Shown piece by piece: positions 1-48,584 of a DNA stretch of 48,584 bases. The stretch is from positions 1 to 48,584 of IMG/VR virus record IMGVR_UViG_3300047551_001195, one strand, 5' to 3'. Source of the DNA: a virus. Numbering within the stretch: position 1 is the stretch's first letter; the number at the start of each line of letters is the position of its first letter. The notes beneath the pieces were generated by a model. It saw nothing but the letters and a program-made list of their open reading frames with translations. It ran no database searches and was not told where the DNA came from. The translations under genes and the position numbers were made by a program.

Positions 1-215
1 TTTGAATATTTTTTTAGTATTTCCTCAACCGACTTCAATTGATCAGGTGGAGGCTTTGGTGTCGGCAAAGAACTCGGCGGGGGAGTGGCGGGGGCGGCTG
101 TTTTCGGCGCACCATCACTGGGCGGGGCTACTGGTGGAGCGGCCTTAGGTAAAGGTGGTGGTGTGATAGGAGGAGTAGAACTCCCATCGGTTGGTTTTCC
201 CTGTGGATCTGCCAT
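1..215 (-). CDS. Proline-rich virion/tail protein, N-terminal part (runs off the window)
   Basis: Open frame starting at the ATG at 215 and continuing past the left edge; 71 complete codons are visible. The start is set by an AAGGGG ribosome site just upstream. The first ~55 residues are almost all Pro, Ala, Ser, Thr and Gly (for example TPPITPPPLPKAAPPVAPP), then turn into charged helix (SVEEILKKYS). The proline-rich part looks like a flexible linker or virion tether. It lies directly downstream of gp26/gp51, where T4-type phages carry hub and tail genes, so a hub or tape-measure-type protein is possible. No family can be assigned from the visible part. Confidence 0.7.
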   Translation of the reverse strand, partial: MADPQGKPTDGSSTPPITPPPLPKAAPPVAPPSDGAPKTAAPATPPPSSLPTPKPPPDQLKSVEEILKKYS

Positions 216-225
216 CTATATCCCC

Positions 226-417
226 TTAAAATCCTCCATCACCATTTTCCATTCTCTGCTTTTCTTCCTTCAAATGCTGAATCAACATTGTTATATAAAT
301 TTGACGCTCCCACGGAACCATATTTTCAATATCAGTCAACGAATATTTGTGATGTTGCATCATCGCAAAGTTGGTTTCAAAATGATTCATGAGCGAATCG
401 TGGGAGGTCGATATCAG
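226..417 (-). CDS. 51: gp51-like baseplate hub assembly factor, probably made by -1 frameshift from gp26
   Basis: Frame in -1 relative to the end of gp26, giving ~63 residues with the signature WERQIYITMLIQHLKEEK followed by a charged tail. This short helical pattern is typical of gp51-type hub assembly catalysts and of the second half of tail-assembly chaperones. The frame is open from 453. The only ATG near the front is at 390, preceded by CTCCCACGATTCGCTC, which has no Shine-Dalgarno sequence, and there is no GTG or TTG upstream in the open frame. The simplest reading is that it is translated as the C-terminal extension of gp26 through the slippery run at 423-417. The stop TAA at 228-226 is 10 nt before the next gene. 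Confidence 0.65.
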   Translation of the reverse strand: MISTSHDSLMNHFETNFAMMQHHKYSLTDIENMVPWERQIYITMLIQHLKEEKQRMENGDGGF

Positions 418-1124
418 AAAAAATCTCGCATCCCCTCCAATGTAATCTTCTCTTTATTTTGACACCTCTTACACTCAAAATCAACTTCTTTCTTGAGTTT
501 TGGCATTGTTTCAATAAACCCCATCATTTTTTTCAACTGATCCTGACTGAGGTGAAGTATGAAATTTTCGATCTCTTCTTTCTCGATGTCTTTGGCATGA
601 AAAACTTCATTTTTCGTATATACCGTTTGGATACACGATGCCAGAACACTGGTTGCTTTGTCAAGTTCAGGTCTGTCTTCGTTGAAAATTTCCATGTCTT
701 TCAATCTTGGATATCCCATCTCAACAATCACATCGGGAGATATCACGATTTTTTTCTTGTGTTCCTCGTTTGTAACTGGCTCGATTTCACTCAAATCAAT
801 ATTGATTTCACTTGAAACACCGCATTTTCCACACTTTATCGAGGGCGTTGCTTTTTCTCCGACCGACTTACTTCTAATTTTCAGAAATAAGTATTCTAAG
901 TCTATTACGGGAGCATTATTAGATTCAAATTCTCCGAATGTGCATGAACTTACTACCTGATTAATAGCGTTATAAATTTCATTCTCATTCTTTGACTCTG
1001 ACGCTATAAGAAGAAGTTTCTCCTCTTTCACCAAGAAAGGTCTATAATGTATTCTCCTTCCAGACGAGGGCAAAGTCAGTTCGTATTTTTGAATTCCTAA
1101 TGCTGATACTAAAGATGACATCAT
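414..1124 (-). CDS. 26: gp26-like baseplate hub subunit
   Basis: 236 residues, close to T4 gp26 (208). The N-terminus (LPSSGRRIHYRPFLVKEEK) and the paired CxxC knuckles at residues 98-101 (CGKC) and 218-221 (CKRC) match the T4 gp26 baseplate family; the four cysteines probably bind zinc. The role is hub assembly in the baseplate. Two ATGs stand in tandem at 1124 and 1121. The GGAG site is 3 nt before the first and 6 nt before the second, so 1121 may be the real start. A T4-late-like ATAAATA lies 20 nt upstream. The gene ends at a probable frameshift site leading into gp51. Confidence 0.8.
   Translation of the reverse strand: MMSSLVSALGIQKYELTLPSSGRRIHYRPFLVKEEKLLLIASESKNENEIYNAINQVVSSCTFGEFESNNAPVIDLEYLFLKIRSKSVGEKATPSIKCGKCGVSSEINIDLSEIEPVTNEEHKKKIVISPDVIVEMGYPRLKDMEIFNEDRPELDKATSVLASCIQTVYTKNEVFHAKDIEKEEIENFILHLSQDQLKKMMGFIETMPKLKKEVDFECKRCQNKEKITLEGMRDFF
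417..423 (-). promoter_or_regulatory. Candidate -1 ribosomal frameshift site (T TTT TTC)
   Basis: The last gp26 codons read GAT TTT TTC TGA. The heptamer T TTT TTC fits the X XXY YYZ slippery rule and abuts the gp26 stop. Slipping back one base continues as TTT TTT CTG ATA into the gp51 frame. I saw no obvious strong hairpin downstream; the adjacent stop codon could itself supply the pause. Confidence 0.6.
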
Positions 1125-1144
1125 GATCTCCTATTGTATATTAT

Positions 1145-1151
1145 TATTTAT
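1145..1151 (-). promoter_or_regulatory. T4-type late promoter element for gp26
   Basis: ATAAATA on the minus strand, overlapping the TAA stop of the preceding gene and followed 20 nt later by the gp26 start, with an AGGAG ribosome site between. Confidence 0.55.
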
Positions 1152-1987
1152 CCGATAATACCAAAACCCTGTAATTGACTTGCGAAAGCCATTCCCATTC
1201 TAACAATCTTCGCTTCGACATCAGCCTTGAGTCTCTGATTTTGATAACTATCCCATTCTCTCTGAGCCTCCGCAACAGACTTCTCACGAAGTTCTCTTTG
1301 GAAGGGACCTTCGGGATTTGGCGACTTGATTGGATCAACTGCGGGTTTCGTATCGTAAAAGTTTTTATATCTCAACGCTTCACGAAACATAAAGTCCACT
1401 TTGACTGTGGTTGGCTTTTGTGACTGGTCATAATTCAGACTACCTCCGTTTATCGTTAGATTGTACGGATAAACTTCGGTCAACTTTATTCCAGGTATTG
1501 AGAATGTGGGGTTGTTAATAAGTGCGAAGACCTCTTCAATACTCTTGATCGTGCTTGGCAACATAATAATGTCAATCTCTGACTGCTTCGTATAACTATC
1601 ATAGAAATCAGCCAATCGAGTTTCTTCCGAAACAATTCCACCCATCCACTGTTGAAACAACTCCTTCTCAAAATAATCACCAAGGCAATAAAACTCAAAG
1701 GATGCACCAGCATCATTGAAAGAGTTTATACCATATGGAATTTTTCTTTCGGGTGAAGTAACGCCGAAATCGTGTGTATAGAACGCCTTTTGAGGCAGGG
1801 TGGCATTGAAACAAGTGGTCAGAAGTCTTGACTGGATTGTAGTCAAACCCGCATATCCCTTACCACCGAATCTCAAATAATTTCTTGAAACATAGGAATT
1901 CGGTTTGATGAGGGCCACCCATCGGTTTGGCTTGGCATAGCCAGACTGACGCATATTGGCATATATTGAATCTATGAAATTTGCCAT
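1148..1987 (-). CDS. Tail-tube-fold baseplate protein (gp54/gp48-like)
   Basis: 279 residues. The central region (RLLTTCFNATLPQKAF, then strands around residues 90-110, YPYNLTINGGSLNYDQ, and TTVKVDFMFREA near 200) follows the beta-rich layout of T4-type tail-tube and tube-initiator proteins, in which strand-turn repeats end in an 'F.V.F.YR' type strand. The C-terminus is helical and charged. Its position just before gp26/gp51 fits a baseplate cap or tube-initiator role, like T4 gp48 or gp54. Which of the two cannot be settled by eye. It starts 2 nt after the stop of the upstream gene. Confidence 0.6.
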   Translation of the reverse strand: MANFIDSIYANMRQSGYAKPNRWVALIKPNSYVSRNYLRFGGKGYAGLTTIQSRLLTTCFNATLPQKAFYTHDFGVTSPERKIPYGINSFNDAGASFEFYCLGDYFEKELFQQWMGGIVSEETRLADFYDSYTKQSEIDIIMLPSTIKSIEEVFALINNPTFSIPGIKLTEVYPYNLTINGGSLNYDQSQKPTTVKVDFMFREALRYKNFYDTKPAVDPIKSPNPEGPFQRELREKSVAEAQREWDSYQNQRLKADVEAKIVRMGMAFASQLQGFGIIG

Positions 1988-1988
1988 T

Positions 1989-2594
1989 TTATCCCTTTAA
2001 GTATCTATTCATAGAATCCCAAACCTCTTGCTTAGTCGCACCTTTGAATCGTTCAATCGGAAGAAATGCCGTAACTTTCCATTCTGTGGAGGGAATCACA
2101 TTCACCTTCGATTTGATATTTGAGATATAATATCTTTTCACACACTTTTTCAAACTCGTTGACATCGCAGAGTTTTTCAATATTTGATATGTGATATTTA
2201 GATATGAAGGCGGATCTTTATGATAGTTTGGGTTGTCAACATACTTGAGCAAACCATTCATAAACGCCGCCCTGATGTTCGGCTTTAGATAATGCAAATT
2301 CAATCCCAGTAAAGAACTTCCGCTTTTCTTTATCAAGATAATGAGGGGATATTCGTCCCAAAAATCAAGTTTGTACTTGGTTCTTGGTTCATATCCAAAA
2401 AACATCATAGTTCCAGTCTGAAATGTATTGGGAGAATTAGCACCCTTTTTTGATCGGTTGAACTTATCGGGTCGCATTTGCGACTCGATCTTGCTCATGT
2501 TTACAGCAAGCCATCTGGTGGCGGCATCAGATTTAGGATCTTTCCCTGTTTTTTGATACTCACGAAGTTTTTTATTTACTTCATTGATACTCAA
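1989..2594 (-). CDS. Conserved T4-type phage protein, baseplate/virion region
   Basis: 201 residues. The motif FWDEYPLIILIKKSG followed by GLNLHYLKPNIRAAFMN recurs in many tailed-phage proteins of this size that sit among structural genes, which supports a virion role. The C-terminal half (KKCVKRYYISNIKSK, then PIERFKGATKQEVWDSM) is basic and mixed alpha/beta. I cannot assign a precise function; some relatives may carry names such as DNA end protector, which I could not verify here. It is encoded between the tail-tube-fold protein and a hypothetical gene, in the same direction and nearly abutting. Confidence 0.55.
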   Translation of the reverse strand: MSINEVNKKLREYQKTGKDPKSDAATRWLAVNMSKIESQMRPDKFNRSKKGANSPNTFQTGTMMFFGYEPRTKYKLDFWDEYPLIILIKKSGSSLLGLNLHYLKPNIRAAFMNGLLKYVDNPNYHKDPPSYLNITYQILKNSAMSTSLKKCVKRYYISNIKSKVNVIPSTEWKVTAFLPIERFKGATKQEVWDSMNRYLKG

Positions 2595-2626
2595 TTGTCA
2601 CCTCCACATGGGCCTTGACATGGGCC

Positions 2627-3247
2627 TCACTTGGGCCATCCGTCCATGCGGTCAATCTGGGGTGACTTCTTCTTTCGCTTGAGCATCATTCTGGCTTTGA
2701 AGCCACCTTTGGGGCCAGGAGGTTCCTGACCGGGAGAAACGCCCGCTATGTTGCCGTGTCCGACAGCATTGACTGGAGCATCCTCCTCAACACCCTTCTT
2801 CTTCGCCTCGGACAGGATGAAGTATCCGACTTCGTTCGCTTTGTATACGGAATGCCCAAGGCACTCATCAATCGGCAGTAAGTCTTCGTTGATATTGACC
2901 TCTCTGCCACGAATCACATACACGCCTGCGGGCACGGGCACGGGCGGGCGTGAGGACTCGGCAAGAGTGTCAATCATGATGCCCTGACTGAGGAAGTAGT
3001 TTCTAATCAGGCTTTCGGCGAGATTGGATTCTGCATTGTCCTCAAGGCACAGGTCTCTCATAGTGAGTATGGAACGAACCACAGCCCCGACCCTGTTCCG
3101 AATGGTTTGTCCATCGTGAGCCTCTGCGAGTTTCTTGACACGCACACAGAGTTTCACAAACTTGGACTGGCTGTCGGGCATGGCCGACCAAGGCGATGTC
3201 GTAATCTTGTCGAACTGGTGGGTTATGAGAGCGTTAATGTCCATCAT
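2627..3247 (-). CDS. Hypothetical virion-region protein with HGNIAGVSPGQEPPGPKGG tail
   Basis: 206 residues. The N-terminal 90 residues are helical (ITHQFDKITTSPWSAMPDS). The C-terminus has a glycine/proline turn element, GHGNIAGVSPGQEPPGPKGG, then a basic end (RMMLKRKKK). Similar 'nIAG...G.GEPG' elements occur in small structural-region proteins of diverse tailed phages, but I know no function for them. ATG codons stand at 3247 and 3244. The AGGAG site lies 3 and 6 nt before them, so 3244 may be preferred; either start overlaps the upstream stop. Confidence 0.6.
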   Translation of the reverse strand: MMDINALITHQFDKITTSPWSAMPDSQSKFVKLCVRVKKLAEAHDGQTIRNRVGAVVRSILTMRDLCLEDNAESNLAESLIRNYFLSQGIMIDTLAESSRPPVPVPAGVYVIRGREVNINEDLLPIDECLGHSVYKANEVGYFILSEAKKKGVEEDAPVNAVGHGNIAGVSPGQEPPGPKGGFKARMMLKRKKKSPQIDRMDGWPK

Positions 3248-3630
3248 ATGCTCCTAAGCATTTCTACTATTTTTGAGTCTAACTGTATGGACACCACATC
3301 AACACCGACATCGAACCTTGGATTCCCGTCTGGTAAATAATTCAAGAATACTAAAAAGGTCTTTAGTATGTAGTGAAGTTCTTTTTCAATACGAAAGAAA
3401 AGGAGCCGAGTTGAAGCCTCGACTCCGAATACATTGTAGAATGTAATGATATGATTGAGAATCAAACGCTCACGCAGGACACCAGTCTTCTCATACTTTC
3501 GGAATAACCGCTTCAGATAAACTATCCTCGCTATGTCTTCTTCAAACTCTTCAACCCCGCCAGTGGGATTGTCGTAGTTTTTCATGGCATAGTGAACATA
3601 ATTTTTATCATTTAAAGGTTCACCGAACAT
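3244..3630 (-). CDS. Conserved T4-type hypothetical protein (DUF7207-like)
   Basis: 128 residues. The pattern RIVYLKRLFRKYEKTG then RLILNHIITFYNVFGVEA and LKTFLVFLNYLP is a recurring small family in T4-type myoviruses, carried next to structural genes and predicted all-helical. No function is known to me; the DUF label is from memory. Its stop overlaps the start of the following gene. Confidence 0.6.
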   Translation of the reverse strand: MFGEPLNDKNYVHYAMKNYDNPTGGVEEFEEDIARIVYLKRLFRKYEKTGVLRERLILNHIITFYNVFGVEASTRLLFFRIEKELHYILKTFLVFLNYLPDGNPRFDVGVDVVSIQLDSKIVEMLRSI

Positions 3631-3639
3631 TCATTCCTA

Positions 3640-4116
3640 TCAGATCGGGATAATCCTCGCCGCAAGATTTGTGGCTCCATCCATGGTTCTCTTGGAAGCA
3701 ACAGCAAGTCCAAGTTTATGGCCCAACTTTCGCTCAATCATATTCTCACGAGTTGTTCCATGTTGAGACCCATCGTTGCCGAAATAACCACCGAAGAGGT
3801 CGAGTTCATAAACTCTTTCACCTTCAACACGAAGGTCATCACCTCTAACAGGAGCAAAACTCAAACCGATGGAGTGAAGCGTGTTCCAGATTTCCTTGAA
3901 AGCCTCATTTGGATTGATGTATGGCTTGGCCGATATAGCACCAAGATAGGTGTTGATTCGGTCAACTTCATTGGGCATCAACTTAGCAAGGTTTTGGTTG
4001 AAATCAAGTGAGTTCTGACCATCCATGGGGCCAACACGACCACGCCAACCGCTGAATGGTGCGGCGTGATGGTATTCCAAAATCGTTTGTCTCAAATTCT
4101 TGAAACTACGCATCAT
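3640..4116 (-). CDS. Hypothetical protein with capsid-targeting-like N-terminus
   Basis: 158 residues from the first ATG; GTG, ATG and ATG codons follow one another at 4119, 4116 and 4113 behind a GGGAG site, and 4113 has the best spacing. The N-terminus MRSFKNLRQTILEYHH has the M-(K/R)-x-F...(I/L)-x-E form of T4 internal-protein leaders. The remainder (ELDLFGGYFGNDGSQ, then NMIERKLGHKLGLAVA) is not a family I recognise. It is flanked by virion genes, so a packaged protein is plausible. Confidence 0.6.
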   Translation of the reverse strand: MMRSFKNLRQTILEYHHAAPFSGWRGRVGPMDGQNSLDFNQNLAKLMPNEVDRINTYLGAISAKPYINPNEAFKEIWNTLHSIGLSFAPVRGDDLRVEGERVYELDLFGGYFGNDGSQHGTTRENMIERKLGHKLGLAVASKRTMDGATNLAARIIPI

Positions 4117-4127
4117 CACTCCCTTAG

Positions 4128-5072
4128 TTATAACCCGTTGAAGGTATTTGCACCGATTTGACGATCAAAACTTACATGGAATCTAACAGCGGAAGTAGCA
4201 CCACGAAGAAGTCCTGGGAAAGTAGAACCAGAATTATCAAAACCTGTAAGTGTAATAGATGTCTTATAAGTTGCAGAATTTACACTGCTGTTTGATCCTG
4301 TTGCGGCCTGAAGATTTGTGAATCGAATTACTGCGACATTTCCGCCCGTCACAGGTGCTGAAGTTGGACCAAAGAAATCAGCGTGGACCTCAGCGGGAAC
4401 TTTGGCAGTATCTATCAAATCAAAACCTTGATACAACGAGAATCCAGTTTGACTACCCGCTGTAAATCCGATATTTTGCGTAAAGTTAAAGTCGTTCAAA
4501 CAAACTTTAATATACGCTGTAACGCCAAATGGTAAACCGAGCGAGGAAACACCCAATTTATTGGTTCTATAAGAATATGTCTGCGAACCAGTGATAGAAC
4601 CAAGTGTTCCGCTATGCGATACGCCCGCACTTTCTGGACCACCAGCAGTACAACTATCTCCATCAAACGGACAGGTAAAATATGGAGTATAGTTTGGCAG
4701 GTCTAAAGCATAAGCCGCTCCACCATTATAAAAACCTGCGCCAGAAAGACCAGAACCACCATAACCAGCACCGTAAGCACTTGTTAAGCCACGGATAAAC
4801 CAGTTATTCGTTCCTGATCCATAATTCGGTCCAACTGCATTACCAGATGATGATGTACCACCCGTAACATCAGTTGGCATGGCAACAATAAGTTCAAGTG
4901 TCGGAATGTGAGCGGTTGGGCCATTCAACTTCCAACCATCAAACTGGTTGCCGTAGGCATTAGCCGATGGAACTTCCCATCCACGGACGGTACGGACGCA
5001 ATTACGCTTCTGAGCCTTGTTCAGCCAAGATGGTTTGGATTCTTCTCTATCGTTATTACGCCATGTTGCCAT
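4128..5072 (-). CDS. Putative virion surface/decoration protein
   Basis: 314 residues, rich in Gly, Ser, Thr and Asn with alternating beta-type hydrophobics and no charged helices after residue 40, which suits an exposed beta-sandwich or fibre-like protein. The N-terminus (SKPSWLNKAQKRNCVRTVRG) is a recurring lead-in of structural proteins in marine T4-type phages. Four cysteines lie near residues 130-200. It has its own late-type promoter (CTAAATA at 5104-5098) and a GGAG site, as expected for an abundant late product. A capsid decoration or tail-surface role is inference. Confidence 0.5.
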   Translation of the reverse strand: MATWRNNDREESKPSWLNKAQKRNCVRTVRGWEVPSANAYGNQFDGWKLNGPTAHIPTLELIVAMPTDVTGGTSSSGNAVGPNYGSGTNNWFIRGLTSAYGAGYGGSGLSGAGFYNGGAAYALDLPNYTPYFTCPFDGDSCTAGGPESAGVSHSGTLGSITGSQTYSYRTNKLGVSSLGLPFGVTAYIKVCLNDFNFTQNIGFTAGSQTGFSLYQGFDLIDTAKVPAEVHADFFGPTSAPVTGGNVAVIRFTNLQAATGSNSSVNSATYKTSITLTGFDNSGSTFPGLLRGATSAVRFHVSFDRQIGANTFNGL

Positions 5073-5097
5073 GTTGGGTAATCTCCTGTTTCCTACT

Positions 5098-5104
5098 TAT
5101 TTAG
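5098..5104 (-). promoter_or_regulatory. Late-type promoter element (CTAAATA)
   Basis: CTAAATA followed by a 25-nt leader that contains CAGGAG, before the ATG of the putative decoration protein at 5072. Confidence 0.5.
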
Positions 5105-5120
5105 TGTTTGTTTGGTGGTG

Positions 5121-5792
5121 TCAGTTCTTGCGGTACTTCTTGACGAGTTCTGGCATGAATGTATCGGCATCCTTACCCGCCGACAATCCCGCCTCAATCT
5201 CTTTGTAAAGACGAGGAATCGCCAACATATCAATCTGAACCCTGTTGAAATGCTTGGTGAAGGCGGCGTTCACGGCCTTGTCGAGTTGCTTCTTGTTCAT
5301 CGTGGCCTCAAGAACCACATCGCTGAGGACATCAATCTCCTCCTCGTTGAGTTGGGCAAGGAACTCACGCATATCCGCTTCAATCTGCTCTTTGTGACTG
5401 GCCAATCCCTTATTGACGGGCATACCCTTAGTGGGTGGCTTGGCGGTCTTCTTGGCGACTTCCTTAGGAGTGGCCAGTTTAGCGGTGGGAACGATACCCT
5501 CATTCATTCGCTTCTCCACTTCCTTCTCAAAGTGAAGAGGGTCTTCCTTGCTGACATCACAGCCGCAGTCCTTCACCGCTTCGGAAAGGTGCTTGCGGAG
5601 GATGTCCCGCTTGGTTTCGCTCGTGACAATCTGACCCGACTCATAGGTCTCCCGAAGAGTCTGAGCGGCCCCGTGAGAGGCATCAACAACCCACTTGGGA
5701 GCGGGCTTAATATTGTTTTCGGGCTTGTCGCCCCCGCCGAGAATCTTCATGACATCATTGAGCAGGTTCTGATTGTGTGGTTGGCTGAACAT
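5121..5792 (-). CDS. Hypothetical helical protein
   Basis: 223 residues, strongly charged and mostly helical (KRDILRKHLSEAVKDCG, later NEEEIDVLSDVVLEATM), with a Pro/Lys-rich linker (KKTAKPPTKGMP) near the middle. Two cysteines sit close together (DCGC). No family was recognised. It has an upstream ATAAATA element and a GAGGA ribosome site, so it is expressed as its own late unit next to virion genes. A scaffold or internal-core protein is one possibility. Confidence 0.55.
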   Translation of the reverse strand: MFSQPHNQNLLNDVMKILGGGDKPENNIKPAPKWVVDASHGAAQTLRETYESGQIVTSETKRDILRKHLSEAVKDCGCDVSKEDPLHFEKEVEKRMNEGIVPTAKLATPKEVAKKTAKPPTKGMPVNKGLASHKEQIEADMREFLAQLNEEEIDVLSDVVLEATMNKKQLDKAVNAAFTKHFNRVQIDMLAIPRLYKEIEAGLSAGKDADTFMPELVKKYRKN

Positions 5793-5816
5793 TTGTTCCT
5801 CTTTCCGATATTAGCA

Positions 5817-5823
5817 TATTTAT
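5817..5823 (-). promoter_or_regulatory. Late-type promoter element (ATAAATA)
   Basis: ATAAATA 24 nt before the ATG at 5792, with AAGAGGA between; this is the conventional leadered arrangement. Confidence 0.55.
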
Positions 5824-5835
5824 CTATACGAAACC

Positions 5836-6096
5836 TTAGCCACCCTTGGCTTTCTTCCAAAGGTCTTTGTCGGCTGTATGACGAGTCTTACCGCCAACGA
5901 TGAACGAATTCACCCGTGCGAGTGCCCATGCGTGAGAGTTCGCACCTGGTCTGTGGCCGCCCTTCCAAGCCCCCATACCCCTGTCATAAACTTGTTTCAG
6001 AATACGATAGGAAATGCCGCTCTTGGCCGACTTCTTTTTCAGAGCCTCAATCTGGGCTTCTTTTATATTTAGACGCAAGTCTTTGAATGGTTTCAT
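5836..6096 (-). CDS. DUF5824-like small phage protein with capsid-targeting-like leader
   Basis: 86 residues. The core SYRILKQVYDRGMGAWKGGHRPG and HAWALARVNSFIVGGKTR is the DUF5824 pattern that is widespread in phages, sometimes as a free protein and sometimes as a module of larger proteins; its function is unknown. The N-terminus MKPFKDLRLNIKEAQ fits a T4 internal-protein leader with cleavage after I-K-E. The start overlaps the end of the 1294-residue gene (TAATG), so the two are probably translationally coupled. Confidence 0.7.
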   Translation of the reverse strand: MKPFKDLRLNIKEAQIEALKKKSAKSGISYRILKQVYDRGMGAWKGGHRPGANSHAWALARVNSFIVGGKTRHTADKDLWKKAKGG

Positions 6097-9000
6097 TACT
6101 TTTTCTCTGGGTCATTGCCCCAAATCTTCAGGGCAAGTAACTTACGGGTCGGCTTTCCATCGGGTTCACGCAGTTTGCCCTTGGCTCCTGACATACGATT
6201 GATGAAGTTGATTTGACGCTTTGCCCACTCCCAATCGTTATCGGTCCAAGTCTCTTTCTTACGCTTGAGCATACGGACGATGGCTCGGGCGGAGTCACGG
6301 CCAGATTTAATCTTACCGCCTTCCGAACCCGCCTTGCCCGCCTCCTTACGACTCAATCCCGCCTCTTCGCCCTCTTCGGAGTCAATGAAGTCAGAGAGTT
6401 CTTTGGGGGACATATTGACGAGTTTAGACCACTCCTTGTAGATAGCGTCCTTCTCTTCTTCGGCCACTTCGTTGATTCTGCCTCGTTCACCTGGCGTGTC
6501 GTGCTTGTAAGTCTTGACAATCTTGTCAGTCCCGACAGGCAACGGACCTCTTGGTCCCTTGGCAGTCCAATCCCATGCGCCTTCTATGACAATCTCTCTG
6601 TAGATTTTGTCAATCGCAGACTCAACCATATCGCCCTCAGGCTCTACGGAATCGTTGTGCATCTTCCATGCGGTGGCATAGAACACTTCCTTCCAACGGC
6701 TTCCATATCGCTTCTGAAACTCTTTCTTGATTTTCTCTTTCTTGGAGAAGCGACGAGCGGGGCCTGCGGGCGGGCTGACCTCTGTCATGAGATACTCCAC
6801 ATCCTCGTCAAGCGTGGTCTGCTCGTTCACATAGTTTTCATAGACCCGTTCCTTCTCCCATTCAACGAACCCACGATAGACCTCTGCGGCCTCGTGATGG
6901 CCCTTGACCTTGGAGATGCGCTCCATCTCAAGAGCCTTGTTGATGCGCTTCTCAAACCCATAGTGTTCAAACCCTTCAATCATGGACAGGGCCGAATCAA
7001 CCTCAAACTGGTTCTTGATGGCCTTCAATGCCCCGCCCTTTTTGGCGAGTTGCTTGAATGCCTGAGTGTACTTGGACGGCTTGGTCTTGATATCCTTCTC
7101 TTTGGGGTCGGTGAACTCCCATGTCTTGGGGTCATCATCGGGGGCATCCTGACGAGCGGCTAACTTCTTCTTGCGAGCCACAGCCGCCGTCTTGGACAAG
7201 CCCTTGACATACTTCTTGGGCATTCCCACCTCTTTGTCTTTGGGGGAACCCTTGGTCTTACCCGTCTTGGTGGTATACTCCTTGCCTTTACCAATATCAG
7301 CCTCAGAGACGGCCTCGGTCTTGCCCAGTTCGCCCTTCTCCTTATCACCGCTGTCACGCTTGATTTTACCACGAGCGGCCAGACGAGCCGCACCCGTGGA
7401 GCCAACGACTTTCATCGCCTGCCCATAGGTCACATCGGTCGTTCCGTGCTTATCTTTAATCTTGTCAAGCAGGGTGTCAAGGTGGCCCTTCATTGCCTTG
7501 CCCTTGAACGCCAAGTCCGCCTCGGCAATACCCTCGCCCTCGGGCGTGTAGTCCATGGAAAGGAACATGGAAAACTTCTGTGCGGCGAGATTCAGTTTGG
7601 CCGCAATCGTGTGTGCGCTCACATCAGCACCCGTGGTTGTGGCGATAGAGTTTGCCACATCCATGAGGGAGTGGAAAACATACTTCTGAACTTGCTTACC
7701 GTATTCGGTCTTCAAGAACTTGTGTACGAATGTTGCGATGATTCCCGAAGCACCCAAAGCGATGGCGAGTTGCGCCATGAACTTGTTTTTGACTTCATCC
7801 GCCTTATTCTTGTATTGTTCGTCGCTGACTTTGCCCCGCATTTTAATCAAGTCTACTACACCGCTCAATACGGTAGGCGATTTGGCAACGGTTCTCATGG
7901 CGTTTACCAGTTCGGCCTTCGCCATCTCGGTCAGGACAGCCTCGGATAACTCTTCTTCCTCTTCTTCATCGCCTTTTCGTTGTGAACCAACTTCGGGTTG
8001 AGGATAGATGGCCTCGGCGGGGTCAACGGTGAAACCCGTCTTGCTGAGGAACTGAAGTCCAAGGAGAACCTTGGTGGACATATGACTACGGTCGCCGATG
8101 GAGAACTTGATGTTTGGAAACTTTTTGCCATGGAACTCGATATCCATCAGCACTACCATACGCTTCTTTTTTCCAATACCACTCTTAACCGTAATACGAC
8201 TGACAATCTTCTTGGTGACTTTCTTTCCGTTCGGAAGAACAAAGGTGGCCGTATGGTCTCCGTTATCCTTGATGTCCGTGGCGTGAATCATGTTGTAGCC
8301 GCTGTTGCCCGTGTCAACTTTGGCCTTGTATTCCACACCGTCGATCTTAACGGTCTCACGGACAGCAAGATTTGAGAACAACTTCCAATGAGCCTTGTTG
8401 GTCAAATAGTCCACGAAGTCCTCAACCAGTTCCTCACCCTTAACATTATCCTTACCCTTGCCATCCTCGTAGTAGCGGTAGTAGATGTTTCCACTTCCTG
8501 GACTGGCGTTCATCTCAATGATGTAAGGCTTGCCGTCATTGATTACATGGTCAATGCCGACATAGTAGCACTTGCTGACCCGTGCGGCTTGCTCCACCAA
8601 CTTGATTTCCTCGTCAGACAGTTGGAACGATCCACCCTTAGAACCACGGGCGATGTTCGTACGGAAATCCTTGGGGGCCTTGTCCCGCTTGGCACAGGCG
8701 AAAATCTTGCCGTTCAGGACGATGCTACGAACATCGTTCTTGAAATCAGGCAGGAACTCCTGAATGATGACCTCGGCCTCGTACTTCCACAGGGTCTGGA
8801 GAACGCTCTTGAGGCTCTCCAAACTCTCAATCTTGGACACGCCGATGCCTTCGGCTCCTGTAAGGGTCTTGACGATGACGGGGAACTTGCCACCGATTTC
8901 CTTGACCGCCGCTTCCACATTTTCCTCGTTGGCGACGAACGCCGTGCGTGGGTGTGGGAGGCCGTGCTTCTTGAGGGCGATGGCTGTCTCCAACTTATTG

Positions 9001-9980
9001 GCACACAGTTCCATACCGCCACGCTCGTTGACCATGAACACGCCGTTGTTCTGGAGGATGGTCATGATGGCGACACCGATATCGCTGTTCATCACGCCAC
9101 CACGAACCACACAGACGGTGTTGGCGGGGTCAATCGTGATGTCACTCTCTTCGCCGTCATAGTTGCGAATCTTAATCTTCTTGGAAGTCACGGCTGAAAG
9201 TTCAACCTGAGCCTTGCTTGTCTTGATGGCATAGAATGTAATGCCCTTCTTCTTACAGATTTCACCCATTTTCTCAACGGTGTCGCTGAGGTCGTTCTGA
9301 GACGAGGTGAGGGCGAGGATGGTCACATCGGGCTTATCTTTAGTTTGCTCAAGGACAAACTCTTCCTTGAGACCCATGCCCTTGCGGACATCGTTGTAGA
9401 GTTGTTTCTTGAGGGTTTTATTTGAGCCAGGCACGCCGAGCGAGAAATTGGCAAAGTCACCGCTAAAAGCCGCCGCTCGCATCTTGGAAGCGGACATACC
9501 TGACACGCCAGATGACGCTTCGTCCCGTGCTTCGCCCGCCACTACAACATTGAATGTATCAAATGAGTATGTGCGCTTGCCTGTTGTATCCTTTTTACCC
9601 TTATACGAACCAATCTTTTGATAGTCAGCAAGGTGGTCATCGCCCGTGATGACGGTGATGTTCTTGTAGCCGAGTTCGCAGAGATAGAGAACGGCATCGT
9701 ACGGATTGATGGCCTTGTTCAGGGGAACATTCGCCTTGGGGAAGAACTTCTTGAGATATGTCACCTTCTGAGTGTGAGTCAGGGGGTTTCTCTTCGGGTC
9801 TTGTGTCTTGGAGACGAACAAGAAATGGTCGGCGTTCTTGGACTTAGCGAGCGAGAGCAACTTGTCAACCACGACACCGTGGCCGATGGTCGGAGGGTTC
9901 ATGCGTCCGAAGGCGAAGACGGCGGACTCCTTGCGAGCCTCTTGAAGTTGCGTGCCGTGTTCCGTGAACTTCCGAATCAT
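6096..9980 (-). CDS. Giant multidomain protein: nucleotidyltransferase + ATP-grasp ligase + retropepsin-like protease + phage DUF modules
   Basis: 1294 residues. Residues 18-205 form a cytidylyltransferase-type domain with the HIGH-like GRMNPPTIGH (25-34) and SGMSASKMR (160-168). Residues ~215-525 form a RimK-like ATP-grasp with K371, metal ligands in IIEMNASPGSG (487-497) and an LPHPRT pre-ATP segment. Residues ~540-655 match RimK-associated retropepsin-like proteases (PF05618 type): KVDTGNSG (D556-T-G) and DRSHMSTKVLLGLQFL (630-645). An acidic linker (672-677) leads to a helical region, a DUF5872-like part (901-970), a KKEFQKRYG..VFYATAWK module (1085-1106) and a C-terminal conserved module (1198-1292). 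The N-terminus has a leader-like L-Q-E at 12-14, and L/I-x-E sites occur near linkers. It starts in an ATGA overlap with the ligase-like gene and is probably packaged. Confidence 0.8.
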   Translation of the reverse strand: MIRKFTEHGTQLQEARKESAVFAFGRMNPPTIGHGVVVDKLLSLAKSKNADHFLFVSKTQDPKRNPLTHTQKVTYLKKFFPKANVPLNKAINPYDAVLYLCELGYKNITVITGDDHLADYQKIGSYKGKKDTTGKRTYSFDTFNVVVAGEARDEASSGVSGMSASKMRAAAFSGDFANFSLGVPGSNKTLKKQLYNDVRKGMGLKEEFVLEQTKDKPDVTILALTSSQNDLSDTVEKMGEICKKKGITFYAIKTSKAQVELSAVTSKKIKIRNYDGEESDITIDPANTVCVVRGGVMNSDIGVAIMTILQNNGVFMVNERGGMELCANKLETAIALKKHGLPHPRTAFVANEENVEAAVKEIGGKFPVIVKTLTGAEGIGVSKIESLESLKSVLQTLWKYEAEVIIQEFLPDFKNDVRSIVLNGKIFACAKRDKAPKDFRTNIARGSKGGSFQLSDEEIKLVEQAARVSKCYYVGIDHVINDGKPYIIEMNASPGSGNIYYRYYEDGKGKDNVKGEELVEDFVDYLTNKAHWKLFSNLAVRETVKIDGVEYKAKVDTGNSGYNMIHATDIKDNGDHTATFVLPNGKKVTKKIVSRITVKSGIGKKKRMVVLMDIEFHGKKFPNIKFSIGDRSHMSTKVLLGLQFLSKTGFTVDPAEAIYPQPEVGSQRKGDEEEEEELSEAVLTEMAKAELVNAMRTVAKSPTVLSGVVDLIKMRGKVSDEQYKNKADEVKNKFMAQLAIALGASGIIATFVHKFLKTEYGKQVQKYVFHSLMDVANSIATTTGADVSAHTIAAKLNLAAQKFSMFLSMDYTPEGEGIAEADLAFKGKAMKGHLDTLLDKIKDKHGTTDVTYGQAMKVVGSTGAARLAARGKIKRDSGDKEKGELGKTEAVSEADIGKGKEYTTKTGKTKGSPKDKEVGMPKKYVKGLSKTAAVARKKKLAARQDAPDDDPKTWEFTDPKEKDIKTKPSKYTQAFKQLAKKGGALKAIKNQFEVDSALSMIEGFEHYGFEKRINKALEMERISKVKGHHEAAEVYRGFVEWEKERVYENYVNEQTTLDEDVEYLMTEVSPPAGPARRFSKKEKIKKEFQKRYGSRWKEVFYATAWKMHNDSVEPEGDMVESAIDKIYREIVIEGAWDWTAKGPRGPLPVGTDKIVKTYKHDTPGERGRINEVAEEEKDAIYKEWSKLVNMSPKELSDFIDSEEGEEAGLSRKEAGKAGSEGGKIKSGRDSARAIVRMLKRKKETWTDNDWEWAKRQINFINRMSGAKGKLREPDGKPTRKLLALKIWGNDPEKK

Positions 9981-11179
9981 TGGTTGACCTTTCTATTCTG
10001 CCGACTGAAACGAAGACGATTGACCAACTTGACCACTCGTCCCGAACGAGCGATGACGAAACCTTCTGGGTCGGTGGGACGAATGCCGTCCTCATCAACA
10101 AAGAAGTGGCCGAACTGCGAGATGCCATGGAGTTTCGTCAGAATCATCTCCTTCACATTCGCAATCATGTTGTGTAGAGTGAATAAATCAGTGAACTGCT
10201 TATCGTAAGCGTTGATAAAGTTGAGGGCCTTGTTCATCATCTCGGTCTTCGCTTGTTGACCCTTCTGAGTCTTGAGTTTATTTATATCCTTTTCAAACTT
10301 TGTCTTCACTACCTTTGCGAAACCAGACGCTGAGAACTGACTCAGACCTCCGTTGATGGTTCCGTTGATGTAGGGCATCAGATACTCCACCACATCCTTG
10401 CGAGAGAGTAGAGTAGGTAAAAAACCCGATACTGCTTTGGCGAGACTCTCGGCCTCACCGATTTTGGCGAGCATCGGGGCTGACTCGTCTGGTTTGAGGA
10501 GGGCAGGGGTGATGTCATATACATTCGGGTCCGTGAACCACACATCGGGGTTCTTCTTGAGTTTGCTTGAGTCAAAGTTGAAGGTGGTGGCCGACAGGCT
10601 CTCCATTGTCTTACCCGTGTAAGCCGTATGGAACACGATGCCTACCTTGGCCTTGGCGATGGCCTTGCCCACCTCACTATCGGTCGGGGTCGTATAAAGG
10701 ATAGTATTGGGTTGAAACCCGATGGCCTGCTTCTTGTTCACCGAAAGCGTTTTTTTGTTGTCGGCGGTGAACAGGAGGTCGCCCTGAAGGACACCCTTTA
10801 TACCCAACTTGGGTAGGTGCTTGAGGCACTCAATCAGTTTGGTCGCAAGGTCGGCAGGAAAGCCCGCCGCCTTGATTTCGGCTTCTGTATGGTATGCCTT
10901 GACCGTCTTGCTGAAGGCCGATTTAGTGGAGACGAAGAACTTGCCGCTACTGGGGTTTACGCCGCATACAACGGCAGGCTTGCCATCCCACTTGACAGAC
11001 ACCCCCATACCCGTCTGACCCGTCTGGAGGCTTTGTACGATGTCCTTGAGGAAGGCTATGGACAGGGCCAACCCGTCCTTACCCTGAAGAATCATGAGGT
11101 CTTCTATGTGGTCAAGGTGCTTGTTGAGAGACTTCTCTTCGTTCAGGTTATGTTCGGAATGTCCCGAAAATGAAAGCAT
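9977..11179 (-). CDS. DUF6267-type protein; predicted covalent nucleotidyltransferase (DNA/RNA ligase-like)
   Basis: 400 residues. VSVKWDGKPAV gives a KxDG motif I (K63-W-D65-G66). GVLQGDLLF (129-137) fits motif III, GIVFHTAY (180-187) fits IIIa, DPEGFVIAR (370-378) fits IV and VVKLVN (382-387) fits V of the ligase/capping superfamily. This is the phage DUF6267 family, which is generally annotated as unknown. The ligase reading is inference from motif order and spacing. The N-terminus (MLSFSGHSEHNLNEEK) has the leader-like L-N-E. A late promoter (CTAAATA) and a TTGGAG site precede it, and its stop overlaps the start of the giant nucleotidyltransferase protein, so the two are one unit. Confidence 0.7.
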   Translation of the reverse strand: MLSFSGHSEHNLNEEKSLNKHLDHIEDLMILQGKDGLALSIAFLKDIVQSLQTGQTGMGVSVKWDGKPAVVCGVNPSSGKFFVSTKSAFSKTVKAYHTEAEIKAAGFPADLATKLIECLKHLPKLGIKGVLQGDLLFTADNKKTLSVNKKQAIGFQPNTILYTTPTDSEVGKAIAKAKVGIVFHTAYTGKTMESLSATTFNFDSSKLKKNPDVWFTDPNVYDITPALLKPDESAPMLAKIGEAESLAKAVSGFLPTLLSRKDVVEYLMPYINGTINGGLSQFSASGFAKVVKTKFEKDINKLKTQKGQQAKTEMMNKALNFINAYDKQFTDLFTLHNMIANVKEMILTKLHGISQFGHFFVDEDGIRPTDPEGFVIARSGRVVKLVNRLRFSRQNRKVNQ

Positions 11180-11197
11180 GGGTTCTCCAAGACCATT

Positions 11198-11204
11198 TAT
11201 TTAG
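11198..11204 (-). promoter_or_regulatory. Late-type promoter element (CTAAATA)
   Basis: CTAAATA 18 nt before the ATG at 11179, with TTGGAGAACCC as ribosome site; it drives the ligase-like and giant-protein genes. Confidence 0.5.
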
Positions 11205-11209
11205 ATTAC

Positions 11210-11524
11210 TTATCTGGTCTCGGGAACGGCGTTGGAGGTCAGGACATCCTGTATGGGCCGAAGGACATCCTCGGCTTCCTGCCCGTATAGGCAAGTATTA
11301 CAATTTTTATTGAGGCATCGGAAGACGGGGATGTTGACGGTCACGGTAGCGGACACAACGGGCTTTGTTCGGTACTCCTCATTTCCCCCTACCGTGAAGG
11401 TATAGTCCTGCCACGAGCGACTGGTGGCATGACCGCATTGGGGACAGGAAGGGCACTCAGTTGTAAATTCACGCTTCGGAGGCACTTCCCGTCCTTTGAA
11501 CCATGACGAAATCATACCGAACAT
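11210..11524 (-). CDS. Small zinc-ribbon protein
   Basis: 104 residues. CPSCPQCGH (residues ~24-32) and CLNKNCNTC (~70-78) supply two cysteine pairs separated by ~40 residues of beta-type sequence, a zinc-ribbon layout. Its function is unknown. The ATG at 11524 has no Shine-Dalgarno sequence; instead ATAAATA lies 6 nt upstream, embedded in the gp41 stop (GAT AAA TAA), so a leaderless late transcript is predicted. The second ATG at 11515 also lacks a good ribosome site. Confidence 0.6.
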   Translation of the reverse strand: MFGMISSWFKGREVPPKREFTTECPSCPQCGHATSRSWQDYTFTVGGNEEYRTKPVVSATVTVNIPVFRCLNKNCNTCLYGQEAEDVLRPIQDVLTSNAVPETR

Positions 11525-11529
11525 TCCGT

Positions 11530-12978
11530 TTATTTATCGTTGTTGCCCCAACCGCTGAACGACCTCTTCGGCTTCGTCCAGAACTTGCTGTCCATATCGT
11601 CCTCTTCATCCTCCACGACCTTCTTCTTGTTGACAACGGCGGGCTTGTCGGAGGAGATTTGACCGAAGATGCTCTGCTCCTTATCGCTGACATCAAACAA
11701 CTTCATCTTGGAGCGGTCAACACCGATGACAAACTTGCGATGAACGGTGGGGTCGCTGTAGCGATTCTTGAGTTGCTTCACCATCAACTGACCGCAGTCC
11801 TCCAGTTCCTCCGTGGAGATGAGGGCGAACATGAAGTCGGCTGTGTAGGGGAGGCCGAATGACTCTGATGTATCCGTGAGGTCAACATCGGTGCTGTTAT
11901 AGCCCTGACGATTGGTCTGGGTGGCGGTGACGATGGGGACTCCCTGTTGAACGGCAAGGCCACGGAGTTCCTCGGCGATGGCTTTGATGTAGGAGAATGA
12001 GTTGACATTTGCGCTCATCTTGAAGCGTGTGGAGGCGCAGATGTTGAGGTAGTCAATGAAGACAATATCGGGCTTGAAGTTCTTCTTGAGCCGCAGTTCG
12101 TCCATGAGGTGTCGGAAGTGGTCGGTGTTCGCCGTGGCCGTGGGGTACTCCTTGATGATGAGTTTACCCGTCAGGCCCTTGGTGACCGTTTGAAGTTTGC
12201 GGTCGTAAACATCCTTGGGCAGGGTGTGAAGGTCATCCACGGAGACATCCATGAGGTTGGCATCAATACGCTCGGCGATGCGCTCCTCGGCCATCTCGCA
12301 GGTGATGTAGAGAACATTCTTGTTCTGGGCGAGACAGGCGGCGGCTTGGTGGCACATGAAGAGGCTCTTGCCCACGCCCGTGCCTGCGAGGACAACATTC
12401 AGGGTCTTGTTCGTGACACCGCCCTTGGTAATCTTGTTGAAGATGTCAAGGTCATACGGAACCTTGTGTTCCACTCGGTGGTAGAACTCGTACCGCTTGT
12501 CGGCATCTTCCACGAAGTCGTGGCCGATGTTGGCATCAAAGGAGATGCTGAGGGCGTTGGAGAGAATCTCGGGGATGGCATTGCGGGTCTTGTCGCTCTT
12601 CTTCTTGTTGTCAATCAGTTGGATTGACTCCATGAGAGCGTTGTAGATAGCCTTGTCCTTGCAGAACTTCTCGGTCTGGTCAATGAGCCACTCGGAGTCG
12701 CTTATCTCATCCTTGCCCTCGGCGATGCTCTTGACGATGCTGAGACAGGTGTCAAACTCACCCTGAGACAGGCCGCTCTGCTCGGACAGGATGATGTTCA
12801 GGGCCTCAAGGGTGGGGGCGGAGGAGTACTTTTGGATGAACTCTTCCACCGTCTTGAAGATACGCTTCTCGCAGGAGTCATGAAAATAGTCCTCCCGCAG
12901 GAACGGGAGGACTCGGCGTGAATATTCTGCGTTGAACAGGAGGTTCCGCAGGACGATTTGTTCAATCTTGTCGGTCAT
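11530..12978 (-). CDS. 41: Replicative DNA helicase gp41 (DnaB-type)
   Basis: 482 residues (T4 gp41: 475). The N-terminal helical domain is followed by the RecA-like motor: Walker A AGTGVGKS (198-205), CEM loop (~228), Walker B DIVFIDYLN (304-312) and ATQTNRQGYN, with the downstream DTSESFG typical of phage DnaB helicases. The acidic/basic tail ending in FSGWGNNDK resembles gp41 tails that bind partner proteins. It unwinds duplex DNA 5' to 3' at the fork with primase gp61 (not in this window). A sigma-70-like promoter lies just upstream, only 9 nt from its -10 to the ATG, with no Shine-Dalgarno sequence, so an (almost) leaderless mRNA is likely. Confidence 0.95.
   Translation of the reverse strand: MTDKIEQIVLRNLLFNAEYSRRVLPFLREDYFHDSCEKRIFKTVEEFIQKYSSAPTLEALNIILSEQSGLSQGEFDTCLSIVKSIAEGKDEISDSEWLIDQTEKFCKDKAIYNALMESIQLIDNKKKSDKTRNAIPEILSNALSISFDANIGHDFVEDADKRYEFYHRVEHKVPYDLDIFNKITKGGVTNKTLNVVLAGTGVGKSLFMCHQAAACLAQNKNVLYITCEMAEERIAERIDANLMDVSVDDLHTLPKDVYDRKLQTVTKGLTGKLIIKEYPTATANTDHFRHLMDELRLKKNFKPDIVFIDYLNICASTRFKMSANVNSFSYIKAIAEELRGLAVQQGVPIVTATQTNRQGYNSTDVDLTDTSESFGLPYTADFMFALISTEELEDCGQLMVKQLKNRYSDPTVHRKFVIGVDRSKMKLFDVSDKEQSIFGQISSDKPAVVNKKKVVEDEEDDMDSKFWTKPKRSFSGWGNNDK
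11531..11537 (-). promoter_or_regulatory. Late-type promoter element, leaderless arrangement
   Basis: ATAAATA, then AACGGA, then ATG. The spacing places a T4-type late start site at or next to the start codon. Confidence 0.55.
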
Positions 12979-12987
12979 AGTGGAAAT

Positions 12988-13015
12988 ATAGTATCAACTA
13001 TCGAGGGGTAGTCAA
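12988..13015 (-). promoter_or_regulatory. Sigma-70-like promoter for gp41
   Basis: TTGACT, 16-nt spacer, TACTAT; the -10 ends 9 nt before the gp41 ATG. Confidence 0.6.
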
Positions 13016-13024
13016 AACAAATCA

Positions 13025-13390
13025 TCAAAATTTTAAATCAGATGGAAGTATTTTTTCTGAAATACCAACATTTCTTTCTACTGGAATTGCATAAGCGGTA
13101 GTGTATCCACTCGGTTTAGTGTCGTTGATAATAACCCTTGCTCCTTTTGGTAAACCCGACAATATGAAATCAAAACGAAGTTTATTTTGAGCGAAAAATT
13201 CTTTGATATATTTTTCAGATTCTTTGTCTCTAGCGGTCGCAATTATTATTGTATCATCGGGGTGTATTTTACTAAGGAATTCCTTTACTCCTGGCAGAAG
13301 TGTGTCAAATCCTTTTGTGTCATATCCACCATGTTCGACCAAAGTTCCATCCAAGTCAAATATCCAAGTGTTGGCTAGTCTGTCGATCAT
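13025..13390 (-). CDS. HAD-family phosphatase of the sugar pathway
   Basis: 121 residues from the ATG at 13390. This start forms an ATGA overlap with the upstream gene and has AAGGA 6 nt before it; a longer frame exists upstream but is not needed. Motif I is IFDLDGTLV (nucleophile Asp ~10), motif II is IIIATARD and a late acidic site is VIINDTKPSG. It is a compact HAD without a cap, like phosphatases found in LPS/capsule clusters. Being last in an operon with an SIS isomerase and a nucleotidyltransferase-kinase, it probably dephosphorylates a sugar phosphate intermediate. It is AT-rich compared with the replication genes. Confidence 0.75.
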   Translation of the reverse strand: MIDRLANTWIFDLDGTLVEHGGYDTKGFDTLLPGVKEFLSKIHPDDTIIIATARDKESEKYIKEFFAQNKLRFDFILSGLPKGARVIINDTKPSGYTTAYAIPVERNVGISEKILPSDLKF

Positions 13391-14892
13391 TGATATTCCT
13401 TCAAATAGCCATCCCACATTTCAACTGCTTTATAAAAAGCGATGATTATAGAACTATAATCCTCCACCACATAACCACACAAAGAAAACCATATTAAAAT
13501 ATGAAGTAAGTCTATTTCTCTTCTAGAATACGGAATTGATTTGAAGAAAATATCTTTGTAAGACTCCCAACCATTTTCATCTATTTGAAAGAAAATTTTA
13601 TTTTCATTGACGCTTACGAAATAATGTTTGGCGTTGATATTGTCATAGTTTCCAAAAAATGAGTAATACAACTTAGCCCAATCATATCTCGGGTCACCAA
13701 AGTATTTCTTCTTTCCAAAATATCCTCTCGGATCAATAAAGAAACACTTGTTGTCAATTGATATTATGTTTGAAAATGTACAATCTCCGTGTATTACTCC
13801 AAACGCCACTTCTGTCTTGAGTAAAACTTTTTCGATTTCATCAGTTAGTTTTTTCAAATCAAAAAATGGATTTACTCTTTCAACGCCATTTATAGTTATA
13901 TTTCTTTGTTTAGCCAGAGGAATAATGTCAACAACAGACTCAACCCTTTTTATTGTTTTGTTTATGTAAACCTCTCTCATCTCTTCGACATCACACGGAG
14001 AAGATTCAAGATCATGAACTCGCTTAATCTGTTTTATAATGTCAGAAAAAAGTTCTTGATTTGGTTCTTTTAAAAAGGGGTTTACACCATTCAATCGAGT
14101 CATTGTGTATGGGGTTTCGCTTATAATAGCGGGCACTCTGTCAAACCCTTTATTTCTTATAAAAGAGTACCAGTCAATTTCATCATGAATCAATTTTTCA
14201 TATTCCTTCACAACCGCCCGCTTCTTTACAACATCATTTTCAATTATAACCTGATTGAAATATCTGTTGTTGGACTGATACCTTTCAAAAGATGAGTATG
14301 TCCCAACATCAATTATATTTTTTATTGGAAAAGTTGACCAAGATTTTTTACTTGATTCAAGATAGTCTGTAAATGACCCAAACTTTGGTATGTCTTGCAG
14401 AACACTTTTGTCTTTAACTACAAATAAACCTGAAATCCCATTCTCAAAATTTTTTTCTTCACGAAGGAGACCATTATCTGCTTTCCATCGACATTCAAAA
14501 GAACATTCTTTATTTGTTACGCCAATGCTTATATCCTCTGGTCCCAGTTTTGGATATTTTATTTCTGATAAAAACACCAAATCTGACCAAGTTATAATAA
14601 AAGATTCTTTTTCTGGAATTAGTGAGGCCGCTTCCAGTATGCCAGAACAAGTACCTTTTTCCTTGGTGATAATATATTTAATATTTGAGTTGGGTCTAAA
14701 TTTTTTTGAGTACTTTATAAGAACATCAGACAAGTGATCACAAATGACATAGAAAATCGCATCTGGATTTGTATCAATCAGATGAAAGAGTATTGGTTTT
14801 CCTTGGATGGGTATGAGTGATTTTGGTTTTGCGGATGTCAGATTTCCCATTCTGCTTCCAATACCACCCGCTTGAATAATAATATGTTTCAT
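13387..14892 (-). CDS. Bifunctional sugar/choline-type nucleotidyltransferase + phosphotransferase
   Basis: 501 residues. Residues 1-210 are a GT-A-type nucleotidyltransferase: IIIQAGGIGSRMG (4-16) and KPKSLIPIQGKPIL (22-35), as in LicC and sugar-1-phosphate nucleotidyltransferases. Residues ~225-490 are an aminoglycoside/choline-kinase-like domain with the catalytic loop VIHGDCTFSNI (366-376) and the metal site FIDPRG (385-390). A kinase and an activating transferase in one chain suggest phosphorylation and then NDP/CDP activation of the same small molecule. The neighbours (SIS isomerase, HAD phosphatase) make a heptose- or KDO-like nucleotide-sugar route plausible, but the substrate is unknown. 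Codon use is strongly AT-rich. Confidence 0.8.
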   Translation of the reverse strand: MKHIIIQAGGIGSRMGNLTSAKPKSLIPIQGKPILFHLIDTNPDAIFYVICDHLSDVLIKYSKKFRPNSNIKYIITKEKGTCSGILEAASLIPEKESFIITWSDLVFLSEIKYPKLGPEDISIGVTNKECSFECRWKADNGLLREEKNFENGISGLFVVKDKSVLQDIPKFGSFTDYLESSKKSWSTFPIKNIIDVGTYSSFERYQSNNRYFNQVIIENDVVKKRAVVKEYEKLIHDEIDWYSFIRNKGFDRVPAIISETPYTMTRLNGVNPFLKEPNQELFSDIIKQIKRVHDLESSPCDVEEMREVYINKTIKRVESVVDIIPLAKQRNITINGVERVNPFFDLKKLTDEIEKVLLKTEVAFGVIHGDCTFSNIISIDNKCFFIDPRGYFGKKKYFGDPRYDWAKLYYSFFGNYDNINAKHYFVSVNENKIFFQIDENGWESYKDIFFKSIPYSRREIDLLHILIWFSLCGYVVEDYSSIIIAFYKAVEMWDGYLKEYQ

Positions 14893-14901
14893 ACTACACT
14901 C

Positions 14902-15558
14902 TCAAAAATTTATACCTCGATAGGCTACAACCATTCCAGTTTCACTGTCTGGTAAAATATCAGACCAAAAATAATTTTTTGAATATTTATTTTTTAGTTC
15001 CGATATTGCACCATACAAACTGCAATATTTTACATCGTGAAAAAAACAAATTGAGTTTTGAGATAAGTATGGCTCGATGGCCTCAAAGTCTAAAACTACT
15101 TGCTCGTTGGTATGAAGACCATCAATAAAAACAAAGTCATATTCCTTAAATCTCAATGCTCTAGGCGTGTCTACAGGTGAACTTCCGATTGTTAAGTTTA
15201 TATCAAGATTATATTTTTTGGAAAGTTCTTTGGTTATTTGATTTCCTAGCGCATTTGATGATCCTTCCGATTGATTGTCAATAACATCAATCGAAGAATT
15301 AGGAAAAAGTTCTGAACAAAATAGAGTGCTAAATCCAAATGCGTTTCCAACAATAAAAATTTTGGGACAGATGTTAGGATTTTTTTGGGAAAAACTTTGA
15401 AATAAATTGAGATCACTCAGGGGTGCGCCCCAACCCGTACCTAAGCCATTTATATGAAACAAAAATTCGTGAATCGTATCCACTTCATACCCATGACCTT
15501 TGTATTTTTCGGTAACTTTTTGAAATATTTCAATTGTTTTTTCCGAAACATTCAGCAT
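14902..15558 (-). CDS. Class I SAM-dependent methyltransferase (Methyltransf_24-like)
   Basis: 218 residues. IFIVGNAFGFSTLF (~69-82) fits the glycine-rich SAM loop (motif I), SSIDVIDNQSEG the acidic residue after strand 2, and YDFVFIDGLHTNEQV the DxDGxH site common in methyltransferases of sugar and O-antigen clusters. The ICFFHDV strand follows. Probable role: O- or N-methylation of a sugar or glycan in the same cluster. It overlaps the end of the SIS gene. The ribosome site is AGGAG 9 nt upstream. Confidence 0.75.
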   Translation of the reverse strand: MLNVSEKTIEIFQKVTEKYKGHGYEVDTIHEFLFHINGLGTGWGAPLSDLNLFQSFSQKNPNICPKIFIVGNAFGFSTLFCSELFPNSSIDVIDNQSEGSSNALGNQITKELSKKYNLDINLTIGSSPVDTPRALRFKEYDFVFIDGLHTNEQVVLDFEAIEPYLSQNSICFFHDVKYCSLYGAISELKNKYSKNYFWSDILPDSETGMVVAYRGINF

Positions 15559-16129
15559 TTCCCTTTTCTCCTATGTCGCCGCCCGGATGATTTCGATAAA
15601 AATCTTGAACTGTGACCTTTTTGTAGTCCACTATTTCCATTGCAATTGTGTGCAATACAATCAAATAATTTACAAGCGAGCAGGTGGGTACTCTGTTCCA
15701 CGGATCACATTCCTCTAAAAATGGAATATAAAAATCAAAATCACTCCACTTTTTTAATGAAGCAGAATTGTTAGAGTGAATCAAAAATATCTTAGATCCG
15801 CAATTTCTCGATTTTATTTTTTGACAAAAGAATTCAAGTTCTTTTGTATTTCCACTTTTAGATATCATGATGACGACAGAATTCTCATCAATCAATCCCA
15901 TATCACCGTGAACAGAGGAAACGGGATCAATCGCTATCGAACGAATGGTCAAAGAATTAAAGGTAGATGCAATTATGTTTGCTATATGAAGATTTTTGCC
16001 AACTCCTGTAAAATACAAGCATCTAGAATCTTTTAATAAATTGAAAAGTTTATCAAACTGATACTCATCTATCGAGGAGATCATATGATCTATTGATTCT
16101 TTATTCTTTTTTACAACCGAGTATTTCAA
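15530..16129 (-). CDS. SIS-domain sugar-phosphate isomerase (KpsF/GutQ-like)
   Basis: 199 residues with a single SIS domain: YFTGVGKNLHIA, SSVHGDMGLIDENSVVIMIS, KSGNTKEL and the C-terminal NHPGGDIG, which resembles the HPGG.LG end of arabinose-5-phosphate isomerases. It has no CBS domains, unlike full-length KpsF/KdsD. It probably interconverts a ketose- and an aldose-5-phosphate (or acts like GmhA on sedoheptulose-7-phosphate). The start is a TTG at 16129 behind GAAGAGGCGG. The frame continues directly from the stop of the upstream gene, so only one TGA separates the two readings. Confidence 0.75.
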   Translation of the reverse strand: MKYSVVKKNKESIDHMISSIDEYQFDKLFNLLKDSRCLYFTGVGKNLHIANIIASTFNSLTIRSIAIDPVSSVHGDMGLIDENSVVIMISKSGNTKELEFFCQKIKSRNCGSKIFLIHSNNSASLKKWSDFDFYIPFLEECDPWNRVPTCSLVNYLIVLHTIAMEIVDYKKVTVQDFYRNHPGGDIGEKGNAECFGKNN

Positions 16130-16147
16130 TTCCGCCTCTTCATCATT

Positions 16148-17029
16148 TCAAATACAATTCAGCAATAAATCTCTCATGTCAAATGAATTGTCGTTGCTAT
16201 TTATTGAGATTTGGCGAGCATGATTTTTAAATCCATACTTTTTCATATCTATCCAGTGTGCGTCTTGTATATTTGAAGATTTGACAAGAGCAACAAATAC
16301 CTTGGATTCATCCTTTAGATTTATTTTTGTCTGAGAGAAACAAAACGGCCCACTTGATCGGCCAATAATTACACTACACCAATTTGACAGATATGATATC
16401 TCATTCAAATTACATGAGTCCTTTTTAACCCACACATTCGCATTGACAACATTATCAGCCACAACTGATGTTTTATCCGTAACAAATATAATTTTTTCTG
16501 GATATTTCTTCGAAAGTTCGCTGATAGTGGGATCAAAATTGAAATTGTGACTTTGACCCGACCAACAATCACCGTTACAAATTAGAATATTATTTTTTTC
16601 TTTGGGAACTTCAAAATCTATATCGTAAACACCGTAATTGATTTCGGGTATGAAGTTTTCAATAGGTTCCATCTCTATTCCAAGTTCTTTGGCGTAAAAT
16701 GAAAACATATTATAGTTATTTTCTATATTACAGGCGGCGGTATTTCCTTTCATCCATTTGAAATCAGAACTACCAATCCAAGTATTTACAAAAAGTTTAT
16801 CATCTAGAATAAACATACCGTACTCTCTTTTTAGATGAGATGGGTATGAAACATAATCACAACCTATATCGTGTTGATGAAATGTGTTGGGTTTTTGATT
16901 GTGTGTATAATAAGCGAATTTATTAATCCCCACCCCTGCTCTTATGTGCTTCACGAAATTCCTACTGAAGTGTAAGTCTCCATGGTGGTATGGATTAAAA
17001 AACACAATAGATGAAAATTTGTTATTCAT
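16148..17029 (-). CDS. Putative GT-B-like glycosyltransferase
   Basis: 293 residues from the ATG at 17029; a TTG two codons upstream is an alternative. It is AT-rich. The N-terminal part (IVFFNPYHHGDLHFSRNFV) and C-terminal part (SNWCSVIIGRSSGPFCFSQ) resemble the ADP-heptose-type GT-B layout, in which the second domain carries a G-x-S-S-G-P nucleotide-sugar loop. No catalytic residue can be named with confidence. Its context between glycosyltransferases and the SIS isomerase supports a glycan role. Confidence 0.55.
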   Translation of the reverse strand: MNNKFSSIVFFNPYHHGDLHFSRNFVKHIRAGVGINKFAYYTHNQKPNTFHQHDIGCDYVSYPSHLKREYGMFILDDKLFVNTWIGSSDFKWMKGNTAACNIENNYNMFSFYAKELGIEMEPIENFIPEINYGVYDIDFEVPKEKNNILICNGDCWSGQSHNFNFDPTISELSKKYPEKIIFVTDKTSVVADNVVNANVWVKKDSCNLNEISYLSNWCSVIIGRSSGPFCFSQTKINLKDESKVFVALVKSSNIQDAHWIDMKKYGFKNHARQISINSNDNSFDMRDLLLNCI

Positions 17030-17038
17030 TTGCAACTA

Positions 17039-17704
17039 CTATCTTATAGATGAATTATAAGTTCCTATTTCACTACCTTGGTAAATCAATGATGGCTCGG
17101 CCCAATACATTGTCAGTTTATTTTTTTCTTTGGGAGGTCTTCCTGTAAATCCTTGAATTTCTAGCCACTGCCAGTCAATCGGCCAAGAAAAGGGAATAGA
17201 ATTTTCAATAAAAATTTGACAAGACTTCGAAGTCAACAATTGAGAGAATGCACATCTTGTTTGAAATGGAATTTTTTTGTAGATTCCATATTCTTGATTC
17301 GTATTTTGTATTTTTAAATTACAGCAAGATCCAAGTGAAACTATATCGCAGTCCTCAGGAATAGTTTCAAAAATTTCATCAAATTTTTCTATAAAATTAT
17401 CAGAAAAAACAGCGTCATCCTCTAGAACAATAGCATAGTCGTGTTTGTTTTTTATAATATCCTTATATGCCCATATGTGTGCTATGGTGCATCCGATTTC
17501 GGATAGATTCAATTTTCTTTCGTATATTTTCGGATCAAATTTATAGAAGTTGCCTATAACCTCTTCGGTCAAGTCTTCTCTCTGGCCCTCAGTAACCCAA
17601 ATCGCCGAAATCTTATTCCGACCAAACCAAGAAGAAAGATATTTTTTTCTTTCAATATTCGCCTTGTAGTGTACGACATAAAATGGAATATCACGAATTT
17701 TCAC
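17039..17704 (-). CDS. Family 25 glycosyltransferase (LPS type)
   Basis: 221 residues with a GTG start at 17704 preceded by GGAGG and overlapping the upstream stop (GTGA). PFYVVHYKANIERKKYL at the N-terminus, SEIGCTIAHIWAYKDI (~67-82) and YAIVLEDDAVFSDNF (~90-104, with the EDD metal site) are the standard GT25 landmarks found in LPS galactosyl/glucosyltransferases. The acceptor is unknown. It is part of the AT-rich part of the glycan cluster. Confidence 0.85.
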   Translation of the reverse strand: MKIRDIPFYVVHYKANIERKKYLSSWFGRNKISAIWVTEGQREDLTEEVIGNFYKFDPKIYERKLNLSEIGCTIAHIWAYKDIIKNKHDYAIVLEDDAVFSDNFIEKFDEIFETIPEDCDIVSLGSCCNLKIQNTNQEYGIYKKIPFQTRCAFSQLLTSKSCQIFIENSIPFSWPIDWQWLEIQGFTGRPPKEKNKLTMYWAEPSLIYQGSEIGTYNSSIR

Positions 17705-18522
17705 GACAAACTCCTCCCAAAATTTTCAATACTTTTTTTCCAATATGAAAACTTTAGTTTTTTGATGTTGAAATTGCTTATTTCACAAAAGTATGAAATT
17801 TTACTCTTTAGTAGTTCATTTGTGACATCCTCATAAGAGTCAACGAGTAAAATCGGGAGATCCTCAAAATACCTTGTGTTTGTATTTCTTTTCACTACGG
17901 GAATTCTTCCAAGATAAAGAGTCTCCCACATTCTATGTGTATCTATCCCATTACCACGAGGACATAGAACATACTGATGACTCAAAACATCGTCTAGCCA
18001 ACTTTCATAGTTTGCTTGAGTGACAGAATCTGAACATTGATCAGTGCAACCCAATACATTTTTAATGATTACTTCTCTGGCGGATCTTCTCTCAGTTTGA
18101 TTTGTATTGATGCTGAAATTCAAATACAAAAGTTTATCGTGAGATACTGTTCTTTTTTCCAAAATCTTTCGCCGCATCTTCTTTATTTTTTCGATCTCTG
18201 GAAAGTTATAAAGATTTTCCAATCCTATTGGGAGAGATTGTATGATTGGGTCTGGGCGACATTCAATATTTTGCCCGAACCACATCTTTAAGTTCGGAAT
18301 ACGCTTGGCGATGTCGAGCATTTTGTCGCATACGGGTATATCGCCATTGTGGGTTACAAAAATGAATGGATGTGGTATTGCCGAGAGATACCTTATTAGC
18401 ACATGAGGTGCATAATCTATTTTGGAATAAAAAATGTTGCCCCGAGCGCATGATTTTGCAACTTCGGGAAAAAGTTCCCCACGAATGTAGTCCGATTCAT
18501 CAATAAATGACAAGTCAAGCAT
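17701..18522 (-). CDS. Exostosin-like glycosyltransferase (GT47 type)
   Basis: 273 residues. The C-terminal half has YVLCPRGNGIDTHRMWETLY, then LGRIPVVKR and LPILLVDSYEDV, the exostosin-family nucleotide-sugar site in which the CPRG and E residues are conserved. The N-terminal half (HPFIFVTHNGDIPV) is the first Rossmann-like part. It is short relative to eukaryotic exostosins but typical for viral and bacterial versions. It sits between two other transferase genes with 1- to 4-nt overlaps, so it is co-translated. Confidence 0.75.
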   Translation of the reverse strand: MLDLSFIDESDYIRGELFPEVAKSCARGNIFYSKIDYAPHVLIRYLSAIPHPFIFVTHNGDIPVCDKMLDIAKRIPNLKMWFGQNIECRPDPIIQSLPIGLENLYNFPEIEKIKKMRRKILEKRTVSHDKLLYLNFSINTNQTERRSAREVIIKNVLGCTDQCSDSVTQANYESWLDDVLSHQYVLCPRGNGIDTHRMWETLYLGRIPVVKRNTNTRYFEDLPILLVDSYEDVTNELLKSKISYFCEISNFNIKKLKFSYWKKSIENFGRSLS

Positions 18523-19433
18523 TACATGAGTTCCCTGAGTTTTTTACAATGAACATGGATGCTCATGATCTTCGTTTTCTCTCCCGTATTCTTATTGAAA
18601 ACGGAGAAGAACCTTCTTCCATTTGAATCATATTCTTGATAGAACCCCCAACACCCCTCCTTGAGTCTCTGATGGATATAGTGGTCGGGGAATAAGCACC
18701 CCTTCGGAGTTCCACTGTTGTCGCCAAGGAAGTGTTGCCCAATACTGCTTGGGTCAAAAATTCCTCCAAGGATTTTGTTGTGATCCGAGAAATCACCATT
18801 CACCCATGTAGGAATGTAAGCAATGTAATCACTTCCCATCTGCTTGAGAAGGTAGTGCCATATTTGCATATCATACATCTGGCAGTTCGGTGTGGAAATA
18901 ACTTTCCAAACCATGTCATTTATCACCGATAGAGCATCACAATCTTTGATGTAACACATACCAAAGACAACTTTATAGTAAGAATCAGCGGTAATAGCGG
19001 TTCTCTTGAATAGCGAGGACATAATAGATACCACTCGATCCGCTTCAAAATAGACAAGAATATCATTGTCAAAGGTAAGAACATCTTTGAGACCGTGCTT
19101 ACGCATGACCTCTTCGATATAAAATGTTCTTATTGTTCCATGCCGAGAAATAGGATCTTTGTGTTCGCTCATGTACGATACACTCTTAATATCGTATCGA
19201 GTGGGCAGTTCATCCGTCTTCTCGTGAATGACATTGAATCGTGCAAAGTTCTCGTAATTTGGGATTTCATTCCCATCTGTTATCATGTAGATGGGTGTGG
19301 TTGGATTCCACTTTCTGATCTGTTCAATACAATACCATATGTGATTAGTCCATGGATCATAGTAAACATTGTTTAGGGGGTTTCTGCTCAATCCCCTGTC
19401 TACTCCTGTATTGTAAAGAACAATGTTTGCCAT
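18522..19433 (-). CDS. GT-A-type glycosyltransferase
   Basis: 303 residues. PIYMITDGNEIPNYENF near the N-terminus and DVLTFDNDILVYF (~118-130, with a D-N-D metal-binding motif) fit a GT-A fold; MYDMQIWHYLLKQMG and IHVHCKKL near the C-terminus would close the acceptor site. No CAZy family was assigned by eye. The gene abuts both neighbours and belongs to the glycosyltransferase run. Confidence 0.65.
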   Translation of the reverse strand: MANIVLYNTGVDRGLSRNPLNNVYYDPWTNHIWYCIEQIRKWNPTTPIYMITDGNEIPNYENFARFNVIHEKTDELPTRYDIKSVSYMSEHKDPISRHGTIRTFYIEEVMRKHGLKDVLTFDNDILVYFEADRVVSIMSSLFKRTAITADSYYKVVFGMCYIKDCDALSVINDMVWKVISTPNCQMYDMQIWHYLLKQMGSDYIAYIPTWVNGDFSDHNKILGGIFDPSSIGQHFLGDNSGTPKGCLFPDHYIHQRLKEGCWGFYQEYDSNGRRFFSVFNKNTGEKTKIMSIHVHCKKLRELM

Positions 19434-20320
19434 TATTTGGCATCCTTATCAGCCATGGCAATCCACTTTTTGAGAAAGTCGGGAATAGAATTAAAGAGTT
19501 CCCCATCAATCTTGCCATAGTTTCTAAGCCAGTCTTTGTGAAGATAGGCGATGTCCTTGACACACCAAATTTCCTCGTCTGACAGGAGCATATGAACCGC
19601 CAACCAACGAACTGGGGCATCACCCCAACGATTATAGTAGATTTGTTTGGTTTCTTCAAGGGCTTGGAAGTATGATGTATACTCTTCACCCCTGAAGAAA
19701 GGCAGATTGACTATCTCAAAGTTTGTATAAAAGATGTCCTCTGCCCACTCCCCATTAGTCAACTTTCCTTCCATGGATTTGGGGGTGATTCCCTTCTCTT
19801 TCATGAAAGCCTTCGTCGTTTCCCAAAGTCCAACGGTCACGATGGGATTGTCTTTGCGATATTCTCCGACATATGCGTACTTCTTGTTGTTTTGAGCCAT
19901 GTACTCAAAGACATCGTACTTGATATCAGTCAGTAAATATGAGTCAGAGTCAAGTCTGAGATACCAATCATATTGCTTGAGGGCGGGGTGATTGAACACT
20001 TGTCCGCAGAAGAACCTGCACATATGTCTATAACCCATCCAGAATCGACTGAGTGGCGGGTCGTACATAGATGGGTCCGTGGATACGCCCTCGGGATGTG
20101 TAAATTTCAGGATTTCAAACCTGATGTTTGGAGTGAATCCAAACTCTTTACTCAGGGCGACCATTATGTTCGAAACGGTGACCCGCTGAAGATCATCGTG
20201 GAAAATAATTACTGGGTAGTTGTACTTACTGAGAAAGTTTCTAACCAAAAGCCTGAGGCTATGGTAAAGAAGCGGAGCATCCTGCTCTCTGGACATATAA
20301 ATGATCGCCGCATTTTGCAT
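19433..20320 (-). CDS. GT15-like (Kre2/Mnt1-type) mannosyltransferase
   Basis: 295 residues. YDWYLRLDSDSYLLTD carries the D-x-D site, KKYAYVGEYRKDN follows, and FQALEETKQIYYNRWGDAPV with RWLAVHMLL matches the GT15 hallmark in which a tyrosine precedes RWGDAP. Family 15 is best known as the fungal alpha-1,2-mannosyltransferases, with scattered viral and bacterial members. It has its own late-type element (ATAAATA) and a GAGGAG site upstream, so it may be the start of a sub-operon that reads through the AT-rich genes. Confidence 0.75.
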   Translation of the reverse strand: MQNAAIIYMSREQDAPLLYHSLRLLVRNFLSKYNYPVIIFHDDLQRVTVSNIMVALSKEFGFTPNIRFEILKFTHPEGVSTDPSMYDPPLSRFWMGYRHMCRFFCGQVFNHPALKQYDWYLRLDSDSYLLTDIKYDVFEYMAQNNKKYAYVGEYRKDNPIVTVGLWETTKAFMKEKGITPKSMEGKLTNGEWAEDIFYTNFEIVNLPFFRGEEYTSYFQALEETKQIYYNRWGDAPVRWLAVHMLLSDEEIWCVKDIAYLHKDWLRNYGKIDGELFNSIPDFLKKWIAMADKDAK

Positions 20321-20348
20321 AATTAAGACTCCTCGTTGATTTTGAAAA

Positions 20349-20355
20349 TATTTAT
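20349..20355 (-). promoter_or_regulatory. Late-type promoter element (ATAAATA)
   Basis: ATAAATA 28 nt before the ATG at 20320 with GAGGAG between; likely late expression of the glycosyltransferase genes. Confidence 0.45.
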
Positions 20356-20363
20356 GCGCTCAC

Positions 20364-21014
20364 TTAAAGAATCACGGCGGGCTGTTCACTGGGATTGGGA
20401 ATGAACGGGGCCGCTGTTTCAGATGCAGACCAACGATAAATGTGAAGAACCTTATTAATTTTGTGTTGAGTCTTAGCGATCTTAGTTGCTTCTATTGCAA
20501 ATAAGTTATCCTCTCCCCAAAAAGAATCCCCGAACGAGCATTGATTGGCTAATTCGGTCCTCCATGCACACCAGTGCCAAGGCGGTCTTCTGCATGGAAT
20601 ATAATTTCCATTTTGATCTTTTGGTTTAGGTGGAAGTTGTTCAAACGGTAGACCAGGGTGACTGATGTCGGTTGAAATTAGGAAAGAAACTCCATTTATA
20701 ATTGCCTCTTGATCATAAGCAATCACATCCACACCATCATTCTTCTCGATTGCGTCACACACTTCTTTAACGAAATCAGGTGTCACATCATCGTCATCGT
20801 CAATGATCACGCAGTACTTCCCCTGTGCAATTCTATGAAGAAGTTGACGCTTGCGACCAATCGTCATCGCTTTGTTATCGAGAATTGATATGATTTCAAC
20901 ATCTTTTCTGTCTCCAATCTGAGCCATTAGACGAGCGATAAGGGGTTCCATGTTCATACGAATTCTGGAAGGAATGGATGGAATTGCAATAGTTAGTTTA
21001 AATTCTCTTTTCAT
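20364..21014 (-). CDS. Family 2-like glycosyltransferase
   Basis: 216 residues. TIAIPSIPSRIRMNM opens the GT2 fold. KAMTIGRKRQLLHRIAQGKY precedes CVIIDDDDDVTPDF (D-D-D metal site, ~70-82), followed by a helix and a PPWHWCAWR acceptor segment. GDSFWGEDNLFAIEA supplies the catalytic E-D. It is closely similar in layout to the next gene, with the same 'MTIGRKRxxLL' and 'DDDD' elements, so the two are probably diverged duplicates. Confidence 0.75.
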   Translation of the reverse strand: MKREFKLTIAIPSIPSRIRMNMEPLIARLMAQIGDRKDVEIISILDNKAMTIGRKRQLLHRIAQGKYCVIIDDDDDVTPDFVKEVCDAIEKNDGVDVIAYDQEAIINGVSFLISTDISHPGLPFEQLPPKPKDQNGNYIPCRRPPWHWCAWRTELANQCSFGDSFWGEDNLFAIEATKIAKTQHKINKVLHIYRWSASETAAPFIPNPSEQPAVIL

Positions 21015-21054
21015 TTCTTTCCCTTAGAAAAATTTTACATACCGATCAACGAAA

Positions 21055-21651
21055 TCATCTTTTCACCTGATGGTTATGGGTCTCTTCAAAAGTTTTACCG
21101 CACTTGTATTCATACAGCGTTCCCTCAATCCACTCCTCACGCTGAAGCATAGGGCGGATGTGATGGGAGAAGTATCGGTCTTCGCCGCTGTTCCATGACG
21201 GAAATCCGACCTTGATGGCCAAGTCTCGGCGAACGGCGTTGAGGTGGTTCGGAGGTCGGTAGTATACCTTGCCCTCGTGATCATCCACCCACTTGTCATA
21301 CCGCAAAGAGTGAATGAAGGGGCGGCTGTAGCCATCGGAGAAGGTGATCCTGCCCGTGAGAGAGGTGCAGTCGGGATTCGTCTCCAAAGCCTTCAGGATG
21401 CGTGCCACATAGTCAGGGGGAACCATATCGTCATCGTCAACGAACGCCACATACTGCCCTCTGGACTGAGAGAGAAGCATATTACGCTTCTGTCCAATAG
21501 ACATCTGCCGCTCGTCGGGAACCACAACAATCTCAACCTCTGGGGTTTTTTGCGGAGACAAGGCCGCCATGAGATTATCAAGTCTATCTTTTCTGCTGTG
21601 TAATGTAGGAATAAGAATCGAAAGTTTAATTTGAGATTGCTGTTGATTCAT
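21055..21651 (-). CDS. Family 2-like glycosyltransferase
   Basis: 198 residues from the ATG at 21651, chosen because GAGG is 9 nt upstream; the ATG at 21660 has no room for a ribosome site. ILIPTLHSRKDRL, QMSIGQKRNMLLSQS, YVAFVDDDDMVPPDY (metal site) and NSGEDRYFSHHIRP (catalytic E-D) define the GT2 fold. The C-terminus (KTFEETHNHQVKR) resembles acceptor-binding ends of phage GT2 proteins. It overlaps the end of the upstream transferase. Confidence 0.75.
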   Translation of the reverse strand: MNQQQSQIKLSILIPTLHSRKDRLDNLMAALSPQKTPEVEIVVVPDERQMSIGQKRNMLLSQSRGQYVAFVDDDDMVPPDYVARILKALETNPDCTSLTGRITFSDGYSRPFIHSLRYDKWVDDHEGKVYYRPPNHLNAVRRDLAIKVGFPSWNSGEDRYFSHHIRPMLQREEWIEGTLYEYKCGKTFEETHNHQVKR

Positions 21652-22402
21652 TTTGTACATCCTCTTTCACGGCTATACCAAAGTTTTCAGCCTTCCTTCT
21701 TTCAAAGATCGGTCTATCGTGACTATACATTTCCTGAGACTCGTTTCTTTCGTGAAGGAAGTCTCTTCTAATCTCATTTGGATTAAGTTTTCCGTTTGCG
21801 GCCATTGAATATGGAATTCCTACCCATTGATGCTGAATGATGCACCTATCAGAATAAACTACCTTGTTTAAAAGTCTTGCAACTTGTGTAAATTCATCGT
21901 CGCAAAACACACTCTTGTACTCTGGATTGTAGAGATAACCAAAACGATTGAAATATTTCATACCCAAAATACTCAAGGTAATAAGTTTATCTTGACCAGA
22001 GAATCCGTCATTGTAGTGAAGCACCCCATCCGTGTCTGGGAAGTGCCTCGCCATATCTTTGCAAATGATATCGTCATATCCAGAGACAATCGGAATCATA
22101 TCATCTGAAGCGAGTAGGATGACATGGGGGTTAAGGCGACGAACTATATCGAGGTTGGCGTTACAGGCTTCAATCTTACCCTTTGATGCCCCGTAAGCGA
22201 AGTGAATCCTTCCCTCCATGCGTTGATTGAGCCGCTCTAAGTGACCAATGATGTTTTGATTGTTCATGGACGGGTCATCGTGGTCCATTGAAATCACATA
22301 GTGAACATCTCTCATACCCGAGGCCATGTTGATGTATCGGTTCAGCACATCCACAAACTTGTCTGGTCTCCCCCTCGTGGGGAACTTCACAACGAGTCTC
22401 AT
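21626..22402 (-). CDS. GT-A-like glycosyltransferase
   Basis: 258 residues. LVVKFPTRGRPDKFVDVL opens a GT2-like fold. IHFAYGASKGKIEACNANLD is the nucleotide-sugar helix and VILLASDDMIPIVSGYD the metal site (S-D-D). VFCDDEFTQVARLLNKVVYS holds the downstream acidic pair. Its C-terminus ends in VKEDVQNESTAISN and overlaps the next transferase. It overlaps the small helical protein upstream, so it links the glycan cluster to the uvsX transcription unit. Confidence 0.7.
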   Translation of the reverse strand: MRLVVKFPTRGRPDKFVDVLNRYINMASGMRDVHYVISMDHDDPSMNNQNIIGHLERLNQRMEGRIHFAYGASKGKIEACNANLDIVRRLNPHVILLASDDMIPIVSGYDDIICKDMARHFPDTDGVLHYNDGFSGQDKLITLSILGMKYFNRFGYLYNPEYKSVFCDDEFTQVARLLNKVVYSDRCIIQHQWVGIPYSMAANGKLNPNEIRRDFLHERNESQEMYSHDRPIFERRKAENFGIAVKEDVQNESTAISN

Positions 22403-22626
22403 TCGTCACCTTCCTTGTTACGGTCAAAGAACTTGATGCGGTCGTTGCCGCTGTAGTCCATGGAGTATTCCTTGGCTTGCTTGAAGAGTTGGGGGTCCAC
22501 ATTTAGGACATAATCCATGAAGTTCCTGACGAAATTCATGTAAGCCTTACGGAGTGCTTCCTCCTGCTCTTCGGTGAGAGGCTCCTCGTTGTCGTCCAAT
22601 ATGAACCATTCATTATCACTTGTCAT
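22399..22626 (-). CDS. Small acidic helical protein downstream of uvsX
   Basis: 75 residues from the ATG at 22626, which overlaps the uvsX end by 11 nt. The longer frame upstream reads through uvsX and is not used. FVRNFMDYVLNVDPQLFKQA and EYSMDYSGND recall a small family found beside recombination/replication genes in T4-type cyanophages. No function is known to me. Confidence 0.6.
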   Translation of the reverse strand: MTSDNEWFILDDNEEPLTEEQEEALRKAYMNFVRNFMDYVLNVDPQLFKQAKEYSMDYSGNDRIKFFDRNKEGDE

Positions 22627-23677
22627 CAAAAACCTCACCTGTCTCTTCATCCACAGCCACGGCCTCGTCCTGTCCGTACTTGAACTCGGACTGAGCGGCC
22701 TGTTCCAGAGCGTCAATCACTTCTGGCGTGAAGTATTTATCGGGGTTCTTGGTGATGTGCGTCTCAAAAGCGGAGGCTCCGTTCGGGAACTGAATCTTGT
22801 TTGAGACCTTCTTGAGGATGCCGTGTTCAAGGCCCAGTTCAACCAAGCCGTAGTATCGGTCAAGCCCCGTGTCAAAGTTCAGGAGTACCTCAACCTTACG
22901 ATTCTCCTTGGTCAGACGGCTCTTGTAAGTCTTGCAGGTGATGATGTTGCCCGCCACTTCCTCGCCCAACTTGAACTTCTTCTTGCTGAGGTAGACGATA
23001 GTGGAGGCGGCATACTTGAGACCCGAACCACCACCCATCTCCTTGGTCGGAACATATGCACCCACGACATCATAGGTGTGGTTGGTTACGATAAGGGGGA
23101 TGTTGAACCGACCCAACTTCAGGGTGACGGTACGGAAGGTTCCCTTGATGACCTGCGAGCGGGTCATGTCACGGGTCTCCTTGCCCTCCATGCTGTCGTT
23201 CATCTCCTTGGAGGTGGACAACATACCAAGCGAGTCAAGGATGACCATGATGCGCCGCTTGTCCTTCTTCTCGCTCTTCTCATAGTTGTCAAGAATCTGG
23301 AGCAACTGGTGGCGGAACTGCTCCACGGTGGCGATGGGGAACACGGCCACACGGGAGGCATCAAGGCCACGGCTCTTAATCATCTCGCTCGTCACGGCCT
23401 GTTCGGAGTCGAAGTAGAGAATGGCTCCTTCGGGGTTGTCCTGAAGGAACTGACTGGCGATGCCGAGGGCGAAGTAAGTCTTGCCCGTAGCGGACTCGCC
23501 TGCGATGCCAAGCACCTTGTTGTCGGCGATGCCACCCTTCAGACTGCCCGAGACGAGGGCGTTGAAGGCATAGGAACCCGTATCCACGAAGCCCGTAATG
23601 TCGGCCTCCGTGCCGTCAATGGCGAGACGGGCGTACTCATTTCCGCTGTTCTTGATGAGAGACTTCAGAAAACTCAT
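22616..23677 (-). CDS. uvsX: UvsX recombinase (RecA/RAD51 family)
   Basis: 353 residues (T4 UvsX: 391). Walker A is GESATGKT (60-67). ILYFDSEQAVT, RIMVILDSLGMLSTS (Walker B region) and PLIVTNHTYDVVGAYVP (L2-like loop) follow in RecA order. The acidic C-terminus (EETGEVFDDK) is typical of strand-exchange proteins. It forms presynaptic filaments on ssDNA for recombination-dependent replication and repair. It has a clear sigma-70-like promoter and an AAGGAG site, so early expression is likely. Confidence 0.95.
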   Translation of the reverse strand: MSFLKSLIKNSGNEYARLAIDGTEADITGFVDTGSYAFNALVSGSLKGGIADNKVLGIAGESATGKTYFALGIASQFLQDNPEGAILYFDSEQAVTSEMIKSRGLDASRVAVFPIATVEQFRHQLLQILDNYEKSEKKDKRRIMVILDSLGMLSTSKEMNDSMEGKETRDMTRSQVIKGTFRTVTLKLGRFNIPLIVTNHTYDVVGAYVPTKEMGGGSGLKYAASTIVYLSKKKFKLGEEVAGNIITCKTYKSRLTKENRKVEVLLNFDTGLDRYYGLVELGLEHGILKKVSNKIQFPNGASAFETHITKNPDKYFTPEVIDALEQAAQSEFKYGQDEAVAVDEETGEVFDDK

Positions 23678-23702
23678 AGTGAAAACTCCTTATATTGGAC
23701 GC

Positions 23703-23731
23703 AGTTTACGGCAAGACTAACGGTTTGTCAA
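23703..23731 (-). promoter_or_regulatory. Sigma-70-like promoter for uvsX
   Basis: TTGACA, 17-nt spacer, TAAACT, ending 25 nt before the uvsX ATG with AAGGAG in the leader. The -10 region overlaps the end of the deacetylase gene. Confidence 0.65.
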
Positions 23732-24506
23732 ACGGGTCTTTGCCGATTTTACATACCTTTTCAAATGTCTGATATTGGACACCATTGACCGCATTGATGG
23801 CATCAAGGATGGTGAAGAACTCGGAGCCTGTTAGGTAAGCGTTCTCGCTCGCCCGTGAGCCTGCGCTCTTACCGTTCTCTGGGAAGCGAATGTCATGCAC
23901 GACGATGCTGATGCCATACCCCGCCTTGAGACGCTCGGTGATGCCACGGACGGCCCCTACAAGGTCGCCTGAGCGAACCTTATGTTCAATGCTTAATTCG
24001 TCTCCCGTGAATCGGTCGGGTTCAAAGTACATTCGGGAGGGGGTGTAGTAGTGGCTTTCGTTGCCTGGTCTGACATAGCAGAACAATCGTGAGACGGCAT
24101 CGTAGAGTTGGTCATCAAACTTGGAGTAGGGAAATGCGAAGTGTGTTGGCGAAAACCCATACGAGGCCATGGCTTCCATGGCAGGAATGATTTCTTCATC
24201 TATGTACGCCTCAATTCCATATCGCTGTGAATACTCAAGAGCATTGAGGTGGTTCAGGCCATGGCAACCGATGACATGGCCATCCGCACGGAGAAGTTGG
24301 AGCATATCAATCTCGTCATCTTCCAGATGGTCAAACGAGTCCACATAGAACACGGCCTTTGCCTTACGGGTCAGGAGTGCGCCTCGCATGGAGTACCATG
24401 CGCCCACGGCGTGGTCATCAAAGCAGAGGTGGACATGAGGATACGAAACCTTATCACCTGTGTGGGCCTTGAATGTTTCCATATGGGTATTTATCCCCTC
24501 GGTCAT
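23706..24506 (-). CDS. Polysaccharide deacetylase-like protein (NodB/CE4 fold)
   Basis: 266 residues. HLCFDDH (26-32) is the NodB metal/catalytic D-D motif, IGCHGLNHLN holds the H-x3-H metal pair (H82, H86), and THFAFPYSKFDDQLYD gives the FxxPY motif. SIVVHDIR supplies a late His. These are the standard CE4 landmarks, so N-deacetylation of a GlcNAc- or MurNAc-type polymer is likely. There is no signal peptide. The start at 24506 makes an ATGA overlap with gp43. A second start, M9 at 24482, has ATAAATA exactly 5 nt upstream, so a late leaderless form may exist. It sits oddly between two replication genes. Confidence 0.75.
   Translation of the reverse strand: MTEGINTHMETFKAHTGDKVSYPHVHLCFDDHAVGAWYSMRGALLTRKAKAVFYVDSFDHLEDDEIDMLQLLRADGHVIGCHGLNHLNALEYSQRYGIEAYIDEEIIPAMEAMASYGFSPTHFAFPYSKFDDQLYDAVSRLFCYVRPGNESHYYTPSRMYFEPDRFTGDELSIEHKVRSGDLVGAVRGITERLKAGYGISIVVHDIRFPENGKSAGSRASENAYLTGSEFFTILDAINAVNGVQYQTFEKVCKIGKDPFDKPLVLP
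24488..24494 (-). promoter_or_regulatory. Late-type promoter element before the internal start of the deacetylase gene
   Basis: ATAAATA, CCCAT, then ATG (24482); this is the same 5-nt spacing seen at other leaderless-type starts. Confidence 0.45.
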
Positions 24507-27037
24507 ACGAACAAGTCCTCAAGGCTCGCCGTATCCACCAGTTTCCACCCAATGATGTCCGTAATGGCCGACAGGGGTTCGGCGAAGGACTTCTCAAACT
24601 GAAGGTCATAATCAATGAAGCCCTCAAGTCCGAACTCGGGAGGCAGGGTGTTAGGGAACGATATAACCTTGTCCTGTATGGGGTTGGGTGAGCGAAGGTA
24701 AACGAACTTTATCTTCTCGGAGTCACGCACGGGTTGGTACTTGCGTAGGAGTTTCTTCTTGGCAATCCAATGGTTATACAGGAGCGACCCCTTGACGGCG
24801 ATGGGCGTGGCCTTCTTGTAGATGGAACTTCGGTCGGCGTACTCCTCCAGACCATTACAGGAGCGGGGGAACGCCACCTTCTCTACAGGAAGCGTCTTGA
24901 ACTCCTCCAAGAACTTGCTGACAAAGGACTGGAGCCGCCCCTCGTCCCCCGTCATGACGATGGAGATGGCTTCCTTGAGCCTCTCACGGACGATGGAGGG
25001 CGTGGAGGAGCGGGTGGTCTCAATACCCATGATTTTCAACTCGGGCGATTCCATGTAAACATTATCCTCACCCAGAGCGACCGACAGCATATATCGTTTC
25101 TTGGCCGTCCAGATGCCCTTCAGAGCGATTGCTTCACGCTTCATGGACATTCGGTTGGCATAGGCGTTCATGCGCTTGGAGAGGTCATCATACCGCTTGT
25201 TGATGAACGGGATGAGAGCCTCGTGGCAGAACTTGTCAAGGAAGTCCGTGGTCTTCTTTCGGTCCTTGTTCGGGATGACCTTATTCACAAGGTCGGACAG
25301 GCGGAGGTATACGGAGTCGGTGTCCGAAGCGATGACATAATCCGCACCCTCCGTACCACAAGCCTTGTTCAGGTACTCGTTCAGGTACTTCTCAATCCAC
25401 CGAATAGACAACTGACCCGATGTCGTGATGGCCTCGGCCATGTTCAGGTTGTAGTAGCGGAAGTACTCGTTGCCCAACGCACCGTAGGCGGAGTTCAACT
25501 GAACCTTACGAACCAACTGGAAGTTCCCGTACTTGGAGATTTCCTTCTTGAGTTCGGCCTTCTTGTCGGGCAGGACATCCTCGCCAAGGTTCTTGAGCAT
25601 ACTCTTGGCGGCGAGCATCTTCTTCTTGAACTCCTTACGCTCGGCATACATCTTGTCCATGAGTTCGGGGAGGAATCCACGGATGTCCCTGCGATAGGTC
25701 GTGCCGTTGGCGGCGACACACAGGTCGTCCGCTTTCTTCTGCGATAAGAAACCCTCAAGCGTGGCTGACTTGCCCCTGTCAATCAGTTCATCCACGGTCA
25801 CGGAAGGAAGACGATTGGAGACGAGAGTTTCGGGACTGATGTTGTACTGAAGTATAAGGTGGGGATAGAGGCTGTCCAAGTCAAATGAGGCGACCCACTC
25901 GTGCTGACCCACCTGCGGGTCTTTGACATACGCCCCCACGAACTGCTCGTCCTTGGTCTCGCTCTTGCGGGGAGGAATGACCACATGACGGCGACGAAGT
26001 TCGTTGTAGACGATGACATCCCACATACGCACCTGCGTGAACACATCGCCGAAGTTACACTTGGCTGAGTAGGCCAGACCCAGAGCCAGTTCAATCAGTC
26101 GGAGTTTGCTCTCCAACTCCACCACGATGTCCACATCCCGAACATTGTACTCCATGAACTTCTGAAAGTTCTTGCGGTAGAAGTCGGTGATTGTGCCGTA
26201 GTCCTCATAGGAAACCTTGCCCTCGCCCAGTTCCACCGAGGCGATGTACTCCAACTTGTAGGACTCACGCTTGGTGAAGGTGAACTTGTCGTAGAGGTCA
26301 TAGTAGTCGAGCGTAGTGATGCCGTCAAACTCAAAGAACGGCTTCTTGCGTCCACCCACATAGACTTCACGGGGACGAACCCTGCCCCATGGGGACATCT
26401 TGTTCGCTTCCTTCTCACCCAACACGGAGGCGATTCGGTTGTGCAGATAAGGAAGGTCAAAGAAGCGGACATTCCACCCCGTGATGATGTCGGTGTCGCA
26501 CTCCTTCCAATGGTCAACAAAGTCGGCAAGGAGTTTGGTCTCATCGTCGTAGCACTTGCAGGTCACGCCCTTGATGTCAAACTCACCAAGCCCGAAGACG
26601 GTCGTGCCGCCGTTGGACATCCTGACGGTGATGCCGTTGACCCTCTCGGTGGGCGTGTCGGGAGATGCGAATCCGTTCTCGCTCTCCACTTCAATATCAA
26701 GGTACATGATGCGGACGAGCGAGGGGTCGTAATCCATCTCGCCTTCGTAGGTCTTGGCGATGAACTGGTAACACGGGTCAATGTCGCCGTAGACCGTGAA
26801 GCCGTCCACGGACTTGTATTGCTCTATGAACTTGCCCGCTTCATAGCCGCTCTCAAAGTCAACCTCGTCCACCACCTTGCCGTCAATGGTTCTCCACGGC
26901 GAGTCGGTCTTTCGCTTGGTGGGGACATATAGGCAGGGACGAAACGGAGTCGCTTCGTGGATGCGAGTCCCGTCCTTGTTCCAACCACGGTGAAGCAACT
27001 TGGCCCCACGCCCGCACACGCTCGTGTAGAAACTCAT
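24503..27037 (-). CDS. 43: Family B DNA polymerase gp43
   Basis: 844 residues from the ATG at 27037 (T4 gp43: 898). The exonuclease motifs are YLDIEVESENG (Exo I, ~113), NVRFFDLPYLHNR (Exo II, ~190) and EYNVRDVD (Exo III, ~297). The polymerase motifs are SFDLDSLYPHLI (A, ~384), RKVQLNSAYG (B, ~510) and ASDTDSVYL (C, ~570). All catalytic acidic residues are present. The C-terminus (LVDTASLEDLFV) ends in the hydrophobic clamp-binding type tail. GAGGAG lies 6 nt upstream of the ATG, which overlaps the GroES-like stop (TGATG). This is the replicative polymerase working with gp45/44/62. Confidence 0.97.
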   Translation of the reverse strand: MSFYTSVCGRGAKLLHRGWNKDGTRIHEATPFRPCLYVPTKRKTDSPWRTIDGKVVDEVDFESGYEAGKFIEQYKSVDGFTVYGDIDPCYQFIAKTYEGEMDYDPSLVRIMYLDIEVESENGFASPDTPTERVNGITVRMSNGGTTVFGLGEFDIKGVTCKCYDDETKLLADFVDHWKECDTDIITGWNVRFFDLPYLHNRIASVLGEKEANKMSPWGRVRPREVYVGGRKKPFFEFDGITTLDYYDLYDKFTFTKRESYKLEYIASVELGEGKVSYEDYGTITDFYRKNFQKFMEYNVRDVDIVVELESKLRLIELALGLAYSAKCNFGDVFTQVRMWDVIVYNELRRRHVVIPPRKSETKDEQFVGAYVKDPQVGQHEWVASFDLDSLYPHLILQYNISPETLVSNRLPSVTVDELIDRGKSATLEGFLSQKKADDLCVAANGTTYRRDIRGFLPELMDKMYAERKEFKKKMLAAKSMLKNLGEDVLPDKKAELKKEISKYGNFQLVRKVQLNSAYGALGNEYFRYYNLNMAEAITTSGQLSIRWIEKYLNEYLNKACGTEGADYVIASDTDSVYLRLSDLVNKVIPNKDRKKTTDFLDKFCHEALIPFINKRYDDLSKRMNAYANRMSMKREAIALKGIWTAKKRYMLSVALGEDNVYMESPELKIMGIETTRSSTPSIVRERLKEAISIVMTGDEGRLQSFVSKFLEEFKTLPVEKVAFPRSCNGLEEYADRSSIYKKATPIAVKGSLLYNHWIAKKKLLRKYQPVRDSEKIKFVYLRSPNPIQDKVISFPNTLPPEFGLEGFIDYDLQFEKSFAEPLSAITDIIGWKLVDTASLEDLFV

Positions 27038-27312
27038 CAATTCTCCTCTCGGTCAACAGCGACAATCCAGTCCTGATGAATGAGGTCATAACTTTCGTAG
27101 CCGTGCCCGTGACCCTTGGTGATGTCCCAGAGAACCTTATCGCCCACCTGAATGTCCTCGGTGAGTTCTCCGCCGACCATCTTCACCGTACTCCACATAT
27201 ACTTACTCTTAAGTTTCTCGGTGTAGATGATGCCCTGCTCGGTTGTCTTCTCCTTGCCAAGGCCCTCAGTCTGAACGGCAATCCACTTCTTAATAGGTTT
27301 CATCTTCTTCAT
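27037..27312 (-). CDS. GroES-like co-chaperonin
   Basis: 91 residues, close to GroES size (~97). MKPIKKWIAVQTEGLG, EQGIIYTEKL, MVGGELTEDIQVGDKVLWDI and HQDWIVAVD follow the Cpn10 beta-barrel in order; the stretch around residues 20-37 corresponds to the mobile loop that contacts GroEL. T4 uses gp31 in this role for capsid-protein folding; this protein looks more like plain GroES in length. It lies between the ABC/GNAT gene and gp43 with 1- to 4-nt overlaps. Confidence 0.75.
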   Translation of the reverse strand: MKKMKPIKKWIAVQTEGLGKEKTTEQGIIYTEKLKSKYMWSTVKMVGGELTEDIQVGDKVLWDITKGHGHGYESYDLIHQDWIVAVDREEN

Positions 27313-28409
27313 AACGATACTCCTTCTCCAATATATTCATGCGAGTAACACACCCGCATAGCGTGTCGTGTAAGATTTTCATTCTTGCCCATGCCAGGTC
27401 TGGCCTTGGGACTGGGTTGCCCTTCAATCAAATAATCCTTACGGCTGATACCGTTCTTGCTCGTAGCCTTCCACAAAGGCGACCGATTCCGATACTCGCC
27501 CATGCGTGGGTGCGAGGTCTTGCTGAAGTAGCGACAGCCTTGGCTTAGGAACATCTCGCCCACGGTGTCGCTGATGCGAACCCCGATGCCCAAACCTTGG
27601 AACTCTGGAAGCACCACGGTTCGGTGTTCTCTCCATGCGTTCCTCACGGTTCCGCTTGGAAAGGCAATGGCTGATGAGAATCCGACAGGGATTCCTTTCC
27701 ATGTTGTAATCCAACATCTCGCACCACGATTGATGTCGTAGTTGAGATAGTGGTGGTGGCGGAACATTGACCACGCTTGCACTCCACAAGGAACCGTTTC
27801 CAAGACGATTTCTGGCCGTCGAAGTGACCCCCTTCCAACGAGCGTGTTGGTGTTGGTGTCAAAGACCCAATCGGGTCGGAGCCAGTCAATGATGTCGTAG
27901 TGGCACGAAGCGAACACAAGATTGCGTAGCCCCTTGGCATCCACATAGCGACGAAGGGCATTGGAACAGGATGCCGCCACATTACGGTCAACCACAGAGG
28001 TGAACTCATCAAACACGGCCCCGTCACGGAGGCGACGAGCCATGTCCGCACGGAACTTCTCGCCCGTGCTGAGGACGGAATACGGACGCATCCATGACGG
28101 AATGGAGTTGAAGCCCACGGCCCCGAGGCGGTCACGAGCATCGTCGGCTGAGGCGAAGTGAGAGCATACGGCCTTGTTGTCCTGCCACTCCACGGAGTCC
28201 TCCTTGCCGAACCTGCGTAGGAGGGTGGACTTGCCCGAACCCGATGGGCCTACGATGAGACCGATGGAGAACGATTGGGGAACGGCCCCCATGTCGGGAG
28301 CCGTGAACACGCTCTTGCCCGTGAAGGTGTAGTCAAACATGGAAGACACCGCTTTCACGATGTCATCCACCTCAACATGACACGAAAACTCTTCTGGTTG
28401 CTCAAACAT
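27309..28409 (-). CDS. ABC-type ATPase fused to a GNAT acetyltransferase (COG2401-like)
   Basis: 366 residues. The N-terminal half is an ABC ATPase: Walker A GPSGSGKST (54-62), signature LSTGEKFRADMARRL (113-127) and Walker B VFDEFTSVVDR (132-142), with the switch His in ASCHYDIIDW. The C-terminal half has a GNAT core with the acetyl-CoA loop PEFQGLGIGVRIS (268-280). There are no membrane segments, so it is a soluble ABC protein and not a transporter. Such fusions occur in archaea and phages and have no settled role. It is co-translated with the lysozyme-like and GroES-like genes. Confidence 0.8.
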   Translation of the reverse strand: MFEQPEEFSCHVEVDDIVKAVSSMFDYTFTGKSVFTAPDMGAVPQSFSIGLIVGPSGSGKSTLLRRFGKEDSVEWQDNKAVCSHFASADDARDRLGAVGFNSIPSWMRPYSVLSTGEKFRADMARRLRDGAVFDEFTSVVDRNVAASCSNALRRYVDAKGLRNLVFASCHYDIIDWLRPDWVFDTNTNTLVGRGSLRRPEIVLETVPCGVQAWSMFRHHHYLNYDINRGARCWITTWKGIPVGFSSAIAFPSGTVRNAWREHRTVVLPEFQGLGIGVRISDTVGEMFLSQGCRYFSKTSHPRMGEYRNRSPLWKATSKNGISRKDYLIEGQPSPKARPGMGKNENLTRHAMRVCYSHEYIGEGVSL

Positions 28410-28833
28410 TCTTCAACCTCTTCTCAACCTTTTTCCAGTAGGCCGTGGTGTTGTTCCAAGCCTTCGTTCCCTTACGCTTGAGAATGTTGCCCGACCCGTT
28501 GTGGATTCGGGCGAGTTGCTCCTGAGTCGCACCCTTCGGAGCATAGCGGGTCATGTAGGCAATGACCACCCGCCGTGCATAGTCACGGTCGTAGCAGTCC
28601 TCATAGGAGCCACCGAGAGACTTGTCAAAGTCGGTAGCGTCCTTCCAGTAAGCCCAATGGATTTGGAAGGCTCCGATGGCCTTGCCCGAGTCGCCCACCG
28701 CATTGTCATCGCCGTTGCTCTCTACCATTCGGATGGCCTCAAGCATCTCGTCGGTGAGTGCTTCAGGCCGTTGCTTCTGACCATAGGCGTTGAAGGCTAA
28801 GAGAAGAGAGGCGAGGACGGCGATGAACTTCAT
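28402..28833 (-). CDS. Secreted i-type (destabilase-like) lysozyme
   Basis: 143 residues. MKFIAVLASLLLAFNAYGQ is a signal peptide with an A-x-G cut site. The mature part has LEAIRMVESNGDDNA (catalytic Glu ~38), GDSGKAIGAFQIHWAYW and CYDRDYARRVVIAYMTRYA, then LARIHNGSGN, the invertebrate-type lysozyme/destabilase pattern. It should cleave peptidoglycan after Sec export, unlike T4 gpE, which needs a holin. The ribosome site is AAGGAG. The start is tied to the stop of the MazG/Nmad-like gene (TAATG). Confidence 0.7.
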   Translation of the reverse strand: MKFIAVLASLLLAFNAYGQKQRPEALTDEMLEAIRMVESNGDDNAVGDSGKAIGAFQIHWAYWKDATDFDKSLGGSYEDCYDRDYARRVVIAYMTRYAPKGATQEQLARIHNGSGNILKRKGTKAWNNTTAYWKKVEKRLKNV

Positions 28834-29156
28834 TACTGGTTCTCCTTCTTGCTCTGGACATAGGACTGGAACAGGATGGCGTAGTTGATGATGTCAACGA
28901 TGGTGTCCTCAAGGGACTCGTCCTTGACCTCAAACACTCCCGCATCCACGAACGAGGACAGACGGCTCATCTTGTCCGTCATGCGGACGAGGAAGCCTTG
29001 CTCGGTGGAGCAGATGCCCATGGCTTCACAGCGAGTGAAGTTGGCGAACGGTTCGTTGCCCTTGCGACCTGCGTAGTCGGCGTTCTTCCGTTTCATGAGT
29101 TCACGGGCTTTGGAGCAGAGGGCTTCATGATTCTTGAGTAGTTCTGTGCGATCCAT
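28833..29156 (-). CDS. DUF1599/Nmad1-like (MazG-type) nucleotide enzyme
   Basis: 107 residues. KNADYAGRKGNEPFANF, GFLVRMTDKMSRLSSFV and DESLEDTIVDIINYAILF match the 'nucleotide modification associated domain 1' / DUF1599 family, an all-alpha NTP pyrophosphohydrolase-like fold in which the E-D..D/N cluster binds metal. Probable role: trimming unwanted or modified nucleotides during phage replication. Its own sigma-70-like promoter lies upstream, and it heads the unit lysozyme - ABC/GNAT - GroES - gp43. Confidence 0.75.
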   Translation of the reverse strand: MDRTELLKNHEALCSKARELMKRKNADYAGRKGNEPFANFTRCEAMGICSTEQGFLVRMTDKMSRLSSFVDAGVFEVKDESLEDTIVDIINYAILFQSYVQSKKENQ

Positions 29157-29194
29157 ACATTCCTTTCATCGGCAAAGAGACAGACTTACTTTAG

Positions 29195-29223
29195 AGTTTA
29201 GGCTCAAAAGTTTCCAATGTCAA
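29195..29223 (-). promoter_or_regulatory. Sigma-70-like promoter upstream of the Nmad-like/gp43 unit
   Basis: TTGACA, 17-nt spacer, TAAACT, with an AAAGGA leader before the ATG at 29156. Confidence 0.65.
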
Positions 29224-29238
29224 GGTTATAGGGTTGAA

Positions 29239-29775
29239 TTATTGCTTCCCCGTGGAGCCAAACCCACCGACTCGGTTCGCCTTCTGTTGGGGTTTGACGG
29301 TCGGAGTGAACATAGCCCTAACGACTGGAACCATCTCGCCTTGGCAGATGCGGTCACCGTGGTTGATACGGATAGGGATGTCGCTGTCATTACGGACGGC
29401 TACGAACACTTGGTCGGTATAGTCCGAGTCAATGACCCCCTCACCGTTGGCAAGCGTCAGACCCGCCTTCACAGCCAACCCTGACCGCATATGGAGGCGC
29501 ATCGACCAACCGTCAGGGATGTCGAAGATGAGGTGGGTGGGGATAAGAACCCTATCCCCTGATGGAACAAGAATATGGATTGGATCGTCATCCGTTTCGC
29601 TTACGGCAGGCAGGATGCTTTCTACGCTTCTTCGGCTATAAGACACGGCCTTGCGCTGACCTGGCGGGAAGCACGCTCGTAAGTCAAAGCAGGCTGACCC
29701 GTTCGTAGCGTACATCGGGGCGAATGCGTCTGGATGCAGTTTGTATACACCGACACGAATATCACGCAGTTCCAT
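29239..29775 (-). CDS. dut: dUTP diphosphatase (trimeric dUTPase)
   Basis: 178 residues from the ATG at 29775, chosen because AAAAGGAG lies 5 nt upstream; an in-frame ATG at 29805 has no ribosome site but sits 8 nt after the -10. The motifs are GSACFDLRA (1), MRSGLAVKAG (2), GVIDSDYTDQ (3, catalytic Asp), RINHGDRICQGEMVPV (4) and GGFGSTGKQ (5). All five are present, with an insertion between motifs 1 and 2. It hydrolyses dUTP to dUMP for thymidylate supply and to keep uracil out of DNA. Confidence 0.93.
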   Translation of the reverse strand: MELRDIRVGVYKLHPDAFAPMYATNGSACFDLRACFPPGQRKAVSYSRRSVESILPAVSETDDDPIHILVPSGDRVLIPTHLIFDIPDGWSMRLHMRSGLAVKAGLTLANGEGVIDSDYTDQVFVAVRNDSDIPIRINHGDRICQGEMVPVVRAMFTPTVKPQQKANRVGGFGSTGKQ

Positions 29776-29813
29776 CGTTGCTCCTTTTGTTGCAGTGTTG
29801 CTCATGTGGCAAC

Positions 29814-29841
29814 ATCATACCACATCAGGCTTCGGTGTCAA
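29814..29841 (-). promoter_or_regulatory. Sigma-70-like promoter for dUTPase
   Basis: TTGACA, 16-nt spacer, TATGAT. It overlaps the 3' end of regA. Confidence 0.6.
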
Positions 29842-30241
29842 CTGGTTTTTGCTTGGAACCTATCGTGTACTTGGGGATGAGTTGCCAATCCTTCTTTTCG
29901 GAATAGGGAAGGATTTTCATATGGTTGATTGGGCACAAGGGTTCGGTCGTGGCCGTCTTGTTCACAATCTTTACCAGACCCCACTCCTCCAACAGGTTGG
30001 CGATGGTGTTACGGCGGGCCTTGTCCGTGTCAGGGAACGACGAGGACAGGCCGTCAAGGGCGAAGAGTTCCTTAAAGTGAACGATATAGTACTTGCCCTT
30101 CTTGTGAAGGATGTGGCAGGACTGATAAAGTTTCTTTTCGGTTCTGGAGGACACCCCGATACGAGTCAGGGTCTCACGGACTTTCAGGAAATCTTGAGGG
30201 TCATTAAGCGTCACCTCAACAAATGATTCAACAAGAGACAT
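29825..30241 (-). CDS. regA: RegA translational repressor
   Basis: 138 residues from the ATG at 30241 (T4 RegA: 122), with GGGAG 7 nt upstream. FVEVTLNDPQDFLKVRETLT, LYQSCHILHKKGKYYIVHF and WQLIPKYTIGSK match T4 RegA nearly position for position (T4: DFLKVKETLTRMG, LYQSCHILQKKG, WKLVPKYTIGN). It binds the start regions of early phage mRNAs and blocks ribosome loading. The longer frame upstream has unrelated residues and no ribosome site. It keeps the T4 order 45-44-62-regA. Confidence 0.95.
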   Translation of the reverse strand: MSLVESFVEVTLNDPQDFLKVRETLTRIGVSSRTEKKLYQSCHILHKKGKYYIVHFKELFALDGLSSSFPDTDKARRNTIANLLEEWGLVKIVNKTATTEPLCPINHMKILPYSEKKDWQLIPKYTIGSKQKPVDTEA

Positions 30242-30273
30242 AGCATACTCCCATCCATGTAATGAACAGGAAG

Positions 30274-30280
30274 TATTTAG
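30274..30280 (-). promoter_or_regulatory. Late-type element (CTAAATA) before regA
   Basis: CTAAATA 32 nt before the regA ATG in the 46-nt gap after gp62. It could add late transcription; it is the least certain of the set. Confidence 0.3.
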
Positions 30281-30287
30281 AGTTTTT

Positions 30288-30695
30288 CTATCCTCCGTAC
30301 CCCTTCCGAAGGGCCTCAATGTCCTCCTTGGAGAGCATGGAGAGGTACTCGGCGGCTCGGCGGGAACTGACCTCATAGACCTGAGCGATGAGGGGGATGA
30401 GTTCGTCCTCCTCCCGCTTCATCCACTTGTCGTACCGCTTACGCTGACGGACGGCATGGAAGAGGTAGTCATACTGGAGTTTCTTGTCCAGATTCCAGTT
30501 CTGGTTCATGGCGTTGGCGTACAGCACGGCATCAGGGGAGAAAGACATGGCACGATTGACCATGTAAGCATTGTAATCCTTCTCGGTCTCGGGCTGAACC
30601 TTCATGAGGTTCTCGCTCTTCTCGTTGATGCTCTTGGTGAAGTCAAACGGCGTGAGACGCTTATTACTCTTGGTCTGTGGGGATGTCGATGTCAT
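30288..30695 (-). CDS. 62: Clamp loader small subunit gp62
   Basis: 135 residues (T4 gp62: 187). EKDYNAYMVNRAMSFSPDAV, ANAMNQNWNLDKKLQYDYLF and RQRKRYDKWMK align with T4 gp62 (QKDYSKFMVENALS, FNYLMAAVPRGKRYGKW). The PFDFTKSINEK lead-in is common in marine T4-type gp62. It forms the 4:1 loader with gp44 that opens gp45. The protein is shorter than T4's at the C-terminus. It overlaps the upstream 241-residue gene by 32 nt. Confidence 0.9.
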   Translation of the reverse strand: MTSTSPQTKSNKRLTPFDFTKSINEKSENLMKVQPETEKDYNAYMVNRAMSFSPDAVLYANAMNQNWNLDKKLQYDYLFHAVRQRKRYDKWMKREEDELIPLIAQVYEVSSRRAAEYLSMLSKEDIEALRKGYGG

Positions 30696-31389
30696 AGATG
30701 TTGATACCTTCGGGTGAGGTCAGGTCAATGATGAGGCGCATCGGTATGTAGACCCATGCGCTCTTGTTCACATCGTAGAACGAGTGAAGCACGAATCGGT
30801 CGTAGTTGCTCTTGCCATGGTAGCGAGTGATGAGCGGGCCTTCAATGTACTGAGGCGTGAAGATGAACTCTCGGTGGCTGATGCGAGTCTCCACGATTTC
30901 ACCGTTAAGGTTTTCGTACTTGATACGCAGGCAGTAGGGGTAGATTCGCTCAAGCAGGCGGTTCATCCACGAGGCGAGCATCAGGTCGCCGATGCCAGTC
31001 TGGTCCATGTAGGTGGTGAACATCCCGTCACGCTCGGTGAAGGAAGCCTTAATGGAGAAGTAGTCGGTGCGCTTGGACAGGAAGTGACGGCGGGCGGCCT
31101 CGGCCTCCTCGGAGAACTTTTCAAAGTTGTACTTCTTGTTGAGACGCTTGGAGACCTTGACCACCTTGGCCATGTCCTCGTCGGACAGGGTGTTGGTCAC
31201 ATTCATTATCTTGTCAAAGTGAGAACCCTCGGTCATGTCGGCGGCATAGAGGGCTTCCATCTCGTCATGGGCCTTCTTGTTGATGGTCTTGACGGACTTC
31301 TTGAACTCGCTTACGAAGCCGTCAATGTCATACTTCTTGAATATGTCATCTATGGCCTGAGATAGGTCTTTGAGGCTCTTGTCTTCCAT
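30664..31389 (-). CDS. Unknown protein inserted between gp44 and gp62
   Basis: 241 residues, soluble. The N-terminal ~90 residues are charged helix (DLSQAIDDIFKKYDIDGF and on); the C-terminal ~120 are beta-rich (RIKYENLNGEIVETR, KSAWVYIPMRLIIDLTS). No family was recognised. In T4, genes 44 and 62 are adjacent, so this gene interrupts a normally tight pair. Its 3' end overlaps gp62 by 32 nt and a late-type element plus TAGGAG precede it. A replication or virion role cannot be decided. Confidence 0.6.
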   Translation of the reverse strand: MEDKSLKDLSQAIDDIFKKYDIDGFVSEFKKSVKTINKKAHDEMEALYAADMTEGSHFDKIMNVTNTLSDEDMAKVVKVSKRLNKKYNFEKFSEEAEAARRHFLSKRTDYFSIKASFTERDGMFTTYMDQTGIGDLMLASWMNRLLERIYPYCLRIKYENLNGEIVETRISHREFIFTPQYIEGPLITRYHGKSNYDRFVLHSFYDVNKSAWVYIPMRLIIDLTSPEGINIYDIDIPTDQE

Positions 31390-31410
31390 AGCCGTTCTCC
31401 TACCGTACTC

Positions 31411-31417
31411 TATTTAG
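31411..31417 (-). promoter_or_regulatory. Late-type promoter element (CTAAATA)
   Basis: CTAAATA overlapping the gp44 stop (ACC TAA ATA), 21 nt before the ATG at 31389, with TAGGAG between. Confidence 0.45.
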
Positions 31418-32361
31418 GTTCTGAAGGTGCAGTCTGAGGCCAAAGTGACGCAACAGGCCGTAAGGTTGATTTCGTGGTCGGCCACGAACGCCGCCTTGTA
31501 CTGATAGTCGGCAAGGATGAGGACGGCTTGGGGGATGGAGTCGGGGGTCAGGTGTTCCTGAAGCCCGTCATACATGGAGCGGAACAGGTGGGTCATGTCC
31601 TTGTCGGAGTTGTCCACCACCCATCGGCGTATCTCGTTGAAGTTCTTGCCCTTGAGAGCCTTGATGAGTGCCGCAATCGCCGCATCGCCAGAGGCCACAA
31701 GGACACCCGCATCAATCTTGCCGTTGACTGAGTAGCGTTGGAGTTGGTTGATGGTCTTGCGGAAGTCAGGGAAGTTGTGGTTGATGAGTTCGGCCACAAC
31801 CTTATCGGAGTACTCCACGCCCTCGGTCTTGAGTATCTCACGCACACGGGTGAGGAACTTGGCCGCCACCTGAGGTCGCTCCTTGGGGACGATGCGAAAG
31901 TCAATGAGAGTGCATCGGCTGTGGAGCGGTTCAATGATTCGGTTCTTGAAGTTGCAGGTCAGGAAGAACCGACAGTTGGCGGAGAACTCCTCAATGAACC
32001 CACGGAGAGCGGGCTGAGTGGAGGAGGGGTTGAGGTAGTCGGCCTCGTCAAGGATGACCACCTTGAGACCGCCGCTGAGAGACACGGTGGAGGCGAAGTT
32101 GCGAATCTTGGTTCGGAGGGTGTCAATGCCGTTCTCCTCCGAAGCGTTGATGAACAGCATATCAAGACCCAACTGATTACAGAGGGCACGGGCCACGGTG
32201 GTCTTGCCAGACCCCGCCCCACCCGACAGAATCATGTTCGGAATCTGTCCGCTCTCGGCGATGTCGTTGAAGGTCTCCTCCAGACGGGACGGAAGAATAC
32301 ATGAGGCGATGTCTCTGGGTCTCCACTTCTCAACCCAGAGTAAGGATTTCGGGTCAACCAT
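31414..32361 (-). CDS. 44: Clamp loader large subunit gp44 (AAA+)
   Basis: 315 residues (T4 gp44: 319). EKWRPRDIASCILP opens it, Walker A is GGAGSGKT (47-54), Walker B is VVILDEADYLN (101-111), sensor 1 is in FFLTCNFKN and the arginine finger is HSRCTLIDFR (SRC at 148-150). It is the ATPase of the clamp loader. GGGAG precedes the ATG and overlaps the thioredoxin stop. Confidence 0.96.
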   Translation of the reverse strand: MVDPKSLLWVEKWRPRDIASCILPSRLEETFNDIAESGQIPNMILSGGAGSGKTTVARALCNQLGLDMLFINASEENGIDTLRTKIRNFASTVSLSGGLKVVILDEADYLNPSSTQPALRGFIEEFSANCRFFLTCNFKNRIIEPLHSRCTLIDFRIVPKERPQVAAKFLTRVREILKTEGVEYSDKVVAELINHNFPDFRKTINQLQRYSVNGKIDAGVLVASGDAAIAALIKALKGKNFNEIRRWVVDNSDKDMTHLFRSMYDGLQEHLTPDSIPQAVLILADYQYKAAFVADHEINLTACCVTLASDCTFRT

Positions 32362-32362
32362 A

Positions 32363-32686
32363 TCAAACTCCCTTCAGGGCTTCTTCCAACTCTTTGCGAA
32401 TCAGGGCCTCGGGCTTGAAGCCCGTCATCACTTGCTTGCGTTCGCCGTTCACATAGATGAGGAGCGTGGGCAGAGCCTTGACCTCATACTGAAACAGCAT
32501 ACCGACAAGGCCACGCTTGTCCTCCACATTCACCTTGTAGAACTGGACATCCTTCATCTCCTCGGAGAGTCGCTCCAGAATCGGCGTGAGCATACGACAC
32601 GGCGCACACCAATCGGCATAGAAGTCCACCAGATACACGCCCTGCTTGGGGAGCGTGAAGTTATAGTCGTTGATTTCGGTCATCAT
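32363..32686 (-). CDS. Thioredoxin
   Basis: 107 residues, the standard length. The active site is DWCAPCRM (25-32), i.e. C-A-P-C instead of the bacterial C-G-P-C, with the preceding VYLVDFYA strand, the cis-Pro region ALPTLLIYVNG and a C-terminal helix. It is a dithiol reductase, possibly serving phage ribonucleotide reductase or, as with T7, a replication partner. It is wedged between gp45 and gp44. Its ribosome site (GGAGG) is inside the gp45 C-terminal codons. Confidence 0.92.
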   Translation of the reverse strand: MMTEINDYNFTLPKQGVYLVDFYADWCAPCRMLTPILERLSEEMKDVQFYKVNVEDKRGLVGMLFQYEVKALPTLLIYVNGERKQVMTGFKPEALIRKELEEALKGV

Positions 32687-32688
32687 GA

Positions 32689-33363
32689 TTATCCTCCGTA
32701 AGTGCTGTCCGCTTCCATCGCAACCCAGTAGGTCGCCACATCGCCCTCAAACTTGGCCACGGCCTTCTGAGCCACGCTGACCTTGTAGTTGCCGACCATC
32801 ATCTTCATCGTCTCCACGGTGAACCAGAAGCAGAAGTTGATATCGCTCTCGGTGTTGAAACTGTAGTGCCAACTGTTGGCGGTAGGGTTCTTCTTGTCGC
32901 ACACACGGATGCCGACCTCGCCCTTCTCGGCCACGATGCACATATCGGGAGCCTGAAGCACGGAGGCCGCACGGAGAACCGACTGAAGGTCTTCGGCGGA
33001 CAGGTCAAACTCCAGAGCGAGTTCGGGCATCTTCACCTTCTTGTCGGCCTTGTTCGTGATGAACTCGGGGTTGGTGTAGTAGTACTTCACCGAACGAGTG
33101 CCGCCGTCACCCGACGAGGCGATGACGAGGTGGGTGTCTTGGAAGTCCAAGACGGGTTCGTCAAACAGGCTGAGAATGCCAAGGAAGCGGGAGAGGTCAT
33201 AGATGGCGAACTCTCGGGGAAACTCCTCGGCCACCTTCGCCTCGGCGAGGATGCGCTTGGAGGCATCCACGGTGGAGAGGGTCTGTCCCGCACGCACGAG
33301 CAGGGACGGATTGATGGCGGCGAAGTTCTTGAGAACGGCGACAGTTTCTGCGGACAGTTTCAT
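32689..33363 (-). CDS. 45: Sliding clamp gp45
   Basis: 224 residues (T4 gp45: 228). MKLSAETVAVLKNFAAINPS, the KVKMPELALEFDLSAEDLQS segment and the C-terminal FEGDVATYWVAMEADSTYG match T4-type trimeric clamps. It tethers gp43 to DNA and, in T4, also activates late transcription with gp33/gp55, which fits the late-type promoters seen here. A sigma-70-like promoter with a 13-bp palindrome over its -35 lies upstream. Confidence 0.95.
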   Translation of the reverse strand: MKLSAETVAVLKNFAAINPSLLVRAGQTLSTVDASKRILAEAKVAEEFPREFAIYDLSRFLGILSLFDEPVLDFQDTHLVIASSGDGGTRSVKYYYTNPEFITNKADKKVKMPELALEFDLSAEDLQSVLRAASVLQAPDMCIVAEKGEVGIRVCDKKNPTANSWHYSFNTESDINFCFWFTVETMKMMVGNYKVSVAQKAVAKFEGDVATYWVAMEADSTYGG

Positions 33364-33389
33364 AGCGAATACTCCATAAAGTTGGTGTC

Positions 33390-33417
33390 AGTATACTCAC
33401 ACGGGGAGGCTTGTCAA
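33390..33417 (-). promoter_or_regulatory. Sigma-70-like promoter for gp45
   Basis: TTGACA, 16-nt spacer, TATACT. The -35 is centred in the palindrome GGCTTGTCAAGCC, which could be an operator. Confidence 0.65.
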
Positions 33418-33430
33418 GCCCCATTTTCAA

Positions 33431-33503
33431 AGCCACCTATCGGACTTGAACCGATGACAGCCGCATTACAAATACGGTACTCTACCAACTGAGTTAAGGT
33501 GGC
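33431..33503 (-). tRNA. tRNA-Thr (anticodon UGU)
   Basis: A complete 73-nt cloverleaf: acceptor GCCACCT/AGGTGGC, D-arm ACTC-AGTTGGTA-GAGT, anticodon arm CCGTA-TTTGTAA-TGCGG (anticodon TGT), 5-nt variable loop, T-arm ATCGG-TTCAAGT-CCGAT, discriminator T. CCA is not encoded. It reads ACA codons. Confidence 0.95.
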
Positions 33504-33517
33504 GAATCAAAAACATA

Positions 33518-35071
33518 TCAAAGAGGTCTCATGCCCAACCACACTCTTCCACGGCAAGCCGCTTTCGGGGTCTCTTTGCTTGAATCAAAGATAACCTTTT
33601 TACTCACTCCGCCCTGCTTGGCAACAAAAGTGAGAGTTCCAGTTTCAATAAACTCATCCGTCTTTAAGTTTAGTTGCCAAGATACGGGAGGATTGAAGTC
33701 AGCAGAGTTGGTGTTGAGTCCTTCGTCTATCGCTTTGCAAAGGATGAATGAGATATAAAGACCAAACTCTTTCCATGTGGTGTCATTGAGTTGTTGCCCA
33801 CCTAATAATTTTTGCGCCTCGTTCGGAAACTTTCCGACTGGTAAAGTTTTATTAACATTCGGAAGAGGTACTCCCTGATTCTTCTTGATAGCGGCAAATA
33901 CAGCGTTGACCTCTTTTTGCGTGGTCTTCATTTCACTTTCAGGAAGAGTGCCCTTGGAGAGACTACACAGACGAGACCCAAACGCCACAGCGTCAGGAAT
34001 GTCTGACTTTGAAATATGAAGACACTCATAGATGCCGAACGGATATACAACCTTTCTACCTGGTTTGTCTTCGCCCGCCGCCTTGACATACGGGAGAAAA
34101 CTTACAAGAAACTTATTCTGTAGCATATCATAATTGTCTGTTGACTTTGCTATATTGCGAAGAATGATGAGTGCGTTTGGTCTCGCCCCCTCCTCACTTT
34201 TGGAGGAAACCATCGCTTTACCTTTGCCACCCTCTTTGAGATAGCCGATAACCACAGAATCATATGCGGGATTTGAGGAACTTGAAGGCACAGCAAAGAA
34301 GCGACACTTGGAAAATCCTGGAAATCCATTGATAGCGACACCGCTCCAAAGAAGGAATGGATATGCTAACTCTGACATGAGGTAGATGGAGAATTTTCTC
34401 TTGTCTGCCATGGACATGATGCCATCAATTGACTTCCAATCAAACGGCTGTGAGCAGTTGGAATCAAAAAACTTCTTGGTTGCTGAAATCACGGCGGGAT
34501 TTTTTAAAGTTTCAAACTTACCCTTCGCCATATTAGACAGAATGAGTTCTTTAAGTTTGTCCATTGACGAAATGATATAGTGGGATTCAATCTTTGAGTA
34601 TTCGTTGTCGGTGAACAAGTTTTGAGTTGGCGCACCCTGAACGAAGAAGTTAGAGGTTAAACTTTGAAGTTCAGATGCCTTCTCGCCCGCCTTTGCTCCA
34701 CCACGATGGAAACCAAGTTTGAGGAACTCTTTGTTCTCAATCTTGGGAGGCATGGTTTCTTTCTTGGTGAACTTTCCGATGAACATCGGTTCGGCAACCT
34801 CGTCGCCTCGCTTCAGTTCAACCACCACAACTCCCTTAACGCTGTCGCTCAACTCACCAAGAGTCATCTTTCCAACCATTTGAACAGCCTTCATGAAATC
34901 TGGATTGTCGTGCTTATCTTTGAATCGAGGAATCCAGTTCCACGAAACACCAACCCATTGCTCGCTACCACGAACGAACTTCATGCCGCTGATTCTGGTT
35001 TGGGTGATGCCCTGCGACTCGGATAGTGTCGCCTGCTCGTTAGCGTTTTGCCAGTCTAAGAAGTCACGCAC
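33518..35071 (-). CDS. Unknown protein with capsid-targeting-like leader
   Basis: 517 residues. The N-terminus MRDFLDWQNANEQATLSES fits the M-(K/R)-x-F...L-x-E leader form (cut after L-S-E at ~18). The rest has a central segment with beta-strands (FPGFSKCRFFAVPSSSS, YDSVVIGYLKEGGKGKA) and a C-terminal part (WQLNLKTDEFIETGTLTFVA). No family was recognised, and no membrane segment or catalytic signature is obvious. Its size and leader make it a candidate abundant internal or injected protein. Confidence 0.6.
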   Translation of the reverse strand: MRDFLDWQNANEQATLSESQGITQTRISGMKFVRGSEQWVGVSWNWIPRFKDKHDNPDFMKAVQMVGKMTLGELSDSVKGVVVVELKRGDEVAEPMFIGKFTKKETMPPKIENKEFLKLGFHRGGAKAGEKASELQSLTSNFFVQGAPTQNLFTDNEYSKIESHYIISSMDKLKELILSNMAKGKFETLKNPAVISATKKFFDSNCSQPFDWKSIDGIMSMADKRKFSIYLMSELAYPFLLWSGVAINGFPGFSKCRFFAVPSSSSNPAYDSVVIGYLKEGGKGKAMVSSKSEEGARPNALIILRNIAKSTDNYDMLQNKFLVSFLPYVKAAGEDKPGRKVVYPFGIYECLHISKSDIPDAVAFGSRLCSLSKGTLPESEMKTTQKEVNAVFAAIKKNQGVPLPNVNKTLPVGKFPNEAQKLLGGQQLNDTTWKEFGLYISFILCKAIDEGLNTNSADFNPPVSWQLNLKTDEFIETGTLTFVAKQGGVSKKVIFDSSKETPKAACRGRVWLGMRPL

Positions 35072-35088
35072 GATTCACTACTCCTGCT

Positions 35089-35487
35089 TCAAATAATTGT
35101 AAGCGAACAATACACCCTGTTCCCTATGCCCTTGTATGTAGCGAAAATGAGTAGGTATTTCTTCCCACTTTCCCGCCAAAGGATTCCTTGCTTTTTGGTC
35201 CTCGGTGTGGGCCGAATCTTCCACCGTGCCGTACGAGCGTACGCCTCAATGTTGGACTTCATCTTGGTTGGGACTGTCCCCTTGAAGAAGTAGCCCTTGA
35301 TGGAACCCTTCCACACATTGGATTCCTTCATCATGGCCACGAGGTCAACCAAAGCCTTGTGGCCGGGTAGTTGATTCTTACCCGCCTTACCCAAGTGCTT
35401 GGACACCGCCGCCAGTTCTTCCCCTGAGGGCTTACACTCGTTGGAGCGGCACTTGGCCTTGCGTGCTGTGTTGCGAATCTCGGGCAT
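35089..35487 (-). CDS. Hypothetical basic protein
   Basis: 132 residues, about one-fifth Lys/Arg. MPEIRNTARKAKCRSNECKP contains two cysteines. The C-terminus ends with beta-type SGKKYLLIFATYKGIG. No family was recognised; the charge suggests nucleic-acid binding. The ATG is 5 nt after an ATAAATA element and lacks a ribosome site, so a leaderless late mRNA is predicted. Confidence 0.55.
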   Translation of the reverse strand: MPEIRNTARKAKCRSNECKPSGEELAAVSKHLGKAGKNQLPGHKALVDLVAMMKESNVWKGSIKGYFFKGTVPTKMKSNIEAYARTARWKIRPTPRTKKQGILWRESGKKYLLIFATYKGIGNRVYCSLTII

Positions 35488-35492
35488 AAGGT

Positions 35493-35499
35493 TATTTAT
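35493..35499 (-). promoter_or_regulatory. Late-type promoter element, leaderless arrangement
   Basis: ATAAATA, ACCTT, ATG (35487). It overlaps the TAA stop of the BFD-like gene. Confidence 0.55.
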
Positions 35500-35705
35500 G
35501 GCTCGGGCGAAGCGTCTCGGATGATATAATCAAACTCGGTCTGCCCTGTCTTGAGGGCCTCTCTCAGGTAGGGCTTACACATCCCACACCCACCCCCGCA
35601 CCCAAGGATGCGTTGAATGTCCTCAATCGTCCACCCCTCGGGCCTTGCTCGCTTGATGACTTCCTTGAACGGCGTGTCATAACAGACGCATCGGTCAATC
35701 CTCAT
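35496..35705 (-). CDS. BFD-type [2Fe-2S] small protein
   Basis: 69 residues. Cysteines at C6-x-C8 and C40-x-x-C43 (in GCGGGCGMCKPYL) with a helix between (WTIEDIQRILG) fit the bacterioferritin-associated ferredoxin (Fer2_BFD) fold, which holds one [2Fe-2S] cluster. C36 is an extra cysteine. In bacteria Bfd reduces bacterioferritin to release iron. A ferritin-like gene is encoded about 1.2 kb upstream, which makes a link tempting but unproven. Confidence 0.65.
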   Translation of the reverse strand: MRIDRCVCYDTPFKEVIKRARPEGWTIEDIQRILGCGGGCGMCKPYLREALKTGQTEFDYIIRDASPEP

Positions 35706-36232
35706 GCCAGTCCAAGTTCCTTAAGACGGGCGAGAGTCGTGGCGACACTCGTATGCTTGATGCCGATGCCACCTGCGGCCTCCCACTCGGCGATGTTCTT
35801 GCCCCAGTCATCAATCAGGATGTTGGCCGTGCCACCCGTCTTGGCGTAGAGTTTCTTCTCGGGACGAGTGACAAGATGAACCTTATTGGGGAGGGGATTG
35901 AGGTTCTTCTTAATCCACTCGGCCTTGTCAGCCTTTCCGTTCGGTTGCCATTTAGTCGGGTATGCTGACAGGATGCGAACATCGTGGCGGGTGATTGCCT
36001 GCCACAGACGCTTGGCCCCTGCCATGAACGGGAGTTCGGCGAAGAGGTGGGGATACTTCTCGTCAATCTCGGGCTTCTTCGGATTGACGAACTCGTCAAA
36101 GGTTCCGTTGGTCAGTTTCTTGCCGTACAACTTCCCGATGTGGCCCACGAGGTCGGCAAGCACCCCGTCCATGTCGCAGTAGATGATGGGCTTGGCCTTG
36201 GCTTCGGTCAGGTATTGTTGAAAGTCTTTCAT
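35702..36232 (-). CDS. HAD/5'-nucleotidase-like phosphatase with capsid-targeting-like leader
   Basis: 176 residues. MKDFQQYLTEAKAK is very close to the leader of T4 IPII/IPIII (MKTYQEFIAEA), with a predicted cut after L-T-E. The enzyme core follows at once: IIYCDMDGVLADL (D20, D22 nucleophile pair), VRILSAYPTKWQ and ANILIDDWGKNIAEW (acidic metal site). It is a short HAD resembling phage 5'(3')-deoxyribonucleotidases. The substrate is unknown. ATGA-type overlaps tie it to both neighbours. Confidence 0.8.
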   Translation of the reverse strand: MKDFQQYLTEAKAKPIIYCDMDGVLADLVGHIGKLYGKKLTNGTFDEFVNPKKPEIDEKYPHLFAELPFMAGAKRLWQAITRHDVRILSAYPTKWQPNGKADKAEWIKKNLNPLPNKVHLVTRPEKKLYAKTGGTANILIDDWGKNIAEWEAAGGIGIKHTSVATTLARLKELGLA

Positions 36233-36921
36233 TCGGGAATGTCCACTAAGCCTTGCTGAACGGCGAACACACCCAATATCTTACCCGCTTCAAGGTCGGA
36301 AGGGAAGTGTACACCGCCAATAATTCTGCTTTCGCTGATACGCTCGGCGAACCTATCAAACACCGCATGGAACTCAGGATATCGGACCTTGAGGGCCGTT
36401 GAGAACATCCATGCGTCAAAGGAATGTCCTGAGGGGTAGGCAGGTGTTTGGGGGTCGGACACGATGGGCATGATGGTCTTACCCAACAGGGGAGCCAACT
36501 GGTACGGGCGGGGGCGGGCGTGATACATTTTCGTGTAGAGGCTGAGGCCGTTGCCCTGCGTTGCCATGGCATTAAACCATCGCCATGAGTAAGTTTCACC
36601 CGTCTGGCGGGAAGCGATGTCCGCCCACATTTCATAATGGTTGCGAGGGTCATCAACCTTAACAGCGAAGTCTTGCTTCCACGGAGGGGAGTCCACCATT
36701 CGCTGTATCATCGTGTTCAACTCAAGCACCGTTTCCGTGCTTCCGTTAGGGAACGGACGGGGAATCGGAGCGGCGGGGAGACCCTCGGCAATGCGATTCA
36801 GGTAGCGACCAAGGGCCTTCGTGGGGTCATCACGGTCGGCCTGAATCGTGGCGATATCCTTCTGGCGCATTGGGCCATAGGTAAGCGTGTCAATCTCACT
36901 ATGGCTACCGAATGTCATCAT
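36229..36921 (-). CDS. PAP2-superfamily acid phosphatase
   Basis: 230 residues with the three PAP2 signatures: KMYHARPRP (K131...R138P), YPSGHSF (162-168) and SRIIGGVHFPSD (S198-R, H205, D209). These form the vanadate/phosphate pocket of class A acid phosphatases and haloperoxidases. There is no signal peptide or membrane segment, so it is a cytosolic (or injected) soluble form. The substrate is unknown; phosphate scavenging and dephosphorylation of lipid or nucleotide phosphates are both possible. Confidence 0.85.
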   Translation of the reverse strand: MMTFGSHSEIDTLTYGPMRQKDIATIQADRDDPTKALGRYLNRIAEGLPAAPIPRPFPNGSTETVLELNTMIQRMVDSPPWKQDFAVKVDDPRNHYEMWADIASRQTGETYSWRWFNAMATQGNGLSLYTKMYHARPRPYQLAPLLGKTIMPIVSDPQTPAYPSGHSFDAWMFSTALKVRYPEFHAVFDRFAERISESRIIGGVHFPSDLEAGKILGVFAVQQGLVDIPE

Positions 36922-37286
36922 TTGAGTCGGAGGAGATACTTGGTCTGATTGACGGCCCCAAGCATCTCGTCACGGATGTTGAGAAGGTCGGAGTCGCCGT
37001 CTTTGAGGAATGTCGGAAGTTCTTTCGTGAGGTAGGTCACGAGGCCGTCAAGGAACACCATCACCTCTTTGTTGGAGGCATAGTTGGAGGCTGTGAAGGA
37101 GAAGCCCTCCTTGGCCATCGGGACGCTTCCACGACTGCCCGAGAAGGATTCAATGAAGGTGTCAATGAGTCCGTCAAGAGACTCATAGAGTTTGCCCAGA
37201 GCCTTATGCTCGGCATAAGACTTGGTTTGCCAATGGTAGATACGAAGTTGTGCCTGTACGCTGAGGAGTTTGGTTACGATGTTCAT
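36918..37286 (-). CDS. Ferritin-like (Dps-type) four-helix protein
   Basis: 122 residues. AQLRIYHWQTKSYAEHKALG and KLYESLDGLIDTFIESFSG follow the Dps/ferritin-like helix pair with H-x2-(T) and H-x-A-L-G spacing common in a phage family (DUF5856-like, from memory). Putative metal ligands are H18, H27 and the D/E residues of the second helix. It may bind iron or act as a structural four-helix protein. The start lies 5 nt after CTAAATA with no ribosome site. Confidence 0.65.
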   Translation of the reverse strand: MNIVTKLLSVQAQLRIYHWQTKSYAEHKALGKLYESLDGLIDTFIESFSGSRGSVPMAKEGFSFTASNYASNKEVMVFLDGLVTYLTKELPTFLKDGDSDLLNIRDEMLGAVNQTKYLLRLK

Positions 37287-37290
37287 GGAC

Positions 37291-37428
37291 TTATTTAGTC
37301 GCCTTGGGCTTCCTGATAACCTTGTCCTTTGGTTTGTCCTTCTTGCCGAAAATCTTGTCGTAATTGTCCGACCACTTCTTCCAGTCCACGGGGCGGTAAG
37401 TGTCGCCCTTTCCTGCCTGTCCGTTCAT
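37291..37428 (-). CDS. 45-residue phage protein (YRPV..KWSDNYDKIFG type)
   Basis: A short frame from the ATG at 37428 to the TAA at 37291: 45 residues including GDTYRPVDWKKWSDNYDKIF and a Lys-rich tail. This 'YRPV...NYD.IFG' pattern recurs as a tiny conserved protein in T4-type phages. Its start overlaps the end of the glycosylase-like gene, whose C-terminal codons provide the ribosome site (GGTGGAG). Its function is unknown. Confidence 0.65.
   Translation of the reverse strand: MNGQAGKGDTYRPVDWKKWSDNYDKIFGKKDKPKDKVIRKPKATK
37292..37298 (-). promoter_or_regulatory. Late-type promoter element, leaderless arrangement
   Basis: CTAAATA, AGTCC, ATG (37286). It overlaps the stop of the 45-residue gene. 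Confidence 0.5.
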
Positions 37429-37976
37429 GACTCCACCTTCCACCACTGAGGTACACGGGCTGTCTTCCACACGGCGAACCGCCGCTTCTCACCCATGTAG
37501 TACTGACGATAAGCCGTCACCGCATCGCCCGCCACCCGATACTGGTCGGGCATGGCCTGAGCGAAGGGCGTGATGCTGTCGGCCTTGGCGATGCCCTTGG
37601 GCGGGTTCTTGAGCATCCCGTGTACAAGTTCGTCCATGCTGTGAGCCTTGTGGTAGCGAACGGTATACTCGTCCAACAGACCCACGGCGTGCCGCTGAAG
37701 CCACAGGTAGTTTTGGTCGTTTTCCATCGTCCACTTGGTACAGGGATGGTTGACCATGACAGCGAGGCACAGGGCATCATCCATGTTGGGGTCGGGGTGC
37801 GACCAATCCTTCATGCGCCTGCCCGTGAGCGTGAGGCGTGTGCGAGGCTTGCCGTCAAGGACACGATGGGCGGTGGAGAGCATCTGGGCACTTTCAACAA
37901 TCATCTTACACACATGACGGTCGCAAAGATCACGGGCGGCTTGGCGAGGTTCGCTGTCTACCACAAAAATGTTCAT
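37425..37976 (-). CDS. Pyrimidine-dimer-glycosylase-like phage protein
   Basis: 183 residues. MNIFVVDSEPRQAARDLCD, HVCKMIVESAQMLSTAHRVL, VNHPCTKWTMENDQNYLW and RYHKAHSMDEL then AYRQYYMGEKRRFAVWK and PQWW match a phage family often labelled pyrimidine dimer DNA glycosylase, related to T4 endonuclease V. That label is not experimentally secure for the family. A DNA-repair role fits the phage, but the catalytic residue cannot be pinned by eye. Confidence 0.65.
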   Translation of the reverse strand: MNIFVVDSEPRQAARDLCDRHVCKMIVESAQMLSTAHRVLDGKPRTRLTLTGRRMKDWSHPDPNMDDALCLAVMVNHPCTKWTMENDQNYLWLQRHAVGLLDEYTVRYHKAHSMDELVHGMLKNPPKGIAKADSITPFAQAMPDQYRVAGDAVTAYRQYYMGEKRRFAVWKTARVPQWWKVES

Positions 37977-38480
37977 CTATGATCCTTTCGTTTCTTCAAC
38001 ATACTTTACAATAGCCCTGAGTTCTTCTAGAGTAGCATCTCGTTTGATGCGATTTGCTCTATCTGAAATCACTCTGACATTTCCTTTTACATACCCAAGT
38101 TCTGGGACGATTCTGTCTAAACTGGGAGAACAACTATCAAATTTTCCAACTCCACGCTTTAGACTCACCCCAAGAACTGGACACTTATCTGGTATGATAG
38201 ACTTCAGGTATTCTTCGTCAAGGTCAAATGGCAATTGTTTTTTCTTCGCTCTTTGCTTTGCCAGAGAAAGCATAGAGTATCCGAGACACTCTCTTCTTTT
38301 TCTTTCCCGATCTGCCTTTGCTCGTTTGTCGGCAGGGGTCATTGCGCCCGATGTTTTGAGATTGATACAATCCCGACAGGTATGTCTAGGATAGTGTTTG
38401 CCATTGTGACTCTTGAACACCTGAAAACGATCAATAGGCTTGTCTTGTTTACAGTTTCTACACATTTTGGTGTTTGACAT
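37977..38480 (-). CDS. HNH-type endonuclease (free-standing)
   Basis: 167 residues. MCRNC and CRDC (C7/C10, C35/C38) form an N-terminal zinc site, a Lys/Arg-rich helix follows, and the C-terminal part has CPVLGVSL, SPSLDRIVPELGYVKGNV and RVISDRANRIKRD, the usual phage HNH-like nuclease ending. It is probably a mobile (homing) endonuclease. It is AT-richer than its neighbours and is preceded by ATAAATA only 5 nt from the ATG, with no ribosome site. Confidence 0.8.
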   Translation of the reverse strand: MSNTKMCRNCKQDKPIDRFQVFKSHNGKHYPRHTCRDCINLKTSGAMTPADKRAKADRERKRRECLGYSMLSLAKQRAKKKQLPFDLDEEYLKSIIPDKCPVLGVSLKRGVGKFDSCSPSLDRIVPELGYVKGNVRVISDRANRIKRDATLEELRAIVKYVEETKGS

Positions 38481-38485
38481 ACACC

Positions 38486-38492
38486 TATTTAT
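38486..38492 (-). promoter_or_regulatory. Late-type promoter element, leaderless arrangement
   Basis: ATAAATA, GGTGT, ATG (38480). Confidence 0.5.
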
Positions 38493-38532
38493 GTGTTAGG
38501 CATTTTTGCTTGTATTCCTACCACAAAGATAT

Positions 38533-38763
38533 TCACTTGACCAACTCCTCAATCTTACAGGCGATGCCGTAGTTCTCATCCACGAGAACCTCCAGTTCAC
38601 CCAACCTGCGATTATACCCCTCTATGAGAAGCGGGTCATCCGTGGCTTCAAGTTTTTGTGCGATGGCCACCATCTCGTCAAGGTACGACAGAGAGACGGA
38701 GACATACTCACGCTGAAGACGGAGAACGCTTTTCACGGTTTCGGAAGACATGGAACGCCTCAT
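38533..38763 (-). CDS. Small coiled-coil protein
   Basis: 76 residues from the ATG at 38763, with GGAG 6 nt upstream; the longer frame runs into the tRNA genes and is rejected. LQREYVSVSLSYLDEMVAIA and NRRLGELEVLVDENYGIACK are amphipathic helices suggesting a coiled coil. No family was recognised. It follows the tRNA-Pro gene by 20 nt and is likely on the same transcript. Confidence 0.55.
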   Translation of the reverse strand: MRRSMSSETVKSVLRLQREYVSVSLSYLDEMVAIAQKLEATDDPLLIEGYNRRLGELEVLVDENYGIACKIEELVK

Positions 38764-38783
38764 CCTTTTCTCCCCCTCCCCAA

Positions 38784-38857
38784 TCAGGGTGACAGGATTT
38801 GAACCTGCGACCTTCTGGACCCAAACCAGACGCTCTACCAAACTGAGCCACACCCTG
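38784..38857 (-). tRNA. tRNA-Pro (anticodon UGG)
   Basis: A complete 74-nt cloverleaf: acceptor CAGGGTG/CACCCTG, D-arm GCTC-AGTTTGGTA-GAGC, anticodon arm TCTGG-TTTGGGT-CCAGA (anticodon TGG), T-arm GCAGG-TTCAAAT-CCTGT, discriminator A. Confidence 0.95.
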
Positions 38858-38860
38858 AAA

Positions 38861-38988
38861 ACAGGATGACGGGATTTGAACCCGTGCGAATCAGGATTGT
38901 GGGGTGAGGCCCATGGCCTCTCTTGGCACGATTCGGATGCCACCCACATTCCACCTTTTCTTTGCGTGTCCCACCACGCCGCATCCTG
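38861..38988 (-). ncRNA. 128-nt tRNA-like RNA with enlarged or replaced anticodon region
   Basis: A perfect 7-bp acceptor pair CAGGATG (38988-38982)/CATCCTG (38868-38862) and a regular T-arm ACGGG-TTCAAAT-CCCGT flank a D-like hairpin GCGTG-GTGGGA-CACGC. The normal 17-nt anticodon arm is replaced by ~75 nt that can fold as an outer stem TGTGGGTG/CACCCCACA enclosing GGCA...TGCC and the perfect hairpin GAGGCC-ATG-GGCCTC. It ends 3 nt before tRNA-Pro. It could be a tmRNA-like domain, a tRNA with a small insertion, or a decayed tRNA. Confidence 0.55.
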
Positions 38989-39043
38989 AAACCCCCACCC
39001 ATAATGAGCGTCACCATTTGCATGGGAGAGGCTCGGTGGGGCA

Positions 39044-39075
39044 GTGGTTTGCAAATTGCCCGGGCCGCAAACCAC
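39044..39075 (-). other. Strong hairpin between the RMF-like gene and the tRNA genes
   Basis: GTGGTTTGC and GCAAACCAC form a 9-bp stem with a 14-nt GC-rich loop. There is no U-run on the minus side, so it is more likely an RNA-processing or stability hairpin than a terminator. The rest of 38989-39085 has no gene. Confidence 0.5.
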
Positions 39076-39085
39076 CATTATTCTA

Positions 39086-39289
39086 TCAGCCTGCGAGGAA
39101 CCTACCCTCGTTGACGGACTTGCGTGCCTCACGCATGACCTTCTCGTTGGCCTCACGGTAGCCTATGTTATACTCTTCTCCATACGGTGAATCATAGTAC
39201 TGAGTAGGATCTTTGTAAACCTTATTCGGCTTTCCTGTCATGCGGTCATTGTAGCCGTCTCTGTATCCTTGACCTGGTGTGTATTCCAT
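39086..39289 (-). CDS. Small RMF-like protein
   Basis: 67 residues, with AAGGAG 10 nt before the ATG. GQGYRDGYNDRMTGKPNKVY and GEEYNIGYREANEKVM contain two 'GY..G/A' helices separated by a loop, the layout of ribosome modulation factor-like proteins found in some phages. If real, it would bind 70S ribosomes, fitting a phage that also carries tRNAs. The similarity is weak and the assignment is tentative. Confidence 0.5.
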   Translation of the reverse strand: MEYTPGQGYRDGYNDRMTGKPNKVYKDPTQYYDSPYGEEYNIGYREANEKVMREARKSVNEGRFLAG

Positions 39290-39305
39290 GACTATCGCTC
39301 CTTCA

Positions 39306-39340
39306 TAAAACCCTGCCCCGCCGTTTCTGGTCGGGGACAG
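39306..39340 (-). terminator. Probable intrinsic terminator
   Basis: CTGTCCCCG ... CGGGGCAG stem with inner CC/GG pairs, then GGGTTTTAT, just after the stop of the small membrane protein at 39355. The U-run is only four, so read-through is likely. Confidence 0.5.
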
Positions 39341-39354
39341 AGTATGTAGACTAC

Positions 39355-39567
39355 TTACTGACGGGGGCCGCCACGGGGAGCGTCACCACGCTCGGCGATG
39401 CGCTCACGCCACTCGCCACGGTCGGCTTGGTTGTTGGCGATGTTGTAGAGCGACCATGCGATGACAACGAGCGAGGCCGTCTTGAGGAAGCAACTGATGT
39501 TGCACCACGAGAGACCGAAGCCGTTGTTACCACCCGTACACGAACCATTATTCACATTACACTTCAT
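39355..39567 (-). CDS. Small membrane protein, Cys-rich N-terminus
   Basis: 70 residues. An N-terminal Cys/Gly/Asn segment (CNVNNGSCTGGNNGFG) precedes one hydrophobic helix (CFLKTASLVVIAWSLYNIA, ~26-44) and a charged tail with RGGPRQ. AAGGAG stands upstream of the ATG. Its function is unknown; it could be a membrane-acting early or lysis-accessory protein. Confidence 0.55.
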   Translation of the reverse strand: MKCNVNNGSCTGGNNGFGLSWCNISCFLKTASLVVIAWSLYNIANNQADRGEWRERIAERGDAPRGGPRQ

Positions 39568-39576
39568 ACAAACTCC

Positions 39577-39795
39577 TTACGGATTGGGAGTGGAACTATC
39601 TCCACTCGGGTTAGATGGCATATAACTGCGGCGAGCGAGGAGGTTCAATGTACCATGGTTTCGCTGATTGACCTCATCCTGCGCCTCAAGTCTTGCCAAT
39701 ATCATCTCTGTTCGGAAGATGGCGATGAGTGAGACCACGAGTCCCGCCACGCCAACCCAGAACGCCGTCCTGTTCAAAAACTTCTTATCTTTCAT
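39577..39795 (-). CDS. Small single-pass membrane protein
   Basis: 72 residues. AFWVGVAGLVVSLIAIF (~11-27) is a single membrane helix; the rest is a charged helix and a Ser/Pro-rich end. AAGGAG lies upstream. It is adjacent to another small membrane protein, so the two may act together (for example a spanin- or holin-like pair), but neither shows a diagnostic motif. Confidence 0.55.
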   Translation of the reverse strand: MKDKKFLNRTAFWVGVAGLVVSLIAIFRTEMILARLEAQDEVNQRNHGTLNLLARRSYMPSNPSGDSSTPNP

Positions 39796-39806
39796 ACTCT
39801 CTCTCC

Positions 39807-40097
39807 TTATGCTACTTTGATGTTAAGCGTGATGTCATCGGTCGGGGTCTGGCCTTCCTTGACCTCAAGGTGAACAATCTTACGCTCGTCGTGCTTGGCT
39901 CCGAAGAGGCTGACGGAGGAGCCAATCGTCACGAACGGGCCGCCCTCAAAGTCCATGAACTGAATCGTGCCGTCCTTGTCCCACCCAAGTCGGTGGTAGA
40001 GGGAGCGACCAGAGAGGGTATACTTGTCATCGGCGACCTTAAGCAAGGTACGCTTGTCACCATTACGACTACGAATCACGGTTGGTTTGCTTGCCAT
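39807..40097 (-). CDS. Hypothetical beta-rich protein
   Basis: 96 residues, mainly short strands and turns (KRTLLKVADDKYTLSG, GPFVTIGSSVSLFGAK, ending DDITLNIKVA). No family was recognised. AAGGA precedes the ATG, and it follows the WYL_2-like gene by 9 nt in the same unit. Confidence 0.5.
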   Translation of the reverse strand: MASKPTVIRSRNGDKRTLLKVADDKYTLSGRSLYHRLGWDKDGTIQFMDFEGGPFVTIGSSVSLFGAKHDERKIVHLEVKEGQTPTDDITLNIKVA

Positions 40098-40106
40098 AGT
40101 TCCTTC

Positions 40107-40403
40107 TCAAATAGTGGTGGGGGGATAGTTCTGAGCCTCTTCCCACTCCATCACGCTGTCCACACGGAAGCCACGCCAGTCCTTCTTCTCCATGTCCCAT
40201 ACAGAGACGAACGAGTCGGACTTCTTCGGCTTGGGTTTGGTGGCCTCCTGTCCGCCCGTGTCTTTCGGAGGAGGCAGGTGTTCGGCCTTGAGTGTGCCGA
40301 ACATGGTACGGGTCGTGCCGTCCACCTTGGTGAAGGTGATTCGGTACACGCCTCTCTTGAGGGCTTGGAGCATTTGCTCACGATTGGGAAGAATTGTTTC
40401 CAT
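40107..40403 (-). CDS. WYL_2/Sm-like small protein
   Basis: 98 residues. GVYRITFTKVDGTTRTMFGT and VSVWDMEKKDWRGFRVDSV match the Sm-like WYL_2 domain (PF10902 type) common in T4-type phages, probably a nucleic-acid-binding beta-barrel. A Pro/Lys linker lies between the strands. Its sigma-70-like promoter is only 7 nt from the ATG and no ribosome site is present, so the mRNA is predicted to be leaderless. Confidence 0.7.
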   Translation of the reverse strand: METILPNREQMLQALKRGVYRITFTKVDGTTRTMFGTLKAEHLPPPKDTGGQEATKPKPKKSDSFVSVWDMEKKDWRGFRVDSVMEWEEAQNYPPTTI

Positions 40404-40410
40404 GACGAAG

Positions 40411-40438
40411 AGTGTAGCAGATGCGAGGGCTTTGTCAA
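40411..40438 (-). promoter_or_regulatory. Sigma-70-like promoter, leaderless arrangement
   Basis: TTGACA, 16-nt spacer, TACACT, then 7 nt to the ATG at 40403. Confidence 0.65.
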
Positions 40439-40461
40439 CCCCCTTTTCCGCTATTCACCGA

Positions 40462-41409
40462 TTAGGCTTTTGGACGGGGAGGGGCGATGTTCGTTTCTTT
40501 GTACTTGGCGGCGAGTTCGGGGGAGATTTCCTTAGAGGTGGGAGCGAGTTTCTCCACAGCCTTAAGGACTTTATTCAGACCCGTCTCATCCAAGGCACTT
40601 TCGCCTGCCTTCTTCAGGCGAATGTATTGGGGCACGAACGACGATCCGTCATTCATGACCACGGCGATGTCACCGTTGATGCCCAAACTTCCATAGTTCT
40701 TGAACACCAACTCCGTCATCGTCTTCTTGGCCCCGAAGTGGGTGTCAAGAAGAATAAAGTTCGGTACACGGCGACCACGCTCATAGTTGCGGGCGAGTGC
40801 GACCTTGTAGTCGGCGAGAACCCACACGATGTGAATGTTTTCGGGTTTGTATCCGTGGTTGCGGAGCATCGTCGCCATTTCACCCGCCGCTCCCTCACGC
40901 TGAAGAGTTCGGTCAAGGATGATGTTCGGCTTGAAGTCGCTGTCCTTGTTCGCCTGAAGGGTGAGGAAGAACTGCTTCTGCTCAAGCCCGAGTTTCTTCA
41001 CGAGTTCGTGGAGTTCGCTCACATTCTCTGCGTTGCGAAGATCCATGCTCGCCAACCTGTCAGCGACATCCTTGATGTTAATCTTGCTCGGGTCTTTCGT
41101 ATTCAGAATGTTGAGGAGTGGTTTGAGACCAGGTGCGACCCGTCCGCCACCACCCGGAGCCATTTTGAGTTTGTCCTTCATGGCCACGAGTTTCTTGGCG
41201 AGGTCAATGAGCGTGACCTTCAGGGCATCGGGGTCATAAACCTTCCAGTTGCCACCTGCGCTTGGGCCGATGAGAGTGTTGATGACATGGCCCTTGCCCG
41301 AGCCTGCGCCACCTGCGAGGATGACGGCTTGGTTGTACTTCTCATTCTTGCCGAGAATGAGGAGGCGTTCAACGAGCATCTCACGGAAGTTTTCAAAGAG
41401 GATGGGCAT
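40462..41409 (-). CDS. P-loop kinase (zeta-toxin/AAA_33-like) with leader-like N-terminus
   Basis: 315 residues. AVILAGGAGSGKGHVIN holds the Walker A (33-40). NIILDRTLQREGAAGEMATM is a lid-like segment and IHIVWVLADYKVALARNYERG supplies the basic residues of a kinase lid, as in zeta-toxin-like and phage polynucleotide/NMP kinases. MPILFENFREMLVER has the F...L-x-E form of packaged-protein leaders, although less clear than others. The substrate is unknown. Confidence 0.7.
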   Translation of the reverse strand: MPILFENFREMLVERLLILGKNEKYNQAVILAGGAGSGKGHVINTLIGPSAGGNWKVYDPDALKVTLIDLAKKLVAMKDKLKMAPGGGGRVAPGLKPLLNILNTKDPSKINIKDVADRLASMDLRNAENVSELHELVKKLGLEQKQFFLTLQANKDSDFKPNIILDRTLQREGAAGEMATMLRNHGYKPENIHIVWVLADYKVALARNYERGRRVPNFILLDTHFGAKKTMTELVFKNYGSLGINGDIAVVMNDGSSFVPQYIRLKKAGESALDETGLNKVLKAVEKLAPTSKEISPELAAKYKETNIAPPRPKA

Positions 41410-41419
41410 CTGGGGTTCC

Positions 41420-41863
41420 TTACACTTTCAACTTCGGCTCTGGGGCCATAAAGTCTCTCTTCTTCATCGCTGTCAGCATCACCATGCTTTTCTGTCGGCC
41501 ATCCCACTTGAGAGTGAAGGGCATATTGAGTTCCTTACTCACATCGTTAATGATGGCTTTCCAGTCGGCCTTGTGACCCTTAATCTTATCGGAATATTTA
41601 GCGTATGTCTTACGGAAGGCATCCTGAATCTCGGGGATGGTGACCGTGCCGCCGTAGCCACGGCTTCCGTTGATGCGCTCCCAGAAGTGCTTGGTGAAGG
41701 CGATGTCAAGTCCCGCCGTCTTGAACATCTGGTCAAGGACGGTCTCCAGTTTCTTCAGGTCGTTCCACGACACGAGCGGGGCCTTGGGCGTGGTCTCAGA
41801 GGGAGTCCGTACGGCAGGCGTGAATGTCCATGTCTCGTTGATGTATGACTTGAATGACTTCAT
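41420..41863 (-). CDS. Phage conserved protein with capsid-targeting-like leader
   Basis: 147 residues. MKSFKSYINETW matches the leader form (cut after I-N-E). The core FTKHFWERINGSRGYGGTV, TIPEIQDAFRKTYAKYSDK and PFTLKWDGRQKSMVMLTAM ends in RDFMAPEPKLKV; this pattern recurs in T4-type phages. The 'H-F-W-E-R' helix followed by strands recalls small RelE/BrnT-type RNases, but that is a guess. AGAGGT precedes the ATG. Confidence 0.6.
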   Translation of the reverse strand: MKSFKSYINETWTFTPAVRTPSETTPKAPLVSWNDLKKLETVLDQMFKTAGLDIAFTKHFWERINGSRGYGGTVTIPEIQDAFRKTYAKYSDKIKGHKADWKAIINDVSKELNMPFTLKWDGRQKSMVMLTAMKKRDFMAPEPKLKV

Positions 41864-41864
41864 A

Positions 41865-42161
41865 TTACCTCTTGAGTGCTTGCCAGTCGGGGATGCGAAC
41901 GAAACTCTTGTCAGTCACGACCTCGGGAAGGTTGTTGTGGGAAGCCTTCATCCATCGGAGGATGTCGCCCCGATGTTTGTTGGCGTACAGGGCGTTCTCC
42001 GCTTCCCACGGCTTGAATTTTTTCTTCTTGTCGCCGTCTGGATCGTTATAATCGGAAACATCCCAGTCGCCACGAACCATGTCCGCTTGGAAGTCCTTGG
42101 TGTAGGCCACCATCGCATTGGTGGTGGTAAGTTCGTTCAGCCAGTGACGAAATCGCATCAT
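41865..42161 (-). CDS. Hypothetical protein with capsid-targeting-like leader
   Basis: 98 residues. The ATG pair at 42161/42158 has no ribosome site; ATAAATA is 6 nt upstream, so a leaderless late mRNA is predicted. MMRFRHWLNELTTT is leader-like (L-N-E). The remainder includes KKKKFKPWEAENALYANKHR, and no family was recognised. It is co-directional and nearly abuts the next leader-bearing gene. Confidence 0.55.
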   Translation of the reverse strand: MMRFRHWLNELTTTNAMVAYTKDFQADMVRGDWDVSDYNDPDGDKKKKFKPWEAENALYANKHRGDILRWMKASHNNLPEVVTDKSFVRIPDWQALKR

Positions 42162-42167
42162 AAGGAT

Positions 42168-42174
42168 TATTTAT
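42168..42174 (-). promoter_or_regulatory. Late-type promoter element, leaderless arrangement
   Basis: ATAAATA, ATCCTT, ATG (42161). Confidence 0.55.
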
Positions 42175-42185
42175 CAAATGACGAA

Positions 42186-42201
42186 GGGGGCTTTCGCCCC
42201 C
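42186..42201 (-). terminator. Hairpin terminator after the outer-membrane protein gene
   Basis: GGGGGC-GAAA-GCCCCC, a 6-bp GC stem with a GNRA tetraloop, 40 nt after the stop. The U-run is weak (TTCGTCATTT), but the position fits termination before the next late promoter. Confidence 0.55.
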
Positions 42202-42240
42202 TGCGGTCATGCCAAGGCAGAGACGAGAGTTACGACTCTC

Positions 42241-43014
42241 TTAGAACGAGACGGTGAAGCCGCCATAGGCGACCCAATCGGTCTCGTCAAATACGGGGTC
42301 AATATCCTGATGAACAGGCAGACCGATGCCGAACTCCAAGTTGAAGTGCTTGGAGGGGGTCCAACCGATTTCGGGACCCGCCAGAACCGTCAGACTCTCC
42401 GTGTCCGTGGCATACTGGACATCAAGATTGCCGCCGATGGCAAGCCAGTCGGAGGGGTTCCAAGTGAGTTCGGTCTCAGAGGACACTACGGCTTCCTCAA
42501 CAGCACCACCGAGGGTGGGGTTGAAGCAAAAGCCGTCATAGATGTAGTCAAAGCGAACGGCTTCCGAAGCGGAGACCGTACCCCAGTCCACAGAGAAGGC
42601 CGCATCAAAGTGCGGGACTACATTGTCGGGGTCAAAGGCAGTATCAAAGACGGGGACGAGCGCACCGCCGCCGAGGGTGAACTTAGCGTCACCGCCGAGC
42701 GTCTTGCCATCCCAGATGGTGTAGTTTGCGAAGACATCAAGGCCCCCCACACCGAGGTCGCCCTGCTCAAAGGTCGGCATCGCCACACCGACCGAGAGGT
42801 CATCAACGAACAGCCCGTCAAACGAAACAACGGGAGTCAGCACGAGAACCGAGTCGGTCGCACCGTCAAACTTGTGGTAAGACGATTCAACCGAGAACGA
42901 AACTTTCGCCGCCGAATCGGTGATTCCGTCCTTGACAGAAGAGGCGGGTTGGGCCATCGTCACCGATGCCGATACGAGCGAGGCGAGAACTGCGAACTTG
43001 TTAAGAATACTCAT
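42241..43014 (-). CDS. Phage-encoded outer-membrane beta-barrel protein
   Basis: 257 residues. MSILNKFAVLASLVSASVTMAQ is a signal peptide (cut after A-Q). The mature part alternates hydrophobic and polar residues with turn-forming D/G clusters throughout (VSFDGLFVDDLSVGVAMP, LELEFGIGLP-like strands) and ends with a final strand WVAYGGFTVSF, whose terminal Phe is the BAM signal of outer-membrane barrels. It is transcribed from a strong sigma-70-like promoter with AAGGAG. Possible roles are blocking superinfection by masking a receptor, or altering host permeability. Confidence 0.75.
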   Translation of the reverse strand: MSILNKFAVLASLVSASVTMAQPASSVKDGITDSAAKVSFSVESSYHKFDGATDSVLVLTPVVSFDGLFVDDLSVGVAMPTFEQGDLGVGGLDVFANYTIWDGKTLGGDAKFTLGGGALVPVFDTAFDPDNVVPHFDAAFSVDWGTVSASEAVRFDYIYDGFCFNPTLGGAVEEAVVSSETELTWNPSDWLAIGGNLDVQYATDTESLTVLAGPEIGWTPSKHFNLEFGIGLPVHQDIDPVFDETDWVAYGGFTVSF

Positions 43015-43072
43015 GAACTTTTTACTCCTTACTAAAGGTTAGAAACTACACTCTCCTTGGCGAGAGAGGCTT

Positions 43073-43100
43073 AGTATATTGACAGGCAGACGGCTGTCAA
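43073..43100 (-). promoter_or_regulatory. Sigma-70-like promoter with overlapping inverted repeat
   Basis: TTGACA, 16-nt spacer, TATACT. The -35 begins a perfect 7-bp inverted repeat, TTGACAG-8 nt-CTGTCAA (43100-43079), whose second arm ends directly against the -10; it looks like an operator. The rest of 43015-43156 is a leader and a gap without genes. Confidence 0.7.
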
Positions 43101-43156
43101 CCCATCAATCTCAAAAATTTTTGTTAGGTGGCCGTTAGGGGTTTAGCCACTCCTGC

Positions 43157-43519
43157 TTATGGATTGGCTTTCTTGGCGGCTTTCTCGGCCTTGCGGCGTT
43201 GAATCTCCAACTGCGCCTTGGTCTTGATGTCTTGGAGTTCCTTGAACGCATCCCGACCCGCACCTGGCAGGTCGGTCAGTTGCTTGACCACGGCATCGCC
43301 ACCCTTGGTGAAGTCAATCTTGTACTTCTTTCCCCACTCCAGAACCATCTTCAGGGCGACCTCAGCGGCGGCCACCGTGGTCAGCCAGAAAATCTTATAG
43401 TTTCCGTTGGTGATGACAAGGGAACCTTGCGGATTGACATGAAGGCCGTCCTTGGACTTGACCTCGTTGAGGTTGGTCTTGCGGGTCACGCCATCCCAGT
43501 TTTCGTTAAAGTTTCGCAT
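43157..43519 (-). CDS. Lysine-rich protein with capsid-targeting-like leader
   Basis: 120 residues from the ATG at 43519; the longer frame to 43621 runs through a terminator and is rejected. MRNFNENWDGVTRKTNLNEVK fits the leader form (L-N-E). AAEVALKMVLEWGKKYKIDF and a C-terminal KTKAQLEIQRRKAEKAAKK are helical and very basic, like DNA-binding internal proteins. CTAAATA lies 5 nt upstream with no ribosome site. Confidence 0.6.
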   Translation of the reverse strand: MRNFNENWDGVTRKTNLNEVKSKDGLHVNPQGSLVITNGNYKIFWLTTVAAAEVALKMVLEWGKKYKIDFTKGGDAVVKQLTDLPGAGRDAFKELQDIKTKAQLEIQRRKAEKAAKKANP

Positions 43520-43524
43520 AAGAT

Positions 43525-43531
43525 TATTTAG
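43525..43531 (-). promoter_or_regulatory. Late-type promoter element, leaderless arrangement
   Basis: CTAAATA, ATCTT, ATG (43519), directly after a terminator, so it restarts transcription. Confidence 0.6.
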
Positions 43532-43567
43532 GCAAATAAAGAACCCCCCTTGTGGATTGGGGGGTTC
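43531..43567 (-). terminator. Intrinsic terminator ending the mini-gene cassette
   Basis: GAACCCCCC and GGGGGGTTC form a perfect 9-bp stem (43567-43559/43549-43541) with a 9-nt loop, followed by TTTATTTGCC. The region 43568-43623 between it and the cassette's last gene holds no gene. Confidence 0.8.
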
Positions 43568-43623
43568 TGGTACGCCTCGTACCCGAAGGACGAGGGGTGA
43601 AGGAGGCGAGAGGGCCTCCATGC

Positions 43624-43809
43624 TTATTTATGTCGGCTCGTTTCGCTCACACGCTCCATCTCGTCGGCAATCCTAAATGCGGCTTCCGCCACATATTGCA
43701 TTGATTCGGGGTTGTCGGTTGCGCCGAAGCGTGAGAGCAAGCCTGTGATGATGTGTGCCGCAAAGTATTCACGGCGAGTCAGCGGTGTTGGAAATGTGTC
43801 TGGGTTCAT
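43624..43809 (-). CDS. Small conserved phage protein (REYFAA.I..GLL type)
   Basis: 61 residues. LTRREYFAAHIITGLLSRFG and AEAAFRIADEMERVSE recall a small family present in many phages and prophages that usually pairs an 'REYFAA' helix with an 'A..IADEM' helix. Function unknown. It is the last gene of the cassette; its GATGAG ribosome site lies within the end of the upstream gene. Confidence 0.6.
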   Translation of the reverse strand: MNPDTFPTPLTRREYFAAHIITGLLSRFGATDNPESMQYVAEAAFRIADEMERVSETSRHK

Positions 43810-44114
43810 CGCTCATCCTTTCTTCCCATAGGGTCGATGCCGTCCAACGCATCCACAGCCGCATCAACCGCCTGCTTTGCGATGGTGTTTTCGTCCACCA
43901 AATATCCACCAATCATCATCAAGTGTTCGTTGGCAACATCAGCCCAATACGAACCTTCAATATGGTCAAGGTGTGGCATCGACCGCCAAGTGGCAAGTTC
44001 TTGTGCCATCACTTTGATTGCCGCTTCAAGAGCATCAACACGATTCTGCAACGCATGAATATCTTCGCAGATGCCACAGTTGCGTGGGTGTTCGTTGTGA
44101 ATGCACTTGTTCAC
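43806..44114 (-). CDS. Mini-gene cassette protein with Cys/His knuckle
   Basis: 102 residues with a GTG start at 44114 behind AGGAG. CIHNEHPRNCGICEDIHALQ holds a C-H-C-C cluster that could bind zinc, followed by a coiled coil (QNRVDALEAAIKVMAQELATWRS) and an acidic C-terminal part. It ends in K-D-E-R, like other cassette members. Function unknown. Confidence 0.55.
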   Translation of the reverse strand: MNKCIHNEHPRNCGICEDIHALQNRVDALEAAIKVMAQELATWRSMPHLDHIEGSYWADVANEHLMMIGGYLVDENTIAKQAVDAAVDALDGIDPMGRKDER

Positions 44115-44437
44115 TTGACGGCTCCTCTCGCCACATCAATCGCTCGGCAAGCAATCGGATTCTTGCGTGCGTTGGTGAGGCTGTTGCTACGAATCACAAA
44201 GTCCGAGCAGGTATAAAACACAACAATGGTCTCAGCCAACTCACGAATGGCTTCTTCAAGTTCAGCGATGCGTTTGGCTTGAGAAGCCGCTCCGTCTGCA
44301 ACTCCATCAAGATATACATTATTGTCGCTCATTTCACGCTCCTCTCGACATTCGCTACAACCACAATACTTGCGACGACTCTCAATCGCCTGCTCAATCT
44401 GACGCTTGGTGAAACCTTCGAAACCTTCGTCGCTCAT
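44111..44437 (-). CDS. Mini-gene cassette protein, CxxC and coiled coil
   Basis: 108 residues. FTKRQIEQAIESRRKYCGCSEC gives a C-x-C-x2-C site, then a coiled coil (QAKRIAELEEAIRELAETIV). It overlaps both neighbours by 4 nt. No family was recognised. Confidence 0.5.
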   Translation of the reverse strand: MSDEGFEGFTKRQIEQAIESRRKYCGCSECREEREMSDNNVYLDGVADGAASQAKRIAELEEAIRELAETIVVFYTCSDFVIRSNSLTNARKNPIACRAIDVARGAVK

Positions 44438-44637
44438 CGTGCCTCCCGTACATCACAAACGACCGTATCGCCGTTGGGCAAAGTGACCATCACAAACTTG
44501 CCTGCGGCGTGGTCTTTCACGCCTCGTGTGTGACCCAGATTCCATCCGATGTAAACACCCAACAGCAAAACCAAGATCACAAAAACTCCAAACACAACCG
44601 CTTGCGTATCTCCATATTTTGTCATGTAGTCGTTCAT
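44434..44637 (-). CDS. Small membrane protein of the cassette
   Basis: 67 residues. AVVFGVFVILVLLLGVYIGW (~13-32) is a strong single membrane helix followed by basic residues (HTRGVKDHAAGK). It probably spans the inner membrane with the C-terminal part cytoplasmic by the positive-inside rule. Function unknown. Confidence 0.55.
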   Translation of the reverse strand: MNDYMTKYGDTQAVVFGVFVILVLLLGVYIGWNLGHTRGVKDHAAGKFVMVTLPNGDTVVCDVREAR

Positions 44638-44640
44638 TTG

Positions 44641-44943
44641 TTACTCCAATCCTTTTGCCGCATCGGTGGCTTGTCGTGCATTCAGCACATTTTCCACACG
44701 ATTCACGCCTTCGCACGAACATCCTTCAATATTATCTGGATGCAATTCAACGCCACAGTTGGCATCCCAATCACGCCATGCACGAATTTCGGTTTGCAAC
44801 ACAGCAATACGGGCACGCTCGTTGCGGATGATGCCGATGAGATTTCGCACCTCAGAGCCAACAATCATCTTGCTTGCATGGTCGTCTTTGGAACGCTCGT
44901 ACAACTCCGTGAATTCGTCGAGAATGATTTTCTCGTTGTTCAT
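44641..44943 (-). CDS. Mini-gene cassette protein with LQTEIRAWRD motif
   Basis: 100 residues from the ATG at 44943 (ATGA overlap, GGAG 7 nt upstream). NERARIAVLQTEIRAWRDWD resembles LMALQAEVRAWRDADE of the gene at 45753, so these are paralogs or share a module. A second part (NCGVELHPDNIEGCSCEGV) has three cysteines. Function unknown. Confidence 0.5.
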   Translation of the reverse strand: MNNEKIILDEFTELYERSKDDHASKMIVGSEVRNLIGIIRNERARIAVLQTEIRAWRDWDANCGVELHPDNIEGCSCEGVNRVENVLNARQATDAAKGLE

Positions 44944-45209
44944 TGCTTGTTCTCCATGGGTGTGACGGTGCAAATATCGCCAATCGGCTCAAGAAAAGCA
45001 GATTTACGAACTTGAATCGGACTGTGGCTTGGTGGCAGGAACATTTCAAAATACTGTTTTACTGGCAACTTGCAATACATCCATTTGAGGTTTTGGGGAT
45101 TGCGGTCTTCGGGCTTATGCACACGATAGCCATAGATTCGCTGTCGTCGGGTCAACTTGCTACGACTGCGAGGCGTGTTGGCGGGCGTTGCACGAGTTTT
45201 GCGTTTCAT
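44940..45209 (-). CDS. Basic mini-gene cassette protein
   Basis: 89 residues. The first 30 are very rich in Arg/Lys/Thr (KRKTRATPANTPRSRSKLTR), which suggests nucleic-acid binding, and the remainder (LKWMYCKLPVKQYFEMFLPP) is mixed. It ends in E-N-K-Q, whose codons form the ribosome site of the next gene. Confidence 0.5.
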   Translation of the reverse strand: MKRKTRATPANTPRSRSKLTRRQRIYGYRVHKPEDRNPQNLKWMYCKLPVKQYFEMFLPPSHSPIQVRKSAFLEPIGDICTVTPMENKQ

Positions 45210-45490
45210 CGCTTGTTCTCCAAGGCTTTACGCAACTGTGCGTTTTCTTGCGCCAACATATCGCACTCGGTACGATATTTCTGCATTTCGGCATACAAAT
45301 CCAAAACCGATTTGATGGTCACGCAATCTCTCACTTGCGGCAACACACCCTGCTCTTGGAACACAAGAGGGTTTGCACCTTCGGATGCCATCAATGCACC
45401 CGCAAGGCGCAAGCGATAGATTTCCAACTCGTCAAGTGTCTCTCGGTAGTCTTCAAGATCGTAATATCGTTCTTCATTCTCTTGGTTCAT
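45206..45490 (-). CDS. Coiled-coil mini-gene cassette protein
   Basis: 94 residues from the ATG at 45490 (overlapping the upstream stop). Two helical parts: YDLEDYRETLDELEIYRLRL and YRTECDMLAQENAQLRKALEN, the latter a heptad coiled coil. It ends in E-N-K-R. Function unknown. Confidence 0.5.
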   Translation of the reverse strand: MNQENEERYYDLEDYRETLDELEIYRLRLAGALMASEGANPLVFQEQGVLPQVRDCVTIKSVLDLYAEMQKYRTECDMLAQENAQLRKALENKR

Positions 45491-45756
45491 TGCTTGTCCT
45501 TCCGTTGCTTGCGTCCGTCCCATCCGTGCTTTTCGATGTACTTCAATGGCCAACCAAAGTCGCCATCGCACACCCACACGGTCGGCTCGGGAGCGTCCCG
45601 TGTCTGATCGGGTGGCGGATACACGCCTTTCTCAATCATCTTGAGTGTCAGGTCGTTCATCATGCCCGTGCTGTACGAGCGACGATTGTGGGCGTAGCGT
45701 GCCGCCATCCATTGCAGGTCGCACAGGTCGCCCGTGCCAAAGAGAATGTCGTTCAT
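45487..45756 (-). CDS. Mini-gene cassette protein, aromatic-rich
   Basis: 89 residues. LCDLQWMAARYAHNRRSYST and VWVCDGDFGWPLKYIEKHGWD are rich in Trp/Tyr. It ends in K-D-K-Q. No family was recognised. Confidence 0.5.
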   Translation of the reverse strand: MNDILFGTGDLCDLQWMAARYAHNRRSYSTGMMNDLTLKMIEKGVYPPPDQTRDAPEPTVWVCDGDFGWPLKYIEKHGWDGRKQRKDKQ

Positions 45757-46007
45757 CGCTCATCCTCCAATGCTCCCGTGTTGTCGGTGTTGGTAATGGC
45801 TTGCAGGATTCGGTTGCGATCTTCTTCGCCAAGCGTATTGAAGAGCATGTCTTCACGCTCGTCGGCATCACGCCACGCCCGAACCTCGGCTTGCAGAGCC
45901 ATCAACTTGAGAACCATCTCCACGCTACCACAAAGCAACTGGTGGTACTGCTTGCGTAAGGTTTGCAAGTCCTGTTCGTCAAACTCCACATCGTCGTAGA
46001 TGTCCAT
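45753..46007 (-). CDS. Acidic coiled-coil protein, first gene of the cassette
   Basis: 84 residues. It starts MDIYDDVEFDEQDLQTLRKQ, then a coiled coil with LMALQAEVRAWRDADE. It ends in E-D-E-R. A sigma-70-like promoter (TATGAT) and AAAGGAAT ribosome site precede it, so it heads the whole overlapping cassette. Confidence 0.55.
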   Translation of the reverse strand: MDIYDDVEFDEQDLQTLRKQYHQLLCGSVEMVLKLMALQAEVRAWRDADEREDMLFNTLGEEDRNRILQAITNTDNTGALEDER

Positions 46008-46026
46008 TGGCTATTCCTTTCAAGAA

Positions 46027-46055
46027 ATCATAGCCCAGAACCCGACCGATGTCAA
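46027..46055 (-). promoter_or_regulatory. Sigma-70-like promoter for the mini-gene cassette
   Basis: TTGACA, 17-nt spacer, TATGAT, then a ~19-nt leader with AAAGGA. Confidence 0.65.
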
Positions 46056-46060
46056 GCCCC

Positions 46061-46612
46061 TCACCAATTCATATTACTCACGGCCTCCTCCACGCTTCCA
46101 GAAGAGTTGTAGAGGAAGGCGGCTGTGAACTGCTCGTTTTGGTCATAGATGCGCTCCATGAGCCATCTGGAGGGAACGAAGGCATAGCCGATGAAGGTGT
46201 CATGGTCGCCATTGCTGTGGTCATAGACCTCAACCATTAAAACATTATCGCCGTAGTAGGAGGAGATTTTGTTCCAATACTCATCAATCTGCTCCGAAGT
46301 CGCCTCGGGCGGGGGAGCGTTGAGGGTGATGAAATCCTCACGCCAGACCACCGAGCCTTCCAAGTGGGTGTTGATGGTCTTCTTGACAATCACGAAGTCG
46401 GTGTAGAAGACCCGCCCCTCATGGAACTTAATCGTCTTGAGAACGGGGTCGGTCGGACTGGTGACAACGACCGCCTTGGGGAGGTTGAAGTGGGTCATCG
46501 TCCTCGTAAGGAACCGAAGCCACTTCGGGTTGAAGTCGGACTGAGGGCTGACTTGTGTGATGTCGTAGACTTTCCAGAGGTCGGGGACGGGGAAGAAATC
46601 ATTTGTGTTCAT
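46061..46612 (-). CDS. Hypothetical protein
   Basis: 183 residues, mixed alpha/beta: NPKWLRFLTRTMTHFNLPKA, FHEGRVFYTDFVIVKKTINT and LMVEVYDHSNGDHDTFIGYA. There is no membrane segment and no family was recognised. It starts inside the stop of the 40-residue membrane protein (ATGA). Confidence 0.5.
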   Translation of the reverse strand: MNTNDFFPVPDLWKVYDITQVSPQSDFNPKWLRFLTRTMTHFNLPKAVVVTSPTDPVLKTIKFHEGRVFYTDFVIVKKTINTHLEGSVVWREDFITLNAPPPEATSEQIDEYWNKISSYYGDNVLMVEVYDHSNGDHDTFIGYAFVPSRWLMERIYDQNEQFTAAFLYNSSGSVEEAVSNMNW

Positions 46613-46731
46613 AGCCAGAATACCTTTGCATAAAGGGCGATAAGGACGAGGGTCACGGGGCCGAAGACAGCATAGAAGATGATGGTGTCAAGGAGCGTGA
46701 GAGGGGGTTTGGATTGCTTTGACTGGCTCAT
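46609..46731 (-). CDS. 40-residue single-pass membrane protein
   Basis: A short frame from the ATG at 46731 to the TGA at 46609, with AAAGGAAA upstream. MSQSKQSKPPLTLLDTIIFY is the start and IFYAVFGPVTLVLIALYAKV the membrane helix. Its TGA overlaps the ATG of the next gene, which supports it being translated. Function unknown. Confidence 0.6.
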   Translation of the reverse strand: MSQSKQSKPPLTLLDTIIFYAVFGPVTLVLIALYAKVFWL

Positions 46732-46744
46732 GATGAGTTTCCTT

Positions 46745-47104
46745 TCAGCGAAGACCTCGCACGCCGTAGGGGGTCACGGCGTTCATGCCGCCGTCAGGGG
46801 CGAAGATGGAGCCACGGGTGTGCTTGGCGGGAGCGTTCCATGAAGCCGACCTGAGGATGTCGCCCTGCTTGACCGCCACGCCCTCCACGGCTCCGTCCAC
46901 AAGGGCGACGAAGCCGATGCTGGACCGACTGCCGCCTCCCTCCTGCTTGACGATTCGGGCGAACTTCCGACCTTTCATCACGACGATTGTCGGTATGGGG
47001 AGGGTGCTGTAGTTCATTCGGTAGTAGTCATTCATCATTCCCTGCCAGCGGGCGATGAAGGTGGAGAGGGCGGTCTGGAAGGACGATTGAGTGGTGTTGT
47101 TCAT
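46745..47104 (-). CDS. Hypothetical early protein
   Basis: 119 residues. FIARWQGMMNDYYRMNYST and PTIVVMKGRKFARIVKQEGG lead to a Gly/Ser-rich basic end (APAKHTRGSIFAPDGG), where 'RSSIGFVAL..GAVEGVAVKQGDILRSASW' type strands precede it. A similar short form recurs in phages as an unknown protein. The sigma-70-like -10 is 7 nt before the ATG and there is no ribosome site, so the mRNA is predicted to be leaderless. Confidence 0.55.
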   Translation of the reverse strand: MNNTTQSSFQTALSTFIARWQGMMNDYYRMNYSTLPIPTIVVMKGRKFARIVKQEGGGSRSSIGFVALVDGAVEGVAVKQGDILRSASWNAPAKHTRGSIFAPDGGMNAVTPYGVRGLR

Positions 47105-47111
47105 ATGCCTG

Positions 47112-47139
47112 ATTATAGCGTCCCGATGACGGGGGTCAA
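47112..47139 (-). promoter_or_regulatory. Sigma-70-like promoter, leaderless arrangement
   Basis: TTGACC, 16-nt spacer, TATAAT, then 7 nt to the ATG at 47104. The rest of 47140-47193 holds no gene. Confidence 0.65.
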
Positions 47140-47193
47140 GGGGTCATATGAAAATATTTTCAATCATCGTTTCCCGTTAGGGAGCCGTGCGGG

Positions 47194-47931
47194 TCACTCC
47201 TCAAAGGGAAGGGTGGGTCGCTCGGGAGGCGGGGACGGTTCGCCGTCACCGTACTGATGCCTTACGCCTTCCCATTCCGAACCCTTACTGAAGTTGTCCT
47301 CGGCCCACAGGGGACGAATGTTGGTGTAGTGCCATGCCTGCTCCTCCCACAGGGGGTCGGTGTGGTCAAAGGAAGCGAGGGGGCGGATGTGGTCGTAGTG
47401 CCACTCGCCATGGTTCTCCCATGTCATGCCCTCGGTGAACTGGGACTCCATATGGGCCTTGAAGACGGAAGGGGGGCAACCAAGCAGTCGGGTGAAATTC
47501 TTGGAGGAACGGAAAGCCTTGCCTTCGGCGATGTCGGTTTTAAGACGCTTGAGGACATCCCTTCGGCGACTGCGGCAATTGTGTATGGCCTTGTAGAGCG
47601 GGTCGTTGTTCAGCCGCTTACGCTGATAGTCACGCTTCTTCTCACGATACCTCTCACGGTTCTTCTCACGGTACTTGCGTTCAGCCTCACGGAACTTCTC
47701 AGGGTTCTCCTCACGGTACTTGCGGCAAGCCTCACGGTTCTTCCCAGGGTTCTTCTCACGCCACTTGCGACCCTTCTCACGGCTGTACTCAGGGTTCCTC
47801 TCACGCCACTTGCGGTTACGCTCACGCAACTTCTCACGGTTCTTCTCACTCCACTTGCGGTTAGCCTCACGGTTCTGTTGTAGCCTGCGCTCCCTGCGCT
47901 CCTCGTCGGTGAGATTGAGTTTCTTTCCCAT
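47194..47931 (-). CDS. HNH endonuclease with N-terminal tandem-repeat helix
   Basis: 245 residues. Residues ~20-105 are tandem 15-residue units of the form N-(P/R)-x3-R-E-x2-R-K-(W/Y)-R-E-(K/R), a long charged helix. The C-terminal part has LLGCPPSVFKAHMESQF, HYDHIRPLASFDH and WHYTNIRPLWAEDNFSKG, the D-H-I-R-P-L type HNH nuclease found in many phages. It is probably a free-standing mobile nuclease whose repeat helix scans or grips DNA. The -10 element ends 9 nt before the ATG. Confidence 0.8.
   Translation of the reverse strand: MGKKLNLTDEERRERRLQQNREANRKWSEKNREKLRERNRKWRERNPEYSREKGRKWREKNPGKNREACRKYREENPEKFREAERKYREKNRERYREKKRDYQRKRLNNDPLYKAIHNCRSRRRDVLKRLKTDIAEGKAFRSSKNFTRLLGCPPSVFKAHMESQFTEGMTWENHGEWHYDHIRPLASFDHTDPLWEEQAWHYTNIRPLWAEDNFSKGSEWEGVRHQYGDGEPSPPPERPTLPFEE
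47617..47841 (-). repeat. Five 45-bp imperfect tandem repeats (15-residue units)
   Basis: In-frame units of 45 bp inside the HNH gene, sharing elements such as CGTGAGAAG and CGCAAGTGGCG on the minus strand. A shorter sixth unit precedes them. Copy number could vary by slippage. Confidence 0.75.
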
Positions 47932-47940
47932 AGGCGAGAG

Positions 47941-47968
47941 AGTGTACCAGAGAACGGGGGTGTGTCAA
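47941..47968 (-). promoter_or_regulatory. Sigma-70-like promoter for the HNH gene
   Basis: TTGACA, 16-nt spacer, TACACT, then 9 nt to the ATG at 47931. Confidence 0.65.
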
Positions 47969-47972
47969 GCCC

Positions 47973-48554
47973 TCAGAACATGGAGATGAATCGGCGTTGC
48001 ATCTCCCGCTTCTCCCGAAGGTAGTCGGAGGTGTTCTCTCTCGCTTCGGTCAGGGTCGAGTCCCGCTTCGGCCCCAGAGCGATGCGGTTCGTCCTGAGGC
48101 CCTTGGTCTTGATGCCGTCACCGACCCCGACCACGAACTCGGAGAGGGTCTCACGGTCAACCACCGCCACGCCCTGCCGATCACAGATGAGGAGGAAGGA
48201 GGCATAGGTGTCAGGAAGGCCACGGCCAAGACCAGAGCCACGGGAGTTGAGGAGTTGAAGGTCTTTCACGCAGTCACGAAGTCCACGCTTTCCATACAGG
48301 CAGTCTTCGGAGTACTTCATCTCGATGGTCGTGCCGTCAGGCATTTCATGGTCGGTTCCCAGACGGTCAACCCAACGAAGAAGTCCGTTGCTGTAGACCT
48401 CAAGGCTCTGCTCCAAGAGATCGGACTTGTCGAAGCGGTTCTTGAAGCCGTTGAGGGTGTCTCCGATGCCGTCCACGAGGGAGAAGAATCGGTTCCATTC
48501 AACATGGTCGGAGAGCCATCGGGCGATGTCTTGGGCTGTGTGTGTCGTGTTCAT
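47973..48554 (-). CDS. Hypothetical protein, possible PD-(D/E)xK-type nuclease
   Basis: 193 residues. MPDGTTIEMKY (P72-D73 ... E78-x-K80) resembles a compact PD-(D/E)xK active site, followed by a strand pair (YASFLLICDRQGVAVVD) as expected in that fold, and a basic C-terminus. The match is short and could be chance. It has its own -10 element 10 nt before the ATG and sits upstream of an HNH gene. Confidence 0.5.
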   Translation of the reverse strand: MNTTHTAQDIARWLSDHVEWNRFFSLVDGIGDTLNGFKNRFDKSDLLEQSLEVYSNGLLRWVDRLGTDHEMPDGTTIEMKYSEDCLYGKRGLRDCVKDLQLLNSRGSGLGRGLPDTYASFLLICDRQGVAVVDRETLSEFVVGVGDGIKTKGLRTNRIALGPKRDSTLTEARENTSDYLREKREMQRRFISMF

Positions 48555-48564
48555 TCTGGGGGGG

Positions 48565-48570
48565 AGTATA
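48565..48570 (-). promoter_or_regulatory. -10 element of a sigma-70-like promoter (the -35 lies beyond the window)
   Basis: TATACT 10 nt before the ATG at 48554; with the usual 16-nt spacer the -35 would start just past the right edge. Confidence 0.45.
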
Positions 48571-48584
48571 GCAGGGGGTGAGGG

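Follow-up and report, generated by a model that had tools for sequence, protein, structure and literature searches.

The window, the stretch of 48,584 nucleotides analysed here (positions 1 to 48,584 of IMG/VR record IMGVR_UViG_3300047551_001195), is a fragment of a T4-like phage that carries gene 26 and a gp51 frame close to one of its ends (Table 1). The gene 26 product matches the Pfam family T4_baseplate (PF12322) with an E value of 2.5e-58 (197.8 bits against a curated cut-off of 24.5) and PHROG 150, 'baseplate hub', at 3.9e-59; its start has an anti-SD duplex of -6.1 kcal/mol, and the PF12322 match is the only one in the whole record, itself a fragment. On the minus strand of the window the gene closes with the codons ...GGG ATG CGA GAT TTT TTC TGA, in which the codon phase of T TTT TTC would let both tRNAs shift one base backwards (-1) and pair again. 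The -1 codons after this heptamer are LISTSHDSLMNHFETNFAMMQHHKYSLTDIENMVPWERQIYITMLIQHLKEEKQRMENGDGGF, and the frame reads FF-LISTSHDSLMNHFETNFAMMQHHKYSL... up to the stop ending at 226. It matches PHROG 634, 'baseplate hub assembly catalyst' (gp51), at 6.7e-28; the Pfam matches Stealth_CR2 (0.006) and NBD94 for this frame were below cut-off and were taken as chance. The gp51 frame of the window consists of the C domain alone, 63 codons, with no separate gp26-like N-terminal part. A tube-like gene lies directly upstream of gene 26, and the sequence ends just past gp51, with the tape measure outside the window. Elsewhere, a 1294-aa ORF (6096-9980, minus strand) has cytidyltransferase-like and ribosomal S6 glutaminyl transferase-like regions.

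Table 1. Features of the 26/51 junction and its surroundings in the window
Feature	Coordinates	Strand	Basis
Proline-rich ORF downstream of gp51, truncated by the contig end, with a good ribosome site	3..215	-	
gp51 ORF as conventionally called from its first ATG, without an upstream ribosome site	226..390	-	
-1 frame, 63 codons and stop: gp51, or TAC-C, domain of the predicted gp26-51 fusion	226..417	-	PHROG 634, T4 gp51 match, AF2 helical hairpin
TGA stop of gene 26, directly 3' of the heptamer	414..416	-	
Gene 26, most likely a short tail assembly chaperone (TAC-N, gpG-like), 236 aa	414..1124	-	PF12322, PHROG 150, AF2 model
Slippery heptamer T TTT TTC in X XXY YYZ phase	417..423	-	Sequence and 94 of 95 relatives
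Shine-Dalgarno-like GGAGGGG, candidate 5' stimulator	432..438	-	Anti-SD duplex
Upstream neighbour, tail-tube-like protein	1148..1987	-	PHROG 3629 (2.8e-8), PHROG 45 (1.3e-6)

The conventional start of gp51, ATG 390, lies 24 bases beyond the gp26 stop and has an anti-SD duplex of +0.1 kcal/mol, compared with mostly -4 to -14 kcal/mol at the other starts in the window. No ATG, GTG or TTG occurs in the -1 frame between the preceding stop and this codon. Further in-frame ATGs of gp51 are found at 363, 360, 321, 288 and 252, the last of them with a moderate upstream site (-5.3) and just the last codons of the domain behind it. The original prediction had set T TTT TTC at a gp26 end of GAT TTT TTC TGA, with a -1 frame running directly into gp51-like sequence and no alternative start for gp51; the heptamer is indeed at that place on the minus strand, the -1 frame continues uninterrupted over 63 residues, and no earlier start exists. 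It had further described 390 as the only ATG, with no ribosome site before it; the missing site stands, while 390 proved to be the first ATG and not the only one.

Junctions were compared in 95 relatives (80 IMG/VR contigs with gp26 relatives, 10 annotated phage records and 5 more), a check that the original prediction had itself put forward. The motif T TTT TTN is present in the same phase, with gp51 at -1 and 0-8 codons before the gp26 stop, in 94 of them, and the phages that bear it have cyanobacteria, SAR11, Vibrio, rhizobia, Stenotrophomonas and Acidovorax as hosts. In most relatives the gp26 stop comes 1, 2, 3 or 8 codons past the heptamer and the -1 frame is open throughout; because the heptamer is kept at each of these distances, we conclude that it is the heptamer, and not the stop, that is held. 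The one relative without a heptamer is Vibrio phage D493 (L088, 3714), in which the gp26 stop shares bases with the ATG that opens the -1 frame (TAATG), an arrangement that suggests reinitiation or a third strategy.

A non-redundant set of 59 gp26 genes, with pairwise identities below 70% and including that of the window, has NNT TTT TTN in every member. Under the codon usage of each gene and with its amino acids fixed, this outcome would have a probability of ~1e-30, a figure that ignores shared ancestry. As a control, we scanned the 443 ORFs of at least 150 aa in the window and the 80 related contigs for X XXY YYZ within the last 9 codons, combined with a -1 frame open for at least 50 codons. 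Among the 81 ORFs that qualify, 80 are gp26. The other is a 273-aa ORF of the window (17701, minus strand); A AAT TTT lies close to its end and its -1 frame stays open over at least 50 codons, probably by chance.

Across the same 59 genes, the residues straight after the slip site are conserved ahead of any start codon, with I, V or L at position 1 followed by L3, S4, H5 and L8 (I/V/L-x-L-S-H-x-x-L). The first 14 codons of the -1 frame hold no ATG in 42 of the 59 and none of ATG, GTG or TTG in 35, and in most relatives the first gp51 ATG is at codon 18 or later, within the conserved motif. If translation began at the first ATG, gp51 of many relatives would be without the opening third of its conserved domain. 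We consider it highly probable, from the sequences, that a -1 programmed ribosomal frameshift at T TTT TTC yields both gp26 and a gp26-51 fusion.

Signals that might assist the slip were sought on both sides of the heptamer. Upstream, GGAGG (438-434) ends 10 bases before it and forms an anti-SD duplex of -10.2 kcal/mol, the strongest among the same-phase windows tested in gene 26. At the same position in the 59 relatives the mean is -6.2, against -5.2 under synonymous recoding, and none of 300 simulations was as strong. The encoded amino acids (Glu/Gln/Lys-Gly) appear to account for most of this motif, with selection at the base level adding to it. By its likeness to dnaX, we infer that GGAGG may stimulate the slip. 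Downstream, no general hairpin or pseudoknot was found, the energies of the 50 bases past the slip site falling at the 49th percentile of same-gene windows. A hairpin 6 bases past the heptamer occurs in 7 of 58 sequences, the window not among them (codon-permuted mean 1.7, maximum 5). We tentatively suggest, as a possibility somewhat short of even, that the 26/51 slip of T4-like phages needs an upstream Shine-Dalgarno-like pause and not a conserved downstream structure, with one subset adding a hairpin. If this is true, a pause-dependent 26/51 slip would be a distinct signal layout among phage tail chaperone frameshifts.

The subset with this hairpin, a 6-bp stem, comprises L003 (~3691-3720), L006, L010, L022, L024, L057 and L068, and its stems show compensatory changes (GCCTCT/AGAGGC, GCCTCG/CGAGGC and GCCTGT/ACAGGC). 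Long-range pairing of the upstream GAGGG with downstream CCCTC/CCTCC was also considered and was rejected, as 1593 of 2000 shuffles paired as well or better and no covariation was seen.

The fusion could instead result from transcriptional slippage along the T6 run, which would put an extra U into the mRNA and leave the ribosome uninvolved. Six or seven T are present in nearly every relative and the predicted protein would be nearly the same, yet the run is not lengthened, its Z position can be A or G, and the upstream GGAGG is a translational signal. The second Phe codon is moreover TTC in 40 of 56 cases, though TTT is commoner elsewhere in the genes (p 2e-9); this preference is confounded, because Z = C also begins an Arg codon that is common in the -1 frame. 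On balance, transcriptional slippage seems very unlikely.

Even less probable, in our judgement, is a separate small gp51 made from ATG 390 or by termination and reinitiation after the gp26 stop. Such a product agrees with public records, where the gp51 frame is either a separate short gene or uncalled, and an ATG overlaps the gp26 stop in Mendera, ValKK3, KVP40, Atu_ph04 and phiM9, D493 having that alone. Against this stand the distance and missing ribosome site of ATG 390, the late first ATG of most relatives, the fact that reinitiation has no need of an in-phase heptamer, and the T4 form of the C domain, which is covalently attached to a gp26-like part. As to the records themselves, the gp51 frame is unannotated in those of S-WAM2, S-CAM1 and metaG-MbCM1 (L095, L096 and L097, ~1501-1680).

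The group of T4 itself offers a natural contrast to the predicted frameshift. Four phages, T4, Citrobacter phage Moon, Salmonella phage UTK0003 and Aeromonas phage 60AhydR15PP, carry gene 51 as an ORF of its own, ~250 codons long and pointing away from gene 26, and all four lack the slippery heptamer at the end of gp26. The gp26 of Moon and UTK0003 has Phe-Phe coded TTC TTT after GAA (GAA TTC TTT), and T4 gp26 also has Phe-Phe; as Gly...Phe-Phe is coded in this group without a T run, the protein does not force the run. The notion that the run simply follows from a conserved Asp/Ser-Phe-Phe end in AT-rich genomes, with the adjacency of the -1 frame being historical, can draw on the near invariance of Phe-Phe, T4 included, and on TTT being the common Phe codon, but is scarcely credible given the ~1e-30 probability over 59 genes, the coding of the same residues in T4 and Moon with no T run, the conservation of the -1 frame ahead of any start, and Mendera and ACP17, which keep GAT TTT TTC although their neighbouring codons are G+C-rich.

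The gp26 family profile matches residues 8-188 of T4-group gp51 (hhalign 96.5%, 7.6e-10), with that of the -1 frame aligning to residues 207-244 of T4 gp51 (hhalign 80.8%, 1.3e-5). Judged by these profiles, T4-group gp51 is a gp26 paralogue joined to the same C-terminal domain, as seen for T4 and Moon. Because both profiles match it, the long form would come from a duplicated gene in the T4 group and from one gene plus a slip in the other groups. Relatives with an independent gp51, which the original prediction had regarded as speaking against a frameshift, thus do occur in these four phages, but in them gp51 is full-length and no heptamer is left, which is in keeping with a switch of strategy and does not refute a slip in the window.

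To examine what the two products might be, gp26 and the -1 domain were folded as separate halves with AlphaFold2 (AF2), using alignments of IMG/VR rows only. The gp26 model has a pLDDT of 93.5, and when it was compared with 868 PDB chains using VIA-align, the top three matches were 3fgx (Z 7.9), 2ob9 (Z 7.6; rmsd 4.4, 87 aligned) and 3klu (Z 6.7), all spanning residues 1-98, with the next row at 3.7. Of these, 2ob9 is the HK97 tail assembly chaperone, and 3fgx and 3klu (YqbN) are relatives of tail assembly chaperones. A Z of 7-8 is middling alone, yet it counts here because the top three form one family well above the rest. Foldseek alone gave a weak match of the gp26 model to 2ob9 (E 1.4), and a PDB sequence search with the gp26 and gp51 profiles returned nothing relevant. 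The best match of the predicted gp26 structure is to the HK97 tail assembly chaperone fold (TAC-N), and the -1 domain is modelled as a helical hairpin (pLDDT 82.5).

Gene order in the relatives is tube-like gene, 26, 51, an optional small ORF and a tape-measure-like gene, so that the slot after gp51 is taken either by the tape measure or by a small ORF ahead of it. PHROG tape measure matches were obtained for HTVC008M (8e-12) and ValKK3 (1.6e-6), and weakly for L001 (2e-3). From the TAC fold of the gp26 model, and from the place of 26/51 just ahead of a tape-measure-like gene in relatives, we conclude that gp26 is most likely the short tail assembly chaperone and the gp26-51 fusion the long one, corresponding to gpG and gpGT of lambda. 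The proposal in the original prediction that the 26/51 pair is the local G/GT equivalent, joined into a gp26-51 fusion, is therefore supported by conservation, fold and the gene order of relatives, and we retain it as a prediction. Genes 26 and 51 would best be labelled here as one frameshifted tail assembly chaperone, where most cyanophage records say 'baseplate hub subunit' and 'hub assembly catalyst'.

We propose that most ribosomes stop at TGA and release gp26 (TAC-N, 236 aa), and that a minority, probably paused by the upstream GGAGG together with the stop codon at the slip site, move back by one base while tRNA-Phe occupies both the P and the A site. The slipped ribosomes would add 63 residues, giving gp26-51 (TAC-NC, ~299 aa). 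By analogy with lambda gpG and gpGT, many copies of gp26 and few of gp26-51 may coat the tape measure protein, the C domain of gp26-51 may recruit tube or baseplate-hub components, and neither protein would be expected to remain in the virion. The heptamer with its phase and conservation, the startless gp51, the homology of both parts to T4 gp51, the TAC fold and the gene order of relatives come directly from computation; we infer the occurrence and frequency of the slip, what GGAGG and the stop contribute to it, and the function in assembly.

Among known systems, E. coli dnaX uses the heptamer A AAA AAG with a Shine-Dalgarno-like element and a strong downstream stem-loop. It shares with the 26/51 junction a Shine-Dalgarno-like element ~10 bases upstream of a homopolymer-type heptamer, and differs in the stem-loop, none being evident at the junction in the window. 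In lambda the slippery heptamer is G GGA AAG. The likeness to gpG/gpGT lies in one mRNA giving a shorter and a longer product through a -1 slip close to where the first gene ends (predicted for the window), in the position ahead of the tape measure gene (seen in relatives of the window phage) and in an N-terminal fold resembling the HK97 chaperone. The heptamer is a different one and the N-terminal protein of the window is longer (236 aa). The lambda parallel has been reviewed (PMC5009743). In T4, gp26 is homologous end to end to gp26 of the window and gp51 residues 207-244 are homologous to the -1 frame, but gp51 is the product of its own gene (249 aa) with a gp26-like N-terminal part, and genes 26 and 51 are divergent.

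Vladimirov, Gautam and Davidson (2022, Virology 566:9-15, doi 10.1016/j.virol.2021.11.003) reportedly found that several T4-like groups retain frameshifting and that T4 uses separate genes 26 and 51. Two later papers cite Vladimirov et al. 2022, one for poly-T slippery sites in T4-like TAC-N genes (PMC12846349) and the other for T4-like phages in which a short gene is accompanied by a longer fusion gene of its own (PMC10885494). The genes are the same as those described here, and the window represents another, metagenomic, member of the T4-like 26/51 chaperones. Both the frameshift device and its occurrence at 26/51 in T4-like phages were known already; given that prior report, the window is therefore a well-supported further example and not a new device. 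What is added here is the GGAGG motif 10 bases upstream of the slip site, together with the finding that no downstream hairpin is generally conserved. Overall, the comparison points to one need with two natural solutions: most T4-like groups would meet it with a slip, the group of T4 itself with a duplicated gene.

Follow-up and report, generated by a model that had tools for sequence, protein, structure and literature searches.

The window analysed here is a stretch of 48,584 nucleotides of viral DNA (IMG/VR record IMGVR_UViG_3300047551_001195), a fragment without head genes. Positions 6096-9980 encode a 1294-residue protein on the minus strand, where all other features given with coordinates below also lie. 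The gene starts with ATG, overlaps the upstream gene by four bases, and lies between the baseplate genes and the replication genes (DnaB-type helicase, DNA polymerase, and clamp loader). The original prediction had placed a protein of this length here, without giving its strand. The reading frame is real, and the three enzyme cores are found where they had been claimed, with GRMNPPTIGH at residues 25-34, IIEMNASPGSG at 487-497, and D556-T-G followed by D630-R-S-H-M. Based on the ORF call and on Pfam, PHROG, and TIGR matches, the whole frame corresponds to a nucleotidyltransferase, a RimK-like ligase, a retropepsin-like protease, and several modules, and is a putative polyprotein. As more than 40 near-full-length relatives were found by sequence comparison, with invariant catalytic positions, this architecture is not due to chance. 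Sequence and model comparisons show intact active sites for all three enzymes within one chain.

The HIGH-type nucleotidyltransferase spans residues 15-206 (9363-9938). It exhibits the (T/H)xGH and SxSxxR motifs (PPTIGH and SASKMR) and the cytidyltransferase fold of the HIGH superfamily, and H34 and R168 are invariant. It matches the PHROG cytidyltransferase (E=4e-47), viral cytidyltransferase structures, and, as a profile, 3gmi (E=3e-5), with PF01467 rising above its cut-off in the relatives only. Single-sequence searches of the PDB with the nucleotidyltransferase or the protease gave nothing significant, and the matches came from profiles.

The RimK-like ATP-grasp ligase occupies residues 212-525 (8406-9347). 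It is matched by PF08443 (E=1e-30), by TIGR00768 (150.5 bits, above the cut-off of 143.4), and, in Foldseek, by 7qys (E=5e-20, TM score of 0.83 to the target). The catalytic residues K371, E408, E489, and N491 are invariant in the relatives. The retropepsin-like protease of the RimB/PF05618 type follows at residues 530-660 (8001-8393), with D556 and D630-R-S-H-M as catalytic elements. The isolated domain scores 34 bits with PF05618 (cut-off 27), and its profile matches the PDB entries 9g58 (E=1.3e-13) and 2pma (E=1.7e-10). D556 is invariant across nine divergent sequences, and the D-T/S-G and D-R motifs are conserved. The ATP-grasp fold and the retropepsin family, on whose presence the original prediction depended together with the conservation of D556, are thus both recovered, by Foldseek and by profile, respectively. 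Assignment to the characterised enzymes was rejected. The S6--L-glutamate ligase equivalog model PRK10446 reaches 72.5 bits against a cut-off of 331, the RimB equivalog NF052261 reaches 27.6 bits against 200, and the domain order is reversed relative to characterised RimBK, the ligase coming first in the phage members examined. The pairing of both enzymes in a phage polypeptide headed by a HIGH-type nucleotidyltransferase had been regarded as unusual. For the ligase-protease fusion itself this does not hold: a single scan returned 76 distinct RimK-retropepsin fusions, nearly all on viral contigs, so the fusion is neither unique nor rare in phages. A bacterial RimB-RimK hybrid has already been characterised (PMC11957791).

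Downstream of the protease, the chain consists of small modules. A helical module (686-815; 7536-7925), missing from some relatives, is followed by a mobile cassette starting with ADLAFKGK (821-890; 7311-7520), which in one relative (L007) is placed after the polyglutamate run described below. Next come a cassette starting with ADIGKGK together with the first half of DUF5824 (894-1056; 6813-7301), a module running from VSPPAGPARRFSKKEK to AWKMH (1068-1130; 6591-6779), and a short module starting with GAWDWTAKGPRGPL (1134-1168; 6477-6581). Another relative (L050) exhibits a module similar to the VSPPAGPARRFSKKEK one between its nucleotidyltransferase and RimK domains. A basic module with DUF3140/DUF6321 matches ends the protein (1172-1294; 6099-6467). 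A literature search on the DUF names found no paper. Among the relatives, the ADxTKGK cassette is preceded by four types of neighbour, namely the protease, the helical module, another cassette, and an SKDG module, and in all four contexts a hydrophobic-x-E site stands directly before it. A cassette found at different places in different phages thus retains such a site before it.

The N-terminus resembles the capsid-targeting sequence of T4. Residues 1-14 (MIRKFTEHGTQLQE/A, the slash following the glutamate; 9939-9980) are conserved in relatives, where the pattern is M-x-x-F-x-x-H-[IL]-x-E/A, and residues 1-15 are predicted to be disordered (pLDDT <50). The label combines a short sequence with aromatic or targeting residues, an L/I-x-E triplet, and, behind it, a small residue. 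In T4, gp21 cleaves after L/I-x-E, residues 4 and 7 of IPIII are involved in targeting, and residues 8 and 10 control processing (PMC9026906). This spacing is exact in relatives (e.g. MERFATHITE/A), and the protein of the window has four extra residues. Stand-alone RimK-RimB proteins start in the same manner (MQVPKFRDFINE/A, MKPIKFNDFITE/A, MEKFKSFITE/E), and their label occupies exactly the position of the internal site in the fused protein. In composition-preserving shuffles, whose statistics overstate significance as the relatives are not independent, a [LIV]xE label was expected in 13.2+-2.6 of the 32 stand-alone proteins and was observed in 30; at most 20 residues upstream of RimK, it was observed in all 42 fused proteins (shuffled, 17.0+-3.2). 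No clear label was found on one relative (L025) or on two stand-alone proteins (L199 and L200), and the label excess is missing from one of three relatives' contigs (G005). A large protein annotated as a cytitidyltransferase (AIX32386, ACG-2014f) has the label LLSFLSE/A and no nucleotidyltransferase motif by eye, and was not used as an example. A literature search combining the capsid targeting sequence with cyanophage returned the T4 review alone.

Similar sites are found along the whole chain. The L/I-x-E triplets predicted at residues 12-14, 204-206, 678-680, 683-685, 818-820, and 1169-1171 are each present, and we identified five more, at 209-211 (VLE), 891-893 (VSE), 1057-1059 (LDE), 1065-1067 (MTE), and 1131-1133 (VIE). 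All 11 fall in segments with a pLDDT below 50; in the part of the chain covered by the second, weak structure model, whose mean pLDDT is 59, this predicted disorder partly reflects low confidence. The nucleotidyltransferase-RimK joint exhibits LKE/E and VLE/Q (9345-9371), which are replaced by IPE/A, IFE/A, LWE/A, ISE/A, or LNE/A in relatives. The joint after the protease comprises a polyglutamate run, DEEEEEE (671-677), followed by LSE/A (680) and LTE/M (685) (7926-7970). Further joints carry IAE/A (7521-7529), VSE/A (7302-7310), LDE/D and MTE/V (6780-6812), VIE/G (6582-6590; WLDE/S, WLAE/A, or DLIE/A in relatives), and INE/V (6468-6476). Every domain or module joint therefore bears a hydrophobic-x-E site, always in predicted disorder and with a variable middle residue. 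The triplets previously noted inside domains, at 408, 463, 489, and 520, do exist, but they are not equivalent to the joint sites, as their middle residue is near-invariant and they lie in ordered structure. Among conserved sites, all eight with a variable middle residue are in disorder, versus none of the ten with a near-invariant one (p=2e-5). With the same caveat on shuffling, [LIVM]xE[ASG] occurs 55 times in the disorder-aligned segments of 14 relatives (shuffled, 15.6+-3.7) and 35 times in the ordered segments (shuffled, 40.4+-6.4). The shuffles and the contrast with ordered regions rule out a chance motif.

Other genes of the window are labelled as well. The upstream DUF6267 gene (9977-11179; Pfam), with homologs in 466 phage records, has its own N-terminal label, MLSFSGHSEHNLNE/E. 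The downstream gene (5836-6096) encodes 86 residues comprising the label MKPFKDLRLNIKE/A and, according to Pfam and to relatives, the second half of DUF5824; this DUF5824 module is fused inside the nucleotidyltransferase proteins of HTVC008M and Melnitz. A label scan and Pfam identified an NT5C-type 5'-nucleotidase starting with MKDFQQYLTE/A (35702-36232). At 41420-41863, MKSFKSYINE/T precedes a module that the nucleotidyltransferase protein of two relatives (L055 and L057) carries after YKEYIAE/Q.

The relatives also provide a candidate protease and virion data. A gp21-type S77 protease was found in two relatives' contigs (PF03420, E=1e-33 and 4e-38), whose capsid proteins carry NQEQYLRE/S and NQEQYLKE/A; no PF03420-type protease was found in seven other records searched, which are possibly fragments. 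Published virion mass spectrometry of cyanophage S-CREM2 detected a homologous nucleotidyltransferase (PMC10665884), gp154, which starts with MKNFSSFLTE/A. This detection relies on only three unique peptides, and its authors mention possible co-purification (PMC10665884). In the S-CREM2 genome stretches examined, the label is present in 8 of 13 virion-detected non-structural proteins vs 3 of 33 undetected ones (p=6e-4). In YerA41, the particle-associated proteins include g112, a ribosomal-protein-modification protein that corresponds by gene order to the RimK-RimB gene of GN1, along with many replication enzymes (PMC7354516).

The best explanation, to which we assign a probability of about 0.72 based on sequence comparisons, is that the protein is a T4-type internal-head (ejection) polyprotein cut by the prohead protease. 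The comparison of relatives and the gp21-type protease in two of them partly support the earlier proposal: the chain looks like a polyprotein targeted to the head, and its domain joints bear sites of the prohead-protease type. The N-terminal label would direct the chain to the prohead core, where a gp21-type (S77) protease would remove the label and cut every disordered joint, in both cases C-terminal to hydrophobic-x-Glu. The products would be the nucleotidyltransferase, the RimK ligase and retropepsin as a pair, and a number of small modules, most of them basic; all would remain in the head alongside the DNA and then be ejected into the host. Packaging, cleavage, and injection are what we infer for the 1294-residue protein. 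In the host, the nucleotidyltransferase would use a nucleotide or an NAD-type compound as its substrate, and the RimK-retropepsin pair would attach glutamate to a host protein and take it off again. For this host target, the least certain part of the explanation, the prime candidate would be ribosomal protein S6 or another translation factor.

The retropepsin could instead cleave its own polyprotein at the adjacent polyglutamate run, in cis or in trans, alone or with the prohead protease. Bacterial RimB is able to cut an internal linker of eight glutamates, both in vitro and in E. coli (PMC11957791), and a run of at least four glutamates follows the protease in 19 of the 31 proteins that have modules downstream of it and in none of the 45 that lack them. 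Yet the other 12 of the 31 have no such run, and most of them still have a hydrophobic-x-E site at that place (e.g. TELTE/M); the scaffold protein of these phages also contains acidic runs. As polyglutamate is missing from the other joints, cleavage by its own protease is conceivable at the run only, and we consider this reading doubtful. The same doubt applies to its two elaborations, a retroviral-like self-processing at the conserved run, or a prohead cut at 680 that leaves a C-terminal polyglutamate tail on the ligase-protease unit, a tail that could serve the injected unit as a substrate or restrain it.

It is unlikely that the protein is packaged uncut, with the label alone removed and the chain acting in the host as a single effector of the polyvalent type. 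Polyvalent proteins are large, multidomain, and predicted to be head-packed and injected (PMC5512222, PMC9503650), and the prohead cleavages of SPN3US mostly strip N-terminal propeptides (PMC10052503). However, the internal joints bear conserved, disordered sites with a variable middle residue, like the N-terminus; stand-alone homologs have their label at the position equivalent to an internal site; and T4 gp22 and gp67 are cleaved into several fragments (PMC9026906). Still less probable is a fusion of ordinary metabolic or salvage enzymes, of the NAD or glutathione type, that is produced early in infection, stays in the cytoplasm, and is never packaged. The position of the gene between baseplate and replication genes, the annotation of the Mosig homolog as glutathione synthetase amid replication genes, and the expression of the YerA41 homolog before the late phase would fit such an enzyme. 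This reading accounts neither for the capsid label and the sites at the joints nor for the homologs detected in virions, and it does not explain why targeting and processing residues are spaced as in T4.

Precedents exist for RimB-RimK hybrids, for the capsid-targeting sequences of T4, and for polyvalent proteins. What appears to be new here, judging from sequence, is an exchangeable, protease-delimited cargo polyprotein and a ligase-first RimK-retropepsin pair. With T4 IPI-III and Alt, the system shares an N-terminal label of about 10 residues with L/I-x-E/A, a gp21-type protease (in two relatives), and a label common to unrelated proteins of one phage; in contrast, a single chain here unites several enzymes with modules, and the sites recur within it, whereas the T4 proteins are not known to give rise to several enzymes. 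RimBK of Desulfotalea and other bacteria and RimABK of Pseudomonas (PMC11957791) also combine a RimK-family ligase and a RimB-type retropepsin (DTG) in one polypeptide, whereas the phage-encoded protein has the ligase before the protease, is fused to a nucleotidyltransferase and modules, and does not reach the cut-off of the RimB equivalog. Stand-alone phage RimK-retropepsin proteins (Pelagibacter phage Mosig, Yersinia phages GN1 and YerA41, and many IMG/VR contigs) exhibit the same order and invariant residues, and most have a label, but they lack the nucleotidyltransferase, the C-terminal cassettes, and the polyglutamate run. The cytidyltransferase-like virion proteins of Kyanoviridae (S-CREM2 gp154, HTVC008M, Melnitz, and C48C1) have a homologous nucleotidyltransferase, a label in S-CREM2, Melnitz, and C48C1, and DUF5824 modules in several cases, but no RimK-retropepsin pair. 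With polyvalent proteins, the chain shares its large multidomain build, its exchangeable domains, and a predicted packing in the head and injection, and Pfam identifies several catalytic domains in it, whereas separation at each joint is not described for polyvalent proteins in the passages of PMC5512222 consulted; the companion domains metallopeptidase, ART, and MuF were absent from the Pfam and PHROG matches of the ORF. In the giant phages phiKZ and SPN3US (gp175/gp245), the prohead protease likewise cleaves head cargo C-terminal to glutamate in a short motif, but the cuts described mainly strip N-terminal propeptides and do not separate enzyme modules.

If this explanation is correct, T4-like phages of lakes and seas would assemble their injected cargo as exchangeable cassettes bounded by prohead-protease sites. 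One chain would then yield several enzymes, a polyprotein strategy better known in RNA viruses and retroviruses, and the label would provide a readable sequence feature from which the virion cargo of Kyanoviridae and their relatives could be predicted. A glutamate ligase and its eraser would also count among the proteins potentially delivered to the host along with the DNA, which would point to host translation as an early target.

The open reading frame at 6096-9980 comprises, as originally predicted, 1294 codons; it lies on the minus strand. Its ATG start falls within the 4 bases that it shares with the end (stop) of the DUF6267 gene upstream, and an 86-aa gene is its downstream neighbour. 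Searches against Pfam, PHROG and NCBIfam assigned residues 13-216 to a phage cytidyltransferase-type nucleotidyltransferase (E=4e-47), residues 328-498 to a RimK ATP-grasp ligase (PF08443, E=1e-30; TIGR00768 at 237-495, above cut-off) and residues 541-657 to a PF05618 retropepsin-like protease (above cut-off). Part of the DUF5824 model matches residues 921-980 below cut-off, and the C-terminus matches DUF3140 above and DUF6321 below cut-off. The gene neighbourhood is T4-like: genes for the baseplate hub and tail tube flank it at one side, and at the opposite side are those for a DnaB-type helicase, UvsX, DNA polymerase, clamp loader and clamp. Between helicase and UvsX (13025-22402), a run of genes resembling, by eye, those for sugar nucleotidyltransferase, sugar isomerase and glycosyltransferases may modify the host surface or the phage DNA.

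The folds claimed by the original prediction were recovered. Residues 1-680, modelled with AlphaFold2 (mean pLDDT 74), match Pseudomonas RimK (7qys; E=5e-20, TM 0.83 to target); viral models matched by this part include cytidyltransferases and an 'ATP-dependant zinc protease'. The protease domain profile matches 9g58 (E=1.3e-13) and 2pma (E=1.7e-10), both solved structures of the PF05618 type. Across 14 full-length relatives there is no variation at the catalytic residues H34, R168, K371, E408, E489, N491, D556 and D630, among them the aspartate (D556) on whose conservation the prediction depended; at 27-44% identity, Mosig, GN1 and marine relatives also keep D556-x-G-N.

The joints between the domains exhibit eleven hydrophobic-x-E sites, all of them (11/11) in segments with pLDDT <50, which make up 24% of a chain whose C-terminal part is weakly modelled. 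In the 14 relatives, [LIVM]xE[ASG] is enriched in such segments (55 vs 15.6±3.7 on shuffling) and not in ordered segments (35 vs 40.4±6.4), the shuffle statistics being descriptive because the sequences are kin. The middle residue of conserved sites takes 4-8 different letters at joints vs 1-3 in cores; first and third positions held with a free second is the pattern expected of a protease recognition site.

Relatives vary in the modules that separate the protease from the C-terminal module, and the break points coincide with hydrophobic-x-E sites. The ADxTKGK cassette lies directly behind the protease in the relatives L008 (ELAE|AD; the bar marks the presumed cut) and L019 (EIFE|AD), behind a helical module in L007 and L011, behind an ADLAFKGK cassette in the window protein and L002, and behind an SKDG module in L004 and L014. 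Two positions each are likewise seen for the ADLAFKGK and SKDG cassettes. In L050, a module resembling the VSPP module (window residues 1068-1130) is placed between nucleotidyltransferase and ligase instead. The DUF5824 model is split in the window, its first half lying within the polyprotein (6813-7301) and its second being the 86-aa gene (5836-6096), which bears an N-terminal label of the type described below; in Melnitz and HTVC008M the nucleotidyltransferase protein itself contains the second half, preceded by LDE or IDE. DUF5824 thus appears to be two separable modules.

Directly ahead of the nucleotidyltransferase, relatives exhibit N-termini such as MERFATHITE|A, MKNFAQHITE|A and MLNFSDHNNQINE|A, the start codons of some being our choice. 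In T4 IPIII the first ten residues suffice for packing, with targeting by residues 4 and 7 and processing by residues 8 and 10, and gp21 cleaves after L/I-x-E (PMC9026906). In the shortest relatives, position 4 is F, position 7 H, position 8 I or L and position 10 E; F occupies position 7 in many stand-alone homologs and S-CREM2 proteins, and these elements are all present in the window protein, in a label four residues longer. Label-type N-termini exceed shuffled ones in two of three relatives' contigs (14 vs 4.4±2.1; 12 vs 4.0±1.8) and in the window (6 vs 1.7±1.3), and no excess was found in the third, G005 (4 vs 3.0). PF03420, the gp21 family, was found in 2 of the 9 relatives' records, all nine possibly fragments. 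The major capsid proteins of those two carry NQEQYLRE|S and NQEQYLKE|A near residue 48; in T4 gp23 it is from this N-terminal region that a 65-residue propeptide is removed (PMC9026906).

Other labelled genes were observed. Homologs of the DUF6267 gene (9977-11179) occur in 466 phage records, most of them from cyanophages; its product, which has the label in the window as well as in Melnitz and C48C1, is a widespread candidate head cargo. An NT5C 5'-nucleotidase-like gene (35702-36232), whose N-terminus MKDFQQYLTE|A resembles a capsid-targeting sequence, possibly encodes an injected nucleotidase. The labelled gene at 41420-41863 matches the C-terminus of phrog_23027, a family of 602 positions, and L055 and L057 carry a homologous module as a fusion to their nucleotidyltransferase proteins.

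In a broad search, 76 distinct ligase-protease proteins were identified. Stand-alone proteins carry [LIV]xE in a label ahead of the ligase in 30/32 cases (vs 13.2±2.6 shuffled; one of the 32, L043, is a fused protein ended by a contig edge, and its omission makes no substantive change), and fused proteins carry an internal site at the equivalent place in 42/42 (vs 17.0±3.2). Two proteins, L199 and L200, start MITVIC without a label; the frame is open slightly further upstream, where the sequence is unrelated, and the gene may be split. A labelled ligase-protease protein of phage type (MKALNFREFISE|E) is encoded by L094, which was assigned to a Woesearchaeota archaeon by binning and is probably a mis-binned phage contig.

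As an independent check on the label, the published virion proteome of Synechococcus phage S-CREM2 (PMC10665884) was compared with the annotated genes of two stretches, structural proteins being left out. The label pattern, slightly loosened before those sequences were seen, is present in 8/13 detected vs 3/33 undetected products (p=6e-4). Clear labels are found in gp154 nucleotidyltransferase (MKNFSSFLTE|A), gp6 SAM hydrolase (MKDFDSFLEE|F), gp13 (MKDLHSFLTE|Q) and gp14 kinase (MKRFDAFLTE|E); gp155 and gp165, also among the eight, look like chance matches. In the virion-detected Cas9-like nuclease gp12 (L251 4705-7314), a sequence resembling the label, FASFMAE|A, lies at about residue 20; the label may be displaced there, or the start may be internal. 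Several cyanophage proteins (L092 5698-6882, L093 5677-6891, L252 1816-4677, L251 7580-9847), one a virion-detected kinase, share by eye a ~45-aa module directly after the label (AKxxGL...W.....G....V.G.L.F). In YerA41, g112, named ribosomal protein modification protein, is particle-associated, in a preparation that also contained many replication enzymes (PMC7354516); its match by gene order in GN1, a related phage, is the RimK-protease gene.

Self-cutting of the polyprotein at a polyglutamate run is possible, since bacterial RimB cleaves internal polyglutamate (PMC11957791). The protease is followed by four or more consecutive glutamates in 19/31 distinct proteins with >60 aa downstream vs 0/45 without, an association that is only suggestive as the 19 are closely related. 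A cut at 680 would equally give the ligase-protease unit a polyglutamate tail. The weakest step is the role of this pair in the host, which is argued from RimK and RimB biology; the Desulfotalea RimBK hybrid was active as a protease, but the reported test gave no glutamylation of S6 (PMC11957791). The simplest account is that the polyprotein would be targeted to the phage head and that the prohead protease would divide it into enzymes and small modules, to be ejected together with the DNA.
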